Source: a virus | Virus record (IMG/VR): IMGVR_UViG_3300028733_000004 | Coordinates: 1 to 56,346 of that record | DNA: 56,346 nucleotides | Strand: one strand, 5' to 3' | Part shown: positions 1 to 56,346 of the stretch, piece by piece | Numbering within the stretch: position 1 is the first letter of the stretch | Layout of the letters: each line of letters opens with the position of its first letter | Notes under the pieces: generated by a model | What the model was told of the DNA's origin: nothing | The model's input: only the letters and a program-made list of their open reading frames with translations | Databases searched by the model: none | Position numbers and translations under genes: made by a program

Positions 1-368
1 TGGTAATCCTTATTGCCATTCCCCTACTTATTTCCCTTGCTTGCTATTCCCAAGTTCCCTGGAAGGATAACATCCATAACCCAGATAATGCAGATTACAT
101 TGCTGAGGTTGCCTTTAACCTGGATCTCCCAGACTCTATGGTAACCCAATCCTTATTTAACGAAAGGTATCTGCCTTCATACCAAATGGGCAGACCCAGG
201 GTAATCTACAAGAAGCCTAAAGCTAAAAGAGATTCCACTACTAATATAACTTATATAGATGGCTACGTAAGATACCCAGTATACGTTACCCGGAACAATA
301 AGGTATATATATCAAGGATATCGAAGAAGGGGAACTATTATAGGAAGTATATATCCTTAGCCCAATGA
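1..368 (+). CDS. Lipoprotein-like protein, 5' end outside the window
   Basis: The reading frame is open from the left edge (first full codon at base 3) to the TAA at 366-368, so the true start lies upstream. The visible N-terminal part is a hydrophobic run ending in LISLAC, which resembles a signal peptide followed by a lipobox cysteine. Position -3 is Ser rather than the usual Leu, so the lipobox is relaxed. The mature part is rich in Tyr, Lys and Arg and has no domain I recognise. The stop overlaps the start of the next gene (ATGA), which suggests co-translation with the small membrane proteins that follow. A surface or lysis-related lipoprotein is possible. Coding status is fairly sure; function is unknown. 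Confidence 0.6.
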   Translation, partial: VILIAIPLLISLACYSQVPWKDNIHNPDNADYIAEVAFNLDLPDSMVTQSLFNERYLPSYQMGRPRVIYKKPKAKRDSTTNITYIDGYVRYPVYVTRNNKVYISRISKKGNYYRKYISLAQ

Positions 369-559
369 AAATGATCTTAGTGATTTATCCAATACCCTGG
401 TCTAGGGTAAGGCCAATGCCCATAATAGTATTTGCCTCAGGTATGGTATTAATAATCCTTCCAGCATGGCTATTCCAATTATCAGTTAAGGAACAGAATG
501 AGACTATAGAATCATATAAACCTTTAAACATTACACCTCATGAAGAAGACATCACCTAA
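365..559 (+). CDS. Small single-pass membrane protein (64 aa)
   Basis: The start codon overlaps the stop of the lipoprotein-like gene. Residues about 18-40 are one strongly hydrophobic segment (IIVFASGMVLIILPAWLF), followed by a polar tail, so this is probably a single-pass inner-membrane protein. It overlaps the next small ORF by 20 nt. The cluster of a lipoprotein and short membrane proteins recalls holin/spanin-type lysis sets, but no family motif is visible. A separate holin and endolysin candidate lies near 20-22 kb. Function unknown. Confidence 0.5.
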   Translation: MKMILVIYPIPWSRVRPMPIIVFASGMVLIILPAWLFQLSVKEQNETIESYKPLNITPHEEDIT

Positions 560-626
560 GAATGAACTGGGCTTTGGCATTATAATACTTATCATTGCCA
601 TCTGCTGTATACTTGCATTTACTTAA
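540..626 (+). CDS. Tiny membrane protein (28 aa)
   Basis: A 28-codon ORF starting ATGAAGAAG overlaps the end of the previous gene by 20 nt and ends with TAA 40 nt before a strong terminator. After a charged N-terminus (MKKTSPKNE), residues about 11-27 form a continuous hydrophobic helix (GIIILIIAICCILAF). Gene-end overlap, a basic start and a terminator at the right distance support a real gene, but at this length chance cannot be excluded. Function unknown. Confidence 0.4.
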   Translation: MKKTSPKNELGFGIIILIIAICCILAFT

Positions 627-664
627 AGTGTTCACTACACTGACAAAGGCTACCTAAGCCTTAT

Positions 665-705
665 TAGGATCTTGAGTTTTTAGTCATTCTCAAGATCCTA
701 TTTTT
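665..705 (+). terminator. Rho-independent terminator
   Basis: A perfect 12-bp stem (TAGGATCTTGAG at 665-676 with its complement at 689-700) encloses a 12-nt loop and is followed by five T residues and then GTGTGTG. It closes the left-edge gene cluster. Confidence 0.85.
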
Positions 706-840
706 GTGTGTGAAAGCCACTAGCTATGCACTTGCTTCGGAAGGTTCAGGCCTTTATATGCTCCGTAGATGGCCCTAATGTTATTTTGTATTTAGAGGCA
801 AGGCCTACATCTCAGGCTTACCTTTAGGGCCCTAATTAAA
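706..840. other. GGCC-containing intergenic stretch
   Basis: No convincing ORF. GGCC occurs at 749, 771, 802 and 828, far above expectation for AT-rich DNA. The stretch begins with CCACTAGCTA shortly after the terminator tail, and the same decamer recurs after the next terminator near 1408. It may be structured RNA, a protein-binding region or a remnant; this cannot be settled by reading. Confidence 0.4.
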
Positions 841-872
841 TTTGTATATATGAAATAAAATGATTATATTTG
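841..872 (+). promoter_or_regulatory. Bacteroidetes-type promoter
   Basis: TTTG at 841-844 is followed after 20 nt by TATATTTG at 865-872, an exact match to the TAnnTTTG -7 element of Bacteroidetes housekeeping promoters. The next gene starts 45 nt downstream. Confidence 0.65.
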
Positions 873-917
873 TAGACTATAATAATATAGTAACAACAAT
901 TTTAAAAATGACTAATT

Positions 918-1334
918 ATGCAAAACCTACAAAATTTTACCCAACTCCTTGCCCAACAAATCCTGGATAACCCAGTACCAGACATGGATGATGCCCTAAC
1001 CTCTGAAGGACAGATCATAATGGACTTCCCTGGTTACTCAAGTATGGAACTATCTGTAATACTGGTTGAACACTCTACACCAATGGGTCTCTCACTTGCC
1101 ATACTCTTAACCGAGGACGATACCGAAGAAAATACTAACTTCTATACTGAACTCTACGAAGGTATTCTCACCATCGCTGCCATACTAAGGGACTACCTAG
1201 AATCCATCTTTTCAGAAAATACCAACTCTGATGCCTGCTCATTCTCTATAAACTGGGACACTCACCATGGTGCTCAACCTGGGGAAGACGGACTTTGGGA
1301 ACTAACCCTGAATATAACGGATTACCTTTCATAA
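918..1334 (+). CDS. Hypothetical acidic protein (138 aa)
   Basis: A soluble acidic protein of 138 residues with no signal peptide or membrane segment. It has a hydrophobic core (MELSVILVEHSTPMGLSLAI) and a Trp- and His-containing C-terminal part (INWDTHHGAQPGEDGLWELT). It is a single-gene transcription unit: a good promoter at 841-872 and a hairpin terminator at 1356-1384 flank it. Such isolated units next to non-coding DNA are often accessory or early host-takeover genes, but no family is recognisable here. Confidence 0.65.
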   Translation: MQNLQNFTQLLAQQILDNPVPDMDDALTSEGQIIMDFPGYSSMELSVILVEHSTPMGLSLAILLTEDDTEENTNFYTELYEGILTIAAILRDYLESIFSENTNSDACSFSINWDTHHGAQPGEDGLWELTLNITDYLS

Positions 1335-1355
1335 CCAGCTACCTAGCTACCTACA

Positions 1356-1390
1356 AAAGGTACCCTTATTACTTGGGTACCTTTCTTGTG
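1356..1390 (+). terminator. Terminator-like hairpin
   Basis: A perfect 10-bp stem (AAAGGTACCC at 1356-1365 with GGGTACCTTT at 1375-1384) with a 9-nt loop, followed by CTTGTGTG. The T-run is short and lies partly inside the 3' arm. It sits 21 nt after the stop of the hypothetical gene. Confidence 0.65.
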
Positions 1391-1690
1391 TGATTACCTT
1401 TCAAACCCACTAGCTACAGGTGTTAGGCCTTCAGCATCTGGCCTTATAGAACTCAGGATGAGGGGCCTTATTGAATCCATTGATGGCCTTTTTCTAAAAG
1501 CCACCGGCTACGAGGGCCCAGCGGTAAAGATTAGGCCCTATTGGGATTTAAAGCTTTCTCCATCTATGGCCCTGCCCAGGCATAAGGAGCATGGGATTTA
1601 GGGGATAAAGTATAGGCCTTAGATGGATAGAGATAAGGTACCTAAACCTTTCAAAGCCAGGAGCTAAGGCATCGTAACCACAACGCATTT
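1391..1690. other. GGCC-dense non-coding region
   Basis: Eight GGCC tetramers occur between 1426 and 1618 (at 1426, 1440, 1464, 1485, 1515, 1534, 1568, 1615), mostly as AGGCCTT, TGGCCTT or AGGCCCT variants. A 71-codon ORF (1386-1601) crosses the region, but its sequence follows the repeats and looks fortuitous. The stretch starts with CCACTAGCTA, as does the one at 706-840. GGCC is self-complementary, so the RNA could form several alternative hairpins. Possible roles are structured RNA, a protein-binding array or a packaging-related site; none is proven. Confidence 0.4.
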
Positions 1691-1972
1691 CCCAATATGC
1701 ATGTAATAAAAATATGTCATTTTTTAATGTCATTTTGTTGTATTCTTTTAACTATTACATTAATGTTTTTTAACTGTCAAAATAATTTATATTTAAAAAA
1801 ATAAACTACTTTTGAAATGTCAAACGGACAAAGATTTTTCTTTTTTACTTTGTACTGATTACAAAAACGCTCTTTGAATTTTTTTATTTATTTTTTATCA
1901 AAAAAATATCTATTAAAAAGAAAAACTATATATTTGATTTTTTATAAAACAACAATCTAAATTTAAAAAAAA
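1691..1972 (+). promoter_or_regulatory. AT-rich upstream region with -7 element
   Basis: About 280 bp of very AT-rich DNA with long A and T tracts and no ORF. TATATTTG at 1929-1936 is an exact TAnnTTTG -7 box, 37 nt before the next start codon. No clear TTG lies at the expected -33 position, but A/T tracts there could act as an UP-like element. The composition shift begins here and continues to about 2920. Confidence 0.45.
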
Positions 1973-2488
1973 ATGACTACATTAAGCAGTGACTCAAAAA
2001 ACGTTATTAATGCAAATAACGAAATTTCAAAAGCAATTGAAACAAGTTTAAAAAAATCTACTAATAAAGTAGAGAAAAAAGAAGTTGTAAAAAAAGATTT
2101 GAAAAAAGAAGCTACAACAACAAAAGCAAATGAGTATTTGCTTTCTATGCTAGATAAAAGTTTATTTGTTTCTAATTCGGGAATGAGTAAAGAAAATATT
2201 TATAAAGCTTCTATTTTTGCAACATGCATTACTGACAGAGATAAAAAAACAATCCGTAGAAAAATACGCAATAATATGGATAGTTTTATTAGTTCTTTTA
2301 TTTCGTATGAAACAAATAAAAATACTGATAAAATTAAAAAACTATTGACTGCATTTAAAGACTTTTACACAAATGTATATTCTTTAAATGATTATTCATT
2401 AAATAGTTTAATTAGTGCGAACACTGATACTGTAAAAAAGGATAATGTTATTAAAATGCTTTCAATTATCAAAAAGTATGACAAATAG
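1973..2488 (+). CDS. Hypothetical Lys-rich protein in an AT-rich cassette (171 aa)
   Basis: A basic protein. Residues 1-55 are low-complexity Lys/Thr/Ser/Asn and probably disordered. The rest is helical, with a charged block (ITDRDKKTIRRKIRNNMDSF) and a C-terminal block (FKDFYTNVYSLNDYSLNSL) that looks like a conserved small domain. Codon use differs sharply from the main phage genes: almost pure A/T third positions, AAA for Lys and no AGG for Arg. It has its own -7 element and a strong terminator, so it resembles a 'moron', an independently expressed gene acquired by transfer. Function unknown; interference with the host or with other phages is possible but unproven. Confidence 0.7.
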   Translation: MTTLSSDSKNVINANNEISKAIETSLKKSTNKVEKKEVVKKDLKKEATTTKANEYLLSMLDKSLFVSNSGMSKENIYKASIFATCITDRDKKTIRRKIRNNMDSFISSFISYETNKNTDKIKKLLTAFKDFYTNVYSLNDYSLNSLISANTDTVKKDNVIKMLSIIKKYDK

Positions 2489-2500
2489 TTTTATCATTCA

Positions 2501-2531
2501 AATAACAACATACATAGTGTATGTTGTTATT
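2501..2531 (+). terminator. Strong terminator after AT-rich gene
   Basis: A perfect 14-bp stem (AATAACAACATACA at 2501-2514 with its complement at 2518-2531), a 3-nt loop and a T-rich 3' flank. It starts 12 nt after the stop codon of the 171-aa gene. Confidence 0.85.
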
Positions 2532-2584
2532 ATTTCTTTTTATCTAATTAATTTAGTAGTTAAGCATTTTAATAATAAAAAAGC

Positions 2585-2842
2585 ATGAATATAAATAATG
2601 ATATTAATTTAGAACAACATTCAATATATAAAGATTTTGTTAAACAATATAATATTACATTGCTATCTTTTTATATTGATTTGAATTGTAGTGTAATGTT
2701 ATTTAGTTATGATAATTTAGATATAAAATATCAATTGAATAAAGATTTATTCATACATGAAATATCTATTTATTTTGATTGTTTAGATATTGAATTGATA
2801 AATATTTGTAGTGATAAATTCTTATTATCAATTGAATTTTAA
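2585..2842 (+). CDS. Small hypothetical protein in an AT-rich cassette (85 aa)
   Basis: An acidic 85-residue protein rich in Asp, Ile, Leu and Tyr, with no membrane segment or known motif. Like its left neighbour it is very AT-rich and flanked by strong terminators at 2501-2531 and 2861-2920, so it forms a second single-gene cassette. TAATTTAG near 2550, one mismatch from the -7 consensus, could drive it. Alternating hydrophobic and acidic residues suggest a small alpha/beta fold. Small acidic phage proteins of this kind sometimes bind host enzymes, but nothing specific can be read here. Confidence 0.6.
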   Translation: MNINNDINLEQHSIYKDFVKQYNITLLSFYIDLNCSVMLFSYDNLDIKYQLNKDLFIHEISIYFDCLDIELINICSDKFLLSIEF

Positions 2843-2860
2843 ATTATTATTAAATCAATT

Positions 2861-2920
2861 TTAAAGTACATTTAAAGGACTATTATTAATGTCCCCTATA
2901 AATGTACTTTAATTTTTTTT
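2861..2920 (+). terminator. Very strong terminator
   Basis: A perfect 14-bp stem (TTAAAGTACATTTA at 2861-2874 with 2899-2912) plus an inner GGAC/GTCC pairing, followed by eight T residues at 2913-2920. It ends the AT-rich cassette. Confidence 0.9.
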
Positions 2921-3094
2921 ATATGCAAACACCGTCCCCCTATTCCACACAGAGATCCCACACTGCCTCGTATAAGGTTCGAACCCATTAGGTGATACCC
3001 TCCCAATGATTACCTTCCCACTATCCTACCAAGCCCACTTCCCATAAAAAATATCCAGCACTTTTCATCCCTCGTATAAGCTCTCTTACCTCAC
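2921..3094. other. Intergenic region, no gene seen
   Basis: The gene-free interval 2843-3189 holds the terminator at 2861-2920, this stretch and a minus-strand terminator at about 3099-3134. The decamer CTCGTATAAG occurs twice here, near 2967 and 3072. A minus-strand tRNA-like fold at 2964-3034 was examined and rejected. I see nothing else. Confidence 0.4.
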
Positions 3095-3098
3095 ACAA

Positions 3099-3134
3099 AA
3101 AAGGTAGAGTTAACTTCCCAGTCTACCCTACCTT
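3099..3134 (-). terminator. Terminator of the minus-strand thyX operon
   Basis: Read on the minus strand, a stem of about 8 bp with one G-U pair (AGGGTAGA pairing with TCTACCTT, 13-nt loop) runs directly into a T-run and then GTGTG. It lies 55 nt beyond the last minus-strand gene. The TTGTGTG tail also follows the plus-strand hairpins at 665 and 1356. Confidence 0.6.
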
Positions 3135-3189
3135 ATAAAATCAATCCAGATCTTTTACTCAACCGTTGTTCAAATAATATTCAAAAAAA

Positions 3190-3435
3190 TCAAATTATGC
3201 GGGGTTTCCTAAACCCTTTGGATATTAATATAGTCAATATCATTCCCACCAATATAACCTCTAGCAAAGGAGAGAATACCCAAATAGTAATCAAGGATAA
3301 CATACTCAATGTATCTTGCTTTATCCCCTTTCTCCTTACTCCCCCATCCATAAAGAAAAGAAAAGTAACAAATACCAACCCTATAATATAGCCTAACCAT
3401 AGGCATATCATACCAAACGTATATAGAGCTCCCAT
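3190..3435 (-). CDS. Small membrane protein (81 aa)
   Basis: Two hydrophobic segments are visible, residues about 2-27 and 48-71, separated by a charged loop (MDGGVRRKGIKQD), so this is probably a two-pass inner-membrane protein. Its start codon overlaps the stop of the preceding minus-strand gene by one base, which indicates co-translation as the last gene of the thyX operon. Two-pass topology and small size are holin-like, but a better holin candidate lies beside the endolysin at 21584. Function unknown. Confidence 0.6.
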   Translation of the reverse strand: MGALYTFGMICLWLGYIIGLVFVTFLFFMDGGVRRKGIKQDTLSMLSLITIWVFSPLLEVILVGMILTILISKGFRKPRII

Positions 3436-3977
3436 TATACTAAGGATTGTTCTATGAGTTTAACTAATAACTTTGCTCTAGAGGTTACCTCAGTCTTCCC
3501 ATGGGCACTAGTGTGAGATGAGTAATCACCCTGTCCTGGTTTAATACCTCGGTAGTAGGTACATTCCTCTTTGGTAAGGATCTCATGTACCTGGGTCTTT
3601 TCATATACATTTGAACCATCATCCCCAAAGGTTAATTTCTCTGGTAACATTTCCCATAGTTCCCCTGAGGTATATGCAGGGATTAAAGGGATATCCTCAT
3701 ACCAATCACTTTCATCTACCATACACCATACCTCTTTGGTATTAGGTTCTAGGAAGTATTCATGCTTTTCAGTAGGACTAAGTTCCTTAACCCTCCAGAA
3801 GTTAGCTGGCATAAAATTGTTGAACTTCCCTGAACCATATATCTTCATACATAATTCTGGATTTAAAATACCCTGTTCTAATCCCATAGTAGGGGTAGCC
3901 AATTGGTCATAATCTAAGGTTTCATCTGGCTTGTATGCCGATAGATGAAACCTTACTGGTTTTGTTTTAGCTTCCAT
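3435..3977 (-). CDS. Hypothetical protein (180 aa)
   Basis: A soluble protein of 180 residues with many Trp, Tyr and acidic residues, including CMVDESDWYEDIPLIPAY followed by TSGELWEMLPEKLTFGD. No catalytic motif is recognised. The pattern of a short aromatic central domain resembles uncharacterised ORFs often found in early regions of Bacteroidetes phages, but I cannot name a family. It is followed without a gap by the small membrane protein gene. The 94-nt interval upstream may contain a promoter; no exact consensus was found. Confidence 0.65.
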   Translation of the reverse strand: MEAKTKPVRFHLSAYKPDETLDYDQLATPTMGLEQGILNPELCMKIYGSGKFNNFMPANFWRVKELSPTEKHEYFLEPNTKEVWCMVDESDWYEDIPLIPAYTSGELWEMLPEKLTFGDDGSNVYEKTQVHEILTKEECTYYRGIKPGQGDYSSHTSAHGKTEVTSRAKLLVKLIEQSLV

Positions 3978-4071
3978 AAGAATAAGTTTATTAATTAGTA
4001 ATACAATTTAATTATAAGACAAAGAAAATTACTAGAACACTATTTAGATTATGCAGGATTTACCCTTTTAT

Positions 4072-4539
4072 TCAATCTGGCATATCTATTTTTCTATAAT
4101 GGGTAACCAATGAATCTGATATACCCCACCTTTCCGGCCCCCAAGTAAGGAATACCATACAATTAGAGGTTTTAGTTACAAGGTACCTCCCATAATCATC
4201 AGGGTAATGGCCCTTTAACTGAGGTTCATATTCTATCCAATCAGTTTCATGTCTGATTGGGATAGAATAAGCCTCACATTTCTTGTAGTGGATAGCTTTA
4301 GCCATCCCTTGGTTAACTATTAGGTCTAAATCCTTTACCATACCCAAGATTAAGTCATATTGACTCTTCTCATGGAAGTATAAAGGGCCATATTTTATAA
4401 GAAAGGCCTTATAAGCAGAGGTCAAAGAGAATTTAGGGTCCCTTTTAATGGATTTGTCCACTACTAATACAACTCTTTCTAAGACTGATAAATGATTATC
4501 AGACATTAGGATGGTAGTTATAGCATCTGTTTTATTCAT
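4072..4539 (-). CDS. Hypothetical protein, DUF551-like C-terminus (155 aa)
   Basis: The N-terminal half is helical. The C-terminal half (residues about 105-155) contains GRYLVTKTSNCMVFLTWGP and ends with WGISDSLVTHYRKIDMP. This order of 'YLV', a Trp-containing strand and a final 'V.HY.KI..P' resembles the DUF551 domain of small phage proteins; the match is by eye only. It overlaps the upstream DUF3310 gene by 8 nt, so the two are likely translated together. Role unknown. Confidence 0.6.
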   Translation of the reverse strand: MNKTDAITTILMSDNHLSVLERVVLVVDKSIKRDPKFSLTSAYKAFLIKYGPLYFHEKSQYDLILGMVKDLDLIVNQGMAKAIHYKKCEAYSIPIRHETDWIEYEPQLKGHYPDDYGRYLVTKTSNCMVFLTWGPERWGISDSLVTHYRKIDMPD

Positions 4540-4870
4540 TACCCTTAATCTCTTTAGCCCACTCTTCTAGCCATTGAACTACATTAGTATCCTCAGGTGT
4601 ATCAAATTTAAAACTAAATGTAATAGTTTCAGGATTTTCTAGGCTTAATTCCTTAACTTTAGCTAAATACCAAGCCTCTTTATCCAAATCCTGCTGAATA
4701 AGGCTAAGACTTAAACCTTTTAAGCCAATTCTCATCCTGTATTTAAATGCATTCATTATACAGAAGTCAATGGTACTCTTGTAACCCCAGATATTTAACA
4801 TCATATCAATTACTTCTACTGGGTACTGGTTATAGTGAGATGGGTGATTTACTTGTTCTTCTTTACTCAT
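4532..4870 (-). CDS. DUF3310 family protein (112 aa)
   Basis: The N-terminal sequence VNHPSHYNQYPVEVIDM followed by a segment with FKYRMRIGLKG and a DLDKEAWYL motif is the diagnostic pattern of DUF3310, a small family common in phage nucleotide-metabolism and replication regions. Its biochemical role is not established. It overlaps the next minus-strand gene by 8 nt and ends a few bases after thyX, so it belongs to that operon. The acidic C-terminal tail of about 30 residues goes beyond the core motif. Confidence 0.8.
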   Translation of the reverse strand: MSKEEQVNHPSHYNQYPVEVIDMMLNIWGYKSTIDFCIMNAFKYRMRIGLKGLSLSLIQQDLDKEAWYLAKVKELSLENPETITFSFKFDTPEDTNVVQWLEEWAKEIKGNE

Positions 4871-4872
4871 AA

Positions 4873-5556
4873 TTAAAATGTTGTATCATAGGTTATATCA
4901 TCAAATACAATAGGTACCAGTTTCTGGAACTGTCTTAATAATGGGCACATGAGTTCCCTCATCTGTGGATGAGCTACCTTTTGAGCACGTTGTTTGAAAA
5001 TAGTTCTCCATTCCCTTAGGTTAGCAGTAACCACTATCTCAGTTTTCAGTGCATTAGGTAATACTGATCTAGCTTCCTGAGCAACCCAACCTTCTTTTAA
5101 TAAATCCAGGTAAACCTGTTCACTGTTAGACATTGAGTGATACCATAATTTGGTAACCCTATCAATCTTCATGTAGTTGTGTTCATTGAGGATTTTAACT
5201 AAGTCAAGTTGTTCATCACTAAGCCAGAATGGCTGGATGAATGTAAGCTCATTACCAAACTTTTCCTTTGCATAATTACAGTACCTTGTACTTTCCTGGG
5301 AAAATGACGCAATTCGATGACGTACTAATTCATGGGAGATACCCCGGTCACATACAAATAAAACTGAAATTGACTGATGTTCTAGTACTGATTCATGGCC
5401 AAGTTGTATTAACTTAGCAATAAACTTCTCAGCACTTTCATCAGTAATAAGTTCTTCACTCTTGTAACAGGTTCTTCCTGCACGTTCAATGCTCTGTATA
5501 ATTGTCTTGCCATTAATATCTGACAAGATCTGGGTAGATGGTTTAATTAATTTCAT
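4873..5556 (-). CDS. thyX: Flavin-dependent thymidylate synthase ThyX
   Basis: ThyX converts dUMP to dTMP using methylene-tetrahydrofolate, FAD and NADPH. The signature RHR(x)7S is clear (R79-H80-R81 in ELVRHRIASFSQESTRY), and the C-terminal QRAQKVAHPQMRELM fits the substrate-binding helix of the family. At 227 residues it has the usual length. It lies in a minus-strand operon between a hypothetical gene and the DUF3310 gene, with intergenic gaps of 1-2 nt. Its presence matters because two ThyA-superfamily genes lie at 44797 and 45723: if ThyX makes the dTMP, those proteins are free to do something else. Confidence 0.95.
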   Translation of the reverse strand: MKLIKPSTQILSDINGKTIIQSIERAGRTCYKSEELITDESAEKFIAKLIQLGHESVLEHQSISVLFVCDRGISHELVRHRIASFSQESTRYCNYAKEKFGNELTFIQPFWLSDEQLDLVKILNEHNYMKIDRVTKLWYHSMSNSEQVYLDLLKEGWVAQEARSVLPNALKTEIVVTANLREWRTIFKQRAQKVAHPQMRELMCPLLRQFQKLVPIVFDDITYDTTF

Positions 5557-5557
5557 G

Positions 5558-5992
5558 TTATGTTATTATTATGTTAAACTTCTTGGATAATTTCTTTAGC
5601 TTCTTGTAGATTGTCACTGTATCTTCTCTGGCAAGAGAATCAATACCAGTTGATATTGCATTCAACAGTGTTTTCATACTCTGTTTTGCAATGCGGTATT
5701 GATATTCTTTCTCTACTTCATCACTCCATAATTTATATGTAGCATTAACATTGGTTACACCCAAACGGGTTAATACTCCATTAGAGTGAATTATGGCTGA
5801 TAATTTAACTTGGTTACCAAGCAAGGCTACCTTAGTTTCTCGGTTAACCTCTTTTACAAAAGACTTATCAACTGTATATTGAGTAACGCATAATATTTCA
5901 TCTCCAATACGAAGTAATACTTCCGGAGCTTTTACAAAAGGAATTTTTGGTGTATCCCGTACAACCATAGAGTTTTTCTTCTTCTTTGCCAT
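5558..5992 (-). CDS. Hypothetical protein, first gene of the thyX operon (144 aa)
   Basis: Starts with a basic run (MAKKKKNSMVV) and has a predicted beta-rich middle and a helical, Lys-rich end (TIYKKLKKLSKKFNIIIT). No known motif or membrane segment. Only one base separates it from thyX. It is the first gene of the minus-strand operon, divergent from the methyltransferase gene, so the promoter should lie in 5993-6060; no exact TAnnTTTG box was found on that strand. Nucleic-acid binding is possible given the charge. Confidence 0.6.
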   Translation of the reverse strand: MAKKKKNSMVVRDTPKIPFVKAPEVLLRIGDEILCVTQYTVDKSFVKEVNRETKVALLGNQVKLSAIIHSNGVLTRLGVTNVNATYKLWSDEVEKEYQYRIAKQSMKTLLNAISTGIDSLAREDTVTIYKKLKKLSKKFNIIIT

Positions 5993-6105
5993 GTTCTAGT
6001 TAGTTTATTAATTATATATAACAATATGATCAGGGTAGTACCAACTAGAAAACTATTTGCAATACCACTATGGCCATATATATAATAATAACTAACTCAT
6101 TCTAT

Positions 6106-7149
6106 ATGAATAAACTTAGAGTACTTGGAGTATGCCAAGGGCAAGGTGCGTTACTCTTCCCACTTAGAAAGCACCTAATTGGTAATGTAGAACCAAGGGG
6201 ATGTTTCCATACACCAAATGAAGAACAATGGAGGATAAACTTCGGGGATATACCATTTGTACGCAAGATTGATCAACTAAATCTACCCAAATATGTTGAT
6301 ATTATAATAGGTTCACCTAACTGTGGTACTAGCAGTATACTATCCTACTCTCGTAAGAAGACCCTGGGCAAACCAAAAGAGGATGAAAGCATCAATACCT
6401 TCATTACTATAACCCAGCAATTACAACCTAAGGTATTCCTTATGGAAAATCTACCAAAGCTTTTAGACTTCATAACACAAGGAGAATGGGAAACTCTATT
6501 CCTGGATTATGACTTAATCTTCCATACATATTCAGTAATGGAGTATGGCAATTCCCAAAAGAGTAGGGTAAGGCTTACATTAATAGGTGTTCGAAAAGGC
6601 TTGTCTAGTTTTAAATTAGAAGCATTCCAAAGAGTTTTCAAAGTACGTGATGTTAAGTTTACTAGAGAGCTTCTAGAAGACACTAGGTTATTACCTAAAT
6701 TCTTTCCAATGAATGGAAACATACGGGAATTAAGTTCTCATAAAGTTTGTATGTATGATTATCGAGATGGCCTTAAAACTAAACTGGGCCTCAAAGAGAT
6801 AAAGAAATTATGGGTAGGCGATTTTAAGGAGTGTTATAAATGGCCAATCAATTCTGCTAAGATGAAAACCCTACCTGGTGTTTATCGTAATAAACCAGAT
6901 GGGTACCCTATGACTGCTAGAAAACAAGATAGGCAGTTTAAACCAAACGGTGAGATCATGAGCCCAGCTGAATTAGCTGTAATCCAGGGTTATCCATTGA
7001 AGTATAAAATATACTGCATTGATACTGATACTAAGGAAAGGAACTATTGGATTAATAAAGGTAGGGTATCAATCACTAAGGGTCCCTCCTATGAAATAGG
7101 GTTATGGTTTAAAAAATGTCTACGGAAATCCCTCCTCGCGGGCGTCTAA
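6106..7149 (+). CDS. DNA (cytosine-5) methyltransferase-like protein
   Basis: C5-MTase motifs appear in order: the catalytic Cys loop as GSPNCGTSS (motif IV, normally PPC), MENLPKLL (motif VI, ENV-like), NSQKSRVRLTLIGVR (motif VIII, QxRxR) and PAELAVIQGYP near the end (motifs IX/X). The SAM motif I (LGVCQGQGALLFPLR) is unusual. The target-recognition region lies between residues about 180 and 300. An in-frame ATG at 6070 gives 12 more residues (AIYIIITNSFY), but those codons lie close to a possible promoter and the conserved part begins at 6106. It likely protects phage DNA from restriction or marks it; the target is unknown. It stands alone between the divergent thyX operon and the late genes. 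Confidence 0.75.
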   Translation: MNKLRVLGVCQGQGALLFPLRKHLIGNVEPRGCFHTPNEEQWRINFGDIPFVRKIDQLNLPKYVDIIIGSPNCGTSSILSYSRKKTLGKPKEDESINTFITITQQLQPKVFLMENLPKLLDFITQGEWETLFLDYDLIFHTYSVMEYGNSQKSRVRLTLIGVRKGLSSFKLEAFQRVFKVRDVKFTRELLEDTRLLPKFFPMNGNIRELSSHKVCMYDYRDGLKTKLGLKEIKKLWVGDFKECYKWPINSAKMKTLPGVYRNKPDGYPMTARKQDRQFKPNGEIMSPAELAVIQGYPLKYKIYCIDTDTKERNYWINKGRVSITKGPSYEIGLWFKKCLRKSLLAGV

Positions 7150-7265
7150 TAACTAGCTAATATATATATATAAATATATATAACTAATAATAATAATTGG
7201 GTATAGGTATATGAGGTACGGTATATAACTTTCGATCTGAAAACAATTTAAAATAAAACAGTGAT

Positions 7266-7964
7266 ATGAAAACAACAATCGGTATTATGGGGTTAATAAT
7301 CCTAGTAGTGGTTTATTTTTTATTTGTAACCTTTTCCTCTAACAAAAAACTGAAGGATGAAATTGCTATCAATGAAATTAAAACTGATTCAATTAAAAAG
7401 AGTAAATATATTGAGGTAGCTAAACCTTTTAATGTTTACCTAAAACCTGATAAGGTAATTCAGTATCTTCCAGACCCTACTAATAAAAACAGGTATGATA
7501 GTTTGAAACTAGCATATAAACAGATACTACTATTAAGTAATACAACAGGTACATCAATTATAACTAACACAGTTCATGATACATTGAGAATAGCTAACTC
7601 ATTCTTGTTACAATATCCAGAAGCTAATAAACTAATTTCATTTGAATTGAGTAAATCTAGGATGGTTTTACAAATGCTTAGGATAGATGGTATACCAGTT
7701 GCTAACATCTACGACCTAAACCTTGACAACTATCAATACAGGTTCTCAGATAATAACATGACCACTAAAAGGATAGGGCAGTTTCATTTATACCCTTCTC
7801 TGAATTACTCCTACAGAATACTTAACAATCTTCATGACCTCGACTTAGATTTAAATATCAAGACCACTAATTTCATTTATAAAGCAGGTGCTAATACTTT
7901 TTATTACCCTGGCTGGGATAAACTTGGCTATGATATCAAGCTATCCGTACAATATAACTTATAA
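7266..7964 (+). CDS. N-terminally membrane-anchored protein (232 aa)
   Basis: Residues 5-24 form one transmembrane helix (IGIMGLIILVVVYFLFVTF), followed by a charged and coiled stretch, a segment around TNTVHDTLRI, and a C-terminal region of alternating polar and aromatic residues resembling beta-hairpins that ends in VQYNL. The arrangement of anchor, periplasmic stem and beta-rich end recalls phage membrane proteins linked to lysis or cell-envelope contact. It is the first gene of the late block, 2 nt before the terminase gene. TAACTTTC at 7226-7233, one mismatch from the -7 consensus, may be its promoter. Function unknown. Confidence 0.65.
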   Translation: MKTTIGIMGLIILVVVYFLFVTFSSNKKLKDEIAINEIKTDSIKKSKYIEVAKPFNVYLKPDKVIQYLPDPTNKNRYDSLKLAYKQILLLSNTTGTSIITNTVHDTLRIANSFLLQYPEANKLISFELSKSRMVLQMLRIDGIPVANIYDLNLDNYQYRFSDNNMTTKRIGQFHLYPSLNYSYRILNNLHDLDLDLNIKTTNFIYKAGANTFYYPGWDKLGYDIKLSVQYNL

Positions 7965-7966
7965 GT

Positions 7967-9469
7967 ATGGCAGTCAGAATAGATACCTCAAAAAAATGGT
8001 TGTCATCACAAGAAATAAAAGAATTATCCACAGCAATAAAGGATGTATTCTTTTTCTCTATGTTCATTTGGGTAGTACACCCCAAACGTGGTAAGGTAAA
8101 GTTTGACTTATACCCTTACCAACGTTCTGTGTTATACCAATTCCTTGCAAAAAGGTTTAACATTATCCTTAAGTTCAGGCAAGCTGGTATTACAGAGTTA
8201 ATTGCAATGTACTGCCTATGGTTGGCAATGTACCATCCAAACAAGAAGATTAACATTATCTCTATTAAAGATACAATTGCTAAGAAGGTGTTAAAGAAGA
8301 TTAAGTTCATGTATAAGAACCTACCCTCTCACCTTCAAACACCAATAATCAATGGTAGGGGTGGCGAGATAGGATCAACAACAGAAATAGAATTCATAAA
8401 TGGATCACTCATCACCTCCATCCCTACCACTGAGGATGCTGGACGTTCAGAAGGTTTATCCCTATTAGTAATTGATGAAGCAGCAATTATTCGATGGGCA
8501 TCTACTATCTGGGCTTCTGCATTCCCGACATTATCAACTGGTGGTTCAGCAATAGTAAACTCTACCCCATATGGTGTTGGTAACTTCTACCATAGTTCTT
8601 GGGTAGATGCAGTATCTGGAGAAAGTCCTTTATCACCAATACGACTTAGGTGGCAAATGCATCCTGAACGTGATCAAGATTGGTACGATGAAATGTCTCA
8701 GGCATTAGGAAACAAAAGAACTGCTCAAGAAATTGATGGTGACTTTTTATCATCTGGTAATTCAGTATTTGACTTAGCAGATATCAAGTCAATCGAAGAG
8801 ATGCTTTCAGAATACCCTGCAATAAAAACCAGATTTAATGGGCAATATAAACAATTCGATTTACCAGACAGGAAAAAACGATACTTCATTGGTGCTGACT
8901 GTTCAACTGGTAGAAGTAGTGATTACTCATCCTTCACTAATATGGATAAAGCTGGAGAAGAGGCCTCTGTATATAAAGGTAGGATGCCTTTAAATAAATT
9001 CAGCAGGTTACTTGCAGATGAGGGTCAGAAATATAACTTTGCCAGACTTGGGCCAGAAACTAATGATGTTGGTATGGCAGTTACTATGTACCTACAGGAT
9101 GAGGGTTATCCAAATATGTACTACTTTACTAAGCTTTTAAAAAAGAAAGGCAAACATAAACCAGAAACAGAACAATTCCCTGGTTGGCTTACTACTACAA
9201 AGAACCGCTCTTTAATTGTAGAAGGTTTAGAAAAAGATATCCGAGAAGACAATGTAATTATCAAAGATCCATTCTTTGTACAAGAAGCCTATACTTTCAT
9301 TTATGATGGTGTAGGCCGTCCTGTAGCAATGGGCAAACATCAAAGAAGTTCATCAGTAGATATTGATCTGGAAGGAGAAACTTATGCTGATGATGATATA
9401 TTTGGGAAATCTATAACCAACCATATAAGGAAAGCCCCATCTAACAACGTAGTAGTTTTACCTCAATAA
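7967..9469 (+). CDS. terL: Terminase large subunit
   Basis: The ATPase and nuclease that packages DNA into the prohead. The ATPase domain has an adenine-binding DLYPYQ motif at about 47-52, a Walker A of the terminase type (FRQAGITEL, residues 70-78), Walker B VIDEAA (168-173) and the coupling motif NSTPYGVGN. The C-terminal RNase H-like nuclease begins at YFIGADCSTGRSSDY, with its first acidic residue there, and continues through LGPETNDVG. The 500-residue length fits T4 gp17-like enzymes, slightly shortened. No small terminase is evident next to it. The portal gene follows after 12 nt. Confidence 0.92.
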   Translation: MAVRIDTSKKWLSSQEIKELSTAIKDVFFFSMFIWVVHPKRGKVKFDLYPYQRSVLYQFLAKRFNIILKFRQAGITELIAMYCLWLAMYHPNKKINIISIKDTIAKKVLKKIKFMYKNLPSHLQTPIINGRGGEIGSTTEIEFINGSLITSIPTTEDAGRSEGLSLLVIDEAAIIRWASTIWASAFPTLSTGGSAIVNSTPYGVGNFYHSSWVDAVSGESPLSPIRLRWQMHPERDQDWYDEMSQALGNKRTAQEIDGDFLSSGNSVFDLADIKSIEEMLSEYPAIKTRFNGQYKQFDLPDRKKRYFIGADCSTGRSSDYSSFTNMDKAGEEASVYKGRMPLNKFSRLLADEGQKYNFARLGPETNDVGMAVTMYLQDEGYPNMYYFTKLLKKKGKHKPETEQFPGWLTTTKNRSLIVEGLEKDIREDNVIIKDPFFVQEAYTFIYDGVGRPVAMGKHQRSSSVDIDLEGETYADDDIFGKSITNHIRKAPSNNVVVLPQ

Positions 9470-9481
9470 ATAAATAAGCTT

Positions 9482-10987
9482 ATGGCATTCTTAGGTATCA
9501 ATTGGGATTGGTCATCCTTCTTAAATAGAAAACAACCAAAAAAAGCACCCGACAACAACGACGTTGGCACTGGCCATGGAATTATACCACCCGGTAGAAC
9601 ATCGGTAGCTAACGACACTGAGTACACTATAATGAGTTCTATTAAGGGTATGACAAAGATGGTCACACCTACTTTTAGGACTGAGCTAATCCCACTAATA
9701 AGGGATCTGTATAAGGTAAACCCGGATATGAGCATTGCATTGCAAGATATGTTCAAATTATCCAACACTGGTCATAAGGTAACTTTTCCAAATAATACAG
9801 ATGAAGAAGCTGCTGCAATGACAGAACATCTTCAGAATGCAACTAAAAATTGGACAAGGTATACAGCTGGTATTGATGGTTTGGTAAACAAATTCATTGT
9901 ACAATGCTTAATAGGTGGAGCAGTATCTATAGAAGCTGTACCTAATAGAAAACTAAATGGTTTAGCAACTATCCTGTTTATCAAACCAGAAGAAATAATC
10001 TTTGAGAGATTAAATGATGGTGTATATCAACCATATCAGATAAACAAGAGTGCTTCCTTCATGGGAGAGAAGAATAAAAACCTGGGTGTACCATATATAA
10101 AGCTAAATAACCAGACATTCAAATATGTATCAATGTACAATGATACTGATGAACCATATGGAGTACCACCATTCCTATCAGCACTGGATTCATTAAAGAC
10201 CCAAGCTGATATGAAAACCAACCTTAAGCAAATCATGGAACTTATGGGTTTACTTGGATTCCTGGAAGTTACCATGGAAAAACCCGATAGGTTAGCTGGT
10301 GAAAGTAATAAAGCTTATGAAAATAGGCTAAAGCGTACTTTAACTGCTTTAAAACAAAACATTGCAAGTGGGATGAAGGATGGAGTAGTGGTTGGTTATA
10401 ATGAAGACCATGAATTCAAATTAAACTCTACTACAAAGAACTTGGGTGGTATTGATAAGGTATGGGCATTGAATCAGCAATCCCTAGCAAATGGGCTAGG
10501 TACCAGTGGTACCATCATTGGTGTTAATGCAACAAATTCAGAAGGCGGTGCGGGCATAGTACTTAGTAAAATGATCTCCCAACTGAGGAATATACAAATG
10601 ATAGTAATACATGTACTAGAATTTATCTATTCACTTGAATTACGCTTAGCGGGGTTTAATAATAAAGGAGTAAAGATATCTTTTACAACCTCTACTATTT
10701 CTGATGAAATGAAAATCCAACAGGGACTTGAGGTTAAGATCAGGAACTTAACTGCAATGTATGCTCAGGGCTTAATAAGCCAAGATGACTTTGCAAGGGA
10801 GATGAATCTGGTAAAACCAGCAATGGCTAAACCAAGACCCATAGTACTTGCACCTGGTGCTGGTGTATCATCTCCAGATGCTGCAGCAAAGAAACAGAAA
10901 AGAGAAAAAGGTAAAGATACTTCTGATCGTAAGGTTAGGGATAAAGTAAAAGTAGTACCCAAAAGGAAAGATCAAAAAAACACTTAA
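9482..10987 (+). CDS. Portal protein
   Basis: The dodecameric ring at the DNA-entry vertex. The 501-residue length, its place between terminase and protease/capsid genes, and internal patterns of portal proteins support this: an early clamp-like segment (IPLIRDLYKVNPDMSIALQD), LIGGAVSIEAVPN, the 'KPEEI' turn (LFIKPEEIIFERL) and the long helical stem around residues 230-300. The C-terminus is a Lys-rich low-complexity tail (KQKREKGKDTSDRKVRDK) that is probably disordered. No frame disruption. Confidence 0.88.
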   Translation: MAFLGINWDWSSFLNRKQPKKAPDNNDVGTGHGIIPPGRTSVANDTEYTIMSSIKGMTKMVTPTFRTELIPLIRDLYKVNPDMSIALQDMFKLSNTGHKVTFPNNTDEEAAAMTEHLQNATKNWTRYTAGIDGLVNKFIVQCLIGGAVSIEAVPNRKLNGLATILFIKPEEIIFERLNDGVYQPYQINKSASFMGEKNKNLGVPYIKLNNQTFKYVSMYNDTDEPYGVPPFLSALDSLKTQADMKTNLKQIMELMGLLGFLEVTMEKPDRLAGESNKAYENRLKRTLTALKQNIASGMKDGVVVGYNEDHEFKLNSTTKNLGGIDKVWALNQQSLANGLGTSGTIIGVNATNSEGGAGIVLSKMISQLRNIQMIVIHVLEFIYSLELRLAGFNNKGVKISFTTSTISDEMKIQQGLEVKIRNLTAMYAQGLISQDDFAREMNLVKPAMAKPRPIVLAPGAGVSSPDAAAKKQKREKGKDTSDRKVRDKVKVVPKRKDQKNT

Positions 10988-10999
10988 TAATATAAAGAC

Positions 11000-12478
11000 A
11001 TGTTTGAAGACATATTAGTACTTGGCAATGGCCATACCTTAATAACAGGACATAAACCAAAGGGTATAGGTGAACAAGCTTTATCAGATAGCATATTTAA
11101 AGATGCTAAGGTAGCTGAAAGCCTATCATCATTTGGTTTATTTGGTAGTGGTATGAATTATAATACCTTCTACCCAGACTTAAAACCTGAAGATATCAAC
11201 CCAGTAGATGGTGACTTTATTGAACCAGTGTACAGAATGTTATCTGAATGTATTGTATCTAAATATATGCCCACTGATTTTAGTCAGAACAATGTATTGA
11301 AGAACTCAATGCACCTATTAGTAGGCCAGACAATTAACTGTGACCATGAAACAGATACAGGTAATGCAATTGGTGCAGTAAAGAATGTTATGTGGCAAGA
11401 GTCATATACTGATAACATTAACGGTAAGAAGGTATTTGTCCCTGCTGGTATAAATGGTCTATTTAAAATTGATGCTAAATCTAACCCAAGGTTGGCAAGG
11501 GGCATATTAATGGACCCACCATCCATCCACAGTAATTCAGTAACTGTAAGGTTTACCTGGATGCCATCACATGTAAAAATGGATATCAATCAGTTCTACG
11601 ATAAAATAGGAACTTATGATGATAAGGGAGAACTTATTCGTAGGGTAGTAACTGAAATAATATGCTACATGGAAACCTCACTAGTATCTGCCGGTGCTGA
11701 CCCATTCGCAAAACAGATAAGGGACGGCAAAATTGTATTACCTGAAACTGCTGCAGCAAACAGCTTTTCAGAAAAAACAATGAGCAAAGGTACTAAGACC
11801 CCATCATTCTATATGGATTACAAAGATCTATCCAGGATGGAAACAATACACAATACTATGATATTTAATTATGAAAGGGAAACCAACTTAAAAAACAAAG
11901 ACAATATGAATGAATTAGAACAATTCCTTGCCATTCTATTTGGTGACGGCGTACTTACTTTATCTGAAGGTGCTAAACCTGATAAGGAAACTGCACTAGC
12001 ACTAATTCAGGGTATGGTAACTAATGGCCCTTTAAAGGATGCCGAAATTACTCAGCTTAAAGCTGATAAAGAAAACCTGTCATTAAGTATCACTGCTAAA
12101 GACACAGAAATTGAACAGCTTAAAGCTGATAAACCAGATGCTGCTTTAGTAGCCTTAGGAACAAGTTTATTATCTGATGCCCGTGTTGAAACTATTGCAA
12201 ACTACAATAAAGTGGTTGGTGAAACACCAGATGCCTCTATTGTAACCATGCTTAACAGTGCAAGCCATGAAACTTTGGTAGCATTAAACAAAGGTTACAA
12301 CCAACAGTTAGAAGAAAAATTCCCACTATCCTGTAGCAACTGTGGTTCACATGATGTAAGCCGGGCCTCATCTTCTAAAGAAGTCCAGGAAAGTAATTCA
12401 AAAGAAGAGGTAAAAGATACCCAAACTTCTATTGCTGCATTACGTGAAAGGAAATTCCGGTCAGAAAAACAGAATTAG
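11000..12478 (+). CDS. Putative prohead protease-scaffold protein
   Basis: It lies between portal and decoration/capsid genes, where the maturation protease and scaffold are encoded. Residues about 85-200 resemble a phage prohead protease: a His in NCDHETDTGNAIG and, later, a Ser/His patch (PPSIHSNSVTVRFTW) of the kind that carries catalytic residues. The second half is scaffold-like, with a coiled coil holding two copies of an ITQLKADK/IEQLKADK motif near residues 350-375. A zinc-knuckle-like CSNCGSHD lies near residue 450, before a charged tail. Protease assignment is an inference; the location and the scaffold-like half are clear. Confidence 0.6.
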   Translation: MFEDILVLGNGHTLITGHKPKGIGEQALSDSIFKDAKVAESLSSFGLFGSGMNYNTFYPDLKPEDINPVDGDFIEPVYRMLSECIVSKYMPTDFSQNNVLKNSMHLLVGQTINCDHETDTGNAIGAVKNVMWQESYTDNINGKKVFVPAGINGLFKIDAKSNPRLARGILMDPPSIHSNSVTVRFTWMPSHVKMDINQFYDKIGTYDDKGELIRRVVTEIICYMETSLVSAGADPFAKQIRDGKIVLPETAAANSFSEKTMSKGTKTPSFYMDYKDLSRMETIHNTMIFNYERETNLKNKDNMNELEQFLAILFGDGVLTLSEGAKPDKETALALIQGMVTNGPLKDAEITQLKADKENLSLSITAKDTEIEQLKADKPDAALVALGTSLLSDARVETIANYNKVVGETPDASIVTMLNSASHETLVALNKGYNQQLEEKFPLSCSNCGSHDVSRASSSKEVQESNSKEEVKDTQTSIAALRERKFRSEKQN

Positions 12479-12542
12479 TGGAATCAAACTCAGAGAGATA
12501 GATATCCCTTATAAACACTCTTATTAAAAAGAACAAAAAAGT

Positions 12543-13004
12543 ATGAACAATCAAATGACGTTATTGGGGGATATCACCCCAAAAAATGTGATTCACAAAA
12601 ATGAGTCACATAAATTGGCCAATGCTTTCCCTGTAGAAGCGGGCAAAGTAATTGTTGAAGGCCAACAGGTAGTTATACTACCAAATGGTAATATCCGGGG
12701 TTTTGAAGCTGCAGATAATTTGAACCATATCATTGGTATAGCAATCAATGGTTCTGCACATGCTGCTTATGGTGCAAGTTTACAACATGGGCCTGTTGAT
12801 GTTACAGTATTCGTAAGAGGCTATGCCATCACTTATGGTTTTGCTTCTGAAGCCATTAATGCCGGACCTGTTAAACCAAATGGTACACTTGATGCTACCT
12901 TACGTTTCTCCCAATATGCGCAAGCTGAAGTAAATGACCCAGTTATTGCCATTGCCCTTAACCCTGCAGAATTGGGTGAACTTGTACAATTACTAATCCT
13001 GTAA
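12543..13004 (+). CDS. Putative capsid decoration protein
   Basis: A small beta-rich protein of 153 residues with many Gly, Ala and Val, located directly before the major capsid gene. The stretch EAGKVIVEGQQVVILPNGNIRGF followed by NHIIGIAINGSAHAAYG and VDVTVFVRGYAITYGF has the barrel-like pattern of head-decoration proteins (DUF2190/gpD-like). Such proteins trim the capsid surface and stabilise it. A 65-nt leader ending in an A-rich run separates it from the protease gene. Confidence 0.7.
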   Translation: MNNQMTLLGDITPKNVIHKNESHKLANAFPVEAGKVIVEGQQVVILPNGNIRGFEAADNLNHIIGIAINGSAHAAYGASLQHGPVDVTVFVRGYAITYGFASEAINAGPVKPNGTLDATLRFSQYAQAEVNDPVIAIALNPAELGELVQLLIL

Positions 13005-13016
13005 CAACATAAGAAA

Positions 13017-14144
13017 ATGGAAGATAATAAAAAAATTGATCTGTCTCAATTGAAGGCAAATGACTTCGTAAAAGAATTCCCACAGATGGTCCAATCATTG
13101 GATGCAGTTAGGGGGGGTAGTGATAAAGTAAAACCAGTAGAACTTTCATTTGATGAATTGGTTCAGGAAAAATGGGGTATATCACAGGATGATGTATTAA
13201 GCCGGGTAGGTATTAACACAAAGGTTGATACCATGGAAAACATTTTCACAATGCCAGATCCAAACATCCGTTGGGTAGTTCCTGAAATTATCCGTACTGC
13301 TATTACATTGGGTATGCGCCAGGCACCTTTCTATCCAAACTTAATTGCAAGTGATCAGCCAATTACTGGGCTATCCGCAATCATGCCATGGATCAATATG
13401 AGCGATGCTGCTCCATCAAAATTGGGGGAAGCTGAAACCATCCCACTGGGTACTATCAGTTATGGACAGAAAACAGTTAACCTGTTCAAAATCGGTAAAG
13501 GTGTAAAAATTACAGATGAGGTAAGAAGTTATGTATCACTTGATGTAATGTCAATCTTCCTTCGTGACTTTGGTATTCAATTGGGTTATGCAATGGATAC
13601 TCTGGCAATGGATACTTTGATTAATGGTAATAAACCAGATGGTTCAGAAGCCGTCTCAGTAATTGGTGTAAAAACTGTTGGTGCAATTGCTTATCGTGAT
13701 TTACTCAGGGTATGGATCCGTTCTGCAAGAATGGGCCGAGTATTTAGTACCATGATTGGTGGTGAAGAAATTGCCATTGATATCCTGGATTTGCCAGAAT
13801 TTAAACAACGTATGTTGGGAACAACTGTTGCAACATTAAACATCAAATCACCGGTACCAAGTTCTTCTGACTATTTCATTCACCCAGGTGCTCCTGATAA
13901 CACAACGTTATTAGTTGATAAACGTGCTGCAATGATTAAACTTACAGCAAAGAACCTTACACTTGAAAGCGAAAGAATTGTATCAAATCAAACTGAAGCA
14001 GTCTATGCAAGTTTGACTACTGGCTTCTCTAAGATGTTCCAGGATGCTTCCATCTTAATTGATCAAAGCAAACTGTTCTCAGCTTATGGTTTCCCAGCAT
14101 TCATGAATATCGACCCTTACTTAAGTGTAGCATTGGGACAATAA
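13017..14144 (+). CDS. Major capsid protein (HK97-like fold)
   Basis: 375 residues, in the correct place, followed by a terminator-like hairpin as expected for the most abundant virion protein. After an N-terminal segment of about 75 residues, probably a delta-like or cleaved region, come motifs seen in HK97-type capsid proteins: IRWVVPEIIRTAI, an E-loop region with KIGKGVKITDEV, LDTLINGN-like turns (MDTLAMDTLINGNKPDG), and a spine-helix region (YRDLLRVWIRSARMGR). The C-terminal FPAFMNIDPYLSVALGQ closes the A-domain. Codon use is the most regular of the window (CGT for Arg here), consistent with high expression. Confidence 0.85.
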   Translation: MEDNKKIDLSQLKANDFVKEFPQMVQSLDAVRGGSDKVKPVELSFDELVQEKWGISQDDVLSRVGINTKVDTMENIFTMPDPNIRWVVPEIIRTAITLGMRQAPFYPNLIASDQPITGLSAIMPWINMSDAAPSKLGEAETIPLGTISYGQKTVNLFKIGKGVKITDEVRSYVSLDVMSIFLRDFGIQLGYAMDTLAMDTLINGNKPDGSEAVSVIGVKTVGAIAYRDLLRVWIRSARMGRVFSTMIGGEEIAIDILDLPEFKQRMLGTTVATLNIKSPVPSSSDYFIHPGAPDNTTLLVDKRAAMIKLTAKNLTLESERIVSNQTEAVYASLTTGFSKMFQDASILIDQSKLFSAYGFPAFMNIDPYLSVALGQ

Positions 14145-14164
14145 CCTGTTTTTTACAAACTTGA

Positions 14165-14200
14165 AAAAGAGGCTGCTAATATATGGTAGCCTCTTTTATA
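14165..14200 (+). terminator. Terminator/attenuator after the capsid gene
   Basis: A 14-bp stem with two G-U pairs (14165-14178 with 14184-14197), a 5-nt loop, and a T-run inside the 3' arm. It begins 21 nt after the capsid stop and probably uncouples capsid expression from the genes downstream. Confidence 0.75.
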
Positions 14201-14233
14201 CTTAAAACAACAACACAACAAAAATATATTATT

Positions 14234-14626
14234 ATGGCAAAAACTAAAAAAATAACGCTTGGTGCTCAGTCAAGTTATTTCCATGACCCTTACACAAATA
14301 CATCTATCGCAAAGGGTGAAGTAGTTGAAATTGAAGAAAGTAAATTACGTACTAAAAGGATACGTAGTGCAATGGCTTCTGGTCACTTGGAAATTGCTAC
14401 ATCTATTGATGTTGAACTAGATGAACTTGATGGTGAAAAACTTATCAAAAAAATTACAGCTTTAGCAACTTCTGGTAAGGATTCAAAGAAAGCTGCAAGT
14501 GCATTCAACAATGATGAAGTTTCATACCTTTGTGAAAAATTCGAAATTGAACCTGAAGAATCAGATACCAAACAAACTTTGGTAGATGCATTATTCGCTA
14601 AAATTATTGAACAGTCAAAAAACTAA
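14234..14626 (+). CDS. HeH/LEM-like head protein (130 aa)
   Basis: The start at 14234 is preferred over an in-frame ATG at 14183, because the latter lies inside the terminator hairpin and would add a meaningless tail; an A/C-rich leader precedes 14234. The N-terminal half is beta-rich (KITLGAQSSYFHDP, GEVVEIEE). The C-terminal 45 residues (VSYLCEKFEIEPEE then DTKQTLVDALFAKI) match the helix-extended-helix pattern of HeH/LEM or Rho-N-like domains often found in phage genes just after the capsid gene. It is probably a small virion-associated or head-completion protein. Confidence 0.65.
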   Translation: MAKTKKITLGAQSSYFHDPYTNTSIAKGEVVEIEESKLRTKRIRSAMASGHLEIATSIDVELDELDGEKLIKKITALATSGKDSKKAASAFNNDEVSYLCEKFEIEPEESDTKQTLVDALFAKIIEQSKN

Positions 14627-14644
14627 TCCTCAAAAAACATAGGC

Positions 14645-15466
14645 ATGAAGGTAGGTTATTCATTTACCAAAAATAGCTTGATGGTTACATTTAGAGATAT
14701 ATCCAGAGAAGTCCCGGTCGGTAGTACATACCACTGGGACTTTGGTGATTCTAATGTAGCCGAAGATGATAAAAACCCGTCCCATACTTATTCGTTGCCT
14801 GGTTTTTATCTAGTAATACTAACAATAACCCCAAATGGGGAAACACTACCCCAAAGTTATAAAGTGGTAATTGGGGTAAGTGATAAAGCAATAACCACAT
14901 TATCTGATTCAGTCTATAACCTTATAGACTTTATCCTCCCAGCAGGATTCATTACACCAACTGATTATGAGTTCACTAAAAGAATTTATATTGAGAAATG
15001 GCAACTATATATACAGCCTCTAGTAGACCATGATATTCCACAAGAAGAATATAATAATGAATTATACTATGAAGCACTAGAAAACCAGCTAATAATGGAA
15101 TTGGCTGTATATGATTGGATAAATGCAGAAATGCTAAATCTAATGGGCTCACTATCCCAATATGGCTCATCAGGATCCTCAGATGGAGGCAACAATGGTG
15201 AAGTAAAAAAGATTACTACAGGTCCTACAGATGTAGAGTTCTTCAGCTTAATTGATACAGCATATAAAACTCTTGTAGCTGCAATAAAAAAGGATGGCAT
15301 AGTAGACGTAATTAAAAATAACCTCTGCATGTTATCAGCAAGGCTTTCCATATACATCCCAATTTGCTCAATGCTTCCTACTGGGGTTATTGTACCAGAG
15401 GTGGCAAATCGAAGAGAACCAGGATTATTGGGTGGACCCAATCCAACATTCCCCATTAGAAAATAA
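14645..15466 (+). CDS. PKD-domain protein fused to head-tail connector-like region
   Basis: Residues about 1-75 form a PKD/Ig-like domain, with the hallmark YHWDFGDSN followed by NPSHTYSLPGFYLVILTI. This fold is usual in surface and secreted proteins. Residues about 85-273 are helical and include TTLSDSVYNLIDFILPAGF, an acidic helical block, a Gly/Ser linker (SSGSSDGGNNGE) and a final conserved-looking segment ending in GGPNPTFPIRK. The position three genes after the capsid gene suggests a head-tail connector (adaptor). An extra PKD domain on such a protein could form external decoration near the portal vertex. The PKD assignment is good; the connector role is an inference. Confidence 0.6.
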   Translation: MKVGYSFTKNSLMVTFRDISREVPVGSTYHWDFGDSNVAEDDKNPSHTYSLPGFYLVILTITPNGETLPQSYKVVIGVSDKAITTLSDSVYNLIDFILPAGFITPTDYEFTKRIYIEKWQLYIQPLVDHDIPQEEYNNELYYEALENQLIMELAVYDWINAEMLNLMGSLSQYGSSGSSDGGNNGEVKKITTGPTDVEFFSLIDTAYKTLVAAIKKDGIVDVIKNNLCMLSARLSIYIPICSMLPTGVIVPEVANRREPGLLGGPNPTFPIRK

Positions 15467-15469
15467 GTC

Positions 15470-15949
15470 ATGGACATAAAATCTAGGATCCCAGATTCAA
15501 TGTGGGGTAGGTATAAAAAAATTGTAGTAGACTTCTTAGATAGTGATGTGGGTAAAAAGGTAATAATTTGGAAAAAGGCAATCACCACACCTTCCCAATT
15601 TGGTGAAGACAGCCCAAACACCTTTTATCCTGATATCCAGTTAGAAGTATTGGTAGGGGATAACTTTTTCCGTACCTGGCCAATAAATAGGGCAACACTA
15701 AGTGGAGAATTAGACAACCAAAACTGTTCTATATGGGTATCTGCTAAAAAACTACTAGAACTGGGTTATTTAAACTCTAATGGTTATTGGGCTTTTGATA
15801 AAACCTTAGACAGGTTCATAATAGATGGTATAACCTATAAAACCTCGGGTGATACAGAAACAGCCCAAGCAAAAGATACTTCATTGCTTTTCATGGTGGT
15901 ATTAAAGAGGGAAGAGATTGATAACAGTAGACAACCAATAGCTGATTAA
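15470..15949 (+). CDS. Putative neck/head-closure protein (159 aa)
   Basis: A small protein with a central beta-rich part (FYPDIQLEVLVGDNFFRTWPI, then GYWAFDKTLDRFIIDGITY), 3 nt after the PKD connector gene and 3 nt before the large fibre-like gene. Small beta-barrel proteins at this place usually close the head or form the neck (gp15- or gp16-like), but no family motif can be claimed. Translational coupling with both neighbours is likely. Confidence 0.5.
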   Translation: MDIKSRIPDSMWGRYKKIVVDFLDSDVGKKVIIWKKAITTPSQFGEDSPNTFYPDIQLEVLVGDNFFRTWPINRATLSGELDNQNCSIWVSAKKLLELGYLNSNGYWAFDKTLDRFIIDGITYKTSGDTETAQAKDTSLLFMVVLKREEIDNSRQPIAD

Positions 15950-15952
15950 ACC

Positions 15953-18127
15953 ATGGCAAAACTATCTAAATACATAAAGAATAACATTACCACAACAGAG
16001 CCTGGTTTTATGCTAGATGCTAGAGTGGGTGAACTAATTGGCCAAGGTGGTAATATACCAACAATCACAGCTAACTCACTAGCCTTTTTTGATAATTTCC
16101 CAAACTCAGGTTTTTATCAAAACATAGGGGCATTGGGTGGTACATACTCTGCAATGTTTAGTGCACCATTCTTAAAACAGAGAGTGGATACCATTGATAA
16201 AGTATATACCAGGTCAATAGATGTATCTATAGGTCCAGGTGCTATAATACCAGAATTTAGGTTATATGGTACAAGCCAACTTTCAATACCAGTACCTGAA
16301 GCAGAAGAAATCAAACTAATCCTTGGTCATCAAACATATACTGTAAATGTAAGTACAGCAGAGAATTTTAAAATAAGTGCTGATGTAACTGGTTGTAGTG
16401 TTGTATTTCCATCACTTGGGAGTGTTTCTAGGTCTATAACCTTTATAATCCCAACCATATCACTACCTATTACTTTTAACGGAGTACTGATACCAGCAGG
16501 TAATACTGTATTTGCCATATATACACTTGGTGTATGGGCAATAGATTCTACAGTAGTGAACATACCAGTAATACCAAACTATTCTGATATAAGTGTACAG
16601 TATAAAGTTAATGAAGACATTACACTTATAGAATTTTCTGGGGGTAAACTGTTAACAACATCACCAACTATATTAGGCTTCTTAAAAGATGACAAGGTAT
16701 TACTCTCAAAACAAAACAATTTAAATGAAATAGGTGTATACCAGATTACAATAAAAACTATTTCCTATGCTTTATTACAACCAATATCTTTAGGCATAAA
16801 CTTAAATATTATAAGGGTAATGGGATTTGGTTCATACCAAAATCAGTTTGATGGTTTTGATACATCTACTATATCTTTTTTAAGACTAGTGGACAAAGCA
16901 GACTATTCAGGTCAAAATGTATATGAAAATGTGGGAGGTGTTGAATCAACTACTAAAGCTGATGTTGAATTATCAAAGAGAGCTGGCTATTCATCCTATG
17001 CAGGATATTCAAATAGTGCTGGGGCTGATGAAGATGGTAACAATATACCTGCAACTTATGCTACTAAAGAGGCTTTAGATTCATCAATAAGACCAGATAC
17101 AATGCTTGTCTATGAGAAGGCTACATTTATATCAAATGATTTTGGTGATATGCCTAAAAGTACATTTGAATTGTCAAAACTTCCAATAAGTATAGCAGGT
17201 ATTATTGGATTATATACTTACCAAAGGATGCAATGGGATTATGCATCTCCACAATTATTAAATGGTAAGGTACTTACCATAAATAATGATTCAATGAGGG
17301 ATGGTGCAACCAATGATCTTTATGTTAAATACTTCACTCAAATACCAAACTTAGCATTAAGTGCAAAAGAAAATATTGGTGTTGCAGCCGGACTAATTTC
17401 AGAATTAAAAGATGGTGTTGGAACAACAGGAGATACACTTCAAAAACTATATAACCTTATTTTAGGAGCTACTGAACAACAGGTTGTTCCGAATATAGCT
17501 GCAAGAGACGCCTTTAATATACCTCGTTTACCATATTCATTATTTGTGGCTGACGACGGAGATGGTAAATGGGCTGTTTACCAGGCCATCACAACAGGTA
17601 TGGCTGCAAGTTTTGTGAAGATATCTGACCCAGACTTATTAAATGCTGTAATGTCATCGGCTCAAATAAAGTTAGCATATGAAAGTAATCCAGATACAAA
17701 TGCGCTTACAAATGCGCTGCTTACTAAACTTAATTCATTAACAGCATTAACTTCAGATCAATTAAAGATACTGAACACAATACCACTTGTTTGTTCAGAT
17801 GAAACAACAGATATTACAGCTTCTACAACAGTAAGAAAGAACAGATATGTTTTTCAAACAGCACAAAGTTTCACAAACATAATTGGGGAATTAATTGTGC
17901 CAGCTGTTGGTGGAACGTTCACTGTCATTGTAAAGAAAAATGGAGTATCTATTTTCTCAACCAATTTGACTTTTAATGGAGGTGCCAATACAACGAGAAC
18001 AGCCACTACACCCGCTGTATTGACTTCTAATCCTATAAGTTTTGCTATTGGTGATAATGTAGAGGTTTTTGTAACTGGAATTGGCTCAATCACAGCAGGA
18101 CAGGGATTGACAATCTATTTAATGTAA
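15953..18127 (+). CDS. Large fibre-like structural protein (724 aa)
   Basis: Beta-rich throughout, with no enzymatic motif. The N-terminal 330 residues contain repeated beta-sandwich-like stretches. Residues about 335-370 carry low-complexity AGYSSYAGYSNSAGADEDG followed by NNIPATYATKEAL, a pattern known from phage tail-fibre and tip proteins. The last 110 residues (from about RKNRYVFQTAQSF to GLTIYLM) form a compact Gly/Thr-rich beta domain suitable for receptor binding. Codon use changes inside the gene: from about 17480 onward CGT and GTT codons appear where the first half prefers AGG and GTA, suggesting that the tip was swapped by recombination. Virion surface location is likely; whether it sits on head or tail is not clear. 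Confidence 0.6.
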   Translation: MAKLSKYIKNNITTTEPGFMLDARVGELIGQGGNIPTITANSLAFFDNFPNSGFYQNIGALGGTYSAMFSAPFLKQRVDTIDKVYTRSIDVSIGPGAIIPEFRLYGTSQLSIPVPEAEEIKLILGHQTYTVNVSTAENFKISADVTGCSVVFPSLGSVSRSITFIIPTISLPITFNGVLIPAGNTVFAIYTLGVWAIDSTVVNIPVIPNYSDISVQYKVNEDITLIEFSGGKLLTTSPTILGFLKDDKVLLSKQNNLNEIGVYQITIKTISYALLQPISLGINLNIIRVMGFGSYQNQFDGFDTSTISFLRLVDKADYSGQNVYENVGGVESTTKADVELSKRAGYSSYAGYSNSAGADEDGNNIPATYATKEALDSSIRPDTMLVYEKATFISNDFGDMPKSTFELSKLPISIAGIIGLYTYQRMQWDYASPQLLNGKVLTINNDSMRDGATNDLYVKYFTQIPNLALSAKENIGVAAGLISELKDGVGTTGDTLQKLYNLILGATEQQVVPNIAARDAFNIPRLPYSLFVADDGDGKWAVYQAITTGMAASFVKISDPDLLNAVMSSAQIKLAYESNPDTNALTNALLTKLNSLTALTSDQLKILNTIPLVCSDETTDITASTTVRKNRYVFQTAQSFTNIIGELIVPAVGGTFTVIVKKNGVSIFSTNLTFNGGANTTRTATTPAVLTSNPISFAIGDNVEVFVTGIGSITAGQGLTIYLM

Positions 18128-18146
18128 CATTTAAAAATAAAATAAT

Positions 18147-18776
18147 ATGACTGATTTAAGTAAAGGTATTTTGATCTTCTGGTTGCTTGCAACACGTAAT
18201 TACGAAACAGCAATAGAAGGCATTGATTACGAAGTAAGAAACCCAAACGCAGCATGTCCGAATACGGATGGCAACCCTATAGATTTCACAGGTGCACCAG
18301 GAGCTGAAAATTATGAATGGCTTCTTAAACCGGACGGTGTCCATGTAGGTGTTGATTATCGTATCTATAAAGAAAATATTGCTCAACGACCTACTCAAAT
18401 AAAAGATGTTGAGTATCCTAATTATAGCATCTATTTAACTGAATATGGAGTTGTAAGACGTTCGAATGATGAATTAATTGCAGCTATCCGACAAATGGAA
18501 AGCAAGGCCAATTTATCAGTTCAGGGTGAAGCGGATAAGAACAAAATGGCAATGATGTCACCTGCTGTTTATATGGCACAGGCTCAAAATTTACCTCTAA
18601 CTACGGATTTGCAAACAGTGGCAGATAGACTTATTGAAGTGGCAAATAAAGCAAATCAGAATGCTGCAAATGCCCAATCTCTAATTTCAGTTGTAACAGC
18701 TGGTGGAATCCCGGATATTGATTCAGGATGGGAGTATGATAATATTACTCCACAAGGATTTCCTTTCAACTCATAA
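18147..18776 (+). CDS. Hypothetical adhesin-cassette protein (209 aa)
   Basis: No family recognised. Residues 1-100 appear to be a small mixed domain with several aromatic residues (YEWLLKPDGVHVGVDYRIY). Residues 105-190 are helical, probably coiled (LIAAIRQMESKANL, then LQTVADRLIEVANKANQNAANAQ), and the C-terminus is short and Pro/Gly-rich. It lies between the fibre-like protein and the BspA-like adhesin and shares their codon use: CGT, CGA and AGA for Arg, with no AGG. It may be a fibre linker or a chaperone-like partner. Confidence 0.55.
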   Translation: MTDLSKGILIFWLLATRNYETAIEGIDYEVRNPNAACPNTDGNPIDFTGAPGAENYEWLLKPDGVHVGVDYRIYKENIAQRPTQIKDVEYPNYSIYLTEYGVVRRSNDELIAAIRQMESKANLSVQGEADKNKMAMMSPAVYMAQAQNLPLTTDLQTVADRLIEVANKANQNAANAQSLISVVTAGGIPDIDSGWEYDNITPQGFPFNS

Positions 18777-18779
18777 GCT

Positions 18780-19601
18780 ATGTTTATTCATTCAGGCAAA
18801 CAATATATTGAAAGAAGTATGCATTTGATAGACCCATATAGATTTGTAGTTCCCTTGCCAATGCAATCTTTTGTAGCGCCAGTTGGATTCAACCCAGACA
18901 CACAAGAATTGAATATTGCTAAGTCCTATTTTGCCTACTCAGATGTGAATAAGAAGTATGTATTTAGTATTTCTTCTGGCTACCCAACAACTGTATTACC
19001 AGCTGTTTCTGGACGTTCATATGCATATTCAGAAAATGGTAGTACCCTATATACAGCAATAGGAAGTGGGACAGTTACGTGGACTATAGGAAGTGATAGA
19101 AGGGTTATAATTGTTATAGATTCAAGTGCAACTATACAAGCTAGTTTGCCTATGGGTGTGATTTGGGCGTATTTAGGTAATAAAGTAACATCTGTTATTG
19201 GTAATGGTACGACGGTAAAATATATACATTGCGAATCATTAAATTCCATTACATCAATACCACCATCCTCATTTTATTATGCTCAATCATTGACAGGTGT
19301 ATTGACTATCCCACCAACAATGACGGTTATTGGCTATCAATCATTTTATAATGCATGGTACATGACGAAAATAATAATCCCAAGCACTATTATAAGTATG
19401 GGAAATGATTGTTTTTCACAATTACCTGTTTTATCCGAAGTTGATTGTTATGCTATAAATCCTCCGTCGTTTACGTGGAATCCTGATTTTGTTGGTTCAC
19501 ATCCAACTGGACAAACTCTGCACGTTCCTGTAGGGAGATTGGCGGCATATAGAGCGGCAAATATTTGGAAAGATTTTATAAATATTATTGAGGATTTATA
19601 A
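18780..19601 (+). CDS. BspA-type leucine-rich repeat adhesin
   Basis: The C-terminal half contains BspA/TpLRR-type repeats: LTGVLTIPPTMTVIGYQSF, then MTKIIIPSTIISMGNDCF, then a capping unit with LSEVDCYAINPPSF. The ending TLHVPVGRLAAYRAANIW plus KDFINIIE is the usual final motif of BspA-like surface proteins of Bacteroidetes. The N-terminal 90 residues are a different domain that probably anchors it to the virion or to the neighbouring fibre protein. No signal peptide is present, so it is a virion component rather than a secreted one. A receptor-binding role is inferred from fold and context. Composition suggests recent acquisition from a host-like source. Confidence 0.7.
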   Translation: MFIHSGKQYIERSMHLIDPYRFVVPLPMQSFVAPVGFNPDTQELNIAKSYFAYSDVNKKYVFSISSGYPTTVLPAVSGRSYAYSENGSTLYTAIGSGTVTWTIGSDRRVIIVIDSSATIQASLPMGVIWAYLGNKVTSVIGNGTTVKYIHCESLNSITSIPPSSFYYAQSLTGVLTIPPTMTVIGYQSFYNAWYMTKIIIPSTIISMGNDCFSQLPVLSEVDCYAINPPSFTWNPDFVGSHPTGQTLHVPVGRLAAYRAANIWKDFINIIEDL

Positions 19602-19659
19602 GAAGTATTTTTATTTAACTCAGGAGGCGGGTAATTAAAAAAACCTCCATCGCCATTCA

Positions 19660-19677
19660 CACGGCTCTCACGCCGTG
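19660..19677. other. Short GC-rich hairpin
   Basis: A perfect 6-bp stem (CACGGC/GCCGTG) with a 6-nt loop lies in the 138-nt interval after the BspA-like gene. No T-run follows, so it is not a classical terminator. GC-rich palindromes are rare in this window; this may mark the edge of the imported adhesin cassette. Confidence 0.3.
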
Positions 19678-19739
19678 CAAATATTTAAGGTGCAGACACA
19701 CCACGACAGAGGCTAAACTAAAAGCAAAAATAAACAGTA

Positions 19740-19922
19740 ATGAGGGAACCTTTTAAAAGTATGATTGTAAAAGGGCTAAAGAGATTAGCAGAAAAAATTG
19801 AAACTGGTTACTATAATGAACTAACAGATGACCAATATGACAAGTTAAGATCTGCTACACTATTATACCTAGAAGTCGAAATTGAACTAGAACAACAAAG
19901 ACATGGAACTACTAAGAATTGA
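19740..19922 (+). CDS. Small hypothetical helical protein (60 aa)
   Basis: A 60-residue, highly charged and probably all-helical protein (ELTDDQYDKLRSATLLYLEVEIELEQQ), with no membrane segment. It overlaps the start of the membrane-anchored coiled-coil gene by 20 nt, which links it to the lysis cluster. No function can be given. Confidence 0.5.
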   Translation: MREPFKSMIVKGLKRLAEKIETGYYNELTDDQYDKLRSATLLYLEVEIELEQQRHGTTKN

Positions 19923-20376
19923 TCTAACTTTCTTTCTAACAGTATTTGGTATTATATGTGGTGTACTTGGGGGTTCTGGTGGTTTAATCATTGCCCTTAT
20001 TTACCTACGTAAGAACCATAAACTAAAAGAACAGGAAATTATTATCAATACCCAAAGGATTCAAACTAGTGAAACTAAACCTCTGTATGACCTATTGGCC
20101 GAACTTCAGAAAGATAAAGAGATATCAGCTAAAGAAAAAGAATCCTATAGGTTAGAGATTGAAAATGGGCATAAAGCAAGGGAAGCTCTTGAGAAAAGGA
20201 TAAGCGATATAGAAGATAGGGAAAGAAAGAGGGAGATGTTACTCCTTGAAACTGAGAAGTCAAAATTAATCCTTGAAAGAGCAATAGGCTATGGTATACG
20301 CTGCACTACAGGTGAGGCAGATTGCCCAATACGTAGTGAACTAAAACAATTAAAATTAAGTTTATATGGCAAATGA
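19903..20376 (+). CDS. Membrane-anchored coiled-coil protein, candidate spanin or holin partner
   Basis: One N-terminal transmembrane helix (residues about 8-34, FFLTVFGIICGVLGGSGGLIIALIY) is followed by a long charged coiled coil (residues 38-130) and a C-terminal piece with two Cys (IRCTTGEADCPIRSE). This topology resembles i-spanin-like (Rz) proteins that link inner and outer membrane during lysis. Its end overlaps the endolysin start by 11 nt, which supports a lysis role. No matching outer-membrane lipoprotein is encoded next to it; the lipoprotein-like gene at the left edge is far away. Confidence 0.55.
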   Translation: MELLRIDLTFFLTVFGIICGVLGGSGGLIIALIYLRKNHKLKEQEIIINTQRIQTSETKPLYDLLAELQKDKEISAKEKESYRLEIENGHKAREALEKRISDIEDRERKREMLLLETEKSKLILERAIGYGIRCTTGEADCPIRSELKQLKLSLYGK

Positions 20377-20860
20377 CATTTTAAAACACTATGAGGGTTT
20401 ACATGATGGGGACCTTCACCAAATTGGGCTACAACCTAAAATGGATCCAGTAGGAATCTGGACTGAAGGTTGGGGAAGGGCAATGTTATACAAAGGCAAG
20501 TTTCTCAAAGGTTCAGCTAATGAAGCTATAGCCAATAAACTGGCAACCATCAAAACTATTGAACAGGCAGATGCTGCATTGGTATCAGACCTTAACCCAA
20601 TATGGGCTATCATTGCAAGGAAGATAACCATACTATTAACCCAGTTACAGAAAGAGACCCTTGCATCTCATATATATAATACGGGGGGTAGTAGTACACT
20701 ATACAACCTTATTAACTCTAGGTCACCAGAATTAGCTAATTGGTGGATGGCACATTACATTACTGGGCAAGGTAATCCAAAGCCACAACCTGGTCTAGTG
20801 TACCGGAGGAAAACAGAAGCATTATACTTTACTACGGGTGTTCTTAAATTCTACAACTAA
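20366..20860 (+). CDS. Endolysin, GH24 lysozyme
   Basis: A muramidase that cleaves the glycan backbone of peptidoglycan. Motifs of the T4-lysozyme family are visible: catalytic Glu in KHYEGLHDGD (E10), then GIWTEGWGRAM with the acidic and threonine partners (D27, T33), LASHIYNTGG matching the 'FNxG' helix, and GLVYRRKTEALYFTTG matching the C-terminal 'RRxxE' motif. Length 164 is typical. No signal peptide, so export needs a holin; the two-pass protein at 21584 is the candidate. Confidence 0.9.
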   Translation: MANDILKHYEGLHDGDLHQIGLQPKMDPVGIWTEGWGRAMLYKGKFLKGSANEAIANKLATIKTIEQADAALVSDLNPIWAIIARKITILLTQLQKETLASHIYNTGGSSTLYNLINSRSPELANWWMAHYITGQGNPKPQPGLVYRRKTEALYFTTGVLKFYN

Positions 20861-20878
20861 CCTTATTAATAAAAGGCT

Positions 20879-21571
20879 ATGAACTCACCAAAAGTAACAA
20901 TAAGGTTTGGAAACTCTAAGCCTTACCCGCAAATACCAAAAAATGTAGTACCTGACAATCCAATTATATTAGATGTTGATATACTAAGGGCAATTAGAGA
21001 TGAAAACCCCCAATCAACCCAATTAGCTACTCTCTTTGATGATAGTAAGGACCCATATACTGAGTGGTGGTCTAATAATAATGGTGCTATGTTTGGTTCA
21101 AATACAGAACTCCAGAACTTAGTTTACTTGGGTGTAATAAAAAATCTACCAAGTATCCTAGATCCCAAAAAGTGTTATTATTTAAAGCTTGCTAGTAAAA
21201 CATTAAATTCTTTAAATGTATCAGGACTAACTAACCTATTAATGATAGAGTGCAGCAATAATACAATTAGCACTTTAAACCTTAATGGACTAAACCTATT
21301 ACAAACTGTTAATTGTAACAATAACACCATAACCTCATTGAGTATGGATAAAGTATCAAATGATTTCAATCTTTTTGGTTGTGGTGGTAATAGCCTGAGT
21401 CCAAGTGGTATACAGCTACTATTTAGTACTATTGTAAAAACTAGTAATGAAGGGGGTTATATATACCTAGCTGATGGTACTAACTCACCTTACCCTATGT
21501 GGCCACAACAATCAATTGATGATTATAACCTTCTTATATCTAGGAACTGGGAAATTGTATATAATCCTTAA
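20879..21571 (+). CDS. Leucine-rich repeat protein (230 aa)
   Basis: Residues about 95-170 contain LRR units with a spacing of about 21: LKLASKTLNSLNVSGLTNL, LMIECSNNTISTLNLNGL, LQTVNCNNNTITSLSM. This is the internalin-like pattern common in Bacteroidetes surface proteins, different from the BspA type at 18780. The N-terminal part (GNSKPYPQIPKNVVPDNPII) and C-terminal part (a Trp-containing SIDDYNLLISRNWEIVYN) flank the solenoid. There is no signal peptide. Its place between endolysin and holin is unusual for an adhesin. It may be a virion protein or bind a host factor in the cytoplasm. Confidence 0.65.
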   Translation: MNSPKVTIRFGNSKPYPQIPKNVVPDNPIILDVDILRAIRDENPQSTQLATLFDDSKDPYTEWWSNNNGAMFGSNTELQNLVYLGVIKNLPSILDPKKCYYLKLASKTLNSLNVSGLTNLLMIECSNNTISTLNLNGLNLLQTVNCNNNTITSLSMDKVSNDFNLFGCGGNSLSPSGIQLLFSTIVKTSNEGGYIYLADGTNSPYPMWPQQSIDDYNLLISRNWEIVYNP

Positions 21572-21583
21572 ACATAATATAAA

Positions 21584-21853
21584 ATGAAGAAACTAAAAAA
21601 ACTTTGGCTTAAACTTGTAGCTGACTTAAAGTCTGCTACACCTAAAATCTACAAGTGGATAATGGGCATCCTAATTGGTCTGGCTGGTATGGCAGTTACA
21701 ATATCCTATGCTTTTGATACTTTACCAGCAGCATGGCAAACATTAGTACCTGAGACAATATTAAAAGGACTTGCAGGACTTGCTCTACTTGGTGCTGTTC
21801 TGGCAAAGAAACAGAATATAAAGTCTACTGACCCACCAGCTACTATAGAGTAA
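21584..21853 (+). CDS. Putative holin (89 aa)
   Basis: A small protein with a basic N-terminus (KKLKKLWLKL) and two hydrophobic helices at residues about 26-43 and 58-74 (IMGILIGLAGMAVTISYAF; ILKGLAGLALLGAVLA), followed by a short polar tail. The two-helix topology and location three genes from the endolysin support holin function, forming membrane lesions that release the lysozyme. Holins have little sequence conservation, so topology and context are the only evidence. Confidence 0.65.
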   Translation: MKKLKKLWLKLVADLKSATPKIYKWIMGILIGLAGMAVTISYAFDTLPAAWQTLVPETILKGLAGLALLGAVLAKKQNIKSTDPPATIE

Positions 21854-21887
21854 CCATACACAATACTAATTATATAAACTATATAGG

Positions 21888-22451
21888 ATGGCATCTAATA
21901 AGGTAAACATAAACATTCCCACTCCTACCATTGAGATTAAACTCGAAGGAGATTGGGCAAAAGCTGTAATGATGCCCCAGTTAGTTGTAAAATCAATTGC
22001 AGAAGGTTATGAGTTAGCAACAAGAGATTGTTCTAAAGATATCATAAGGATAGTAAAACAAGCTTTAAATACTGGCTTACCACCACCTGGTGCTCATTGG
22101 CCACCATTATCACCCACAACAATAAAGTCACATGGTAACCATACTGTATATAAAATGACTGGTTTTTATGAGAGGTCAATAGGTGTACATGTATATAAGG
22201 GCAGGGTACTAATTGGTATCCCCCTTAATATACGTGCTCCTGGGGGTTTAACTATAAATCAACTTGCTATCCTACTTGAACATGGTAGTACTAATAAGGG
22301 TGGGGGGGGTATACCACCAAGGCCCCTTTGGGCACCTTCATTAGAAGCCTATGGTGGTACTAAAAGAATAAAGAAGGTAGTTATACAAAATATAAAGAAC
22401 TGTATATTTAAAAATACGGGTATAAGCCCTAAACAACTCACAATTCAATAG
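21888..22451 (+). CDS. Tail completion / virion morphogenesis protein
   Basis: The pattern W-P-P-L-S-P-T-T near residue 70 (AHWPPLSPTTIKSHG), then YKMTGFYERSIGV, a strand with GRVLIGIP, then a helix with LAILLEHGSTN and GIPPRPLWAPSLEAY is the standard signature of phage virion morphogenesis and HK97 gp10-like proteins, which complete the neck or tail. Length 187 fits. It is followed 2 nt later by the tail-terminator candidate and then the sheath gene. Confidence 0.8.
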   Translation: MASNKVNINIPTPTIEIKLEGDWAKAVMMPQLVVKSIAEGYELATRDCSKDIIRIVKQALNTGLPPPGAHWPPLSPTTIKSHGNHTVYKMTGFYERSIGVHVYKGRVLIGIPLNIRAPGGLTINQLAILLEHGSTNKGGGGIPPRPLWAPSLEAYGGTKRIKKVVIQNIKNCIFKNTGISPKQLTIQ

Positions 22452-22453
22452 CC

Positions 22454-23125
22454 ATGGTAAATACCCAAGAGATCATAGAGAGATCCATATATTCTGCACT
22501 ACTATCAATTGCTATTAATCAAGGTTACTCTCTAGACCCAGCTAATTATTTGCCTGCAACACCACAATCAGCTATCACTTTTGAAAGTGATAAAAAAGCA
22601 CTACTAGACTCGGGAAAATCATTTGTTGGTATATATGGTGCAGGTAACAACCAATCAAGGGGAATAAAAGAGTGCCCAAGGATAACACTAGAACCTCAGG
22701 GTTTCTTTCCTGGTGATATAGGCTTCCCCAAACAACAAGTTGATAAAAGCGAAGATGGTTCATTTTTAGTAAGTGAGTCAAACTATACTGAATCTGTTGA
22801 TCAGTTGGTAAATATCCACTTAACTGCTAACAATATATCCGATATGAGGTTATTACATAACATATTAAACTCATCAATTCCTCAGAGGGGTTATATAAAA
22901 CCCTATATATATGATTTAAAACCTTTTGATGGGAATATATACATACAACTATCAAACTTCTTTTCACTGCCTGATACTGATAAGGGTATAATGGAAAAAG
23001 TATACCAATTCATGGTTAAGGATACAATTTTAAATGAGTTATTCATACCAACTGGTGAAATTATATCTCCTATAAAAGACATATCATTGCTACTAAGTGA
23101 AATTGAGTTACTTAAAATAAACTAA
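22454..23125 (+). CDS. Putative tail terminator protein (223 aa)
   Basis: Located directly upstream of the sheath gene and downstream of the tail-completion gene, where the tail terminator (gpU/gp15-like) is usual. The sequence has an N-terminal helix (QEIIERSIYSALLSIAINQGY) and a mixed alpha/beta centre (ESVDQLVNIHLTANNISDMRLLHNIL), but no diagnostic motif. The assignment is by position only. Confidence 0.5.
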   Translation: MVNTQEIIERSIYSALLSIAINQGYSLDPANYLPATPQSAITFESDKKALLDSGKSFVGIYGAGNNQSRGIKECPRITLEPQGFFPGDIGFPKQQVDKSEDGSFLVSESNYTESVDQLVNIHLTANNISDMRLLHNILNSSIPQRGYIKPYIYDLKPFDGNIYIQLSNFFSLPDTDKGIMEKVYQFMVKDTILNELFIPTGEIISPIKDISLLLSEIELLKIN

Positions 23126-23155
23126 TAATTATCAACTTAATAAATTAAAAAACGT

Positions 23156-25012
23156 ATGCCCAATTCACCTAATGTAAAGATTGGCTTTGAAAACCAAAAT
23201 GTCCAAACCAGTGCACCATCCTTAGGTGTATCTCATGTATTGGCAAGGACTACCAAGGGCTCATTCAATGACCCTAGTAAACTAATAAGAAATATATCTC
23301 AGTTCAGAGATGTATATGGTAGTGAGATAGTACCTGATGGGACAATATCTAATATTGAAAAAGCCCTATCGGGTGGTTCCACATTACGTATTTGCCGTGT
23401 ACCTGGGGGAGGTATAGAAAAAGCAGTTGCTTTATCTGCAGTCTATGATGAGGCAGATGGTGTAGTATATACTGATTCATTAACAGTGGTTACTGATGAT
23501 ATTGGAGACAGCTTCAAAATAGTTATCACAATGGGTGATTCTAGGTTAATTGAACCAATAAATAAGACAGTATTTACACTTGAAGTTGCAATGCGTACTA
23601 AAGAGTACACTGACTACCCCAACAAACTTATTAAGGTAAAACTTAATACCAATGGCCTTTTAGTTGTAGAACTTTACAGTAATGTATACCGGTACACAGA
23701 TGTAAATCCAACTAACCTAGTAGAGTCTATACCTGTAATGTTACTAAAAACTGTTGATGTAGCAGGTAAATATGTAATAACTGATGTTGATACATCCCGC
23801 TTTAGTAGCTTATTGAACAATCAATCAAGTACAAACTTAGAATTTGTAATTGGTGCATTAACTAAATCCACTACAACTGTAGGTACTGTAGATACTGTTA
23901 CACCACTTACAACTGTAACGGGTTTACTTAACTATATTGACCATAATAGAGATAGGTTTAAATATGGTACTGCTGATACAATTGGATATGGTAATGAGGA
24001 CAACACTGGCTCTGTATTTACTGAAGGCTTGATCTACTTATTCGACGGTGGTAATACTGGTATTGCATCCACACCTGAAGATTGGATAGCCTCTATTGAA
24101 TACTTAAGGGATTATGTAGATGCATATCAGATAACTTGTTCACACTTGAGCCAGCACCTTATTGAAGCTGATGCAAAAGAAGTACATATTGCAATGGCCA
24201 ACTTTGTAAATGAAGTAGAAGAATTAGTGTATTATATTGACATACCAAAATATAAAACTCCTGGTACCCCAATGGTATACAGTGAACTCATCGCTTGGGT
24301 AATTGATATGGTTACAACAATTGGGCATTCAAAATATGTAGCTTACTTTGGTGGGGGTTACAAGTATTACAACTCAACTGGGGTTTTAAAAAACTGCGAT
24401 AATATTGGAACCATACTAGGCTTAGGTGATGCCTGTGCAACTGCTTTTGGCCCTTGGTACCATTTCTCAGGAGTAAACCGGGGTTTAGTAACTGAATCTG
24501 TTGGTCCAGTTTCACCAAACTATGGTTCACCTTCAAACTACAATAAATTAAATGAGATAGCTAATGCTTATATTAATATGTCTGTAGTTAAGGATACCAG
24601 GAGTATGGGAAAACAAACTATGTTATTCCATAACTTTACTTCTCAAGTATTGGACAATTCTGAAAAATTCTTGGGTATAGTAAGGTTAAACTTATACCTA
24701 AAGAAACTGTTGCGACCAATCCTAGAGTCTTATATTGAAGAGCCTAATACTTTCTCCACTTGGAATAGTTTATACTACATTGTTAAACCACTCCTTGATA
24801 AACTGGTTGGTTCAGCAATGGTTAGCTATACTTGGTATGGAGATCAATTTGCAACCTCTTTTAAAGACATGGAAGTTAACAAAGAGGCTGATGTAAGGGT
24901 AGGTAAATACCTAGCTAAACTATCCTACATAGATATAGTTGCTATGCAAGAAATTGTACTAAGTGTTACTATAGATGCTGTTGCTGGTTCTGTAACTATT
25001 TCAAAAACCTAA
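23156..25012 (+). CDS. Contractile tail sheath protein
   Basis: The contractile outer tube of the tail. It starts with the conserved N-terminal arm (NVKIGFENQNVQTSAPS), followed by GVSHVLARTTKG, a SGGSTLRICRVPGGG turn, an insertion domain (residues about 100-250), a core with ISDM-like helices, and the conserved C-terminal domain (FKDMEVNKEADVRVGKYL, then a beta strand VLSVTIDAVAGSVTI) that exchanges strands between subunits. Length 618 is in the usual range. Its presence, together with the tube gene 15 nt downstream, defines this phage as a myovirus. Confidence 0.9.
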   Translation: MPNSPNVKIGFENQNVQTSAPSLGVSHVLARTTKGSFNDPSKLIRNISQFRDVYGSEIVPDGTISNIEKALSGGSTLRICRVPGGGIEKAVALSAVYDEADGVVYTDSLTVVTDDIGDSFKIVITMGDSRLIEPINKTVFTLEVAMRTKEYTDYPNKLIKVKLNTNGLLVVELYSNVYRYTDVNPTNLVESIPVMLLKTVDVAGKYVITDVDTSRFSSLLNNQSSTNLEFVIGALTKSTTTVGTVDTVTPLTTVTGLLNYIDHNRDRFKYGTADTIGYGNEDNTGSVFTEGLIYLFDGGNTGIASTPEDWIASIEYLRDYVDAYQITCSHLSQHLIEADAKEVHIAMANFVNEVEELVYYIDIPKYKTPGTPMVYSELIAWVIDMVTTIGHSKYVAYFGGGYKYYNSTGVLKNCDNIGTILGLGDACATAFGPWYHFSGVNRGLVTESVGPVSPNYGSPSNYNKLNEIANAYINMSVVKDTRSMGKQTMLFHNFTSQVLDNSEKFLGIVRLNLYLKKLLRPILESYIEEPNTFSTWNSLYYIVKPLLDKLVGSAMVSYTWYGDQFATSFKDMEVNKEADVRVGKYLAKLSYIDIVAMQEIVLSVTIDAVAGSVTISKT

Positions 25013-25027
25013 TTAAATTAATAACAC

Positions 25028-25489
25028 ATGGCTAAAATAAAAAATCCTAGGAAGAAATTCCTATGGGCGATAACATTTATCAATCACCCAATAAACACTT
25101 ACCTATTTCAAAAGGTAAACCTTCCTGAAAAATCGCTGGAGCAAACTGAACATGCGGATGTAAACCGAGATGTAAAGACTGCTGGCCGTGCAAAAATTGG
25201 TAACATGACTGCTGAGAAACTGGAGACAACTTCTGGTTCTGATACTTGGTTATGGGATTGGATGCAAAGTATCCAGGACACAAAACTTGGTGGTGGCTTA
25301 ACCCCAGAACAATATTGGGAAACTGTAAAGGTAGATGAACTTGCAGAAGATGGGGTATCAGTTTTAAATACCTGGATCCTTGAAGAAGTCTGGCCATTAA
25401 AACTAAATGGCCATGAATGCGAAAGAAAAAGTTCAGACAATACAATTGAAACTATTGAATTTTCAGTAGGTGACTTAGATAAACTTTAA
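25028..25489 (+). CDS. Tail tube protein
   Basis: 153 residues, immediately after the sheath gene. The pattern FLWAITFINHPINTYLFQKVNLP at the start and VWPLKLNGHECERKSSDNT, then ETIEFSVGDL at the end corresponds to the T4 gp19-like tube fold, in which the last strands close the beta-barrel. A strong hairpin terminator follows, consistent with high expression. Confidence 0.85.
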   Translation: MAKIKNPRKKFLWAITFINHPINTYLFQKVNLPEKSLEQTEHADVNRDVKTAGRAKIGNMTAEKLETTSGSDTWLWDWMQSIQDTKLGGGLTPEQYWETVKVDELAEDGVSVLNTWILEEVWPLKLNGHECERKSSDNTIETIEFSVGDLDKL

Positions 25490-25501
25490 TATATCCAGCA
25501 T

Positions 25502-25540
25502 TAAAAGGTATGGCTCCAAAAGGGTCATACCTTTTATAGT
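25502..25540 (+). terminator. Terminator/attenuator after the tube gene
   Basis: An 11-bp stem (TAAAAGGTATG at 25502-25512 with its complement at 25526-25536), 13-nt loop, T-run within the 3' arm. It lies 12 nt after the tube stop codon, comparable to the hairpin after the capsid gene. Confidence 0.75.
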
Positions 25541-25571
25541 TTTATAAACATCAACAACAACAAACAACACA

Positions 25572-26342
25572 ATGGAAACAACACAACCACAAACAAGAAC
25601 ATTTGAATTTATTGCTCCTTCGGGGCACAGTTACACTATCAGGGAACAAAATGGTGAGGATGATGATATCCTATCAAACCCAGTAAGGGCAAAAACTTTA
25701 CAGAATCTATCAGACTTTGCATCGGGTTTAATTGTAACTAACACACGTAATAGTGGAAGACTTACTTCTGATGAAATACAAGAACTCCCCGCTTTAGACA
25801 GGTATGTAATACTATTCAACTCTAGGGTATTTTCAATTGGCAAAGATGTTGATTTTGAATTTGATTGGGGGAAAGAGAATGGTGGTATAGCTCAATATGA
25901 AGTAGATTTAAATGACTTCCTATTCGATTACAGTTCTGTACCAACTGAAGAAGTATTAAACAGTAAACCTAATGCTGTACCATTCTACCCAGCACCTGAA
26001 AAAGAAAAGGGCATAGAAATAAACCTTACATCTGGCAAGGTTGTATCATTTGACTTACTATCAGGTACTGGTGAAACCTATATGGTATCCTTACCAATTA
26101 AAACAAAGAACTCTGAATTAAAGGCTCGTAACCTTAAATTGAGTGTACAGGGTAAATTTGAAGTAGTAGAAAACTTCAGGTTATTCTCAGTAAAGGATAT
26201 GATGGAAATCAGGGCAAAAGTAAATGAGTATGACCCTATATTTGCGGGACAAACAGATATTGAGAATCCCCATAAAAGTGATCAGAAAACTATAATCAAT
26301 GTAGTTGCTATACCAGGTTTTTTCTATCCGGGGGAGATTTAA
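25572..26342 (+). CDS. Tail assembly chaperone, short (G-type) product
   Basis: 256 residues, located between tube and tape measure, as tail-assembly chaperones are in nearly all long-tailed phages. They bind the tape measure protein and guide tube assembly. The sequence begins with TRTFEFIAPSGHSYTIREQNGEDDD, a usual beta start. The last codons carry a slippery heptamer T TTT TTC at 26318-26324, which allows a -1 frameshift into a 56-codon extension. A leader rich in AAC triplets precedes the start. Confidence 0.75.
   Translation: METTQPQTRTFEFIAPSGHSYTIREQNGEDDDILSNPVRAKTLQNLSDFASGLIVTNTRNSGRLTSDEIQELPALDRYVILFNSRVFSIGKDVDFEFDWGKENGGIAQYEVDLNDFLFDYSSVPTEEVLNSKPNAVPFYPAPEKEKGIEINLTSGKVVSFDLLSGTGETYMVSLPIKTKNSELKARNLKLSVQGKFEVVENFRLFSVKDMMEIRAKVNEYDPIFAGQTDIENPHKSDQKTIINVVAIPGFFYPGEI
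26318..26324 (+). other. Programmed -1 frameshift site (T TTT TTC)
   Basis: In the zero frame the codons are GGT TTT TTC, so both tRNAs can re-pair after slipping back one base. Without slippage translation stops at TAA 26340-26342. With slippage it continues in an open frame to 26494. The site is 16 nt before the zero-frame stop, as in the lambda G/GT system. Confidence 0.75.
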
Positions 26343-26494
26343 TTAGTGACTTCGCTTATGTAACAAGGTCTAAGATATACATAGACTTTGTTACATTTAG
26401 TAAACTCCCCCTAAGATTAAAAAAAAGATTCACTGAGGATGCTGAAGGGTACTTTAAAGAGATAAATAAGAATATTCCTAACATACCTACCTAA
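26325..26494 (+). CDS. Frameshift extension of tail assembly chaperone (T-type part)
   Basis: After the slip at 26318-26324 the -1 frame is open for 56 codons and ends at TAA 26492-26494. The encoded part (for example DFAYVTRSKIYIDFVTFSKLP) is rich in basic and aromatic residues, as is usual for the T half of GT fusions. The frame contains no ATG before its stop, so independent initiation is unlikely. The predicted fusion has 307 residues. The tape measure gene starts 11 nt later. In lambda the T domain recruits the tube protein. Confidence 0.75.
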
Positions 26495-26505
26495 AAACAA
26501 ATAAT

Positions 26506-28575
26506 ATGTTTACATCAGGCTCACCTAATGCTGGTCAATTACAGATTGGTATTGCTCTGGTACTCCAGGACAGATTCACAAACCAAGCAAGGGAAGCCTC
26601 AGCCCAAATAAGGAGGTTACACCAAGAAGCAAAGAATGTAACTAATGCTAATTTAAGTGCAGCACAGAGCCTAGCAGGTACTGGTGCTGCAATTGGAGCA
26701 GGTATGAGTATGGCTCTCTATGGTGCAGTAAAACAGGGTGCTGCATTTATAGATATGATGACTTTTGTTGATGCTATTGCAAAAAAGAATGGCGTAACAA
26801 TGCAGGAGTTAACTAAGCAAGCCAGGTCATTAGGTAGAGATACCATGTTTGATTCCAGAGATATTGCATCTGCTATGAAGTTCATGGCACAAGCTGGTCT
26901 AGATACAAAGGAAATAACTGCTAATATCAGAGGTGCTGCTAACTTAGCTGGTGCAACAGGTGTATCAGTTGGAGAGAAAGGTGGAGCTGCAGATATCCTT
27001 ACTAATGTTATGAAGGTATTCCGGATGGAGTCCTCAGAGCTAAATTCAAACAGAGTTGCGGATATTCTTACTAAAGTAACTACCCGGTCTAAGGTATCAC
27101 TCTCAGAATTAAATGAGAGTATGATATATGCGGGTAGTACTGTAAGTAGTTTAGGTGGCTCTCTAGAGCAAACTGCAGCATTTGTTGGAGTACTTGCAGA
27201 TGCTGGTATACGAGGTTCTATGGCTGGTACTTCTATGTCTAATGCATACAGGTATTTAGCAAGGTCTTTGGGTGACCCAAAATTCAAAGGCAACAAAGCA
27301 TTACACTCATTGGGTTTAGGTAGACAGGATTTTATTGATGCTAAAGGCAACCTGATTGATATAGGTGCTGCAATGGTCAAGGTAAACTCTAAAACCAAGA
27401 GCATGAACAACATTGATAGGTTCAATGCTTTGGTAAGTATATTCAATGTACGTGGAGAACGTGGTGCTACCAATATGATTGCTAGTATTGATCGTTATGG
27501 TACACTATTAAGCGAGCTACAAAACAACTCTCAGGGTGCTTCAGCAAAAATCATGGAGATGAGGATGGCTAACATTGCGGGGGGTATAGATATTATGAAC
27601 TCATCACTTGAGAACTTGGTATCTACCTTCACTGAAAAAGTTGCCCCCACTTTAACCCCAATATTTGTAATGATAGGTAGTATATTTGATGCAGTATCTG
27701 CTGTATTAGACATACCATTCTTAGGGCCAGCCATATCTGCTTTTGTTGTATTTGGTACACTTTTAGTAACTGTTAGACTTGGTATAATAGCTATAACTGC
27801 TGCAGGTAGGCTGATGTTCAATGACTCTACTGTATCATTTGCAAATATGATATCTGTAATGTCAGTTGGTTGGAAAACAGCAACTATGTCTGCTTCTCAA
27901 TATGCTGCAGTACAAGCTGGTATATTAGCTGCACAAAATGCCGGGATGGCTGGAGGTGCAGCAAGGGCTTTTGCAGGTACTGCTGGTGCCACATTTATAC
28001 ATGGTAACCCAGGACAATATGCTGGGGGAGTAATGTTTAGGAATGGCAGGTATTATCAACAAACGGGTAGAGGTGCAACTGGTGTAACAAGGATATCTGC
28101 TGCTACAGCTTCTAGTGTAATGGGTGGTAAGACACCACAACAGTTAGGCATAATTGGTGCAAGTCCTGCAAGTCTAGGTATAAGGGGTGCTGGTGCTTGG
28201 GGTGCTGTTAAAGGAGTAGGTAGGTTTGCTGGTAATCTACTTGGTGGCCCATTGGGCATTGCCCTATTTGGGATAATGTTTTTACTACCAAGGCTGATAA
28301 GTGCATTCTCAGATAATACCAATTCTCACAATGATAACACTTCAGCAGTTTCTACTAACAATGCAATAGAGATGGAGAAACTAAGGAGATCTACAACACT
28401 TAACCAGGAAGAACAGAACATTATGTTGGCTAGGTCATTGGATAACCTTGCACTAGCACTGGGTTCAGGTGGCCCTGCTGCAACATTGATAATAAATGTA
28501 GATGGTAAAGAAACTACAAGGAAAGAAATACAAAAAAGTAATAGTGAACAGGTTATAAACATAGGGTCATATTAA
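26506..28575 (+). CDS. Tail tape measure protein
   Basis: Sets tail length and is ejected with DNA. The N-terminal 350 residues match the TP901-type core: Ala-rich helices, LGRDTMFDSRDIASAMKFMAQAG, the LAGATGVSVGEKG segment, and repeated YAGSTVSSLGGSLEQTAAFVG-like units. Two hydrophobic regions at residues about 400-440 and 575-600 could be membrane-active during DNA entry. At 689 residues it is short, implying a rather short tail (of the order of 100 nm if all residues were helical at 0.15 nm per residue). It lies directly after the frameshifted chaperone. Confidence 0.88.
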   Translation: MFTSGSPNAGQLQIGIALVLQDRFTNQAREASAQIRRLHQEAKNVTNANLSAAQSLAGTGAAIGAGMSMALYGAVKQGAAFIDMMTFVDAIAKKNGVTMQELTKQARSLGRDTMFDSRDIASAMKFMAQAGLDTKEITANIRGAANLAGATGVSVGEKGGAADILTNVMKVFRMESSELNSNRVADILTKVTTRSKVSLSELNESMIYAGSTVSSLGGSLEQTAAFVGVLADAGIRGSMAGTSMSNAYRYLARSLGDPKFKGNKALHSLGLGRQDFIDAKGNLIDIGAAMVKVNSKTKSMNNIDRFNALVSIFNVRGERGATNMIASIDRYGTLLSELQNNSQGASAKIMEMRMANIAGGIDIMNSSLENLVSTFTEKVAPTLTPIFVMIGSIFDAVSAVLDIPFLGPAISAFVVFGTLLVTVRLGIIAITAAGRLMFNDSTVSFANMISVMSVGWKTATMSASQYAAVQAGILAAQNAGMAGGAARAFAGTAGATFIHGNPGQYAGGVMFRNGRYYQQTGRGATGVTRISAATASSVMGGKTPQQLGIIGASPASLGIRGAGAWGAVKGVGRFAGNLLGGPLGIALFGIMFLLPRLISAFSDNTNSHNDNTSAVSTNNAIEMEKLRRSTTLNQEEQNIMLARSLDNLALALGSGGPAATLIINVDGKETTRKEIQKSNSEQVINIGSY

Positions 28576-28577
28576 TT

Positions 28578-29459
28578 ATGGAAAAATCTAATAAATGGAG
28601 GGACCTGTTACTAAAGAACAGGGGTGGTAGGGAGTTATTACCAGTACCTCTACCACAATTACAGAATGTATACAATAGTATTACACAGGATGGTAATGTA
28701 TCACCCTTATTAACTAGTCCCCTTAACAAACTTTGGAGGGCTAGGATTATAATGAATAGGGCCACATCTCCCATGGAAAAACACCATGATACTAAAATAA
28801 TTGAAAAGGTTATAACTACAAGGGAGAATAGACTTAAAAGGGATAACCAATTATCAAAGGTAATAAATACTCCTGATAAACTAAATTACTCTAGAGCACC
28901 TGAAACTAAAAGGTCTATAACTAATCATGTAATTATAATCAACCCACATACTAAACCCATAACTAAACTTATCCTACAAGCTTTTTCAAATATAGAAGTA
29001 ACACCAGAGTCAACCTGGGCAGTTGTAAAAAGCATGGGTAGGAATAATCCCTTCTATATGTTCACTGGTTCTGAGGATACTCTATCCCTTGAGATATCCT
29101 GGTATTCCATGGATGATAACCGGGAAGATGTAATAAATAAATGTAGGTTACTAGAGTCATGGACTAAATCAGATGGTTACACTTCATCACCACCCACTTT
29201 ATGGATATCCTGGGGAAATTCTGGTATGTTTGAAGGTGACTCATTCATACTTAAGTCTGCCCCATATAAGCCATCTAACTTTCAAAACTCTTATAGGAAG
29301 GGTGAAAGGAAATCAACAAATGAAATTATAGATTTAAAATTATTCCCAAATTCAGCTACTCAGACCCTTACATTCAACAGGGTTACAAGTGATAACAGGA
29401 AGCATGAAGATATAATTCCAAATTCTAAATTAAAAACTACTAGAGGAGTAATATTATAA
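28578..29459 (+). CDS. Putative tube initiator / baseplate tube protein (293 aa)
   Basis: The first gene after the tape measure gene, 2 nt downstream. Residues 1-120 are charged and probably extended. Residues 120-293 contain a beta-rich module (VIIINPHTKPITKLILQAFSN, DTLSLEISWYSMDD, SPPTLWISWGNSGMF) resembling tube-like domains of baseplate proteins such as gp48/gp54 or XkdP-type proteins. The LysM-like gene that follows fits this arrangement, in which the two are sometimes fused. Assignment by position and beta pattern. Confidence 0.5.
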   Translation: MEKSNKWRDLLLKNRGGRELLPVPLPQLQNVYNSITQDGNVSPLLTSPLNKLWRARIIMNRATSPMEKHHDTKIIEKVITTRENRLKRDNQLSKVINTPDKLNYSRAPETKRSITNHVIIINPHTKPITKLILQAFSNIEVTPESTWAVVKSMGRNNPFYMFTGSEDTLSLEISWYSMDDNREDVINKCRLLESWTKSDGYTSSPPTLWISWGNSGMFEGDSFILKSAPYKPSNFQNSYRKGERKSTNEIIDLKLFPNSATQTLTFNRVTSDNRKHEDIIPNSKLKTTRGVIL

Positions 29460-29462
29460 CCT

Positions 29463-29735
29463 ATGCAAGATACAACAAGCCCATATAGTAATGCCTACGG
29501 TTTAGAATATGAAAATGGTGATATCATTTTACAAAGGGTACCATTTGATTATACACCAAGTGAATTTGATGTAATCCATACTGTTAAAGATGGTGAAAAC
29601 ATACAAAGCATATCATATCAGTATTATGGTGACTCTGGTAGGTGGGGTGATATAGCTGATGCAAATGCTATATATAACCCCATTGTAGAACTAGTACCAG
29701 AACTCCAATTAATTATACCAGATGGAAGACAATAA
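29463..29735 (+). CDS. LysM-like baseplate protein (90 aa)
   Basis: Residues about 32-88 match LysM: DVIHTVKDGENIQSISYQYYG, then WGDIADANAI and ELQLIIPDG at the end. In contractile-tail phages a small LysM protein after the tape measure gene (gp53-like or the XkdP C-terminal part) is part of the baseplate and may contact peptidoglycan. It overlaps the next gene by 14 nt. Confidence 0.75.
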   Translation: MQDTTSPYSNAYGLEYENGDIILQRVPFDYTPSEFDVIHTVKDGENIQSISYQYYGDSGRWGDIADANAIYNPIVELVPELQLIIPDGRQ

Positions 29736-30261
29736 ACCTATACTTAAGGATGGGACTGGCACACCCTATATAGCTATATTTAATTCGAGAGGTAAGCCTA
29801 TTATAGACCCTAAGAATAAGATACCAATAGGTATGAATGTTTATGATTGGTGGTATGAGTATAATGAAGAAAAAGAAGATAGTGCAGAAATAGCACTTGA
29901 AACTGATAACCCCAACTTAGTAGATCACCCAGACCTAAATATCCAATCAACTATAAATATGCAATGGGGTTACATATATGCTGATGGTACTAGTCATTGT
30001 GGTCCAGTAAGGACTGTAATAATACGAGATACTAATGTAGAGTTTGGAACTAATGGTACCAGGCTAGTTTTAATCTGTACTGATAGCTTTGCAACTACTA
30101 AAACTACTCCAGCTGACATGGAGGAAAAGGCATTCATAATGTGGGTAAAGAATAATATACAAGGTAAATTCTTTGTTGAAATAATAGACCACACTACAAA
30201 TACCCAACTGTATATAAAACCAGTAATAAAGAAACAGCCCAATGCCCAACAAGATAAATAA
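29722..30261 (+). CDS. Baseplate hub, N-terminal part (179 aa)
   Basis: The pattern of a first hub domain is visible: NVYDWWYEYNEEKEDSAEIALETDN (beta strands with the usual turn before a 'D.p.l' motif) and then a GPVRTVIIRDTNVEFGTNG strand pair and LVLICTDSFATTKT. These fit the first barrel of gpD/gp27-like hubs. The remaining domains appear to lie in the next gene, which overlaps this one by 20 nt in another frame. Thus the hub seems split into two polypeptides. Confidence 0.55.
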   Translation: MEDNKPILKDGTGTPYIAIFNSRGKPIIDPKNKIPIGMNVYDWWYEYNEEKEDSAEIALETDNPNLVDHPDLNIQSTINMQWGYIYADGTSHCGPVRTVIIRDTNVEFGTNGTRLVLICTDSFATTKTTPADMEEKAFIMWVKNNIQGKFFVEIIDHTTNTQLYIKPVIKKQPNAQQDK

Positions 30262-31927
30262 AGTATTCTTATCACCACAGTCTGCTACACCAGATTCTGT
30301 TACTGGTAAGACTAGTCAGGATGATATAGGCACTGTAATAATGAATACTAATATGACCCTATCAGGTGAGTCATCAAAGTATGGTGAAGGTGATACCTTT
30401 TCAATGGAGAATCAGAAAATATCATCCATGAGGATTATGACTGGTACTGGTAAAAACCTATGGAACCAGTTAAAGAAAATGGCTAATCAGTTACCTAATG
30501 CACCATATATGATGGATAGCCGGGATGGTGGTATAGTTATACATAATCACCATTTCAACCAAACAACTAAGTTACATTATACATATGCTGGTGGTAATGG
30601 CGAACTAATAAGGGTATCCTTTAAAACACAAAAGAAGGTTGCCCCATTAGATGTAACTGCTAGTTCAAAGATTGATCCAGAAACCAAAACAATAGAAACA
30701 ACAGTTAAACAAGGTATCCAAGTACCATGGAGATTATACCAACCGATGTCTGAGGAAGATAGGAATAGTAGGCAATTACAACAATCCTGGCATTCTGATG
30801 TTGATCCCATGGTAGCAGGTGGTAAACTATCCATGGATGACATACAAAAATCAATTATTAAGGGTAGGAGTATAAGTAGTAGGCCAAAACAACTATCAGA
30901 GCTTGAGATTCAGAAGGGTTACTATAAAAGGTATAAGTATGAGAAAGAAGTAAAAGATGAATATTCTAAAAATTATGATATAACCCAGGAAGATGTTACC
31001 TCATATTTTAACCAGGCTAAGAGTAAGTTCACCAATTACCTTGCTGATGCTAAAAGGACAGGCAATATAGAGCCTCTTCTTAAATCCACTTCTATGGGTA
31101 AGTTTATAGTAAAGAAAAAAGTTACTATAAAGTCTTGGGTTAATCCATATGAGTATGCCCAAAAGGAAGGTAACAATAGTGGCAATCACCCAAAGGGGAG
31201 TTATAACTATGGTCTAGAGATAATGAAGAGTTCTCCTAATATTGTTGTATTAGATAAACTCAGCCCTAAGGGTACACAAAAATTTACTGGGGATGAAAAC
31301 ATAACTGGTAAAAATGCTAATGATCGTAACACTAAAGTATTAGCTATTGTTGATAAAGAGATTGAAATAGAGCTGGATGGTGCAAGGGTATTTGCAGCTG
31401 CAACCCCCCAGCAAATTGCTGATATATATGCAGAGAATGACATATTAACTACTAGTTTAAAACAAGTAGTAGGTACAATGGTAACAGTAGGTAGGCCAGA
31501 ATTATGTACTAGTATGGTAATAGGTGTAGCTAATATATCTAATAAATACAGTGGTGGGTGGTATACTAAAAAAGTAAAACATACATTCAATAATTCAGGG
31601 TACATATGCGAAGCTGAGATTATTAGGAATGGTACACCTATAACAGTTGCAACCACCCACTCTAGAGTTCATACACCATCAGTATACAATGAGTTAAATA
31701 AGGTAGCTAAAGATAAAATAGCTGCAAATAATACTGTTGATACCTCAACTGAGGTTAAACAAGCATTAAAAACATATTATGAAAAGAACCCAGGTAAGAA
31801 GGATACTAATATTGGTACAGTAGTTACACCTACATCTACAGGTACTAAAATTGAAATATATCCAGCTAAAGAAGAGAGGACTAATATATCTAATGCTAGG
31901 GAAGATGTAAAAAAGAAACTTAAATAA
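30242..31927 (+). CDS. Baseplate hub, main part (561 aa)
   Basis: The C-terminal third carries features of late-control D/gp27 hubs: TMVTVGRPELCTSMVIGVAN, then the GGWYTKKVKHTFNNSGYICEAEIIRNG strand pattern. The N-terminal part has ISSMRIMTGTGKNLWNQLKKMAN and a helix, as in the second domain of such hubs, and the middle (residues 200-330) is a charged insertion. It starts inside the end of the 179-aa hub gene. The OB-fold spike gene follows after 10 nt, as expected. Confidence 0.6.
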   Translation: MPNKINKVFLSPQSATPDSVTGKTSQDDIGTVIMNTNMTLSGESSKYGEGDTFSMENQKISSMRIMTGTGKNLWNQLKKMANQLPNAPYMMDSRDGGIVIHNHHFNQTTKLHYTYAGGNGELIRVSFKTQKKVAPLDVTASSKIDPETKTIETTVKQGIQVPWRLYQPMSEEDRNSRQLQQSWHSDVDPMVAGGKLSMDDIQKSIIKGRSISSRPKQLSELEIQKGYYKRYKYEKEVKDEYSKNYDITQEDVTSYFNQAKSKFTNYLADAKRTGNIEPLLKSTSMGKFIVKKKVTIKSWVNPYEYAQKEGNNSGNHPKGSYNYGLEIMKSSPNIVVLDKLSPKGTQKFTGDENITGKNANDRNTKVLAIVDKEIEIELDGARVFAAATPQQIADIYAENDILTTSLKQVVGTMVTVGRPELCTSMVIGVANISNKYSGGWYTKKVKHTFNNSGYICEAEIIRNGTPITVATTHSRVHTPSVYNELNKVAKDKIAANNTVDTSTEVKQALKTYYEKNPGKKDTNIGTVVTPTSTGTKIEIYPAKEERTNISNAREDVKKKLK

Positions 31928-31937
31928 CACTACTATA

Positions 31938-32678
31938 ATGAATATCGGAGAAGTTATATCAGATAGGGGATTAGAAGCAATAGGCAGGTACTACTCTAAG
32001 TACCGTGCTATTGTTGTTGAAAATAAAGACCCAGATGACCTGGGTAAACTAGCAGTAATAGTACCACAAATTGGGATGAATAATTCAGTATGGGCATACC
32101 CCTGTATAAATGATGGTACAACTAAAGCTGGTTTTAAATGGCTAACACCTAAGATAGGTGCTATCATTTATGTAGAGTTCCAAATGGGTGACCCATTATA
32201 CCCATTATGGTCTTATCATGGTTGGGCAAAAGGCGAGAAACCCAATGAGCTAAAAGGTTTAGATAATATAGGTTTTGTAACACCACATGGTCATATGGTT
32301 GTATTAAATGATATAACTGGGGAATTAACCATATCTCTAAAAGACCCTGAAAATGAGAAAAAAGAAGTAACAAATATCCATGCTAATAATGGGGAGTTTA
32401 CTTTAGACACCACAGATGATATAGTAATAAAGGGGAGTAAGATACATATGATGGGTGCACAGGTTGGTACTACTTTAACAGATAAGTTACTAATAAAATT
32501 AAACCTGCTAGAAACCGAGTTAAATACTTTAAAAGCCGCCCTAGCTACAAGCTCAGCAACTGCAGCATTACTACCAATACTAGTACCTACTTATGTTCCC
32601 CTTGCAGCTTGGTCTGCTTTACCCCCTTTAGTGTTAACCAAAATGATTGACATAGAGAATAAAGAAATACTACAATGA
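31938..32678 (+). CDS. Baseplate spike protein with gp5/gpV-like OB-fold
   Basis: Residues about 20-115 are the OB-fold of gp5/gpV spikes: YRAIVVENKDPDDLGKLAVIV, then WAYPCINDG and PKIGAIIYVEFQMGDPLYPLW. Next comes GFVTPHGHMVVLNDITGELTISL, typical of the linker to a beta-helix, and repeated short strands (residues 135-175) that could build a small needle. No lysozyme domain. The C-terminal 65 residues are hydrophobic and helical (LLIKLNLLETELNTLKAAL and beyond). It punctures the outer membrane during contraction. Confidence 0.8.
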   Translation: MNIGEVISDRGLEAIGRYYSKYRAIVVENKDPDDLGKLAVIVPQIGMNNSVWAYPCINDGTTKAGFKWLTPKIGAIIYVEFQMGDPLYPLWSYHGWAKGEKPNELKGLDNIGFVTPHGHMVVLNDITGELTISLKDPENEKKEVTNIHANNGEFTLDTTDDIVIKGSKIHMMGAQVGTTLTDKLLIKLNLLETELNTLKAALATSSATAALLPILVPTYVPLAAWSALPPLVLTKMIDIENKEILQ

Positions 32679-33109
32679 ATAATGACATACTAAAAAATGC
32701 TATAGGTTCTGGGGTATTATTCCCTATAGAATTAACCTTAACCAGTGACAATACCCATACTTGGGGGACAGTATCTGGTGATATATCTCTGATAGAGAAT
32801 AATTTAAGGTCATTGCTATTTTACCAATTAGGGCAAAAGATAAGGGAAGAGAGTTTTGGTACCCGACTACAAGAATGCCTTGAAGAACAAAATACCCAAT
32901 TACTAACTTTCCTAGTAAAACGATTTGTTATAACAAGTATAAAACTATGGGAGCCAAGAGTAGTATTACTAGCAAATGATGTAATGGTTACCCAGGTAGA
33001 TGAATTTCTAAATCTAACCCTATTACCAAAAGTAATTGTTACCCAAAATGTATTAAACATAGATTTTAATTATAACACTAAAACAGGAAACCTATATGTC
33101 AACAACTAA
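32675..33109 (+). CDS. Baseplate wedge protein, gp25/gpW-like
   Basis: Residues 10-95 follow the gp25 pattern: SGVLFPIELT, then ISLIENNLRSLLFYQLGQKIREESFGTRL with the 'fG..L' motif, then a C-terminal strand-rich part. Gp25 joins the sheath to the baseplate wedge. It overlaps the spike gene by 4 nt (ATGA) and the gp6/gpJ gene by 14 nt, so the three are coupled. Confidence 0.82.
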   Translation: MNNDILKNAIGSGVLFPIELTLTSDNTHTWGTVSGDISLIENNLRSLLFYQLGQKIREESFGTRLQECLEEQNTQLLTFLVKRFVITSIKLWEPRVVLLANDVMVTQVDEFLNLTLLPKVIVTQNVLNIDFNYNTKTGNLYVNN

Positions 33110-34808
33110 CCCATGGCTTAACCCTTTACAAAGGTCATATAACCAGATAAAGGCAAAACTTATTGAGAACTTAAAACTTAAGGTTCCAGAAATAACAGAT
33201 TTTAGTGAGGGTAACATATTCATGATCCTTATTAGTATCTTTGCTTCTATTTCAGAAGTACTGCATTATTATATTGATAACATGGCATCAGAAACTTTCT
33301 TTATAACTGCAAGAAGGTATTCTTCATTAAAGAAACATGCTAAGATGGTAGACTACCATATAAGGTGTGCAAACCCATCTCAGGTAGATATATTGCTAAG
33401 CCTTGTAGATGGTGGAGTATTAGGCCAGGATATATACATACCATCAGGGATAGTATTTACATCATTAGATGGTAAACCCTATTTATCCACAAAAAACCTT
33501 ATGTGGAAGGCTGGTAGTTATAGTATACTAGTTCCCGTAATACAAAAAGAGTTAGTAGAAGAGGTAACATTTGGTATAAATACATCAGATGACATTGTTA
33601 TATACTTGGGTACATTAGGCAATGGCTTATTTTATGCAGAAGGCTCTATGTCAATAAGCTTAAGTGGTATACCATGGGAGTTGGTAGATACTTTTGCATA
33701 TAGTAAACCAAATAGTAAACACTATATGGTAGAGTTAGATGATAACTACTTGCCATATATAAAATTTGGTAATGGTACATATGGTATGAAACCCCCAACT
33801 AATAGTACTATAGTTGGTAGTTTTTATGCTACTTATGGAGACCTGGGTAATCAACCAGCTGGTACTATTACAGCTATACCCCAAACACTATTCTTTCAAT
33901 TACCTGAGGGTGTAAGTATAACCTGCATAAACCCACATGCTTCAACAGGTGGTAGTAATTATGAAAACTTTGATATGGTAAAAGAAAACTTACCCCTAAG
34001 TATAAAGACCTTAGGTGTTGCCATATCAGCAGATGATTATGAATCAATTGCTAGGTTAGCACCAGGAGTAGATAAGGCATACGTAAATTATAAATGTGGT
34101 AAGTTCATAGATATATATATAACCCCATATGCAGGTGGTATTGCTTCTAGTGGTCTATTAGATGATACCTATAAGTTCATCCTTAAAAGGAAGGTGATTA
34201 CCACTAGTATTAAACTATACCCCACAATTGAGGCCCATATAGTATTAGCTGCAACCATAACTGGTAAAAAATCGTTTAAAGCAAATGATATAAACCTACA
34301 GGTAATAAATTCACTATTCTCAAGCTACAGCTATAATACAAGCGATATTGCTAAACCTGTAAGGTTATCAGACCTATATTCTTTAATTGATAACCTACCA
34401 ATGGTGGACTTCCTTAAGATTGATAACCTGTATATCATACCCATTTTTACTAAAGTTGGTGCTACTACCCAGGTAATAAATATAAACTCTATAAATTTAA
34501 TCACAGTATTAAACACTAACACCTATGTGATTAAGTTTAGTTCTATAGACGGTAAGTTACATATATTAAGAGGCAATAACCAGGATACTGGGGTTACAAT
34601 AACACCCAGCACACCAACTACTATAAACCTAGATGGAAATAACTGGCAGGTAAATATAAGTCCCCCCACTAGTGGAGTTTATACTAATGGTGATATGTGG
34701 AGATTCACCTTACCACAAAACAAAATTGACCAAGAGATAAGTGACTTTACCATCCCCATATTCAATGACATAAGCAATATCACCTTAGTTATAAATGAAG
34801 TAGTATGA
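33096..34808 (+). CDS. Baseplate wedge protein, gp6/gpJ-like
   Basis: The N-terminal region (VPEITDFSEGNIFMILISIFASISEVLHYYIDNMASETF) is the diagnostic start of gpJ/gp6-like wedge proteins: a turn before 'FSEGn', then a helix-rich block. Then 'ARRYSSLKKHAKMVDYHI' and 'DGKPYLSTKNLMWKAG' follow. The middle has DDYESIARLAPGVDKAYV, also a hallmark. The C-terminal 130 residues are beta-rich. It forms the inner wedge ring of the baseplate. The stop overlaps the next start (ATGA). Confidence 0.85.
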   Translation: MSTTNPWLNPLQRSYNQIKAKLIENLKLKVPEITDFSEGNIFMILISIFASISEVLHYYIDNMASETFFITARRYSSLKKHAKMVDYHIRCANPSQVDILLSLVDGGVLGQDIYIPSGIVFTSLDGKPYLSTKNLMWKAGSYSILVPVIQKELVEEVTFGINTSDDIVIYLGTLGNGLFYAEGSMSISLSGIPWELVDTFAYSKPNSKHYMVELDDNYLPYIKFGNGTYGMKPPTNSTIVGSFYATYGDLGNQPAGTITAIPQTLFFQLPEGVSITCINPHASTGGSNYENFDMVKENLPLSIKTLGVAISADDYESIARLAPGVDKAYVNYKCGKFIDIYITPYAGGIASSGLLDDTYKFILKRKVITTSIKLYPTIEAHIVLAATITGKKSFKANDINLQVINSLFSSYSYNTSDIAKPVRLSDLYSLIDNLPMVDFLKIDNLYIIPIFTKVGATTQVININSINLITVLNTNTYVIKFSSIDGKLHILRGNNQDTGVTITPSTPTTINLDGNNWQVNISPPTSGVYTNGDMWRFTLPQNKIDQEISDFTIPIFNDISNITLVINEVV

Positions 34809-35602
34809 TAAATTTGAAAAGCTTAATAGACTTGTTACCTATATATTTCAAGGATAGGGACACATATAAAAATGAAGAAGAAGAAGGTATACTAGAAAGG
34901 TTCCTTCAGGTATGTGGTGATTACTTTAATGATGTTGTAACACCAGACATTGATAACACTGTAAATTTAATAGATATTGATGCTACAGATGAGATTTACC
35001 TAAACTATATCTGGGAGTTATTTGGGTCTATACCATACGCATATGGCATACTAATTGACACTAGATTATGGGACACATACAGCAATATCAGTAAAAATCA
35101 AGAAGCTTGGTTAAAGGCCATTGAAGCATTACCACCAAGGGCTAATGCTAGAGACCTATTAAAGTTTGCCATTCCCTTATATAAGATACGTGGTACTATA
35201 AACTTCTACAGTGTCCTATTAAAGTTTTATGGGTACAAATGCATACTATCTGATCCAACAGGTGATTTTGTTAATCCTTACCCAGAGATTAGTTATTATG
35301 ATAGTATACCTTACTATGATTCAGGTTTACTATACGACTCCAATGAAGTATATGATGAATCAAAAAACTGTTTAAGTTGTGTGGGTATAAGCCTAAGCAT
35401 ATACGTATCACATGAGGTTGATTATATGACACCTGATTTCTTTAGTAGGTTATGCTCTTTATTAAATAGGTTTAGGCCATTAAATGTTAAACCTTTTGAT
35501 AAATCAAACATACTATTATATAATAGGTTACCAAGTGAGTTAGTTTATGATTATGATGACTACATAACTGATTACTACTTACAAAGCATGTTAAACATAT
35601 AA
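34805..35602 (+). CDS. Baseplate wedge protein, gpI/P2-like
   Basis: 265 residues beginning with LKSLIDLLPIYFKDRDTY, the LLP motif common at the start of gpI-type wedge proteins. Then come EGILERFLQVCGDYF, EIYLNYIWELFGSIPY and RGTINFYSVLLKFYGYKC, which match the helical core of P2 gpI-like proteins. The C-terminal 110 residues are rich in Tyr and Asp (YYDSGLLYDSNEVYDESKN) and may bind the fibre. The gene lies between the gp6-like wedge and the distal fibre-like gene, as expected. Confidence 0.75.
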   Translation: MINLKSLIDLLPIYFKDRDTYKNEEEEGILERFLQVCGDYFNDVVTPDIDNTVNLIDIDATDEIYLNYIWELFGSIPYAYGILIDTRLWDTYSNISKNQEAWLKAIEALPPRANARDLLKFAIPLYKIRGTINFYSVLLKFYGYKCILSDPTGDFVNPYPEISYYDSIPYYDSGLLYDSNEVYDESKNCLSCVGISLSIYVSHEVDYMTPDFFSRLCSLLNRFRPLNVKPFDKSNILLYNRLPSELVYDYDDYITDYYLQSMLNI

Positions 35603-35621
35603 CAAATTAATATAAAAATAT

Positions 35622-36926
35622 ATGAGTGTAGTACCATCACAAAAAAGATACAGGGACTTCAAGTCGCCTGTTGAGTCTAAAGATTCTGCTGAGTCTCTTG
35701 CAATATTAAGTGGGATAGGCCCAAAATTTGGTTTTGATTATGTACCTGTTACTACTATAGTAGGGGATACTGTAAATATCACTATTAGGTCAATAGAGAA
35801 TAGTTCTCCAGGTCTATCTCCTGGTATAAAGAACAGGTACCTTGTAGATAAACTCCAAAACATACTATACCCCAGGGGGGGAGTTATTACACCTGATGGT
35901 ATATTAACCCTAGTAACTGAAGACCTTAATATGTCATTCAATAAGTTGGGTGCATCAGTATTTATGGAAGGTGAATTAGCCTATGTAGAGGCTGTAATAG
36001 TTGCTAATCATTCTTATATAGAGGAGGAAGGTTTATTAAACAGTACTTCATTTGAGTTAATAGTGAATACAGATGAAGTTTCTATATATGAAGTTACAAA
36101 ACCAGCTTGGGGTATAAATTCTTGGTTATCTCATCCTTCATTATCTGTACTGGATAAAAAAACTGAGATAGTAGTAGGATTGTTAAAGGTTTATATTAAT
36201 AACTCTAACACCACCTGTATACTGCCATATGACTACCAATGGCCTAATCCTATAAACCTATCCCAGAATACATGGGAAGCTTTCACTACTAATTACATCA
36301 ATTTTAAGAATGGTACTAATGATAGCCTAACAGATGTTAATGAGCAAATAGGTTCACTATCTACTGCTTTATCTCAACAGGCTACTGAAATTGGTACCAA
36401 TACAGAAAACATCAATGGTACGATATTATCTATTAGGGGTTACAAGAAAACTTGCCAAGTTCTTAATAATGGTGTAATGTTTTCCAGTAGTGGTCAATGG
36501 GACATGGTAGTTGGTGAAGAGCAATTTGTATATTCATTAGTTGGGCCGGGTCGTAGTGGCCATATAACTGGAAGGATGGCAATAAAGAGAGCAACTAACC
36601 CCCTCAATGAAGCACCCATAACCCTAACCTTTCCCTTAAGTACTGTACTTGACACAACAAAGATATTTACTGATCTATATGGTAAAAACTCAGATAACAT
36701 TGAAGATAACAATGTAGTAACCCTAAAAACATCTATGGGGGCAAATGCTATATATAATTATGGCAGTGTAGTTGCTGTTAGTAGGTTAAATAAGAACCTA
36801 GTAGTACCAGGTCAATTATTCATAAATTCATCAAACCCAAGCAACCTTACTATATCCATGTTGTTAGCTGAGTTTGATGTAACTGACATTGTAGACATAT
36901 ACTTCAATGGCAAGTTTCATTTCTAA
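35622..36926 (+). CDS. Distal tail/fibre-like protein (434 aa)
   Basis: The last gene of the late block. Residues 1-225 contain beta strands. Residues about 230-270 form a short coiled coil (DVNEQIGSLSTALSQQATEIGTNTENING), which is usual for trimeric fibres. Residues 280-434 form a beta-rich C-terminal domain (GPGRSGHITGRMAI and SMLLAEFDVTDIVDIYFNG). No chaperone or enzyme motif. It could be the fibre or a baseplate-to-fibre connector. The terminator at 36957-36995 follows. Confidence 0.6.
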   Translation: MSVVPSQKRYRDFKSPVESKDSAESLAILSGIGPKFGFDYVPVTTIVGDTVNITIRSIENSSPGLSPGIKNRYLVDKLQNILYPRGGVITPDGILTLVTEDLNMSFNKLGASVFMEGELAYVEAVIVANHSYIEEEGLLNSTSFELIVNTDEVSIYEVTKPAWGINSWLSHPSLSVLDKKTEIVVGLLKVYINNSNTTCILPYDYQWPNPINLSQNTWEAFTTNYINFKNGTNDSLTDVNEQIGSLSTALSQQATEIGTNTENINGTILSIRGYKKTCQVLNNGVMFSSSGQWDMVVGEEQFVYSLVGPGRSGHITGRMAIKRATNPLNEAPITLTFPLSTVLDTTKIFTDLYGKNSDNIEDNNVVTLKTSMGANAIYNYGSVVAVSRLNKNLVVPGQLFINSSNPSNLTISMLLAEFDVTDIVDIYFNGKFHF

Positions 36927-36956
36927 ATAAAGAATAGTTGTTGTTTTGTTGATGTG

Positions 36957-36995
36957 GCGAAGGTTTGGGTTACTTTAACTCAGCCTTCGCTTTTT
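36957..36995 (+). terminator. Late-operon terminator inside the convergent gene end
   Basis: A 7-bp GC-rich stem (GCGAAGG at 36957-36963 with CCTTCGC at 36984-36990), 20-nt loop, then five T residues. The 3' arm lies in the last codons of the minus-strand sigma-like gene, so one DNA stretch serves both. Confidence 0.7.
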
Positions 36996-37617
36996 CGACT
37001 GTTATTTCTATTTCTTTCCTTAATGCAGTAATAAAATTAGAGTGGGTCTTAGTCCTTGGTAAGTCAAAAAAATCTAATAACATAATAATGCTGGGTTTAG
37101 AGTTCTGAGTTTTCATCATATCTTTTATAAACTCAGGTGGATCATTCTGTACTTCAAATAACAGGAATGCATCTGGGCTTAAATTATTACGCATAAATGT
37201 ATATAACCTATCCATCCTGGCTTGTATTAATTCACTTTCTGAATGATCTTCAATAAGCTCTTTGCTATCATCAAATAAATCTTCCATACTTGTCAATGCT
37301 TGATAGTATTCTGACTGTTCAGTATAGGCCTTCCTAAGTAACCTATTTTTAAATGTCATAAGTGAACTTATAAGGGTAGCCCTTAAATGTTCTTCACTAT
37401 ATTCCCCCTGATACTTATTAAATACATAAAGAAACTTATCCCAGAAATAAGATTGGATAACATCATTGGGAACATTAAACCTTCTCTCATCCACATTTCT
37501 AGCCAACCTTTTAACTAAAGGTTTTAAGTTACGGTATAGCTTATTAAAAAGCATCTCATCGTAATCCTCCATTACCTTCAACCTATGCAGTTCACTGCCA
37601 TCACTATTTATTTCCAT
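36970..37617 (-). CDS. Sigma-factor-like protein
   Basis: 215 residues from an ATG at 37617. A longer frame exists only with a TTG at 37641, which lies inside the promoter. Residues about 20-100 resemble sigma region 2: helices with MLFNKLYRNLKPLVKRLARN, then NDVIQSYFWDKFLYVFNKYQG, then LRATLISSLMTFKNRLLRKAYTE, comparable to the 'DlvQe.f...y......f..wL...i.N...d..R' pattern of small sigma factors. The C-terminal part (LSPDAFLLFEVQNDPPEF and LPRTKTHSNFITALRKEI) could be a degenerate region 4. It may direct host RNA polymerase to phage genes. It is the only gene on this strand in the right half of the window. Assignment is moderate. Confidence 0.55.
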   Translation of the reverse strand: MEINSDGSELHRLKVMEDYDEMLFNKLYRNLKPLVKRLARNVDERRFNVPNDVIQSYFWDKFLYVFNKYQGEYSEEHLRATLISSLMTFKNRLLRKAYTEQSEYYQALTSMEDLFDDSKELIEDHSESELIQARMDRLYTFMRNNLSPDAFLLFEVQNDPPEFIKDMMKTQNSKPSIIMLLDFFDLPRTKTHSNFITALRKEIEITVEKAKAELK

Positions 37618-37638
37618 ATTTGAATTATTAATTATTTG

Positions 37639-37668
37639 CAAATATAATACATATTTTTATATATGCAA
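37639..37668 (-). promoter_or_regulatory. Bacteroidetes-type promoter of the sigma-like gene
   Basis: On the minus strand TTG (37668-37666) is followed after 19 nt by TATATTTG (37646-37639), an exact TAnnTTTG -7 box with the best spacing in the window. Transcription should start near 37632, giving a short leader before the ATG at 37617. Confidence 0.75.
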
Positions 37669-37672
37669 TGGA

Positions 37673-37738
37673 AAGCTAGCACAATTTTTCACCTTAGTAG
37701 TATACTTTATGTGGATTGATATTAGGAGATGCTAGCTT
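37673..37738. promoter_or_regulatory. Inverted repeats in the divergent control region
   Basis: AAGCTAGCA at 37673-37681 and its exact complement TGCTAGCTT at 37730-37738 flank 48 bp containing TATACTTTA (37701-37709), which may be the plus-strand -7 region. Each arm contains the palindrome GCTAGC. The layout suggests an operator controlling the divergent sigma-like gene and replication operon. Confidence 0.4.
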
Positions 37739-37797
37739 ATGTACACCTGAGTACTACTATATACTATTATAATACAATAAACAACATTAACTCTAAC

Positions 37798-39231
37798 ATG
37801 AACAAGAAAGCTAGTACAAAAGAGAAGTTTTCATTTCTCCCGGAATTTCAATTAGAAGTATTAAGATATATTATAAAAGACCCGGATGGTGTAACAGCTT
37901 TACAAAAGGTTAAACCTAACTATCTAACACTTATTGAACACTCAATTATTGCAGAGGGTGTATTAACATTCTTTAAAAAACACAGTCGCATACCTAGTAA
38001 GCCAATCCTGAAAGAAACCATTAAAAGGGTATTAGAGAGTAAGAACTACCTTGATCTTGTAACACAAGAAGATGTACCTGAGATTAATAAAGTAGTTGAT
38101 AACCTATACCACAACCCATTAAAAGACCCAGACATTATCAGGGAAGAGGTATTTAAGTTTGCTGCATACGTTGAGATGAAGAATCTCAGTGAGTCATTTG
38201 ACTTAGAAAACTTTAGTCAGTATAGCGAGTATCAAAACAAGGTAAGTAAGATTATCCAAGAGGCTAGTCCTAAAAAGGTAGATAAACCTTTAATGATGGT
38301 AAAGGGTGTTATCAGCAGGCAATTAGATAGGCAGGCAAATCCTAATGTAGTACCAACACCATTCAGGCAACTTAATGAACTAACTAATGGTGGGGGTTAT
38401 CCAAAGGGTTCAATTGTAGTACTACTTGATAAGGCTAAAGCTAAGAAATCATTCACATTGGTTAATGCTGCTAGGGGTTATCTTAGGATGAAAAAAAATG
38501 TATTATATATTGATACTGAAAATGGTAAACGGGAAATTATGGACAGGATGATACAGTCTACCCTTAATAAAACTAAAAAGGAAATGTTTTCTGGTGAACA
38601 TGATAAGTTAGAACAAAAACATGTTAGGAAATATAAACGAATAGGTTCTGAGTTTATCGTTGAAAGGGTTGCTGCAATGATATCTGATGCTAATGATATC
38701 AAGGAAATTATACATACAGTTGAAAAGGAGTTGGGGATAAAGATACATGTATTAGTATTAGATTATGCTGCTAAAATGGCATCCATAGGCAAACACAAAG
38801 ATGACAATGATAGGCTATTTAATGTATATGTGGAATTACAAAACCTTGCACTAGAAGAAAACATAGAATCGGTTTGGACTGCTAACCATGTTACAAGGGA
38901 AGGATCTAAACATAAGGAAACTAGGTATGAGGAAAATGATATTGCATCTGCTATATCTATTGTAAGAAATGCACAAGCTATCATAGGACTTAACAGTACA
39001 CAGGAAGAAGAAGACAATGAGATACAAAGGATGGAAATAGTAGTTCAAAGGGATGGTAAACCATTTGGTAGAGCACTATTCAACCTAAGTGTTGAAACAC
39101 AAAGGATGAATGAATTTACAAAGGTTCAAAGGGAAGTATATGATAAAGAGTATGGACCTAAACTAGAGGCATCAATAAAGAAGAAGGTAAGGGCTGGAAC
39201 AAAAGATGTAAAGGGTAACGGAGATATTTAA
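37798..39231 (+). CDS. Replicative DNA helicase, DnaB-like, with degenerate Walker A
   Basis: 478 residues from the ATG at 37798; an in-frame ATG at 37729 lies in the control region and would add a non-conserved tail. The N-terminal 160 residues are helical, like the DnaB N-domain. The RecA-like domain begins at FRQLNELTNGGGYPKGSIVVLL. The P-loop reads DKAKAKKS (residues 211-218): the Lys-Ser pair remains but the Gly residues are replaced. Walker B is HVLVLDYAAK, and QRDGKPFGRALFNL matches the DnaB arginine-finger motif. The primase gene follows after 2 nt. It unwinds DNA at the phage fork. Identity is secure; the P-loop is odd. Confidence 0.82.
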   Translation: MNKKASTKEKFSFLPEFQLEVLRYIIKDPDGVTALQKVKPNYLTLIEHSIIAEGVLTFFKKHSRIPSKPILKETIKRVLESKNYLDLVTQEDVPEINKVVDNLYHNPLKDPDIIREEVFKFAAYVEMKNLSESFDLENFSQYSEYQNKVSKIIQEASPKKVDKPLMMVKGVISRQLDRQANPNVVPTPFRQLNELTNGGGYPKGSIVVLLDKAKAKKSFTLVNAARGYLRMKKNVLYIDTENGKREIMDRMIQSTLNKTKKEMFSGEHDKLEQKHVRKYKRIGSEFIVERVAAMISDANDIKEIIHTVEKELGIKIHVLVLDYAAKMASIGKHKDDNDRLFNVYVELQNLALEENIESVWTANHVTREGSKHKETRYEENDIASAISIVRNAQAIIGLNSTQEEEDNEIQRMEIVVQRDGKPFGRALFNLSVETQRMNEFTKVQREVYDKEYGPKLEASIKKKVRAGTKDVKGNGDI

Positions 39232-39233
39232 TC

Positions 39234-40184
39234 ATGGCAAGATACAACAACCAATTTAAAGGACGACTAAAAGCATACCTGATCAAGCGATTGGGTATGT
39301 TTGACTATAAGCATGGTTGGATGAAAGGCAATTGCCCCTCATGTGAAAAAGAGTTTAAATTTGGGGTAAACATATCTCTGAATAGAACTAACTGTTTTGT
39401 ATGTGGCTACAGTCCTTCACCCTTGGATATGGTAATGGACTTAGAAGGTCTTCATACTTATGCTGAGACCCTAGACTTTTTAGATCATGGAGATTTTGAA
39501 GGCTATGAATTTAAAGAAGTTAAGGTAGAACTAAAGGAAAGAATTGATGTATATCTACCTGATGGCTTCAGACTACTTAGTTTAGGTAAATCTCAATTAG
39601 CCAGGTCTGCAAGAAACTATATTAGTAAAAGGGGGTTTGATATAAAGAAAATGAGTCGTAAGGGCTGGGGCTATTCTAACAGTGAAAAGTATTTCGGTTA
39701 CATCATAATACCCTTCTACTCCCACAATAAACTAATATACTTTAATGCAAGAAATTATATGTCTACTGGCCCCCGGTATAATAACCCAGATACTGATGTA
39801 ACTGGGGTAGGCAAGTCAATGATATGGTATAATAAAGATGCATTCTATATGTATAAACAAGTTTATATACTAGAGGGTGCCTTTAATGCTGAAACATTGG
39901 GGGATAAAGCAACTGCATCTGGTGGCAAGTTTGTTTCAAGGTACCAGATAAATGATATTATCAAATCACCTGTTGAACGAATAGTAATTGTATTAGACCC
40001 AGATGCTATTGATAAAGCAGTTGACTTGGCATTAAAACTGGTTGATTATAAAAGGGTGAAAGTAGTAATACTCCCAGATGGTGAGGATGCTAATTCTTTG
40101 GGTAAAAAGGAAACAATGAAACACATATACAAAGTTAGATACCAAAACAGGCAAGATTTAATTAAACTAAAAAATGACTTATGA
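39234..40184 (+). CDS. DNA primase, DnaG-type
   Basis: Residues 30-58 form a CHC2-like zinc finger with four Cys (NCPSCEKEF, then NCFVCGY; C34, C37, C54, C57). The middle resembles the catalytic N-terminal core (ARNYISKRGFDIKKM, YIIIPFYSHNKLIYFNARNY). The Toprim domain has VYILEGAFNAETLGD (the conserved Glu), IVIVLDPDAIDKA (DxD) and VVILPDGEDANSLG. At 316 residues it is a compact version without the helicase-binding domain. The stop overlaps the next start (ATGA). It synthesises RNA primers with the helicase encoded upstream. Confidence 0.88.
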   Translation: MARYNNQFKGRLKAYLIKRLGMFDYKHGWMKGNCPSCEKEFKFGVNISLNRTNCFVCGYSPSPLDMVMDLEGLHTYAETLDFLDHGDFEGYEFKEVKVELKERIDVYLPDGFRLLSLGKSQLARSARNYISKRGFDIKKMSRKGWGYSNSEKYFGYIIIPFYSHNKLIYFNARNYMSTGPRYNNPDTDVTGVGKSMIWYNKDAFYMYKQVYILEGAFNAETLGDKATASGGKFVSRYQINDIIKSPVERIVIVLDPDAIDKAVDLALKLVDYKRVKVVILPDGEDANSLGKKETMKHIYKVRYQNRQDLIKLKNDL

Positions 40185-40462
40185 TACTCTGGAAAAAATA
40201 CAAAGGGATAACTAAAGAATTAATAGATTCAGTGGGTTGGGAATTAGCAGGTGATAGTAGGTCTAGGTATTCTAATACTTTTATTGTAATGGTTAAATTT
40301 AAAAACAGTAAAGATCCATATGAGCCAAGGTTTGCTAATATAATAGCATGGGCTGACAAACATGCATACCTTAACGCTAACGATCACGTATACCTTAACA
40401 TAAATGGTATGTCTGGTTTAACTGAAGTATCCCATTACTCAAGAATAAACCTACCAAAATGA
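40181..40462 (+). CDS. Small hypothetical protein (93 aa)
   Basis: A basic 93-residue protein overlapping both neighbours by 4 nt (ATGA junctions), so it is part of the primase-helicase translational unit. It is beta-rich (TFIVMVKFKNS, HVYLNINGMSGLTEV), perhaps a small OB- or SH3-like barrel. No known motif. A role at the replication fork is suggested only by position. Confidence 0.6.
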   Translation: MILWKKYKGITKELIDSVGWELAGDSRSRYSNTFIVMVKFKNSKDPYEPRFANIIAWADKHAYLNANDHVYLNINGMSGLTEVSHYSRINLPK

Positions 40463-41277
40463 GAGACCCCTCTATACATATCAGAAAATCAAACCTAACC
40501 TGCCTACTAAAGGAGCATGGTCTTTCCCAAAAAGATATTGAAAGTATACTAACCCAGGCAAGGAAAATATCATGTGATAACAGGTCAGTATCAATTACCA
40601 ATGACAAACTAAAGAAGGACTTAACCAGGGTACTTAAAAGTAGTAAGGGAGATACTAACCTATTGGCTGACATCATATATTCAGTCCGAATAAAACTAAA
40701 ACATAGGGGGATTAAAAAACTACATGAGACAGATAGGGACTGGCTACAATTAAAAGAACTCACCAAACTGTGCAACCAGTTCTGTGAGGATTTTGAGTTA
40801 GATAAGCGGGCTGGTTATATAAAGTATATAAGTCTGGCCTTCCCTAAAATACAATCTATGAGGGCTTACGTATCTAAGTTCATAAATATGTATGAAAGTA
40901 TATGTTCTCAATATGAGGCAGTTGGAAAGCTTAAAGAGGATAAAAATCCTGAAGAAACCCAGGAATTACATGACCTGTTTATATCTAAGGTTGCAGACAG
41001 GACAGGTATATTTGAAACTTACATGAACAATGATCAAAAGATGTTAGCATTCTATAATGCAGGCAAGTTATGCAGAGAGCTGGGGGTAGACCCAAGTATT
41101 TTCATTGAAGCACAATTTGAGTCACTGGAATGGTGCAATGGTATCCCACAACCAGAAGCATTATATGGGGATAAAGCAAAAGAGAGATTAAACAAGTATT
41201 TATATCAAAACCAAATAACAGTTAAACCACAAGCCAGTAAGGATTTTTGGAAAGGCTTAAAAAACAGAACAGCATGA
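40459..41277 (+). CDS. Hypothetical helical protein, helicase-loader candidate
   Basis: A 272-residue, mainly helical, charged protein with no ATPase motif. Notable segments are LKEHGLSQKDIESILTQARK near the start and DKRAGYIKYISLAFPKIQSM in the middle. It lies between primase and the UvsW-like helicase and overlaps both neighbours by 4 nt. T4 encodes a helical helicase loader (gp59) beside its replication genes, so a loader or single-strand handling role is possible, but no sequence match can be claimed. Confidence 0.6.
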   Translation: MRDPSIHIRKSNLTCLLKEHGLSQKDIESILTQARKISCDNRSVSITNDKLKKDLTRVLKSSKGDTNLLADIIYSVRIKLKHRGIKKLHETDRDWLQLKELTKLCNQFCEDFELDKRAGYIKYISLAFPKIQSMRAYVSKFINMYESICSQYEAVGKLKEDKNPEETQELHDLFISKVADRTGIFETYMNNDQKMLAFYNAGKLCRELGVDPSIFIEAQFESLEWCNGIPQPEALYGDKAKERLNKYLYQNQITVKPQASKDFWKGLKNRTA

Positions 41278-41483
41278 TGAGACACAAAAAATTTAAAGCA
41301 AAACTAGCTGAGATATCTGGTTACAAAACCACCTATGCTCAATTGAACCTAAGCCAAACTATTAAAATCATGAGGGCAGTTAAGAAACTGTTTGGTGATA
41401 TGAGCATGATTGAGTACCATGAACTAATAGAAAAGTTTCCTAATTTAGGAAAGGGTGCTGATTTTCATGATCTGCCATTCTGA
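41274..41483 (+). CDS. Small hypothetical basic protein (69 aa)
   Basis: Start chosen at 41274 (ATGATGA overlapping the upstream TGA) rather than an in-frame ATG at 41247, which lies deeper in the previous gene. A basic N-terminus (MMRHKKFKAKL) is followed by two predicted helices (NLSQTIKIMRAVKKLFGD; MIEYHELIEKF). The stop base is shared with the start of the SF2 helicase gene. Possible accessory subunit; no family recognised. Confidence 0.55.
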   Translation: MMRHKKFKAKLAEISGYKTTYAQLNLSQTIKIMRAVKKLFGDMSMIEYHELIEKFPNLGKGADFHDLPF

Positions 41484-42964
41484 TGAAAAAAATAAACATA
41501 GAAATTATAAACTATAACCAGGGCCAGTTAGATGGTCCTATGGTTATTATGAATAAGCTATATGAAGAGTTTGGTATAAAACACCCAAATGCTTGGCATA
41601 TAAAGATGGCTGGTGGTAGGGAATGGGATGGCATAGTACATTACATAACTGAGTATGGTAAATTCAAAATAGGTCTTTTACCCATAATCTATAAAAGGTT
41701 GGTTGAGTTAGAATATGAGGTTAAAGTTATTGATAACCGAGAACCCATAAGAATTGTACCTAAGGTACCAAAGATGGTAGGTAATTTAAAACCAAGGCCA
41801 CAACAAAGGCAGGTAATGGATGCTATCATAAATAACAAAGTTGGAGGTAAGCCATTCTATATAGGTACACAAAACTTAGCTGTTAACTTTGGTAAGTCAA
41901 TGATAATGGCTGGACTATACCTTGCATTTAAAAAAGGTTTAAAAACCCTATTACTAACTAATGATAAGGACTGGCTAGAACAATCAAGGTCTGAATTTAA
42001 GGACTTACTACCTGGTGAGAATATAACATTTGTACAGGGGGGTAAGGTATTTAACTGGGGCAACTTCTCTATAGGTATGGTACAATCAATATCAAGGAAC
42101 CTGGGGAACTACCAAAAGGAGTTAAACAACATTGATATGTTACTTATTGATGAGGGTGACCTTATTGATAATAAAACATATAAGGGCGTAATTCAACACT
42201 TATGGGGAACATCAGTTAGGCTAATTTTCTCAGGTTCTATATACATGAGTAAGCTTAAGAAAGACCTGGTTCATAATATGAATATAAGGCAATTCGCTGG
42301 GGATGAACTAACTATCATCAAGTTAGATGAGATGATTAAAAAGGGGTACTCTACCCCAGTAATTGTGAAAATGGTCCCAACAGAGTATAACAAGGATAAG
42401 AAAAAACTGGGAGGCTATCCCGATGAGTATTCAAAAGTTATATCAACTAGCCAACATGCTTATGGTGTATCCCTGGATAGGACAAGGTATAACTTACAAT
42501 ATGGTAGGACTCCCATGCTTATAGTAACCAAGTATATTGAGCATTGTGAAAAGCTTTATTCTTATTATATGAGTTATATATCTTTACTAGAAAAGTCTGT
42601 AGGCAGGAAATTAGTAGTGAAAAGAGTTCACCATGATACTAAAGATAGGAAAAAGATTTTATCTAACTTCAGAGATGGAAAAATTGACATCCTTATATCT
42701 AATACATTTATTGCCAGAGGGAAGAACTTCCCACTATTACAGTATATGCAGAATACTGCTAGCATGGACTCTAATGAAAAGACACTTCAGCTTATGGGTA
42801 GGTTGGTTAGAACACATGAGAGTAAGACTAAAACTTACTTAGATGATATTCAATACAATGGTAAATATCTTTCAAAACATGCTAAGCACCGAAAAAACTA
42901 TTATACTAAAGAGAACCTTAAAGTGATCATGTTAAATAGGTTAACACCCAAGAAGTCCTTATAA
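41483..42964 (+). CDS. SF2 DNA helicase, UvsW-like
   Basis: A recombination and fork-regression type helicase. Motifs in order: Q-motif-like PRPQQRQVMDAI, Walker A-like NLAVNFGKSMI (residues 131-141, with GKS), motif Ib region LTNDKDWLEQSRSEFKDLL, DEAD-like IDEGD in MLLIDEGDLID, motif III FSGS, and motif VI QLMGRLVR. An N-terminal 95-residue region (WDGIVHYITEYGKFKIGLL) resembles the small double-strand recognition domain of T4 UvsW. 493 residues is typical. Confidence 0.82.
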   Translation: MKKINIEIINYNQGQLDGPMVIMNKLYEEFGIKHPNAWHIKMAGGREWDGIVHYITEYGKFKIGLLPIIYKRLVELEYEVKVIDNREPIRIVPKVPKMVGNLKPRPQQRQVMDAIINNKVGGKPFYIGTQNLAVNFGKSMIMAGLYLAFKKGLKTLLLTNDKDWLEQSRSEFKDLLPGENITFVQGGKVFNWGNFSIGMVQSISRNLGNYQKELNNIDMLLIDEGDLIDNKTYKGVIQHLWGTSVRLIFSGSIYMSKLKKDLVHNMNIRQFAGDELTIIKLDEMIKKGYSTPVIVKMVPTEYNKDKKKLGGYPDEYSKVISTSQHAYGVSLDRTRYNLQYGRTPMLIVTKYIEHCEKLYSYYMSYISLLEKSVGRKLVVKRVHHDTKDRKKILSNFRDGKIDILISNTFIARGKNFPLLQYMQNTASMDSNEKTLQLMGRLVRTHESKTKTYLDDIQYNGKYLSKHAKHRKNYYTKENLKVIMLNRLTPKKSL

Positions 42965-42999
42965 AAACCCCAGGTACTACTAATTATAAACAAAACAAT

Positions 43000-43407
43000 A
43001 TGTCAACTAAAGTAAAGAAAAAGAAGTCACTACTGCCTGACTTGTCCAAGATGGATATCCTAAAGCCATTATCAATTACTGATATAGGGTCTAATGGTGA
43101 TCCATGCTTTGGTAAGGCTTATGATCTGTCAACTAAAGAATGTAAGATGTGTGGAGATTCTGAATTATGTGCAATAGTATTTGCCCAGACAATGAATACC
43201 ACAAGAGGTGAAATTGAGAAGGAAAAACATTTCAAGGACATGGATGTATTAATTGATATTCCAGGTGTAAAAAAATACATGAGGAAATTGAAGCGTACGG
43301 GGTATATTAAGAAGGATATTATTACAATGTCCATGGCTAAGTTTGAAATAGCTAAATCAGATACAAGGGATATATATAGAAGTTTAAACAATTTAAAAGA
43401 AGAGTAA
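43000..43407 (+). CDS. Putative zinc-binding protein (135 aa)
   Basis: Residues 33-58 hold four Cys in a zinc-ribbon-like pattern: DPCFGKAYDLSTKECKMCGDSELC. The rest is helical and Lys-rich (VKKYMRKLKRTGYIKKDI). No enzymatic motif. Its stop shares a base with the HNH start (TAATGG). Upstream is a 35-nt leader with TAAACAAAAC, similar to leaders of other replication genes. Probably a nucleic-acid-binding accessory protein. Confidence 0.6.
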   Translation: MSTKVKKKKSLLPDLSKMDILKPLSITDIGSNGDPCFGKAYDLSTKECKMCGDSELCAIVFAQTMNTTRGEIEKEKHFKDMDVLIDIPGVKKYMRKLKRTGYIKKDIITMSMAKFEIAKSDTRDIYRSLNNLKEE

Positions 43408-43913
43408 TGGATGATAATATACCAGGCTTCCCAGGTTACCATATAGCTAGAGGTGGGAAGTTATACAATAGGGGAAAGCCAAAACCAACGTATGTTCATA
43501 AGAATGGGTACTTAAGGTCTAGGTTAAGAAATGAAAAAGGTAAAACTTATAACAAAACTATACATAGGCTAGTTGCCATAGCTTGGGTACCAAATCCAAA
43601 GCCTGGTATATATAATACTGTATTACATAATGATAATATAAGGTTACACAACTTTGATACAAACTTACACTGGGGTACACAACAGGAAAATATAGACCAG
43701 GCTATAAAAGATGGTATCATGAATGTAAAGGGTAAGAATAATCCCATGTATGGTGTACACAGAGATTGTAGGGGTAAAGTAAACAAAACCTTATCAGGTA
43801 ATAAGAAAACTCAGGTAAGGGGATTATACAAAACAGGAAACTATAAACTTACTGAGTTAGCAAAAAAGTTTTCAGTAGGAACTAAGAATATAAAACGAAT
43901 TATAAACATTTAA
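43407..43913 (+). CDS. Free-standing HNH homing endonuclease
   Basis: The NUMOD4-like start IPGFPGYHIARGGKLYNRG, then NGYLRSRLRNEKGKTYNKTIHRLVAIAWV, then the HNH core VLHNDNIRLHNFDTNLHWGTQQENIDQA (His, Asn-Asp and Asn) are diagnostic. The C-terminal 60 residues carry NNPMYGVHRD (a NUMOD-type motif) and a helix-turn-helix-like LTELAKKFSVGTKNIKRI. Such genes are mobile: they cut related phages lacking the insertion and are copied by repair. It sits between the zinc protein and the dUTPase-like gene, whose start may have been altered by the insertion. Confidence 0.85.
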   Translation: MDDNIPGFPGYHIARGGKLYNRGKPKPTYVHKNGYLRSRLRNEKGKTYNKTIHRLVAIAWVPNPKPGIYNTVLHNDNIRLHNFDTNLHWGTQQENIDQAIKDGIMNVKGKNNPMYGVHRDCRGKVNKTLSGNKKTQVRGLYKTGNYKLTELAKKFSVGTKNIKRIINI

Positions 43914-43924
43914 AACTTAACATT

Positions 43925-44797
43925 TTGGACATAAGAGATGTAAAAGAAGAACCACAAGTAGTAGAAGGTGGGATGTATTTAGAAAAGATTTATGAGTTAC
44001 AAAAGGTATTGGTAGACCACTATGTAAAAATTGAAGGCCTACCACCTTACCCAATTAGTGTAAACACAAAACCCAGCCAGATAATCCTGAAGGATTTTAC
44101 GGGTAGGGTAATTGAAGAACTTGCTGAAGGGTTTGAATCTCACCTATTGATTGATGAATTAACAAGTAACAACCTTTATTGGAGTGATGAGGATGGGAGT
44201 TCTAATGATTATCAACAAATGGTAAACCACCTTCAGAACTTAAATGAAGAACAGGCAGATGCAATGCATTTCATGACTGAGTTAATGATCTATTGCAACA
44301 TTCAACCAGATGATATCCAAGCTTGGATTGATGCTTATGTAAAGAAGTACAATTTTAATAGTATAAATGCTGGTGCTCCTTATGTTGGTACCGATGGTGA
44401 TGTAATAGCTAATGCTATAGAATTAGGCTATGCTATATTTGAAGGTGATTTAACTCTTAGTAGGGAAGGTGTTAACTTGGTTAAATACATTGATGAAGTA
44501 AAACTTAAGTATCTACCTGGGGCAAGATACCTATCAATGGAATTGATGGAGTTATCTGAAAAATTGCTTTGGAGAGTTACCTACCATATCAACATTTCAA
44601 GGAACTGTTTGAAAAACAAACCCTGGAAACAGTCTGGTGTTATGACTGATGAAACTCTATACCAATCTAAAGTAGTTGAAGCATTTGTATACATGATGAC
44701 TTACTTTGGGTTTATTGGTATGGGAAGCAAGGAGATATACTACTTGTACTTCAAGAAGAATATGGTTAATCAATTCCGTATTAAATCAAACTATTAA
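43925..44797 (+). CDS. All-alpha dUTPase/dCTPase-family enzyme
   Basis: A nucleotide pyrophosphatase of the dimeric dUTPase/MazG superfamily, hydrolysing dUTP or dCTP to the monophosphate. Metal-binding motifs are VIEELAE (E64, E65, E68) and NEEQADAMHF (E109, D112). The C-terminal MGSKEIYYLYFKKNMVN followed by QFRIKSNY matches the conserved 'eei...Y..K...N..RQ..gY' ending. The domain begins with YLEKIYELQKVLVDHY. The frame's first start is TTG at 43925; an ATG at 43973 (residue 17) falls at the domain start and may be the real one. T4 gp56 (dCTPase-dUTPase) belongs to this superfamily. Direct linkage to two ThyA-like genes suggests a pool-sanitising role in base modification. Confidence 0.75.
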   Translation: MDIRDVKEEPQVVEGGMYLEKIYELQKVLVDHYVKIEGLPPYPISVNTKPSQIILKDFTGRVIEELAEGFESHLLIDELTSNNLYWSDEDGSSNDYQQMVNHLQNLNEEQADAMHFMTELMIYCNIQPDDIQAWIDAYVKKYNFNSINAGAPYVGTDGDVIANAIELGYAIFEGDLTLSREGVNLVKYIDEVKLKYLPGARYLSMELMELSEKLLWRVTYHINISRNCLKNKPWKQSGVMTDETLYQSKVVEAFVYMMTYFGFIGMGSKEIYYLYFKKNMVNQFRIKSNY

Positions 44798-45726
44798 TGG
44801 GCAAGGTATCTGGCTCAATCCAAGAAAAATGCCACAACTTGGAATTTGCAACCTCCCAGGAAGCTTGGGAAGGTTTAAATGAAATGTTCATATACCATGA
44901 TAAAAGGTTATTTAAACATGGAGCATCATTTACATCGGGTATGTCTGCTGTATATAACATATTCATAAAGATAAGGAAAGCTTGGGTAGACCCAGAATTC
45001 GATTATGGTTTAATGTTTAATTACAGGGAACAGAAATGGACCACTCTAGTGAATAATTATTTAAACTTAAATAAACTAGACCTACTTAGGTCTAAAGTTC
45101 GCTACTTCCAGTCTAAGTATAACCAAAACTATAATATATCTTACTCATTTGATAACTCCCATGATAATGGGAAAGGTTGTTTATTAGCTGCAACATTTTC
45201 AAGGAGATTAAATGATGACATCCCAGTTATAACTGTAATGTTAAGGTCATCAGAGATAACTAAAAGGTTAATATTTGATCTCCTATTAGTACAAAGGATG
45301 GCAGAATATGTATATGGTAAAGAAGTAACCTGCATGATAAATATATTTGCAACTCAAATGTATTGCAATACAGAAACACTGGTAATGTATAATACTCATA
45401 GGCCACTTGCTGATGTACTTGAAGAAAACAAAAAGAAGTGGATGTCAAAGGGTATAGCAAAAGATTCATGGCCTGAAAGTTTATTAAAAACATTCAATAC
45501 CTTCATGGATAAACCTGAATCATTTGGGAGTTATAAGGTTTTCTTAAGAACTGCAAAATGCTTAAGACCTGATTATTACAAGGGGCACTATAAACCTTTA
45601 ATTGCAGTTAATATGGTTTTAGAATATGATGAGGGCATTGAATACCCCGAAACCGTCATAAGCTTCTCACAAAGAAAAGCATACAAAAAGAAACATAACA
45701 AACAACTTAAAAAACTAGTAGTATGA
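44797..45726 (+). CDS. ThyA-superfamily protein A (divergent hydroxymethylase-like)
   Basis: The thymidylate-synthase fold is recognisable from GKGCLLAATFSRR (candidate nucleophile C128), MLRSSEITKRLIFDLLLVQRMAEYVYG and NIFATQMYCN. Compared with TS the RSxD motif reads RSSE (E153 for the Asp), eight residues later the uracil-reading Asn is Asp (D161), and the TH.Y motif is TQMY (Q187 for His, Y189 kept). The 'PC' of TS is 'GC'. An Asp at this position marks T4 dCMP hydroxymethylase, so a cytosine-specific enzyme or an inactive partner of the next protein is likely. It begins at the last base of the dUTPase-like gene and overlaps the next gene by 4 nt. Similarity is distant, seen by eye. Confidence 0.55.
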   Translation: MGKVSGSIQEKCHNLEFATSQEAWEGLNEMFIYHDKRLFKHGASFTSGMSAVYNIFIKIRKAWVDPEFDYGLMFNYREQKWTTLVNNYLNLNKLDLLRSKVRYFQSKYNQNYNISYSFDNSHDNGKGCLLAATFSRRLNDDIPVITVMLRSSEITKRLIFDLLLVQRMAEYVYGKEVTCMINIFATQMYCNTETLVMYNTHRPLADVLEENKKKWMSKGIAKDSWPESLLKTFNTFMDKPESFGSYKVFLRTAKCLRPDYYKGHYKPLIAVNMVLEYDEGIEYPETVISFSQRKAYKKKHNKQLKKLVV

Positions 45727-46484
45727 GGATTTACGCAAACGCTTACGAGTTAATGTCAGAAACTGGCAGAAACTTATGGGAAATGGGTGCAGAGGTTAAA
45801 CCTAAAACTTATCAAGATAAGGTAATTGAGGGTGATGACAACTTTATTACAAAAGAACTTATCTGTGAACAGTATTGTTTAACTGACTTACCAGATGAGG
45901 ATTTATTATTCTTATTTGACCCACGTTCTAAGGACTGGACAAAGGCAGAATTTGTTGAAAGGGTATCAATTGGTAAAAGCCAAAATCCTGGGGAAGCCTA
46001 TAAACTTAGGCCAGATCTTTGGGAGCAATTCATAAACAGTAGAGGGAAGTTCGACTACAACTATAATGACCGGATGAGGTATGAAAAAGCCTTGTTTAGC
46101 AGATTAGAGCTGGATAACTTGTCTATAGTAATAAAGCAACTAATGTTTGACCACCAGACAAGGAAGGCAGTATTACCAATCTACACCCTAGATGATGTAT
46201 CCAAGATACCAGAGGGCAAAAGGATACCTTGTTCAATGTATTATGACTTCTTAGTAAGGGAAGTAAATGGTGAAGAACAATTAAACATAACCTACCACCA
46301 AAGGTCTGCAGATTATGTTACCCACTTTGGTAATGATGTATTCCTTGCCTGGAAACTAATGCAATATGTTGCTTCACTGATAAAAGTTAAACCAGGGTAC
46401 CTATACCATACCATAGATTCACTACACAGTTACAAAAAAGACTGGGTAAAACTTAAAACATCAGTAGGAGACTTCAAAAAATAA
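45723..46484 (+). CDS. ThyA-superfamily protein B, candidate dCMP hydroxymethylase
   Basis: A clear ThyA-superfamily protein, 253 residues. The catalytic loop is RIPCSMYYDFLV (C170), preceded by DHQTRKAVLP, the usual 'SRR' phosphate-binding region. Then come HQRSADYVTHFGNDVFLAW (R194, D197) and IDSLHSYKKDW (H235, Y237). Counting without gaps from D197, position +8 is D205; in E. coli TS it is Asn177, which reads uracil. T4 dCMP hydroxymethylase has Asp there, so 5-hydroxymethylation of dCMP is the best guess. N204 next to D205 leaves dUMP specificity possible with a one-residue gap. Its start overlaps the sister gene by 4 nt. Confidence 0.72.
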   Translation: MRIYANAYELMSETGRNLWEMGAEVKPKTYQDKVIEGDDNFITKELICEQYCLTDLPDEDLLFLFDPRSKDWTKAEFVERVSIGKSQNPGEAYKLRPDLWEQFINSRGKFDYNYNDRMRYEKALFSRLELDNLSIVIKQLMFDHQTRKAVLPIYTLDDVSKIPEGKRIPCSMYYDFLVREVNGEEQLNITYHQRSADYVTHFGNDVFLAWKLMQYVASLIKVKPGYLYHTIDSLHSYKKDWVKLKTSVGDFKK

Positions 46485-46498
46485 TACTACTAACCTGT

Positions 46499-46526
46499 AA
46501 TGGGAGGACTTAATTGTTCTCCCATT
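46499..46526 (+). promoter_or_regulatory. Hairpin before the DNA polymerase gene
   Basis: A perfect 8-bp stem (AATGGGAG at 46499-46506 with CTCCCATT at 46519-46526) with a 12-nt loop, 14 nt after the hydroxymethylase-like stop. It covers an in-frame ATG at 46500, so initiation there would be masked. No T-run follows. It may tune polymerase expression. Confidence 0.45.
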
Positions 46527-46541
46527 CGTCACCTTATAAAC

Positions 46542-48821
46542 ATGATATCAAGGTACCACATAATAAAGAATTTTAAAGAACTTAAACTACTTGTAAAAGC
46601 TTGCAAGGAAACTAAGTATGCAAGCTTTGACTTTGAATCTAATGCTAAAAGCATATACTCTGATGAGTTCTACCCTACTATACTATCCGTATCATTTCAA
46701 GTAGGTTCTTCAGTTATATTACCACTAGCTCATTTTGATTCACCATTCTTATCAGGTAAAAATAAACCAACCTGGCTTAAGATGTTAGAATACTTTGGTA
46801 GACATGTAATTGAGAATCCAGATATAACTAAGGTAGCATGGAATTGGAAGTTTGATAATCAGATAATGGCAAGGTACAACATCTGGCATAAGGGTAGAGC
46901 CTTAGATGGTATGCTTGCAAAATATCTCCTGGATGAGGAAAGGCCAATGGGTTTAAAAGATATGGTAAAAAGGTATCTACCTGAATTTTCAGGCTATGAA
47001 AATTATGAAGGTAGTAAATTGCCATGGGATAAAAAACCTTTAGAGGGGTTAAGTAAATATAGTGGACAAGATTCTGACTGTACCTTACGACTTATGCTAT
47101 TCTTTGAAAAGAAACTCATTGACTTAGGCTTCTATAGTTTATATAGAAATTTAATTATGATGGCTAGCAGAGTACTGGAGGATGCTGAAAGAAATGGTAT
47201 GAAGCTTGATATTGAACTAAATCATGAACTTGGTATTAAATATGATGCATTAACAGAAGAGGCCCAAAAGAAACTTAGGGAGATGTCAAGGGTTATGAAG
47301 TTTGAAAAGGCTTTAATAAAAGACAGGAGGGAAGCTTATATATCAAAGATAGAGGATGAAATTGAAGCTATAAATAATGAGATTGAAGAACTTGATGACC
47401 AAAAGAAAATCAATGCAGCTAATAAAAAGATTGATTCCAGGGAGGAAAAAATAAGCAGGTTAACAGTTGGTGACTTTAGAACTAATGATGAAAAGAAACT
47501 TATAGAGCCAATTAACTTTGGTTCACCATTAGTAATGGGGGCTTTACTTTACACCCATAAAAAAGGGTTTAAATTCCCCATACAAAACTATACTGATAAA
47601 GGTGCACCATCTACAGCTGAAGAGGATATACTAAAACTAAAGGATTATGATAAACATGGTTTTATAGATGGGCTTATAGAGTTAAGGGGGTTCCAAACCA
47701 TTAATTCCACATTTGTAAAAGGTATTGGTGAAAAGGTTGGATCAGATGGTAGGATTCACCCTAAGTTTAATATACATGGAACAACTACAGGAAGGCTTAG
47801 TTCTAACGACCCAAATTTTCAAAATCTCCCAAGGGTTACAACCAACGAGGATATTAAAAGGATGATGATACCAGGTGAAGGCAAGATATTCATCATGCTC
47901 GATTATTCTCAGGCTGAGTTAAGGGTACTTGCTCATCTTGCAAAAGAAGAAACCATGCTTATGTGGTTTAGAACTGGTAGGGATATTCACCTTGCTACAG
48001 CTTGTAAGAAATACAAAACTGATTATGAGGAAACACTTGTAATATATAAGGATGAACAACACCCCGAATATAAAACGTGGAAGAAGAGAAGAAAACAAGC
48101 TAAGACAATTAATTTTGGTATAGCTTATGAACAAACTGCTATGAAGTTATCTGAGTCACTATCTGAGCCAGGTGCACCAGTTTCAATTGAAGAAGCTCAG
48201 GTTGAGTTAGATGCTTGGTTTTTAGAATTTCCAAAGGTAAAGAAATTTATTGAAAAACAACATAGGTTTGCAGAGAAACATGGTTGGGTTAAAACAATGT
48301 TTGGTAGGAAGAGAAGGTTACCCGGAGTATATAGTGAAGTATATAGAGAATATCTAGAGGCATTAAGATTTGCATCTAATTCACCTATTCAGGGAACTGC
48401 TACTGACTTTGCACTATTCTCATCCATATTAATATGGGAAAAGATTAAACTAGGTGAGTTACCAAGAATACATGAAAACACAACAGTACATGACTCCATT
48501 GTATATGAGGCAGATCCTAAGGATGTAACTCCATTCTTAATCCATGCACTATGGTCAATATGCAAGAACCCAAGTACTAAACAGTACTTTGGCTTCCAAA
48601 TTGATGACGTTGAGATGGATGCTGACTTTGGGGTTGGAAGAAACTATGGTGAAGAATTGCCCTTTGTACCAGGCTATGACTATACTAATCTACTATCAAA
48701 AGACTTCAATAAAGATGATTATTACAAGGAATTTAATAAAGTACGGGACATCCCTTATTCAGATTTTCCAATTAAGTTCAATGATAACTTTAATAAAAGT
48801 AAAGCCCTATATGCAAGATAA
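46542..48821 (+). CDS. DNA polymerase, family A with 3'-5' exonuclease
   Basis: 759 residues from the ATG at 46542 (MISRYHIIKN); an in-frame ATG at 46500 lies within a hairpin. The proofreading exonuclease has Exo I YASFDFESNA and Exo II-like NWKFDNQIM. The polymerase domain has motif A MLDYSQAELRVLAHL (Ala where Pol I has Ile), motif B RRKQAKTINFGIAYE and motif C TVHDSIVYE. A charged coiled segment (residues about 255-320) forms the thumb. No 5' nuclease domain; a separate 5'-3' exonuclease is at 51729. It follows the hydroxymethylase-like genes. Confidence 0.93.
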   Translation: MISRYHIIKNFKELKLLVKACKETKYASFDFESNAKSIYSDEFYPTILSVSFQVGSSVILPLAHFDSPFLSGKNKPTWLKMLEYFGRHVIENPDITKVAWNWKFDNQIMARYNIWHKGRALDGMLAKYLLDEERPMGLKDMVKRYLPEFSGYENYEGSKLPWDKKPLEGLSKYSGQDSDCTLRLMLFFEKKLIDLGFYSLYRNLIMMASRVLEDAERNGMKLDIELNHELGIKYDALTEEAQKKLREMSRVMKFEKALIKDRREAYISKIEDEIEAINNEIEELDDQKKINAANKKIDSREEKISRLTVGDFRTNDEKKLIEPINFGSPLVMGALLYTHKKGFKFPIQNYTDKGAPSTAEEDILKLKDYDKHGFIDGLIELRGFQTINSTFVKGIGEKVGSDGRIHPKFNIHGTTTGRLSSNDPNFQNLPRVTTNEDIKRMMIPGEGKIFIMLDYSQAELRVLAHLAKEETMLMWFRTGRDIHLATACKKYKTDYEETLVIYKDEQHPEYKTWKKRRKQAKTINFGIAYEQTAMKLSESLSEPGAPVSIEEAQVELDAWFLEFPKVKKFIEKQHRFAEKHGWVKTMFGRKRRLPGVYSEVYREYLEALRFASNSPIQGTATDFALFSSILIWEKIKLGELPRIHENTTVHDSIVYEADPKDVTPFLIHALWSICKNPSTKQYFGFQIDDVEMDADFGVGRNYGEELPFVPGYDYTNLLSKDFNKDDYYKEFNKVRDIPYSDFPIKFNDNFNKSKALYAR

Positions 48822-49254
48822 AATAACACAAATCAGTAAGATTAAGCGGGATGTATTAACTGTACACTATAAGGGTGAGAAAATAAACATAAACATTTCC
48901 CAGGAATTATCCATAAGTGAAAATGTTATCAACTCTCAATTAAAAGAGAGTCCTTCTAGTTATGCATTCCTTTGTTTACTAAGAGATAAACAAGTAAAAC
49001 TCCGTGATACTCTAGAAAGGAGCAAGGATGTTGCCTATAGTGAAGCTTATATATATTATAAGGGGTCTGGTAGTGGCATTACCAATGAAACAGCACAACA
49101 TAAGGCTAACTCTAACCCCAAATATAAAAGCTTATATAAAAAATACCTAAGGGCAGTTAGTAAGGCAAGCAACTTTATTTCAATATGCAGGGCCTATGAG
49201 GGTAGGGAAAAGATATTACAAACAGTATCAGCTAATCTACGTAGAGAACACTAA
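48811..49254 (+). CDS. Hypothetical protein, UvsY-like mediator candidate (147 aa)
   Basis: Start at 48811 (ATGCAAGATAAA), overlapping the polymerase end by 11 nt. The same frame runs open further upstream to 48544, but that part is a shadow of the polymerase gene. The protein is basic and helical. The second half (SEAYIYYKGSGSGITNETAQHK, then YKSLYKKYLRAVSKASNF, then LQTVSANLRRE) looks like a conserved helical domain. Size, charge and location near RecA and SSB genes are reminiscent of T4 UvsY, the recombination mediator, but this is not a motif match. Confidence 0.55.
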   Translation: MQDKITQISKIKRDVLTVHYKGEKININISQELSISENVINSQLKESPSSYAFLCLLRDKQVKLRDTLERSKDVAYSEAYIYYKGSGSGITNETAQHKANSNPKYKSLYKKYLRAVSKASNFISICRAYEGREKILQTVSANLRREH

Positions 49255-49293
49255 AGAATTTCTATAAACTATTAATATATAAACAAAAACATT

Positions 49294-49704
49294 ATGAATT
49301 TAGCAACAATGCTTGGCCAGTCTCTTATTTCAAAAGATACTGCAATGTTAATCAACAGTGAGTTATACAAAAGGGGTCAGGTAACTGAGAACCGGGTTAT
49401 AATCATTACACCTAAAGAAATTGAGGGTAGGACTGCATCTGGTATAATCATACCCGGAGAAGTAACAGAAGGGGTACCAAGAAAGGGTATCTGTGTTCAA
49501 ATGGGAGAGTTCACTGAAGAGAATCGGACCTATACCTCTGTAGTTGGGATTGGTAATGTACTTACCTATGGCTTATATGCTGGTAAGGAAATTGATCTAC
49601 TAGAACCCCTATTAGTAAAAGGTTTTAACCCTGACAAACATGAACTAAGGTGTATATCAGTTAATGAGATTATGTATTCTGAGTATCCAATTAAACTAAC
49701 ATAA
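49294..49704 (+). CDS. GroES-like co-chaperonin
   Basis: Residues 30-130 follow the Cpn10 fold: RVIIITPKEIEGRTASGIIIPG (the 'T.gGIilP' mobile-loop pattern), then RKGICVQMGE, then VGIGNVLTYGLYAGKEIDL and the final strand LRCISVNEIMYSE. Phage-encoded GroES proteins (as T4 gp31) replace the host co-chaperonin so that the host chaperonin can fold the capsid protein. No GroEL-like gene is present in the window. A leader with ACTATTAATATATAAACAAA precedes it. Confidence 0.8.
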   Translation: MNLATMLGQSLISKDTAMLINSELYKRGQVTENRVIIITPKEIEGRTASGIIIPGEVTEGVPRKGICVQMGEFTEENRTYTSVVGIGNVLTYGLYAGKEIDLLEPLLVKGFNPDKHELRCISVNEIMYSEYPIKLT

Positions 49705-49716
49705 TAAAGTAAAGTC

Positions 49717-50517
49717 ATGAGAGCAGAGAAGGAAGACAAAACTAAAAAGAAGAAGTTATCTACAGGTGGTAAAACTGCCCGTGAGAAAATGATGGACCGG
49801 AAAAAAGACCTTGAAAAACGTAGTGCAGGTGGTGGATTCATATTCCCAAAAGTTGGTACAACAAGGCTACGCCTAAAGTCACCAGGTGATGATGAAGAAT
49901 TAGCCATTGAGGTAATTCAGTTCTACCTGGGTAAAGAATTGGGTGGTGTGGTATCCCCAGCAACATTTGATGAACCCTGTCCATTTATGGATAAGTACAA
50001 AGAACTAAAGGATTCAGATGATGATGATGACAAAGCATTAGCAAAACGTCTGGTACCTAAAAGGAAGTATGCAATTGGGTGTGACTCTTACAAGGACGAA
50101 AAGGGTAAAGAAGTTGATCAAACTGACAAAGCAGTACTTGTTGCAAGAGGTGCTTACCAGGACATTACTGAACTCTACCTTGATGAGGATGAGTGGGGGG
50201 ATATGACTGATAAAAAAGAAGGGTATGATATTAAAATTATCAGAACTGGGGTTGGCCAACTAGATACATCTTATTCTGTATCACCTTGCCAAAAGAAAGC
50301 ATTACCCAAAGACCGTTCAAATACTTGCGACCTTGAAAAAATTGTAAGGTCACAAATTCCTTCATTTGAGGAACTTGAGGATACACTTGCTAAGTTCTTA
50401 AACTCAGGTGAGGATGGGGATGCTCCAGCAAAAAAACCCAAGGATAGTAAATCCAGGGACAAGTTCAAAGAAGGTCTAAAGGACAAAAAGAAAAAGAAAA
50501 GAGTAAGAGATATTTAA
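49717..50517 (+). CDS. Putative single-stranded DNA-binding protein
   Basis: 266 residues between the GroES-like and RecA/UvsX genes, with a hairpin terminator after it, indicating high expression. The core (residues about 35-215) has an OB-like strand order with aromatic residues (GGGFIFPKVGTTRLRLKSP, EVIQFYLGKELGG, KYAIGCDSYKDEKGK, KAVLVARGAYQDITELYLDE) and paired Cys (C88, C122 and C193, C205) that might bind zinc. This resembles T4 gp32-like SSBs. Instead of an acidic C-terminal tip, the tail is Lys/Asp-rich and ends KKKKKRVRDI. Identity by context and pattern. Confidence 0.6.
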   Translation: MRAEKEDKTKKKKLSTGGKTAREKMMDRKKDLEKRSAGGGFIFPKVGTTRLRLKSPGDDEELAIEVIQFYLGKELGGVVSPATFDEPCPFMDKYKELKDSDDDDDKALAKRLVPKRKYAIGCDSYKDEKGKEVDQTDKAVLVARGAYQDITELYLDEDEWGDMTDKKEGYDIKIIRTGVGQLDTSYSVSPCQKKALPKDRSNTCDLEKIVRSQIPSFEELEDTLAKFLNSGEDGDAPAKKPKDSKSRDKFKEGLKDKKKKKRVRDI

Positions 50518-50543
50518 TCCTACCCTAATAAAACAACAACTAG

Positions 50544-50578
50544 TAAGGGGCGGTATATTATATGTCGCCCCTTATTTC
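50544..50578 (+). terminator. Terminator/attenuator after the SSB-like gene
   Basis: A perfect 9-bp GC-rich stem (TAAGGGGCG at 50544-50552 with CGCCCCTTA at 50566-50574), 13-nt loop, followed by TTTC. It lies 26 nt after the stop codon. Confidence 0.7.
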
Positions 50579-50599
50579 ATGTACTAAACAAAAAGATTC

Positions 50600-51748
50600 A
50601 TGGCAAAGAAAACTAAGATAGGTATAACCATACCTACAAAAAATGAGTTAATGAAAAGGTACCCTGGGATGTCAGTAGCTTCTGAAAATGATGATGATAG
50701 ATACCCAAGAATACCATCAAGGCATTTAGCCTTCAATTACCAAACAGGGGGAGGTCTTCCATATGGTAAAATCATGGAGATATATGGAGAAGAGTCTTCA
50801 GGTAAATCTCTAATGGCCTATGATTTCGCTTATGTAACCCAAGCATTAGGTGGAGTAGTTCTAATAGCAGATGCAGAACAAGCATTCACTAATGCCTGGG
50901 CAATAGCAAATGGATTAGATTTAACAAGGATAATAAGGTTACCTTCAACAGTAGTTGAAGAGATATCTGATTGGCTTGCAGATATGGCAATATATTGGAG
51001 ATCACAATTAACCCACAATGAACCCATATTATTCATATTAGACTCAACTGCTGCGTTGGATTGTATGGTAAATATCAATTCAAAAATGGTAGACTCTAAA
51101 GCCGATATGGGTAATAGAGCAAAAGCTATTTACAAGATGCTAAGGGTACGTTCTGAGTTAATGTTTAAACTAGGTGTATCACAGATATACATTAACCAAT
51201 TAAGAAAGAATCTAAAAGCTGGTATGTTTGAGAATCCTGATACTACACCAGGAGGCGGTGCAATGAAGTTTTATGCTTCTATACGTATTGCTTTTTATGG
51301 TGGTAAACAAATCCTTGAAAAGATAAAAGGTAAAGATAGGAAAGTAGGCAGGGTAACTTCAATAAGGGTTATGAAAAATAAAGTTGGGCCCCCAAGGGGA
51401 ACTATAAAGGGTGCACCCATGTATTTCAACCAGGATGGTAAAAAAGATATTGGCTTTGATAAGTATTATTTTTTATCCGACTCATTACTAGAAGCCGGTG
51501 CTATAAGCAAAAACAATGGTGGTACTTACTCTATAAAGGGTGTAACTTTATGTAGGGGGGATGAGAAATTCCTTGCATTAATTGAAAAAGATGATGATCT
51601 TCGTAGGAAGTTATTACGTAAAGCTAATATCAATACTATCAGCACTACAAGAAAGAAAATTGAAGGCTTAGGAGTTAACCTATTTCCAGTAGGTAATGTA
51701 AAGTATACGTCACAGGTAAAGGAGGCTGATGAGAATGAAGATGAATAG
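50600..51748 (+). CDS. RecA/UvsX recombinase
   Basis: A strand-exchange ATPase for recombination-dependent replication. Walker A GEESSGKS (residues 63-70), preceded by PYGKIMEIY, is the RecA type; then VVLIADAEQAFTNAWA, Walker B-like ILFILDSTAAL and YINQLRKN (the RecA L2-side 'QIR' motif), then TPGGGAMKFYASIRI. Length 382 fits UvsX. The C-terminal tail is acidic (KEADENEDE). It follows the SSB-like gene and overlaps the exonuclease gene by 20 nt. Confidence 0.9.
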   Translation: MAKKTKIGITIPTKNELMKRYPGMSVASENDDDRYPRIPSRHLAFNYQTGGGLPYGKIMEIYGEESSGKSLMAYDFAYVTQALGGVVLIADAEQAFTNAWAIANGLDLTRIIRLPSTVVEEISDWLADMAIYWRSQLTHNEPILFILDSTAALDCMVNINSKMVDSKADMGNRAKAIYKMLRVRSELMFKLGVSQIYINQLRKNLKAGMFENPDTTPGGGAMKFYASIRIAFYGGKQILEKIKGKDRKVGRVTSIRVMKNKVGPPRGTIKGAPMYFNQDGKKDIGFDKYYFLSDSLLEAGAISKNNGGTYSIKGVTLCRGDEKFLALIEKDDDLRRKLLRKANINTISTTRKKIEGLGVNLFPVGNVKYTSQVKEADENEDE

Positions 51749-52637
51749 TTTATTAATAATTGATGGAGAAAATCTATTACACAGGGCATACCATAAGTTC
51801 TTAGGCTTCAAGTCTACTGAAGGAGTTCCAACTGGTGCAATATATGGTTTTCTAAAGATCCTACACTCTAATATATTTAGGTTCAAGCCTGAATATGTTA
51901 TTGTTACATTTGATAATGGCAGATCAAAACATAGGACTAACATACTTCCAGGTTATAAGACACGACCTAAAAAACTGGGTATGGATTATGAGTCATTACA
52001 AAAACAAAAAAAGTTGATAATGAAGATCCTTAGAAGGTTGGGAGTACCTTATGTATTTGATAAATCATTCAGTAATGAATGGGAGGCTGATGATTACATT
52101 GCTTACTTAGCTAAAACCTTTGAGGGTGAAGTAACTATACTATCCTCTGACAAAGATTTTCACCAACTGATATCTAAAAGGGTAAAGGTAATGAGCCCAT
52201 CTAAAGACCAATTAATCACTGAAGTTAATTGCATAAAGTTAACTGGGTATAATCCTGACCAATGTGTTGATTGGTTATCAATGGTGGGGGATGAATCCGA
52301 TAGCATACCCGGCTATAGAGGCATTGGAGAAGTAAAAGCTACTGCATTACTTAAGAAATATAACTGTATAGAGAAATTTATAATGGGCGATTACAAAGAA
52401 AGTAGGGTAAATAAGCAAACACTTAATGAAGTAATGACTAAGAATAGGCACCTTATTGATCTTAACTTCTTTATAAGAAAATACCCAATGGTAAAAAACA
52501 TACCCATAAAATATGGGAAGGATGAATTTATAAACAGGAAGCTAGTAACCATGTTTAATGGGTACTCTCTATCCTCATTCCAGTCTACTGAATTTATAAA
52601 CACCTTTAAAGAATTAAGCAAATGGAAAGTAAAGTAA
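51729..52637 (+). CDS. 5'-3' exonuclease (Pol I N-domain / FEN family)
   Basis: Removes RNA primers and flaps. The N-terminus LLIIDGENLLHRAYHKFLG (metal-binding Asp), then YVIVTFDNGRSKHRTNILPGYKTR, EWEADDYIAYLA, and ILSSDKDFHQLIS carry the acidic cluster. VDWLSMVGDESDSIPGYRGIG is the helix-hairpin-helix region. The family A polymerase here lacks this domain, so the two act together. Three in-frame ATGs exist (51729, 51735, 51741); an AGGAGG-like sequence lies just upstream of the first. It overlaps the RecA end. Confidence 0.88.
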   Translation: MRMKMNSLLIIDGENLLHRAYHKFLGFKSTEGVPTGAIYGFLKILHSNIFRFKPEYVIVTFDNGRSKHRTNILPGYKTRPKKLGMDYESLQKQKKLIMKILRRLGVPYVFDKSFSNEWEADDYIAYLAKTFEGEVTILSSDKDFHQLISKRVKVMSPSKDQLITEVNCIKLTGYNPDQCVDWLSMVGDESDSIPGYRGIGEVKATALLKKYNCIEKFIMGDYKESRVNKQTLNEVMTKNRHLIDLNFFIRKYPMVKNIPIKYGKDEFINRKLVTMFNGYSLSSFQSTEFINTFKELSKWKVK

Positions 52638-53272
52638 AACGTATTATGTTTGTGGGTCCCAGTGGGATAGGCAAGACCCACCTATCCAAGTTTATTGCAG
52701 ATAAATATGGTATACCATTCATAAGTGGTTCATACTCTGATATGGTACCATCAACTAAAGATCAAAGCCATGCTGATATGGTAAGCAAGGATTCAAAGGT
52801 AATTTATAATGAAGATTATAAGTTGCTATGGGCAAGGGCAAAGGTATACTTAGGCTATACTACTAAAGGTTTAAGTTTTGTAACCGACAGGTCATATATT
52901 GATAGCATTGCATATTTCATATACAAACTTTCAAAAGTAATACCCAAGTGTGAAATTGAAGGTTTTGAACATGCAGCAAAAATGCTATTATTCAGGGACT
53001 GTACCCACCTAATTGTAATGCAATGTACTGAATCAATGGTTGATACCTGGAGAGTTGAAAATAATGAAAAGAGGATATTAAATACATATTTCCAGTGGAT
53101 GGTATCTATGGTAATGATAGGAGTACTTAAAAGATTGGGCTTAAGAACTGGTAAATACTTTGGCCATACATACAGTTACATGCCAATGGGTATAAAAGTA
53201 CTTGTTTTAAATAACAGGAACATGGAGAATAACAAAGTACTAATCAGTAAATTCTTGGGCAATGTCAAATAA
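52622..53272 (+). CDS. P-loop kinase, candidate deoxynucleotide kinase
   Basis: Walker A GPSGIGKT (residues 12-19) follows a hydrophobic strand (RIMFVGPSGIGKTHLSKFIADKYG), and FVTDRSYIDSIAYFIY carries the DRS motif of nucleoside or nucleotide kinases of the AAA_28 or thymidylate-kinase type. A region with WRVENNEKRILNTYFQWMV may be the lid. At 216 residues it fits such kinases. It lies in the replication block and could phosphorylate dNMPs, including a hydroxymethylated one if the ThyA-like pair makes it. Substrate unknown. Confidence 0.65.
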   Translation: MESKVKRIMFVGPSGIGKTHLSKFIADKYGIPFISGSYSDMVPSTKDQSHADMVSKDSKVIYNEDYKLLWARAKVYLGYTTKGLSFVTDRSYIDSIAYFIYKLSKVIPKCEIEGFEHAAKMLLFRDCTHLIVMQCTESMVDTWRVENNEKRILNTYFQWMVSMVMIGVLKRLGLRTGKYFGHTYSYMPMGIKVLVLNNRNMENNKVLISKFLGNVK

Positions 53273-54281
53273 AAGACCCATAGCAATTGCTTTCTCAGAC
53301 TTACACCTGAATATCTGGACTAAGTTTAACAAAGACAACAGCAGAACAATGAACCAGTTCGAGGTTCTTCACTACATAAGAAAGCAATGTATAAAAAAGA
53401 AGGTTCCGGCCTTCTTTCTTGGTGATATGCTACACAAACCCGAGAGCATCGATAGTGACCTATTCAGGCTTATAATTGAAGAGTTTATTAGGCTAAACAC
53501 AGAACCCCTTTGGAACTGCTTCTTCATTGAAGGCAACCATGAGATAAAGAATAAGAACCAATTGGTAACACTTGGCCAAGGCACTGCCCATACTGATAAG
53601 CCATCAGTCTATACCTCACCTGGTATAGTGTCATCGCTATCAAAAATATTCAACTTTCTAAATCCCATAAATGGGTACGTAGGTTTATATGGTGGATATA
53701 AGGTTTGGGGTATATCCTACCTTGACCATAACCAAGGTTTGAATAAACACTTAACTGAAATAATACTAAGGTTTAATCAGCATGATAAGAACATCCTATT
53801 ACTACATACAGATTACCCAGGTGCAAAAGATACTGATGGTTCTGAAGTTGGTTCAAGTGAAAATATCAATGTAAACCTTATCAATAAATTTGATCTAGTA
53901 TTATGTGGCCACATACATAAACCACAAAGGCTTTCAAAAAAGGTATACATGATTGGTGCACCCATCCAACAAAGGAGGACAGATAGGAATTGTGAAATGG
54001 GTTATTGGGTAATATACAATGACCTATCTGTTAAGTTTAAATCCCTTGCAAAGAAGTTCCCCAAATTTATAGATGTTGAAAAGGAAGAAGGTATTAAAGA
54101 TGATTATAACTATTACACAGTAATTCCTAAGCATATTCTAGTAAACACAGATACTAAGAGTAATAGAATTACTGCTAATCTTTCTAAAACTAAACTAGCA
54201 AAGAAGTATATGCGTGAAAAAGGCATCAAAGATAAAGACAAATCAAGGTTACTAACTAAACTACTGAAAGACAATGATTAA
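53262..54281 (+). CDS. SbcD/Mre11-type nuclease (T4 gp47-like)
   Basis: Metallophosphoesterase motifs in order: AIAFSDLHLN, FFLGDMLHKP, FIEGNHE, LLLHTDYPG and VLCGHIHKPQ. With the ATPase encoded next it forms the SbcCD/Mre11-Rad50 complex that processes DNA ends in recombination. 339 residues as in T4 gp47. It overlaps the P-loop kinase gene by 11 nt and the ATPase gene by 8 nt. Confidence 0.9.
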   Translation: MSNKRPIAIAFSDLHLNIWTKFNKDNSRTMNQFEVLHYIRKQCIKKKVPAFFLGDMLHKPESIDSDLFRLIIEEFIRLNTEPLWNCFFIEGNHEIKNKNQLVTLGQGTAHTDKPSVYTSPGIVSSLSKIFNFLNPINGYVGLYGGYKVWGISYLDHNQGLNKHLTEIILRFNQHDKNILLLHTDYPGAKDTDGSEVGSSENINVNLINKFDLVLCGHIHKPQRLSKKVYMIGAPIQQRRTDRNCEMGYWVIYNDLSVKFKSLAKKFPKFIDVEKEEGIKDDYNYYTVIPKHILVNTDTKSNRITANLSKTKLAKKYMREKGIKDKDKSRLLTKLLKDND

Positions 54282-55989
54282 GTTTGGGAAACTAATAATA
54301 AAAGGCTTCTGCTCTATCCAGGATTATGAAATTGATCTTGATGGGGGGCATATAACTATTATACGAGGAGAAAATGGAGTAGGTAAAACTACGCTCCTAT
54401 CAGCAATAACATGGGTACTCTATAATAAGACAGCTAAGGAAGATGCTAAAGACGTAAACACATGGAAAGAAAGAAGGCCAAAAGATTACAGGGGTACTAG
54501 TGTAGAGATATACTGGAATAATGGTACAACACTACACCAAGTAATTAGGTGTTCTAACTATGGTGAAAAAGTACATGGCTCAAAGGGTGCTAATAGGCTG
54601 ATATATCTAATAGAAGGCGTAGAGGTTAAGAATAAAAGGAAGGATGAGATACAGGCCCTAATTGAAGCTAACCTTACACTATCCTACTCTCTATTCAAGA
54701 ACTCTATCATGTTTGGCCAGGGCCTAAAGAGATTAATACAAGAATCTGGTACAGAGAAAAGGAAACTATTCGAAGAAGTATTCGATGTAAGCTACCTATC
54801 AGTAGTAAGAACAGTTGCACAAAAGGAAAGGGACAAGATAAAAGAAGAACTTAGTTTAATAACAAATCCTTTAAATACAATGAGGGCTAGTTATGAAACT
54901 AATAAAGAAACCTACCTAGAACTAAAAGCAAGAGAATCAAATCAAGCAACTGCTATAGGTGAAGAACTTGAGGAATATATAACTCAACTAAAGGAAATAA
55001 AAAGAACTTTAAGAAGGTACGACCCAGAGATTGAAAAGTCACTAGCTAAGGCTACTGAAAAAAAGGTCCGGCTTAAAGAACAACTAGAAGAGTTACGAGA
55101 AAATTATAACTCTAACAAAAAAAAGGTATCAGATGTAACTTCAGTTAAAGGCTTAGGTAGTTTAGTAAAAGAGATTATTGGGTTAATCATAATAAACCCT
55201 CACTTGGCAATATCAAAGTTAAAAGAACTTGAATCGGCAATAGTTGAAATGAATAACTACCATGATGAGTATGAAAGGCTTAATAATAAGCTTATTAGCA
55301 TAAGAGATGAAGAAAATGAGTGGCATAACATAGTTGAGAAGAATAAGAAGAACCTGGAAATAGCTAATACTATAGAAAAGAAAATTGACATAATCAAGAA
55401 TGCCAAGTTAGAAGTACTTTCTCCTAAGTATAAAGAGAAGTATTTGAAATACAAAGAGGAGATAAGAGTTCTGGAAAAGAAGTTATTACCTATTGAAAAG
55501 CAACTCAATGATTATAATTGGGTAATAGATGATCCACTTGGTAGCAACGGGATCAAGTCATATATATTTGAATCATCAATGGATGGTATAAATGATATAC
55601 TAATGCAATATGCTGATACCCTGGGATTAAGAATAGAATTTGGGGTAGACCTATCAAATACAAGGAAGGACTTTTATACACTAGTAGAGATAGGTGGTAT
55701 AGTAGTTGATTATGCTGATTTATCCGGTGGCCAAAAGCAATTAGTTAATCTTGCTATGGCTTTTGCAATGTGGGAATCCACTTCTAGTACAAAAGATATT
55801 AATATACTATTTCTAGATGAAGTATTTGAAAGCTTATCTAGAAGTAATATCGAAATAGTGGTAGACCTTATAAAGCAATTGTCTAAGGGCAAGAGCATAT
55901 ACATCATCACACACCAGGAAAACCTACCCCTTAGCAATGCTAAGATCTTAAACCTAGACTCTAAGAATGGTCTAACTACCTTTAACTAA
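54274..55989 (+). CDS. SbcC/Rad50-type ATPase (T4 gp46-like)
   Basis: Walker A GENGVGKTT (residues 32-40), the signature motif LSGGQKQLVNLAMAFA, Walker B ILFLDEVFESL and the H-loop THQ (IYIITHQENLPL) define the SMC/Rad50 ABC ATPase. The coiled-coil middle (residues about 190-410) is short, and no CxxC zinc hook occurs in it, unlike most Rad50 proteins. It works with the nuclease encoded just upstream to process double-strand ends. Confidence 0.9.
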   Translation: MIKFGKLIIKGFCSIQDYEIDLDGGHITIIRGENGVGKTTLLSAITWVLYNKTAKEDAKDVNTWKERRPKDYRGTSVEIYWNNGTTLHQVIRCSNYGEKVHGSKGANRLIYLIEGVEVKNKRKDEIQALIEANLTLSYSLFKNSIMFGQGLKRLIQESGTEKRKLFEEVFDVSYLSVVRTVAQKERDKIKEELSLITNPLNTMRASYETNKETYLELKARESNQATAIGEELEEYITQLKEIKRTLRRYDPEIEKSLAKATEKKVRLKEQLEELRENYNSNKKKVSDVTSVKGLGSLVKEIIGLIIINPHLAISKLKELESAIVEMNNYHDEYERLNNKLISIRDEENEWHNIVEKNKKNLEIANTIEKKIDIIKNAKLEVLSPKYKEKYLKYKEEIRVLEKKLLPIEKQLNDYNWVIDDPLGSNGIKSYIFESSMDGINDILMQYADTLGLRIEFGVDLSNTRKDFYTLVEIGGIVVDYADLSGGQKQLVNLAMAFAMWESTSSTKDINILFLDEVFESLSRSNIEIVVDLIKQLSKGKSIYIITHQENLPLSNAKILNLDSKNGLTTFN

Positions 55990-56025
55990 TTAAACTATTA
56001 ATAACTAAACAAACACAAACATGGG

Positions 56026-56346
56026 ATGGCACGAATTAACTCAAAAGCTAAGGGATCAAAAAATGAAAGAGATACCTGTAAGTGGTGGAAAGATTGGACA
56101 GGATATGAATTTAGTAGAGTGCCCTCTAGTGGTGGGCTTAGGTGGTCCCGTACAACGGATACTACGGGAGATATCATCTGTTCAGATAACAAACACTATC
56201 TCAGGTTCCCCTTTAGTATTGAGTGCAAAAACTATAAGGAAATTAATTTTGAGCATATCCTATTGGGAACAAAGGGAGCAAAAGTCCTCCAATTCTGGAA
56301 TCAAGCTCTTGAAGATGCGGAGAGGGGGAACAAGCTTCCTATCCTA
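56026..56346 (+). CDS. Holliday junction resolvase-like nuclease, 3' end outside the window
   Basis: Open from ATG 56026 through the right edge (107 codons seen). The sequence INSKAKGSKNERDTCKWW, then FSRVPSSGGLRW, then TGDIICSD and FPFSIECKNYKEI matches PD-(D/E)xK Hjc-like nucleases: the Glu near the start, GD in the beta-hairpin, and ExK. The out-of-frame ATG at 56021 opens another frame without motifs and was rejected. An ACTATTAATA...TAAACAAAC leader precedes it. Confidence 0.75.
   Translation, partial: MARINSKAKGSKNERDTCKWWKDWTGYEFSRVPSSGGLRWSRTTDTTGDIICSDNKHYLRFPFSIECKNYKEINFEHILLGTKGAKVLQFWNQALEDAERGNKLPIL

What the first reader, a model, noticed from the sequence alone, without database searches (positions are those of the whole stretch)
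36970..37668. Isolated sigma-like gene with the best host-type promoter
On the minus strand, between late and replication blocks, a 215-aa protein shows a sigma region 2-like pattern. Its promoter matches the Bacteroidetes consensus exactly (TTG, 19 nt, TATATTTG). A phage sigma factor made early from a host promoter could switch transcription to late or middle genes, whose upstream regions lack good host promoters.
Basis: partly seen in the sequence, partly recalled or inferred. Interest (0 to 1): 0.6.

Follow-up and report, generated by a model that had tools for sequence, protein, structure and literature searches.

The report
Divergent phage sigma factor, early host promoter
This phage gene most likely makes a small, highly diverged sigma factor, switched on first by the host's own type of promoter, that redirects the host's RNA polymerase to the phage's replication and structural genes; the same arrangement is found across a family that matches the abundant Bacteroides-infecting gut phages called Flandersviridae.

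Summary
The minus-strand gene 36970-37617 (215 aa) is the lone reversed gene between the structural and replication operons, with TTG-N19-TATATTTG at 37668-37639. A TAnnTTTG box lies upstream of this gene in 34 of 37 relatives (2.8 expected).

No sequence profile calls the protein a sigma factor. Its AlphaFold model does: in structural comparison nearly every top PDB match is one. The C-terminal part, predicted alone, matches only sigma region 4 in the top 50 rows; residues 16-104 match region 2. It is the family with the best and only full-length collinear alignment to ECF sigmas among 43 phage family alignments tested.

The gene is present in 10 of 10 relatives of at least 73 kb. In 17 genomes host-type -7 boxes mark early genes and this gene but rarely structural or replication genes. 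Those carry other conserved boxes: [GA]CAA[TG]AC[CT] before structural genes, RTACTATT-like before replication genes.

Best reading: an early sigma factor directing host RNA polymerase to middle and/or late phage promoters. Fold and promoter partition are computed; core binding and box recognition are inferred. Phage sigma cascades are known, so this is a new, sequence-orphan member, in a family matching 'Flandersviridae', whose founding paper mentions no sigma factor.

The parts
36970..37617 (-). Sigma-like gene, 215 aa; residues ~16-104 sigma region 2 fold, ~125-215 sigma region 4 fold
37639..37646 (-). -7 box TATATTTG (Bacteroidota consensus TAnnTTTG), ending about 21 nt before the ATG
   Evidence: conserved in 34 of 37 relatives
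37666..37668 (-). -33 TTG, 19 nt from the -7 box
   Evidence: only 15 of 37 relatives keep a TTG at 17-23 nt spacing
37687..37693 (-). GGTGAAA element upstream of the sigma promoter; found in either orientation in close relatives, palindromic in one; possible regulator site
   Evidence: 11 of 27 gaps, 1.9 expected
37618..37728 (.). Divergent intergenic region between the sigma gene and the DnaB helicase operon; no host-type box faces the helicase
6059..6066 (+). Late-operon box GCAATACC, 47 nt before the likely true start (ATG at 6106) of the first structural-operon gene
21861..21867 (+). Second late-type box CAATACT, 27 nt before the structural-operon gene at 21888
49266..49273 (+). Replication-type box AAACTATT, 28 nt before the gene at 49294
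841..872 (+). Other host-type promoter (TTTG-N20-TATATTTG) before the small early-type gene at 918

Best explanation
The gene encodes a phage sigma factor with two domains (region 2 and region 4, laid out like an ECF sigma). On infection, host RNA polymerase carrying the host primary sigma reads the early genes and this gene from -33/-7 promoters. The protein then binds host core polymerase (no multisubunit polymerase domain is recognisable in these phage genomes) and directs it to phage promoters that lack the host -7 box: the RTACTATT-like class at the replication operon, the [GA]CAA[TG]AC[CT] class at the structural operon, or both. Shown by computation: the predicted fold of both domains, family-wide presence and synteny, the conserved host-type -7 box, and the partition of three box types among gene classes. 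Inferred: core binding, promoter recognition, timing, and which box it reads.
For: AlphaFold model, 23-sequence alignment, pLDDT 83. Foldseek hits are weak (E 0.6 and up), but ranks 2-18 are all sigma factors. VIA-align: sigma factors throughout the top 50, most spanning both domains; residues 16-104 alone match CnrH (75 residues, 2.8 A), SigW (82, 3.9 A) and FliA (80, 3.6 A). Residues 118-215 predicted alone (pLDDT 87): all 50 listed rows are sigma factors, at region 4, including SigE region 4 bound to -35 DNA, 68 residues, 3.0 A. hhalign to a 24-sequence ECF profile: top of 43 family alignments, and the only family aligned full length and collinear (157 columns; others 50 or fewer). Present in 10 of 10 TerL relatives of at least 73 kb. 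TAnnTTTGCA box in 9 of 9 sigma genes and 30 of 105 early/end genes, against 1 of 135 structural and replication starts; repeated in 8 divergent genomes with TAnnTTTG: 7 of 8 sigma and 55 of 160 early, against 5 of 94. Late box by EM: log-likelihood 154 against 24-38 for shuffles. Helicase-gap box in 23 of 35 against 2.6 expected and 3 on the other strand. No RpoC-type RNA polymerase domain and no Sigma70_r2 protein in the phage records searched.
Against: Pfam, NCBIfam and PHROGs find no sigma family in it, nor does Sigma70_r2 searched in 13 records. Foldseek E-values are not significant on their own, Z 7-8 is middling for a helical protein, and hhalign P is only 0.007. No expression or binding data exist. 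Two different non-host boxes but one sigma candidate means at least one class may need another factor. In the window itself the helicase gap has only a degenerate box (score 3.8). The box patterns were chosen after inspection of the near genomes, and the late box is not significantly class-specific in the divergent set alone (p = 0.17).
Confidence: 0.8

Rival explanations
1. Sigma mimic used for host take-over: it keeps the sigma fold and binds host core polymerase, but mainly displaces the host sigma to shut off host transcription. Other phage factors direct middle and late transcription.
For: Fold evidence is the same; early expression from a host promoter fits; core binding and promoter recognition were not tested.
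Against: The predicted region 4 matches DNA-binding sigma region 4 over most of its length; non-host boxes at downstream operons need a reader, and no recognisable Sigma70_r2 protein is encoded elsewhere in the phage.
Confidence: 0.1
2. Other helical DNA-binding protein (a terminase small subunit or a two-domain helix-turn-helix regulator) whose likeness to sigma factors is a common helical arrangement.
For: No sequence profile recognises a sigma domain; one relative has a weak hit to a terminase small subunit family, E 0.04; helical models often give middling Z scores (note).
Against: Both halves independently retrieve sigma factors and the correct sigma domain, in the right order; the gene is not beside the large terminase.
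Confidence: 0.07
3. It is a sigma factor, but it serves host genes or only a few phage genes; the structural and replication operons are read by host holoenzyme with phage activators that bind the conserved boxes.
For: Two different box types, not one, at the two operons; some helicase gaps carry tandem ACTAT repeats 11-12 nt apart, as activator sites might.
Against: Host -7 boxes are nearly absent from those operons, so an activator would have to replace the -7 box entirely; the gene is a core gene in the family.
Confidence: 0.1

Closest known systems
phiEco32 gp36 and phage 7-11 gp47 sigma factors (PMC8948821)
   Same: Phage sigma used with host core RNA polymerase; early genes read from host-type promoters; middle and late genes from a phage-specific promoter (single element tAATGTAtA with start sites 6-8 bp downstream, or bipartite GTAAtg-(16)-aCTA).
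   Different: gp36 shows no homology to region 4 according to that paper and is itself a middle gene. The present protein has a predicted region 4, and its gene has a host-type promoter. Sequence relationship to these proteins was not tested.
T4 gp55 (PMC2988020)
   Same: Small, highly diverged sigma70-family protein that directs host polymerase to late phage promoters.
   Different: gp55 resembles sigma70 only in domain 2 and works with gp33 and the sliding clamp; here regions 2 and 4 are both predicted in one protein.
Bacterial ECF sigma factors (E. coli SigE, SigW, SigL, CnrH)
   Same: Two-domain layout, region 2 then a short linker then region 4; among the closest structural matches for each domain.
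   Different: No detectable sequence-profile match; no recognised anti-sigma neighbour; different genomic setting.
phrog_3741 (unknown function)
   Same: Only phage protein family with a weak sequence match: E 8e-4, residues 25-176.
   Different: Most members of the present family do not match it; function unknown.

Membership tests
sigma70-type sigma factor (fold and function) | Sigma region 2 helical fold in the N-terminal part | tested here: met
   Residues 16-104 align alone to CnrH, SigW, SigK and FliA region 2 at 2.8-4.0 A over 74-82 residues; predicted model, not a solved structure
sigma70-type sigma factor (fold and function) | Sigma region 4 helix-turn-helix fold in the C-terminal part | tested here: met
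   Residues 118-215 predicted alone; all 50 top rows are sigma region 4, Z 6.4-8.3
sigma70-type sigma factor (fold and function) | Regions 2 and 4 in collinear order in one chain | tested here: met
   Whole-model alignments span 14-215 in order; hhalign to ECF profile collinear over 157 columns, P 0.007
sigma70-type sigma factor (fold and function) | Binds RNA polymerase core and directs promoter-specific initiation | not testable with these tools
   needs biochemistry
Pfam Sigma70_r2 (PF04542) sequence family | Profile match above the curated cut-off | tested here: not met
   No hit for any of 23 members nor in 13 phage records; so it is not filed in this sequence family
T4 gp55 family | Likeness to sigma70 confined to domain 2, no sigma region 4 domain | tested here: not met
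   A region 4 domain occupies the C-terminus; gp55's C-terminal clamp-binding motif was not searched for
'Flandersviridae' (proposed phage family, PMC8008677) | Contractile tail; structural module followed by DnaB, DnaG, PolA | tested here: met
   Tail sheath, portal, capsid, protease, then DnaB, primase and DNA polymerase in that order; colinear in 10 relatives
'Flandersviridae' (proposed phage family, PMC8008677) | About 85 kb genome with a ~20 kb terminal locus of unknown ORFs | tested here: inconclusive
   The largest relatives fetched are 73-89 kb with such a region; the window is 56 kb and appears incomplete
'Flandersviridae' (proposed phage family, PMC8008677) | TerL branch next to Ackermannviridae | not tested
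   No tree was built with reference TerL sequences

The most novel reading that the evidence does not exclude
A sequence-orphan sigma family, with both regions 2 and 4 in one small protein, that runs a three-step programme in a major gut phage family: host -33/-7 promoters for early genes, RTACTATT-like promoters for replication genes and [GA]CAA[TG]AC[CT] promoters for structural genes, with the one phage sigma reading both non-host classes or switching between them.
Probability: 0.3. Interest if true: 0.7.

Novelty: new member of a known kind. Interest (0 to 1): 0.55.

Why it matters
[quoted passage not shown] If this is right, a core gene so far listed as unknown becomes the main switch of their infection cycle, the early, replication and structural gene classes can be read from sequence, and the switch becomes directly testable with one purified protein, a host core polymerase and two promoter fragments. 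It also supplies candidate phage-specific promoters for Bacteroides.

Tried and rejected
Sequence routes to a sigma call (Pfam, NCBIfam, PHROGs, profile search of PDB sequences) gave nothing useful. Uniqueness of the promoter string inside the window was rejected as evidence, because 16 of 100 shuffles contain a match; conservation was used instead. GCAATACC as a -35 element was rejected: in L108, L130 and L159 the start codon lies only about 23-25 nt after the start of the box, so only a -10-like place, or a non-promoter site, fits. GCAATACC as a packaging site near the terminase is made less likely because copies also lie before sheath, protease and other structural genes in relatives. A fixed -35-like partner of the late box was sought by aligning on the box; no strong upstream column was found. 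A phage-encoded polymerase was looked for: no multisubunit (RpoC-type) domain; the T7-type search rang in no control genome and is uninformative. The search of genome contigs gave one hit, a contig in a Dysosmobacter MAG, probably a mis-binned phage contig.

Full report
WHAT WAS CLAIMED AND WHETHER IT IS THERE. The gene is an ORF on the minus strand, 36970-37617, ATG at 37617, 215 aa. Upstream on that strand TTG, 19 nt, TATATTTG lie at 37668-37639. The Bacteroides -7 consensus is TAnnTTTGY with a -33 site (PMC12632263). One exact match of this kind is not improbable in a 56 kb AT-rich window (0.18 expected, 16% of shuffles). The weight comes from comparison: in 37 family members TAnnTTTG lies within 90 nt upstream of this gene in 34, with 2.8 expected after shuffling, although the proteins are as little as about 34% identical. 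A TTG at the right distance is kept in only 15 of 37. The gene at 918 has an even fuller promoter, so 'best in the window' is approximate.

WHAT PHAGE IT IS. The window is a viral record of 56,346 bases. It holds terminase, portal, protease, capsid, contractile tail sheath, tail tube, tape measure and baseplate genes in one + operon, then the lone minus gene, then a + operon of DnaB helicase, primase, second helicase, DNA polymerase, single-strand binding protein, UvsX-like recombinase and SbcCD-like genes. Ten relatives are colinear gene by gene, with the lone minus gene always in the same place. The words 'sigma' and 'opposite strand' do not occur in that paper.

WHAT THE PROTEIN IS. Sequence profiles do not recognise it: no Pfam or NCBIfam family and only phrog_3741 of unknown function at E 8e-4. 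An alignment of 23 relatives gave an all-helical AlphaFold model with two domains, pLDDT 83. Foldseek against the PDB gave weak E-values, but ranks 2 to 18 were all sigma factors; against viral models, after one relative in an 'Ackermannviridae' record, many hits are phage sigma factors. In the VIA-align second look essentially every listed chain is a sigma factor, and most alignments run over both domains in order; rows confined to residues 16-104 fit region 2 at 2.8-4 A. To avoid one domain filling the list, residues 118-215 were predicted alone (pLDDT 87): all 50 rows shown are sigma factors and the aligned part is region 4, including E. coli SigE region 4 on -35 DNA. At sequence-profile level, hhalign against 24 ECF sigmas put this family first among 43 family alignments (the other families of the same phages serving as controls), and it alone aligned over its full length (157 columns against 50 or fewer), P 0.007. 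In the hhalign to the wider sigma set, the D-x-x-Q of P0001 (D52, Q55) falls on the D-x-x-Q of region 2.2, the core-binding helix (the functional reading is established knowledge). Each line alone is weak or middling; together they make a sigma fold very likely.

IT IS A CORE GENE. A scan with the large terminase gave 80 loci. Of 17 records checked, all 10 of at least 73 kb carry the sigma relative; the 7 without it are 24-46 kb fragments. None of 13 records searched has a recognisable Sigma70_r2 protein. None of 17 has an RpoC-type RNA polymerase domain. The T7-type polymerase search was uninformative because no control rang.

PROMOTER PARTITION. Starts with an intergenic upstream region were classed in nine genomes including the window. 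The extended host box TAnnTTTGCA is in 9 of 9 sigma genes and 30 of 105 early or end genes, and in 1 of 135 structural or replication starts (Fisher p about 2e-14). Eight more divergent genomes, fetched afterwards as a check, gave the same with TAnnTTTG: 7 of 8 sigma, 55 of 160 early, 1 of 67 structural, 4 of 27 replication. So this is the one gene in the core of the genome that consistently carries a host-type -7 box.

NON-HOST BOXES. EM motif search on the gap before the structural operon in 43 loci gave GCAA[TG]ACC, log-likelihood 154 against 24-38 for shuffles; aligned on it, no other column is strongly conserved. It sits about 23-60 nt before the first structural gene. Related boxes [GA]CAATAC[CT] occur before sheath, protease and other structural genes in relatives, often 37-41 nt before the ATG. 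In near genomes the late box is in 17 of 110 structural starts and 0 of 59 replication starts; pooled with the divergent set 27 of 177 against 1 of 86, p 2e-4, though the divergent set alone gives p 0.17. The gap before the helicase holds [AG][ATG]ACTAT on the + strand in 23 of 35 loci against 2.6 expected and 3 on the other strand; similar boxes lie before other replication genes and, in divergent phages, TACTATT before the minus cluster (12 of 38, 0.9 expected). In the window the clear boxes are 6059-6066 (true start of that gene probably 6106), 21861-21867 and 49266-49273; its helicase gap has only a degenerate form. Patterns were chosen after looking at the near genomes; the divergent genomes are the fairer test.

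HOW IT MOST LIKELY WORKS. Host polymerase with the host primary sigma reads the early region and this gene. The product joins host core polymerase and takes it to promoters without the host -7 box. Close functional precedents are phiEco32 gp36 and phage 7-11 gp47 (PMC8948821), with single-element or bipartite phage promoters, and T4 gp55 (PMC2988020). If the boxes are promoters, their distance to the start codon allows a -10-like but not a -35-like position. Whether the protein reads the replication box, the structural box or both is not decided.

JUDGEMENT. It is a new, sequence-orphan member of a known kind of regulator, in a family matching abundant gut phages. It is moderately surprising and easy to test.

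Noticed in passing
window 26342-26506: Between the 256-aa gene at 25572 and the tape measure gene lies a 163-nt stretch that looks coding but lacks its own start and recurs in relatives at the same place: a candidate for a programmed frameshift of the tail assembly chaperone.
   Followed up: no
window 37687-37693 and the sigma-helicase gaps of L015-L019, L026, L027, L009, L010, L012: A GGTGAAA element in either orientation, in L027 as the palindrome GGTGAAGTTTTTCACC, in 11 of 27 gaps against 1.9 expected; possibly an operator.
   Followed up: partly
sigma-helicase gaps of L011, L018, L037, L041, L042: ACTAT boxes occur as tandem repeats about 11-12 nt apart, which would suit helically phased binding sites.
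   Followed up: no
L016 9986-10561 (IMG/VR 3300002026_000156): The sigma-like protein of this relative is 192 aa with about 22 residues missing inside region 4; assembly error or a real shortened form.
   Followed up: no
L082 (CANQPD010000018.1): A contig of this phage family sits in a Dysosmobacter (Firmicutes) MAG, probably mis-binned, since the promoters point to a Bacteroidota host.
   Followed up: no
window 4873-5556 (-) and 45723-46484 (+): Two genes hit different thymidylate synthase families (phrog_85 and phrog_160) in the same phage.
   Followed up: no
window 43407-43913; related ORFs at G009 60301 and W01 2193: An HNH endonuclease gene whose best matches lie at different places in relatives, once between the sigma and helicase genes; a likely mobile homing endonuclease.
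   Followed up: no

Follow-up and report, generated by a model that had tools for sequence, protein, structure and literature searches.

A Predicted Nucleotide-Level Cytosine-Modification Cassette with Two Thymidylate-Synthase-Fold Proteins in a Phage Replication Module

Introduction

Phage DNA with modified cytosine is protected against restriction and CRISPR, and a usual entry point to the modification is an enzyme of the thymidylate synthase (TS) superfamily. In phage T4 the dCMP hydroxymethylase gp42 works together with the dCTPase gp56 and the kinase gp1. The window analysed here, that is, the whole stretch of 56,346 nucleotides of virus record IMGVR_UViG_3300028733_000004, contains three consecutive genes (P1, P2, and P3) for a pyrophosphatase and two TS-like proteins, which raises the question of whether cytosine is altered before replication in this phage and by which chemistry. 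The preliminary description had proposed a 5-hydroxymethylcytosine pathway. Its nucleotide-level, cytosine-directed part is supported by a dCTP/dUTP pyrophosphatase family member and TS-superfamily proteins with the corresponding Asp, and 5-hydroxymethylcytosine is a candidate product. The best explanation is that P3 modifies C5 of dCMP, for which the probability is estimated at about 0.7; the figure concerns C5 modification of dCMP and not the hydroxymethyl product alone.

Gene Organization of the Cassette

The three overlapping open reading frames of the preliminary description were found at its coordinates (Table 1), where P1 and P2 share 1 base and P2 and P3 share 4 bases; P1 and P3 have Pfam matches above the cut-off, and P2 models as a TS fold. 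The order P1-P2-P3-PolA is kept in 13 of 13 usable relatives. Megablast of positions 40000–56346 against phages gave zero matches. One relative lies in a MAG binned as Dysosmobacter, which is too slight for naming a host.

Table 1: Positions of the cassette genes and other features of the window.
Feature	Position	Strand	Description
P1	43925..44797	+	290 aa, TTG start; all-alpha NTP pyrophosphatase, dUTPase_2/dCTPase family
P2	44797..45726	+	309 aa; diverged thymidylate-synthase-fold protein (predicted); usual P3 neighbour
P2 codons Cys128 to Asp161, active-site-type region	45178..45279	+	62 distinct P2-type proteins
P3	45723..46484	+	253 aa; TS-superfamily enzyme, cytosine-type residues
P3 Asp205 codon (Asn177-equivalent)	46335..46337	+	D in 67/67 distinct relatives
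DNA polymerase I (PolA)	46500..48821	+	PF00476, E 1.2e-73; next cassette gene after P3
ThyX, flavin-dependent thymidylate synthase	4873..5556	-	PF02511, E 2.6e-47
P-loop protein, possible nucleotide kinase (weak assignment)	52622..53272	+	AAA_28, E 1.4e-7; phrog_2107 thymidylate kinase, E 1.2e-4

The P1 product matches the Pfam family dUTPase_2 (PF08761; 31.9 bits, cut-off 22.9, E = 1.9e-7) and phrog_12184 (E = 1.3e-16), with a long insert separating its two halves. The EExxE...EExxD motif of the all-alpha NTP-PPase (dUTPase_2/dCTPase) family is invariant in 14 of 14 aligned proteins, and a C-terminal block near LKNKPWKQ is common to dUTPase/MazG-type genes of the distant modules described below (hhalign E = 7e-12, 79 columns). 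The P1 profile found no match in PDB. By family match and motif, P1 is a dUTPase_2/dCTPase-family enzyme.

P3: Key Residues, Fold, and Relationships

P3 matches the Pfam family Thymidylat_synt (PF00303; 61.3 bits, cut-off 24.3, E = 1e-16) and was modelled by AF2 with pLDDT 89.9 and pTM 0.90. Its key residues are C170, R147, R194, S195, D197, D205 (TS position 177), H235, Y237, and S171 (TS position 147), and 30 positions are invariant across 17 diverse members of the family. With the fold and the catalytic Cys, Arg, Ser, and His present, P3 belongs to the TS superfamily, while the traits of canonical ThyA, Asn177 and the long C-terminal tail, are absent from it.

The Asp at the 177-equivalent position had been located in the preliminary description by counting residues without a gap, and the counting was borne out: RSSEITKRLIFD leads to D161 in P2 and RSADYVTHFGND to D205 in P3. 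Such counting is unsafe in general, since it lands on Ala in SPO1 gp29 and M6 gp58, where alignment gives Asn. For the window families alignment confirmed Asp and not Asn: it is present in 14 of 14 aligned P3 proteins, where the preceding residue varies (N, D, S, T), and in 17 of 17 aligned P2-family proteins. Loci L002–L005, whose P3 is identical to that of the window, and L019, a fragment, were left out of the P3 alignment A1. Wider sets agree: all 67 distinct P3 relatives (80 of 324 relatives minus 11 duplicates and 2 fragments; 69 with the fragments) and all 62 distinct P2-type proteins (from 80 rows, near-copies merged) have Asp at the position, so it is no counting accident.

In the comparison panel all 19 known or candidate cytosine-type proteins (T4 gp42, RB69, and 17 others) combine Asp at 177 with Ser or Thr at 147, and all three uracil-type or T-making proteins (SPO1 gp29, M6 gp58, and E. 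coli ThyA) combine Asn at 177 with Asn or His at 147; position 147 is Ser in P3 and Thr in T4 gp42 and RB69 ORF048c. In MetaGPA, positions 177 and 147 ranked highest in telling modified phage contigs from unmodified ones, the modified contigs having mostly Asp177 (PMC8670742), and PMC5175136 describes Asp at the 177 place as common to cytosine enzymes and Ser167 and Arg126 as accompanying deoxy substrates. P3 keeps both Ser167 and Arg126, the deoxy-type choice, whereas the CMP hydroxymethylase MilA, which has Asp at the 177 place and is a tied best structural match of P3, has Ala and Lys there.

The structural search suggested in the preliminary description led to the TS superfamily for both proteins, with MilA ranking first by Foldseek E for P2 and for P3 among the matches listed and AfhB tied with MilA by Z. 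For P3 the VIA-align Z is 21.7 with AfhB (9iqc) and 20.9 with MilA, less than 1 apart, and the best PDB match of its sequence profile is AfhB (9iqc/9iqu, E = 5e-12; MilA, 1.5e-7). Of the 50 VIA-align matches listed for P3, all but one, which bears the title of a designed serine hydrolase, belong to the TS superfamily; the best 50 listed by VIA-align or by Foldseek do not include T4 dCMP hydroxymethylase, an absence that is uninformative.

In the tree the P3 family forms its own clade (support 100/97) without T4 gp42, a long branch of unsure placement, or the RB69 set, and is weakly sister to SPO1 gp29, M6 gp58, and HTVC200P (85/79). SPO1 gp29 (a dUMP hydroxymethylase) and M6 gp58 are like P3 in the TS fold and catalytic Cys but differ in Asn177, Asn147, Gly173, and a long C-terminal part. 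T4 gp42 is like P3 in the TS fold, catalytic Cys, Asp177, Thr for the Ser of P3 at 147, the lack of a long TS tail, and a phage-encoded pyrophosphatase, but it falls outside the P3 clade and has Gly173, the folate-side residue that is replaced by His in 64 and by Phe in 3 of the 67 P3 relatives; unlike T4, the window also has a second, predicted TS-fold protein beside P3 and no clear gp1 counterpart was found in it. The four window-family panel members end 14–16 residues after HxY and thus lack the C-terminal tail that, according to PMC6400193, seals the TS active site; since T4 dCMP hydroxymethylase is described there as also lacking it, the short tail was dropped as an argument against folate use.

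P2: A Diverged Neighbour of P3

P2 gave nothing above cut-off in Pfam, its single sequence found no match among PDB sequences, and the sole PDB match of its profile is unrelated (E = 1.3). The best Foldseek matches of its AF2 model (pLDDT 86.1, pTM 0.86) belong to the TS superfamily, namely MilA (E = 7e-6, probability 1.00), AfhB (E = 1.5e-5), and T4 dCMP hydroxymethylase (E = 7e-5), and VIA-align superposed the model on AfhB with Z 12.7 and rmsd 4.1 over 184 residues, AfhB and MilA being tied (less than 1 apart). A TS fold is predicted for P2 from this model. In small databases the P3 profile matches one P2 of locus L028 (E = 1.1e-4), and the P3 of L027 is reached by the iterated P2 profile (E = 7.8e-4); direct hhalign of the window P2 and P3 families gives E = 0.04 only. 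The iterated P2 profile was also compared with 762 control ORFs, with T4 gp42, M6 gp58, E. coli ThyA, HTVC200P, RL38J1, window P3, and SPO1 gp29 (the last as a C-terminal piece only) among them, and below E 0.1 it matched only P2 and RB69 ORF048c (E = 0.0005). The sequences behind the P2 profile came from 14 of the 67 loci.

Of the 62 distinct P2-type proteins, 61 have C128 (the other has a gap), 59 have R150, and all have D161; the retention of Cys, Arg, and Asp amid near-total change is the pattern that an active site in use would show. Among the 17 aligned window-family P2 proteins the place of Arg126, as judged from helix and strand order, seems to be QN in 11, that of the window included, and by the same placement the 6 from two-copy lineages seem to have an Arg at 126/127. 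In the window P2 position 147 holds Leu. P2 and P3 are not equivalent, as the dCMP-site residues are in P3 and P2 is far more diverged.

The P2-P3 Pair in Distant Phages

A TS-like gene and its upstream neighbour in distant phages correspond to P3 (hhalign E = 9e-33) and P2 (E = 4.6e-11, probability 97.2). The carriers include Gordonia phages Vine and Cozz, Mycobacterium phage Muddy, which is a therapy phage, Streptomyces phage KimJongPhill, Brevundimonas phage Strzyga, Serratia phage Opt-155, Pseudomonas phage PMBT14, Yersinia phage P744, and two Manatee Spring phages. The order kinase, pyrophosphatase, P2, P3, PolA was found in 10 of 10 distant records inspected, and a dCMP or cytidine deaminase in 7 of these 10 modules. 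The distant modules resemble the window in both proteins, order, and key residues, but in their P3 Tyr237 is replaced by Phe and Lys148 by Gln, and its identity to the window P3 is only 23–31%. No P2 was present in the examined stretch for 17 of the 67 P3 relatives (from 80 of 324) or in the examined stretches of RB69 (12-kb), RL38J1, HTVC200P, and LC53.

What is new here is P2 as a TS-fold neighbour of P3 that recurs across distant phages, which suggests a two-component enzyme; because the P2-type genes of those phages are annotated mostly as "hypothetical," or as "pyrimidine hmase synthase," half of such an enzyme would have gone unrecognised. Keyword searches of open-licence literature, none of them by a name for the pair, did not meet it, which does not in itself prove novelty. 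In its strongest form, which is put forward tentatively and is doubtful at present, P2 and P3 would depend on each other as the two components of one TS-fold enzyme whose active sites are divided, a new dCMP-modifying class found across many unrelated phages, where the Cys/Arg/Asp site of P2 would need residue Arg147 of P3 across the subunits, as P2 itself seems to be without that arginine.

dTMP Supply and Other Genes

The window has its own ThyX, in which the RHR(x7)S motif was read directly as RHRIASFSQES, and ThyX or canonical ThyA is present in 5 of 18 related records; in locus L008 a canonical Asn177 ThyA sits between two Asp-type P2 genes, so P2 and P3 need not make dTMP. The preliminary description had compared the P-loop protein at 52622 with T4 gp1. 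A P-loop protein is indeed present there, but its identity as a dNMP kinase is weak, because the hhalign match to kinases from related modules is confined to 64 columns of the P-loop region, and the gp1 analogy is weak as well. A C5-cytosine methyltransferase homologue was detected in the window and in 10 of 18 related records, and a glycosyltransferase gene of family 2, the family searched, in 0 of 18.

Proposed Mechanism and Alternative Explanations

From the families, predicted folds, residues, gene order, and separate dTMP synthase genes, all computed directly, we infer a nucleotide-level cytosine-modification cassette of the phage replication module. P1 would hydrolyse dCTP, probably dUTP too, removing unmodified dCTP and supplying dCMP. 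In P3 Cys170 would act as the nucleophile and Asp205 would read the cytosine ring, so that a group, most likely hydroxymethyl from methylene-tetrahydrofolate, may be added to C5 of dCMP. P2 may be a partner subunit of P3 or act in a second step, the modified product would be phosphorylated by a putative kinase and incorporated by the adjacent PolA, and dTMP would be supplied separately by ThyX. Several observations count against this scheme. The C5-cytosine methyltransferase homologue is odd if every C5 is occupied; the deaminase of the distant modules would feed dUMP as well; and the loss of Gly173, a flavin-linked dCMP hydroxylase as the best PDB profile and Z match, the relatives without P2, and the lack of a glycosyltransferase family 2 gene in the 18 related records are to be added.

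A live, if rather unlikely, rival would make P3, together with P2, a flavin-dependent dCMP 5-hydroxylase of the RB69 ORF048c/AfhB kind that yields 5-hydroxycytosine or a derivative instead of 5-hydroxymethylcytosine. In Mosigviruses such as RB69, 5-hydroxy-dCMP is the product of an enzyme of the TS superfamily (PMC13390438, whose passages on the Mosigvirus enzyme do not name ORF048c), and the assignment of this function to ORF048c/AfhB rests on that text together with PDB titles; the 122 AfhB residues compared are identical to RB69 ORF048c. AfhB is the best profile match of P3 and has the best Z for both models, ORF048c is the one control that the iterated P2 profile reached, and the protein shares with P3 Asp177, Thr for Ser at 147, a short tail, and the loss of Gly173. 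However, the three RB69-group proteins compared have Asn169 and Val173, where P3 keeps Asp169 and has His or Phe173, they form a clade (100/99) separate from that of P3, and the 12-kb RB69 stretch examined shows no P2-type gene; hhalign ties P3 to the RB69 group (1.5e-16) and to the TS/T4 group (2e-16), and the AfhB/MilA tie by Z is joined by a Foldseek E that puts MilA first. The rival stays live through the separate clade of P3, His or Phe at Gly173, and AfhB and MilA as the best solved-structure matches.

Within dCMP chemistry, a methylase forming 5-methyl-dCMP is improbable: PMC8670742 reports that the Asn to Asp exchange at 177 switches TS to dCMP with this very product, but the four window-family panel members lack the TS-sealing tail, as T4 dCMP hydroxymethylase does (PMC6400193). 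Ordinary dTMP or other uracil-type synthesis by P2 and P3 is very improbable in spite of the Pfam and GenBank names, which read thymidylate synthase, and of the deaminases in the distant modules; plain thymidylate synthase was ruled out by Asp177 throughout, Ser/Thr147 in P3, and the separate ThyX and ThyA genes. A P2 that does no catalysis and, as a remnant or regulator, only scaffolds P3 would agree with the apparent QN at the Arg126 place and with Leu at 147, but it is unlikely, given that Cys128, Arg150, and Asp161 were retained while nearly all else changed.

Significance

If C5 modification of dCMP by P3 is true, the cultured phages with the module would carry altered cytosine in their DNA, and to our knowledge they are not known as modified; it would also show how a homodimeric enzyme fold can be divided between two unequal genes. 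The P3 clade, distinct from the T4 and RB69 types, has cytosine-type residues in every examined member, and a second, predicted TS-fold protein usually adjoins it.

Conserved gene cassette

The window, a virus record 56,346 bases long, is a phage with a contractile tail, since it carries tail sheath and tail tube genes. P1, P2 and P3 lie in succession, P2 sharing 1 base with P1 and 4 with P3, and the DNA polymerase I gene (PolA) comes next. P1 and P3 matched Pfam above the cut-off as dUTPase_2 and Thymidylat_synt, respectively, while P2 gave no Pfam match above the cut-off and only unknown-function families in PHROG. The search of IMG/VR with P3 returned 18 loci, namely 4 whose P3 is identical to that of the window, 13 with full-length relatives at 51–62% identity and one fragment. 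The order P1, P2, P3, PolA is kept in all 13 full-length relatives, three of which possess two P2 genes.

The possible homing-endonuclease-like ORF in the window is probably mobile, because its relatives occupy different places in related loci (L010, L011, L014, L017, and L019). In L006, L013, L015, L016, and L019 the PolA ORF is far longer than that of the window (inteins?) or lies in two gapped pieces (introns?).

Features of the window and of related loci (window unless a locus is named)
Feature	Location	Strand	Remark
P1, all-alpha dUTPase_2/dCTPase family	43925-44797	+	290 aa
P2, diverged thymidylate synthase (TS) fold	44797-45726	+	309 aa
P3, TS superfamily	45723-46484	+	253 aa
Possible homing-endonuclease-like ORF	43407-43913		NUMOD3 below cut-off
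C5-cytosine methyltransferase homologue	6070-7149	+	also L190-L199
DUF3310 gene	4532-4870	-	adjoins ThyX; matches PHROG families named nucleotide kinase
Tail sheath and tail tube genes	23156-25489
P-loop protein	52622
Canonical ThyA	L008:3653-4639
PolA ORF	L013:8799-12311
PolA ORF	L019:451-3963

The P2-P3 pair in distant phages

P3-type proteins are encoded in the ten annotated phage records that were inspected (Vine, KimJongPhill, Strzyga, Opt-155, Muddy, Yersinia P744, two Manatee Spring phages, Cozz, and PMBT14). All ten contain, upstream of a P2-type gene, a kinase gene (P-loop, polynucleotide or thymidylate) and a gene for a dUTPase, MazG or NTP-pyrophosphatase, and in all ten the TS-like gene follows the P2-type gene, with PolA directly behind or a few genes on. 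For example, Mycobacterium phage Muddy (gp46-gp49) has thymidylate kinase, dUTPase, P2-type gp47 and Asp-type gp46, with PolA one gene past. The P2-type gene is named “hypothetical” or “pyrimidine hmase synthase”, and in one Manatee record it was without annotation and was detected at E 2.3e-36. Taken jointly, the nine annotated P2-type neighbours matched the window P2 with an hhalign probability of 97.2 (E 4.6e-11).

Among the 67 distinct IMG/VR loci the stretch around P3 contained a P2-type gene in 50, or in 36 of 53 when loci used to build the profile were left out; with the first P2 profile, the window P2 alone fell below E 0.1 among 762 control ORFs. The examined stretches of RB69, HTVC200P, RL38J1, and LC53 yielded no P2-type gene. 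According to these distributions the pair is old and widespread, yet not universal, and its P2 member is mostly unnamed.

Predicted folds and active-site residues

AlphaFold2, supplied with alignments of the window and the fetched loci, gave confident models of P3 (pLDDT 89.9, pTM 0.90) and P2 (pLDDT 86.1, pTM 0.86). Among the best 50 PDB matches, 49 for P3 (by title) and 50 for P2 belong to the TS superfamily. Among these matches the P3 model scored highest with the dCMP hydroxylase AfhB (9iqc; Z 21.7, 2.8 A over 220 residues), followed by the CMP hydroxymethylase MilA (20.9) and thymidylate synthases (≤19.8); the P2 model scored 12.7 with AfhB (4.1 A over 184 residues), 12.0 with MilA and ≤9.8 with thymidylate synthases. 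In Foldseek, given as an example of a structural search in the preliminary description, MilA ranked first for both models, and all 24 PDB chains found with P2 at E ≤0.001 were of the TS superfamily. The assignment of both proteins to this superfamily thus holds for P3 by its Pfam and structural matches and for P2 on the predicted structure, the sequence signal being weak: one P2 protein is picked up by a P3 profile (E 1.1e-4) and one P3 by a P2 profile (E 7.8e-4), and direct hhalign of the window-family proteins gives E 0.04.

The Asp proposed earlier at the place of the uracil-selecting Asn177 of TS was borne out in both proteins. The P3 search with a 17-protein alignment found 324 relatives, of which 80 were kept and 67 were distinct and complete; all 67 carry Asp at the D205 position. 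Among 62 distinct P2-type proteins D161 is present in 62, C128 in 61 (one gap) and R150 in 59. In a panel of 22 proteins position 177 is Asp in 19 (four window-family P3, ten distant-module P3, HTVC200P, RL38J1, RB69, LC53, and T4 gp42) and Asn in three (SPO1 gp29, M6 gp58, and E. coli ThyA), while position 147 is Ser/Thr in the same 19 and Asn/His in the same three. In the MetaGPA study these two positions are the top separators of modified and unmodified phage contigs, the modified ones having mostly Asp177 (PMC8670742). The MilA paper describes Asp as common to cytosine enzymes and Asn to uracil enzymes, with Ser167 and Arg126 accompanying deoxy substrates (PMC5175136); P3 has S195 and R147 at the latter two places.

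Of the 17 P2 proteins aligned, 11, including that of the window, seem to read QN at the place of the cross-subunit Arg of TS, located by helix and strand order rather than superposition; the other six, all from two-copy lineages, have Arg there. Since the TS active site takes arginines from the partner subunit, as is established, we infer that pairing of P2 with P3 as a heterodimer would let Arg147 of P3 complete the active site of P2.

Candidate products

Both 5-hydroxymethylcytosine and 5-hydroxycytosine are candidates for the product. The former is suggested by T4 gp42, a dCMP hydroxymethylase which shares with P3 the 147/177 signature and the missing C-terminal tail, and by the nearest clade in the tree, SPO1 gp29, M6 gp58 and HTVC200P (weak support, 85/79). 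In favour of 5-hydroxycytosine, the best PDB profile match of P3 is AfhB (E 5e-12 versus 1.5e-7 for MilA), whose compared stretch is identical to RB69 ORF048c. According to PMC13390438, a TS-superfamily enzyme makes 5-hydroxy-dCMP in Mosigviruses such as RB69, and this enzyme is taken to be ORF048c. The folate-side Gly173, replaced by His or Phe in all 67 P3 relatives, points the same way. Two results speak against both products: in the tree P3 forms its own clade (100/97), separate from the RB69 group (100/99) and from T4 gp42, whose long branch leaves its place unsure, and the hhalign scores of P3 against the RB69 group and the TS/T4 group tie.

Accompanying genes

Synthesis of dTMP was rejected as the role of P2 and P3, being covered by other genes: the window and 3 of 18 related records carry ThyX, and canonical ThyA occurs in 2 of the 18, many of these records being fragments. 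In L008 the canonical ThyA of Asn type (RSCDLFLGVPYN) has an Asp-type P2 gene of this same cassette on either side. The P-loop protein at 52622, which the preliminary description had added to the pathway as a kinase, is weakly linked to the module kinases, the match spanning only 64 P-loop columns.

The C5-cytosine methyltransferase homologue is a near-core gene, which the window shares with 10 of 18 related records; these are the ten that reach at least 60 kb. The usual motif IV of C5-methyltransferases is PPCQ; the homologue has P-x-C-G, and its Cys and ENLP or ENVP are retained in the 11 aligned proteins. Such a gene fits poorly with full C5 replacement. Because a full C5 block would leave the homologue little work, cytosine replacement may be partial, or the homologue may act on modified DNA.
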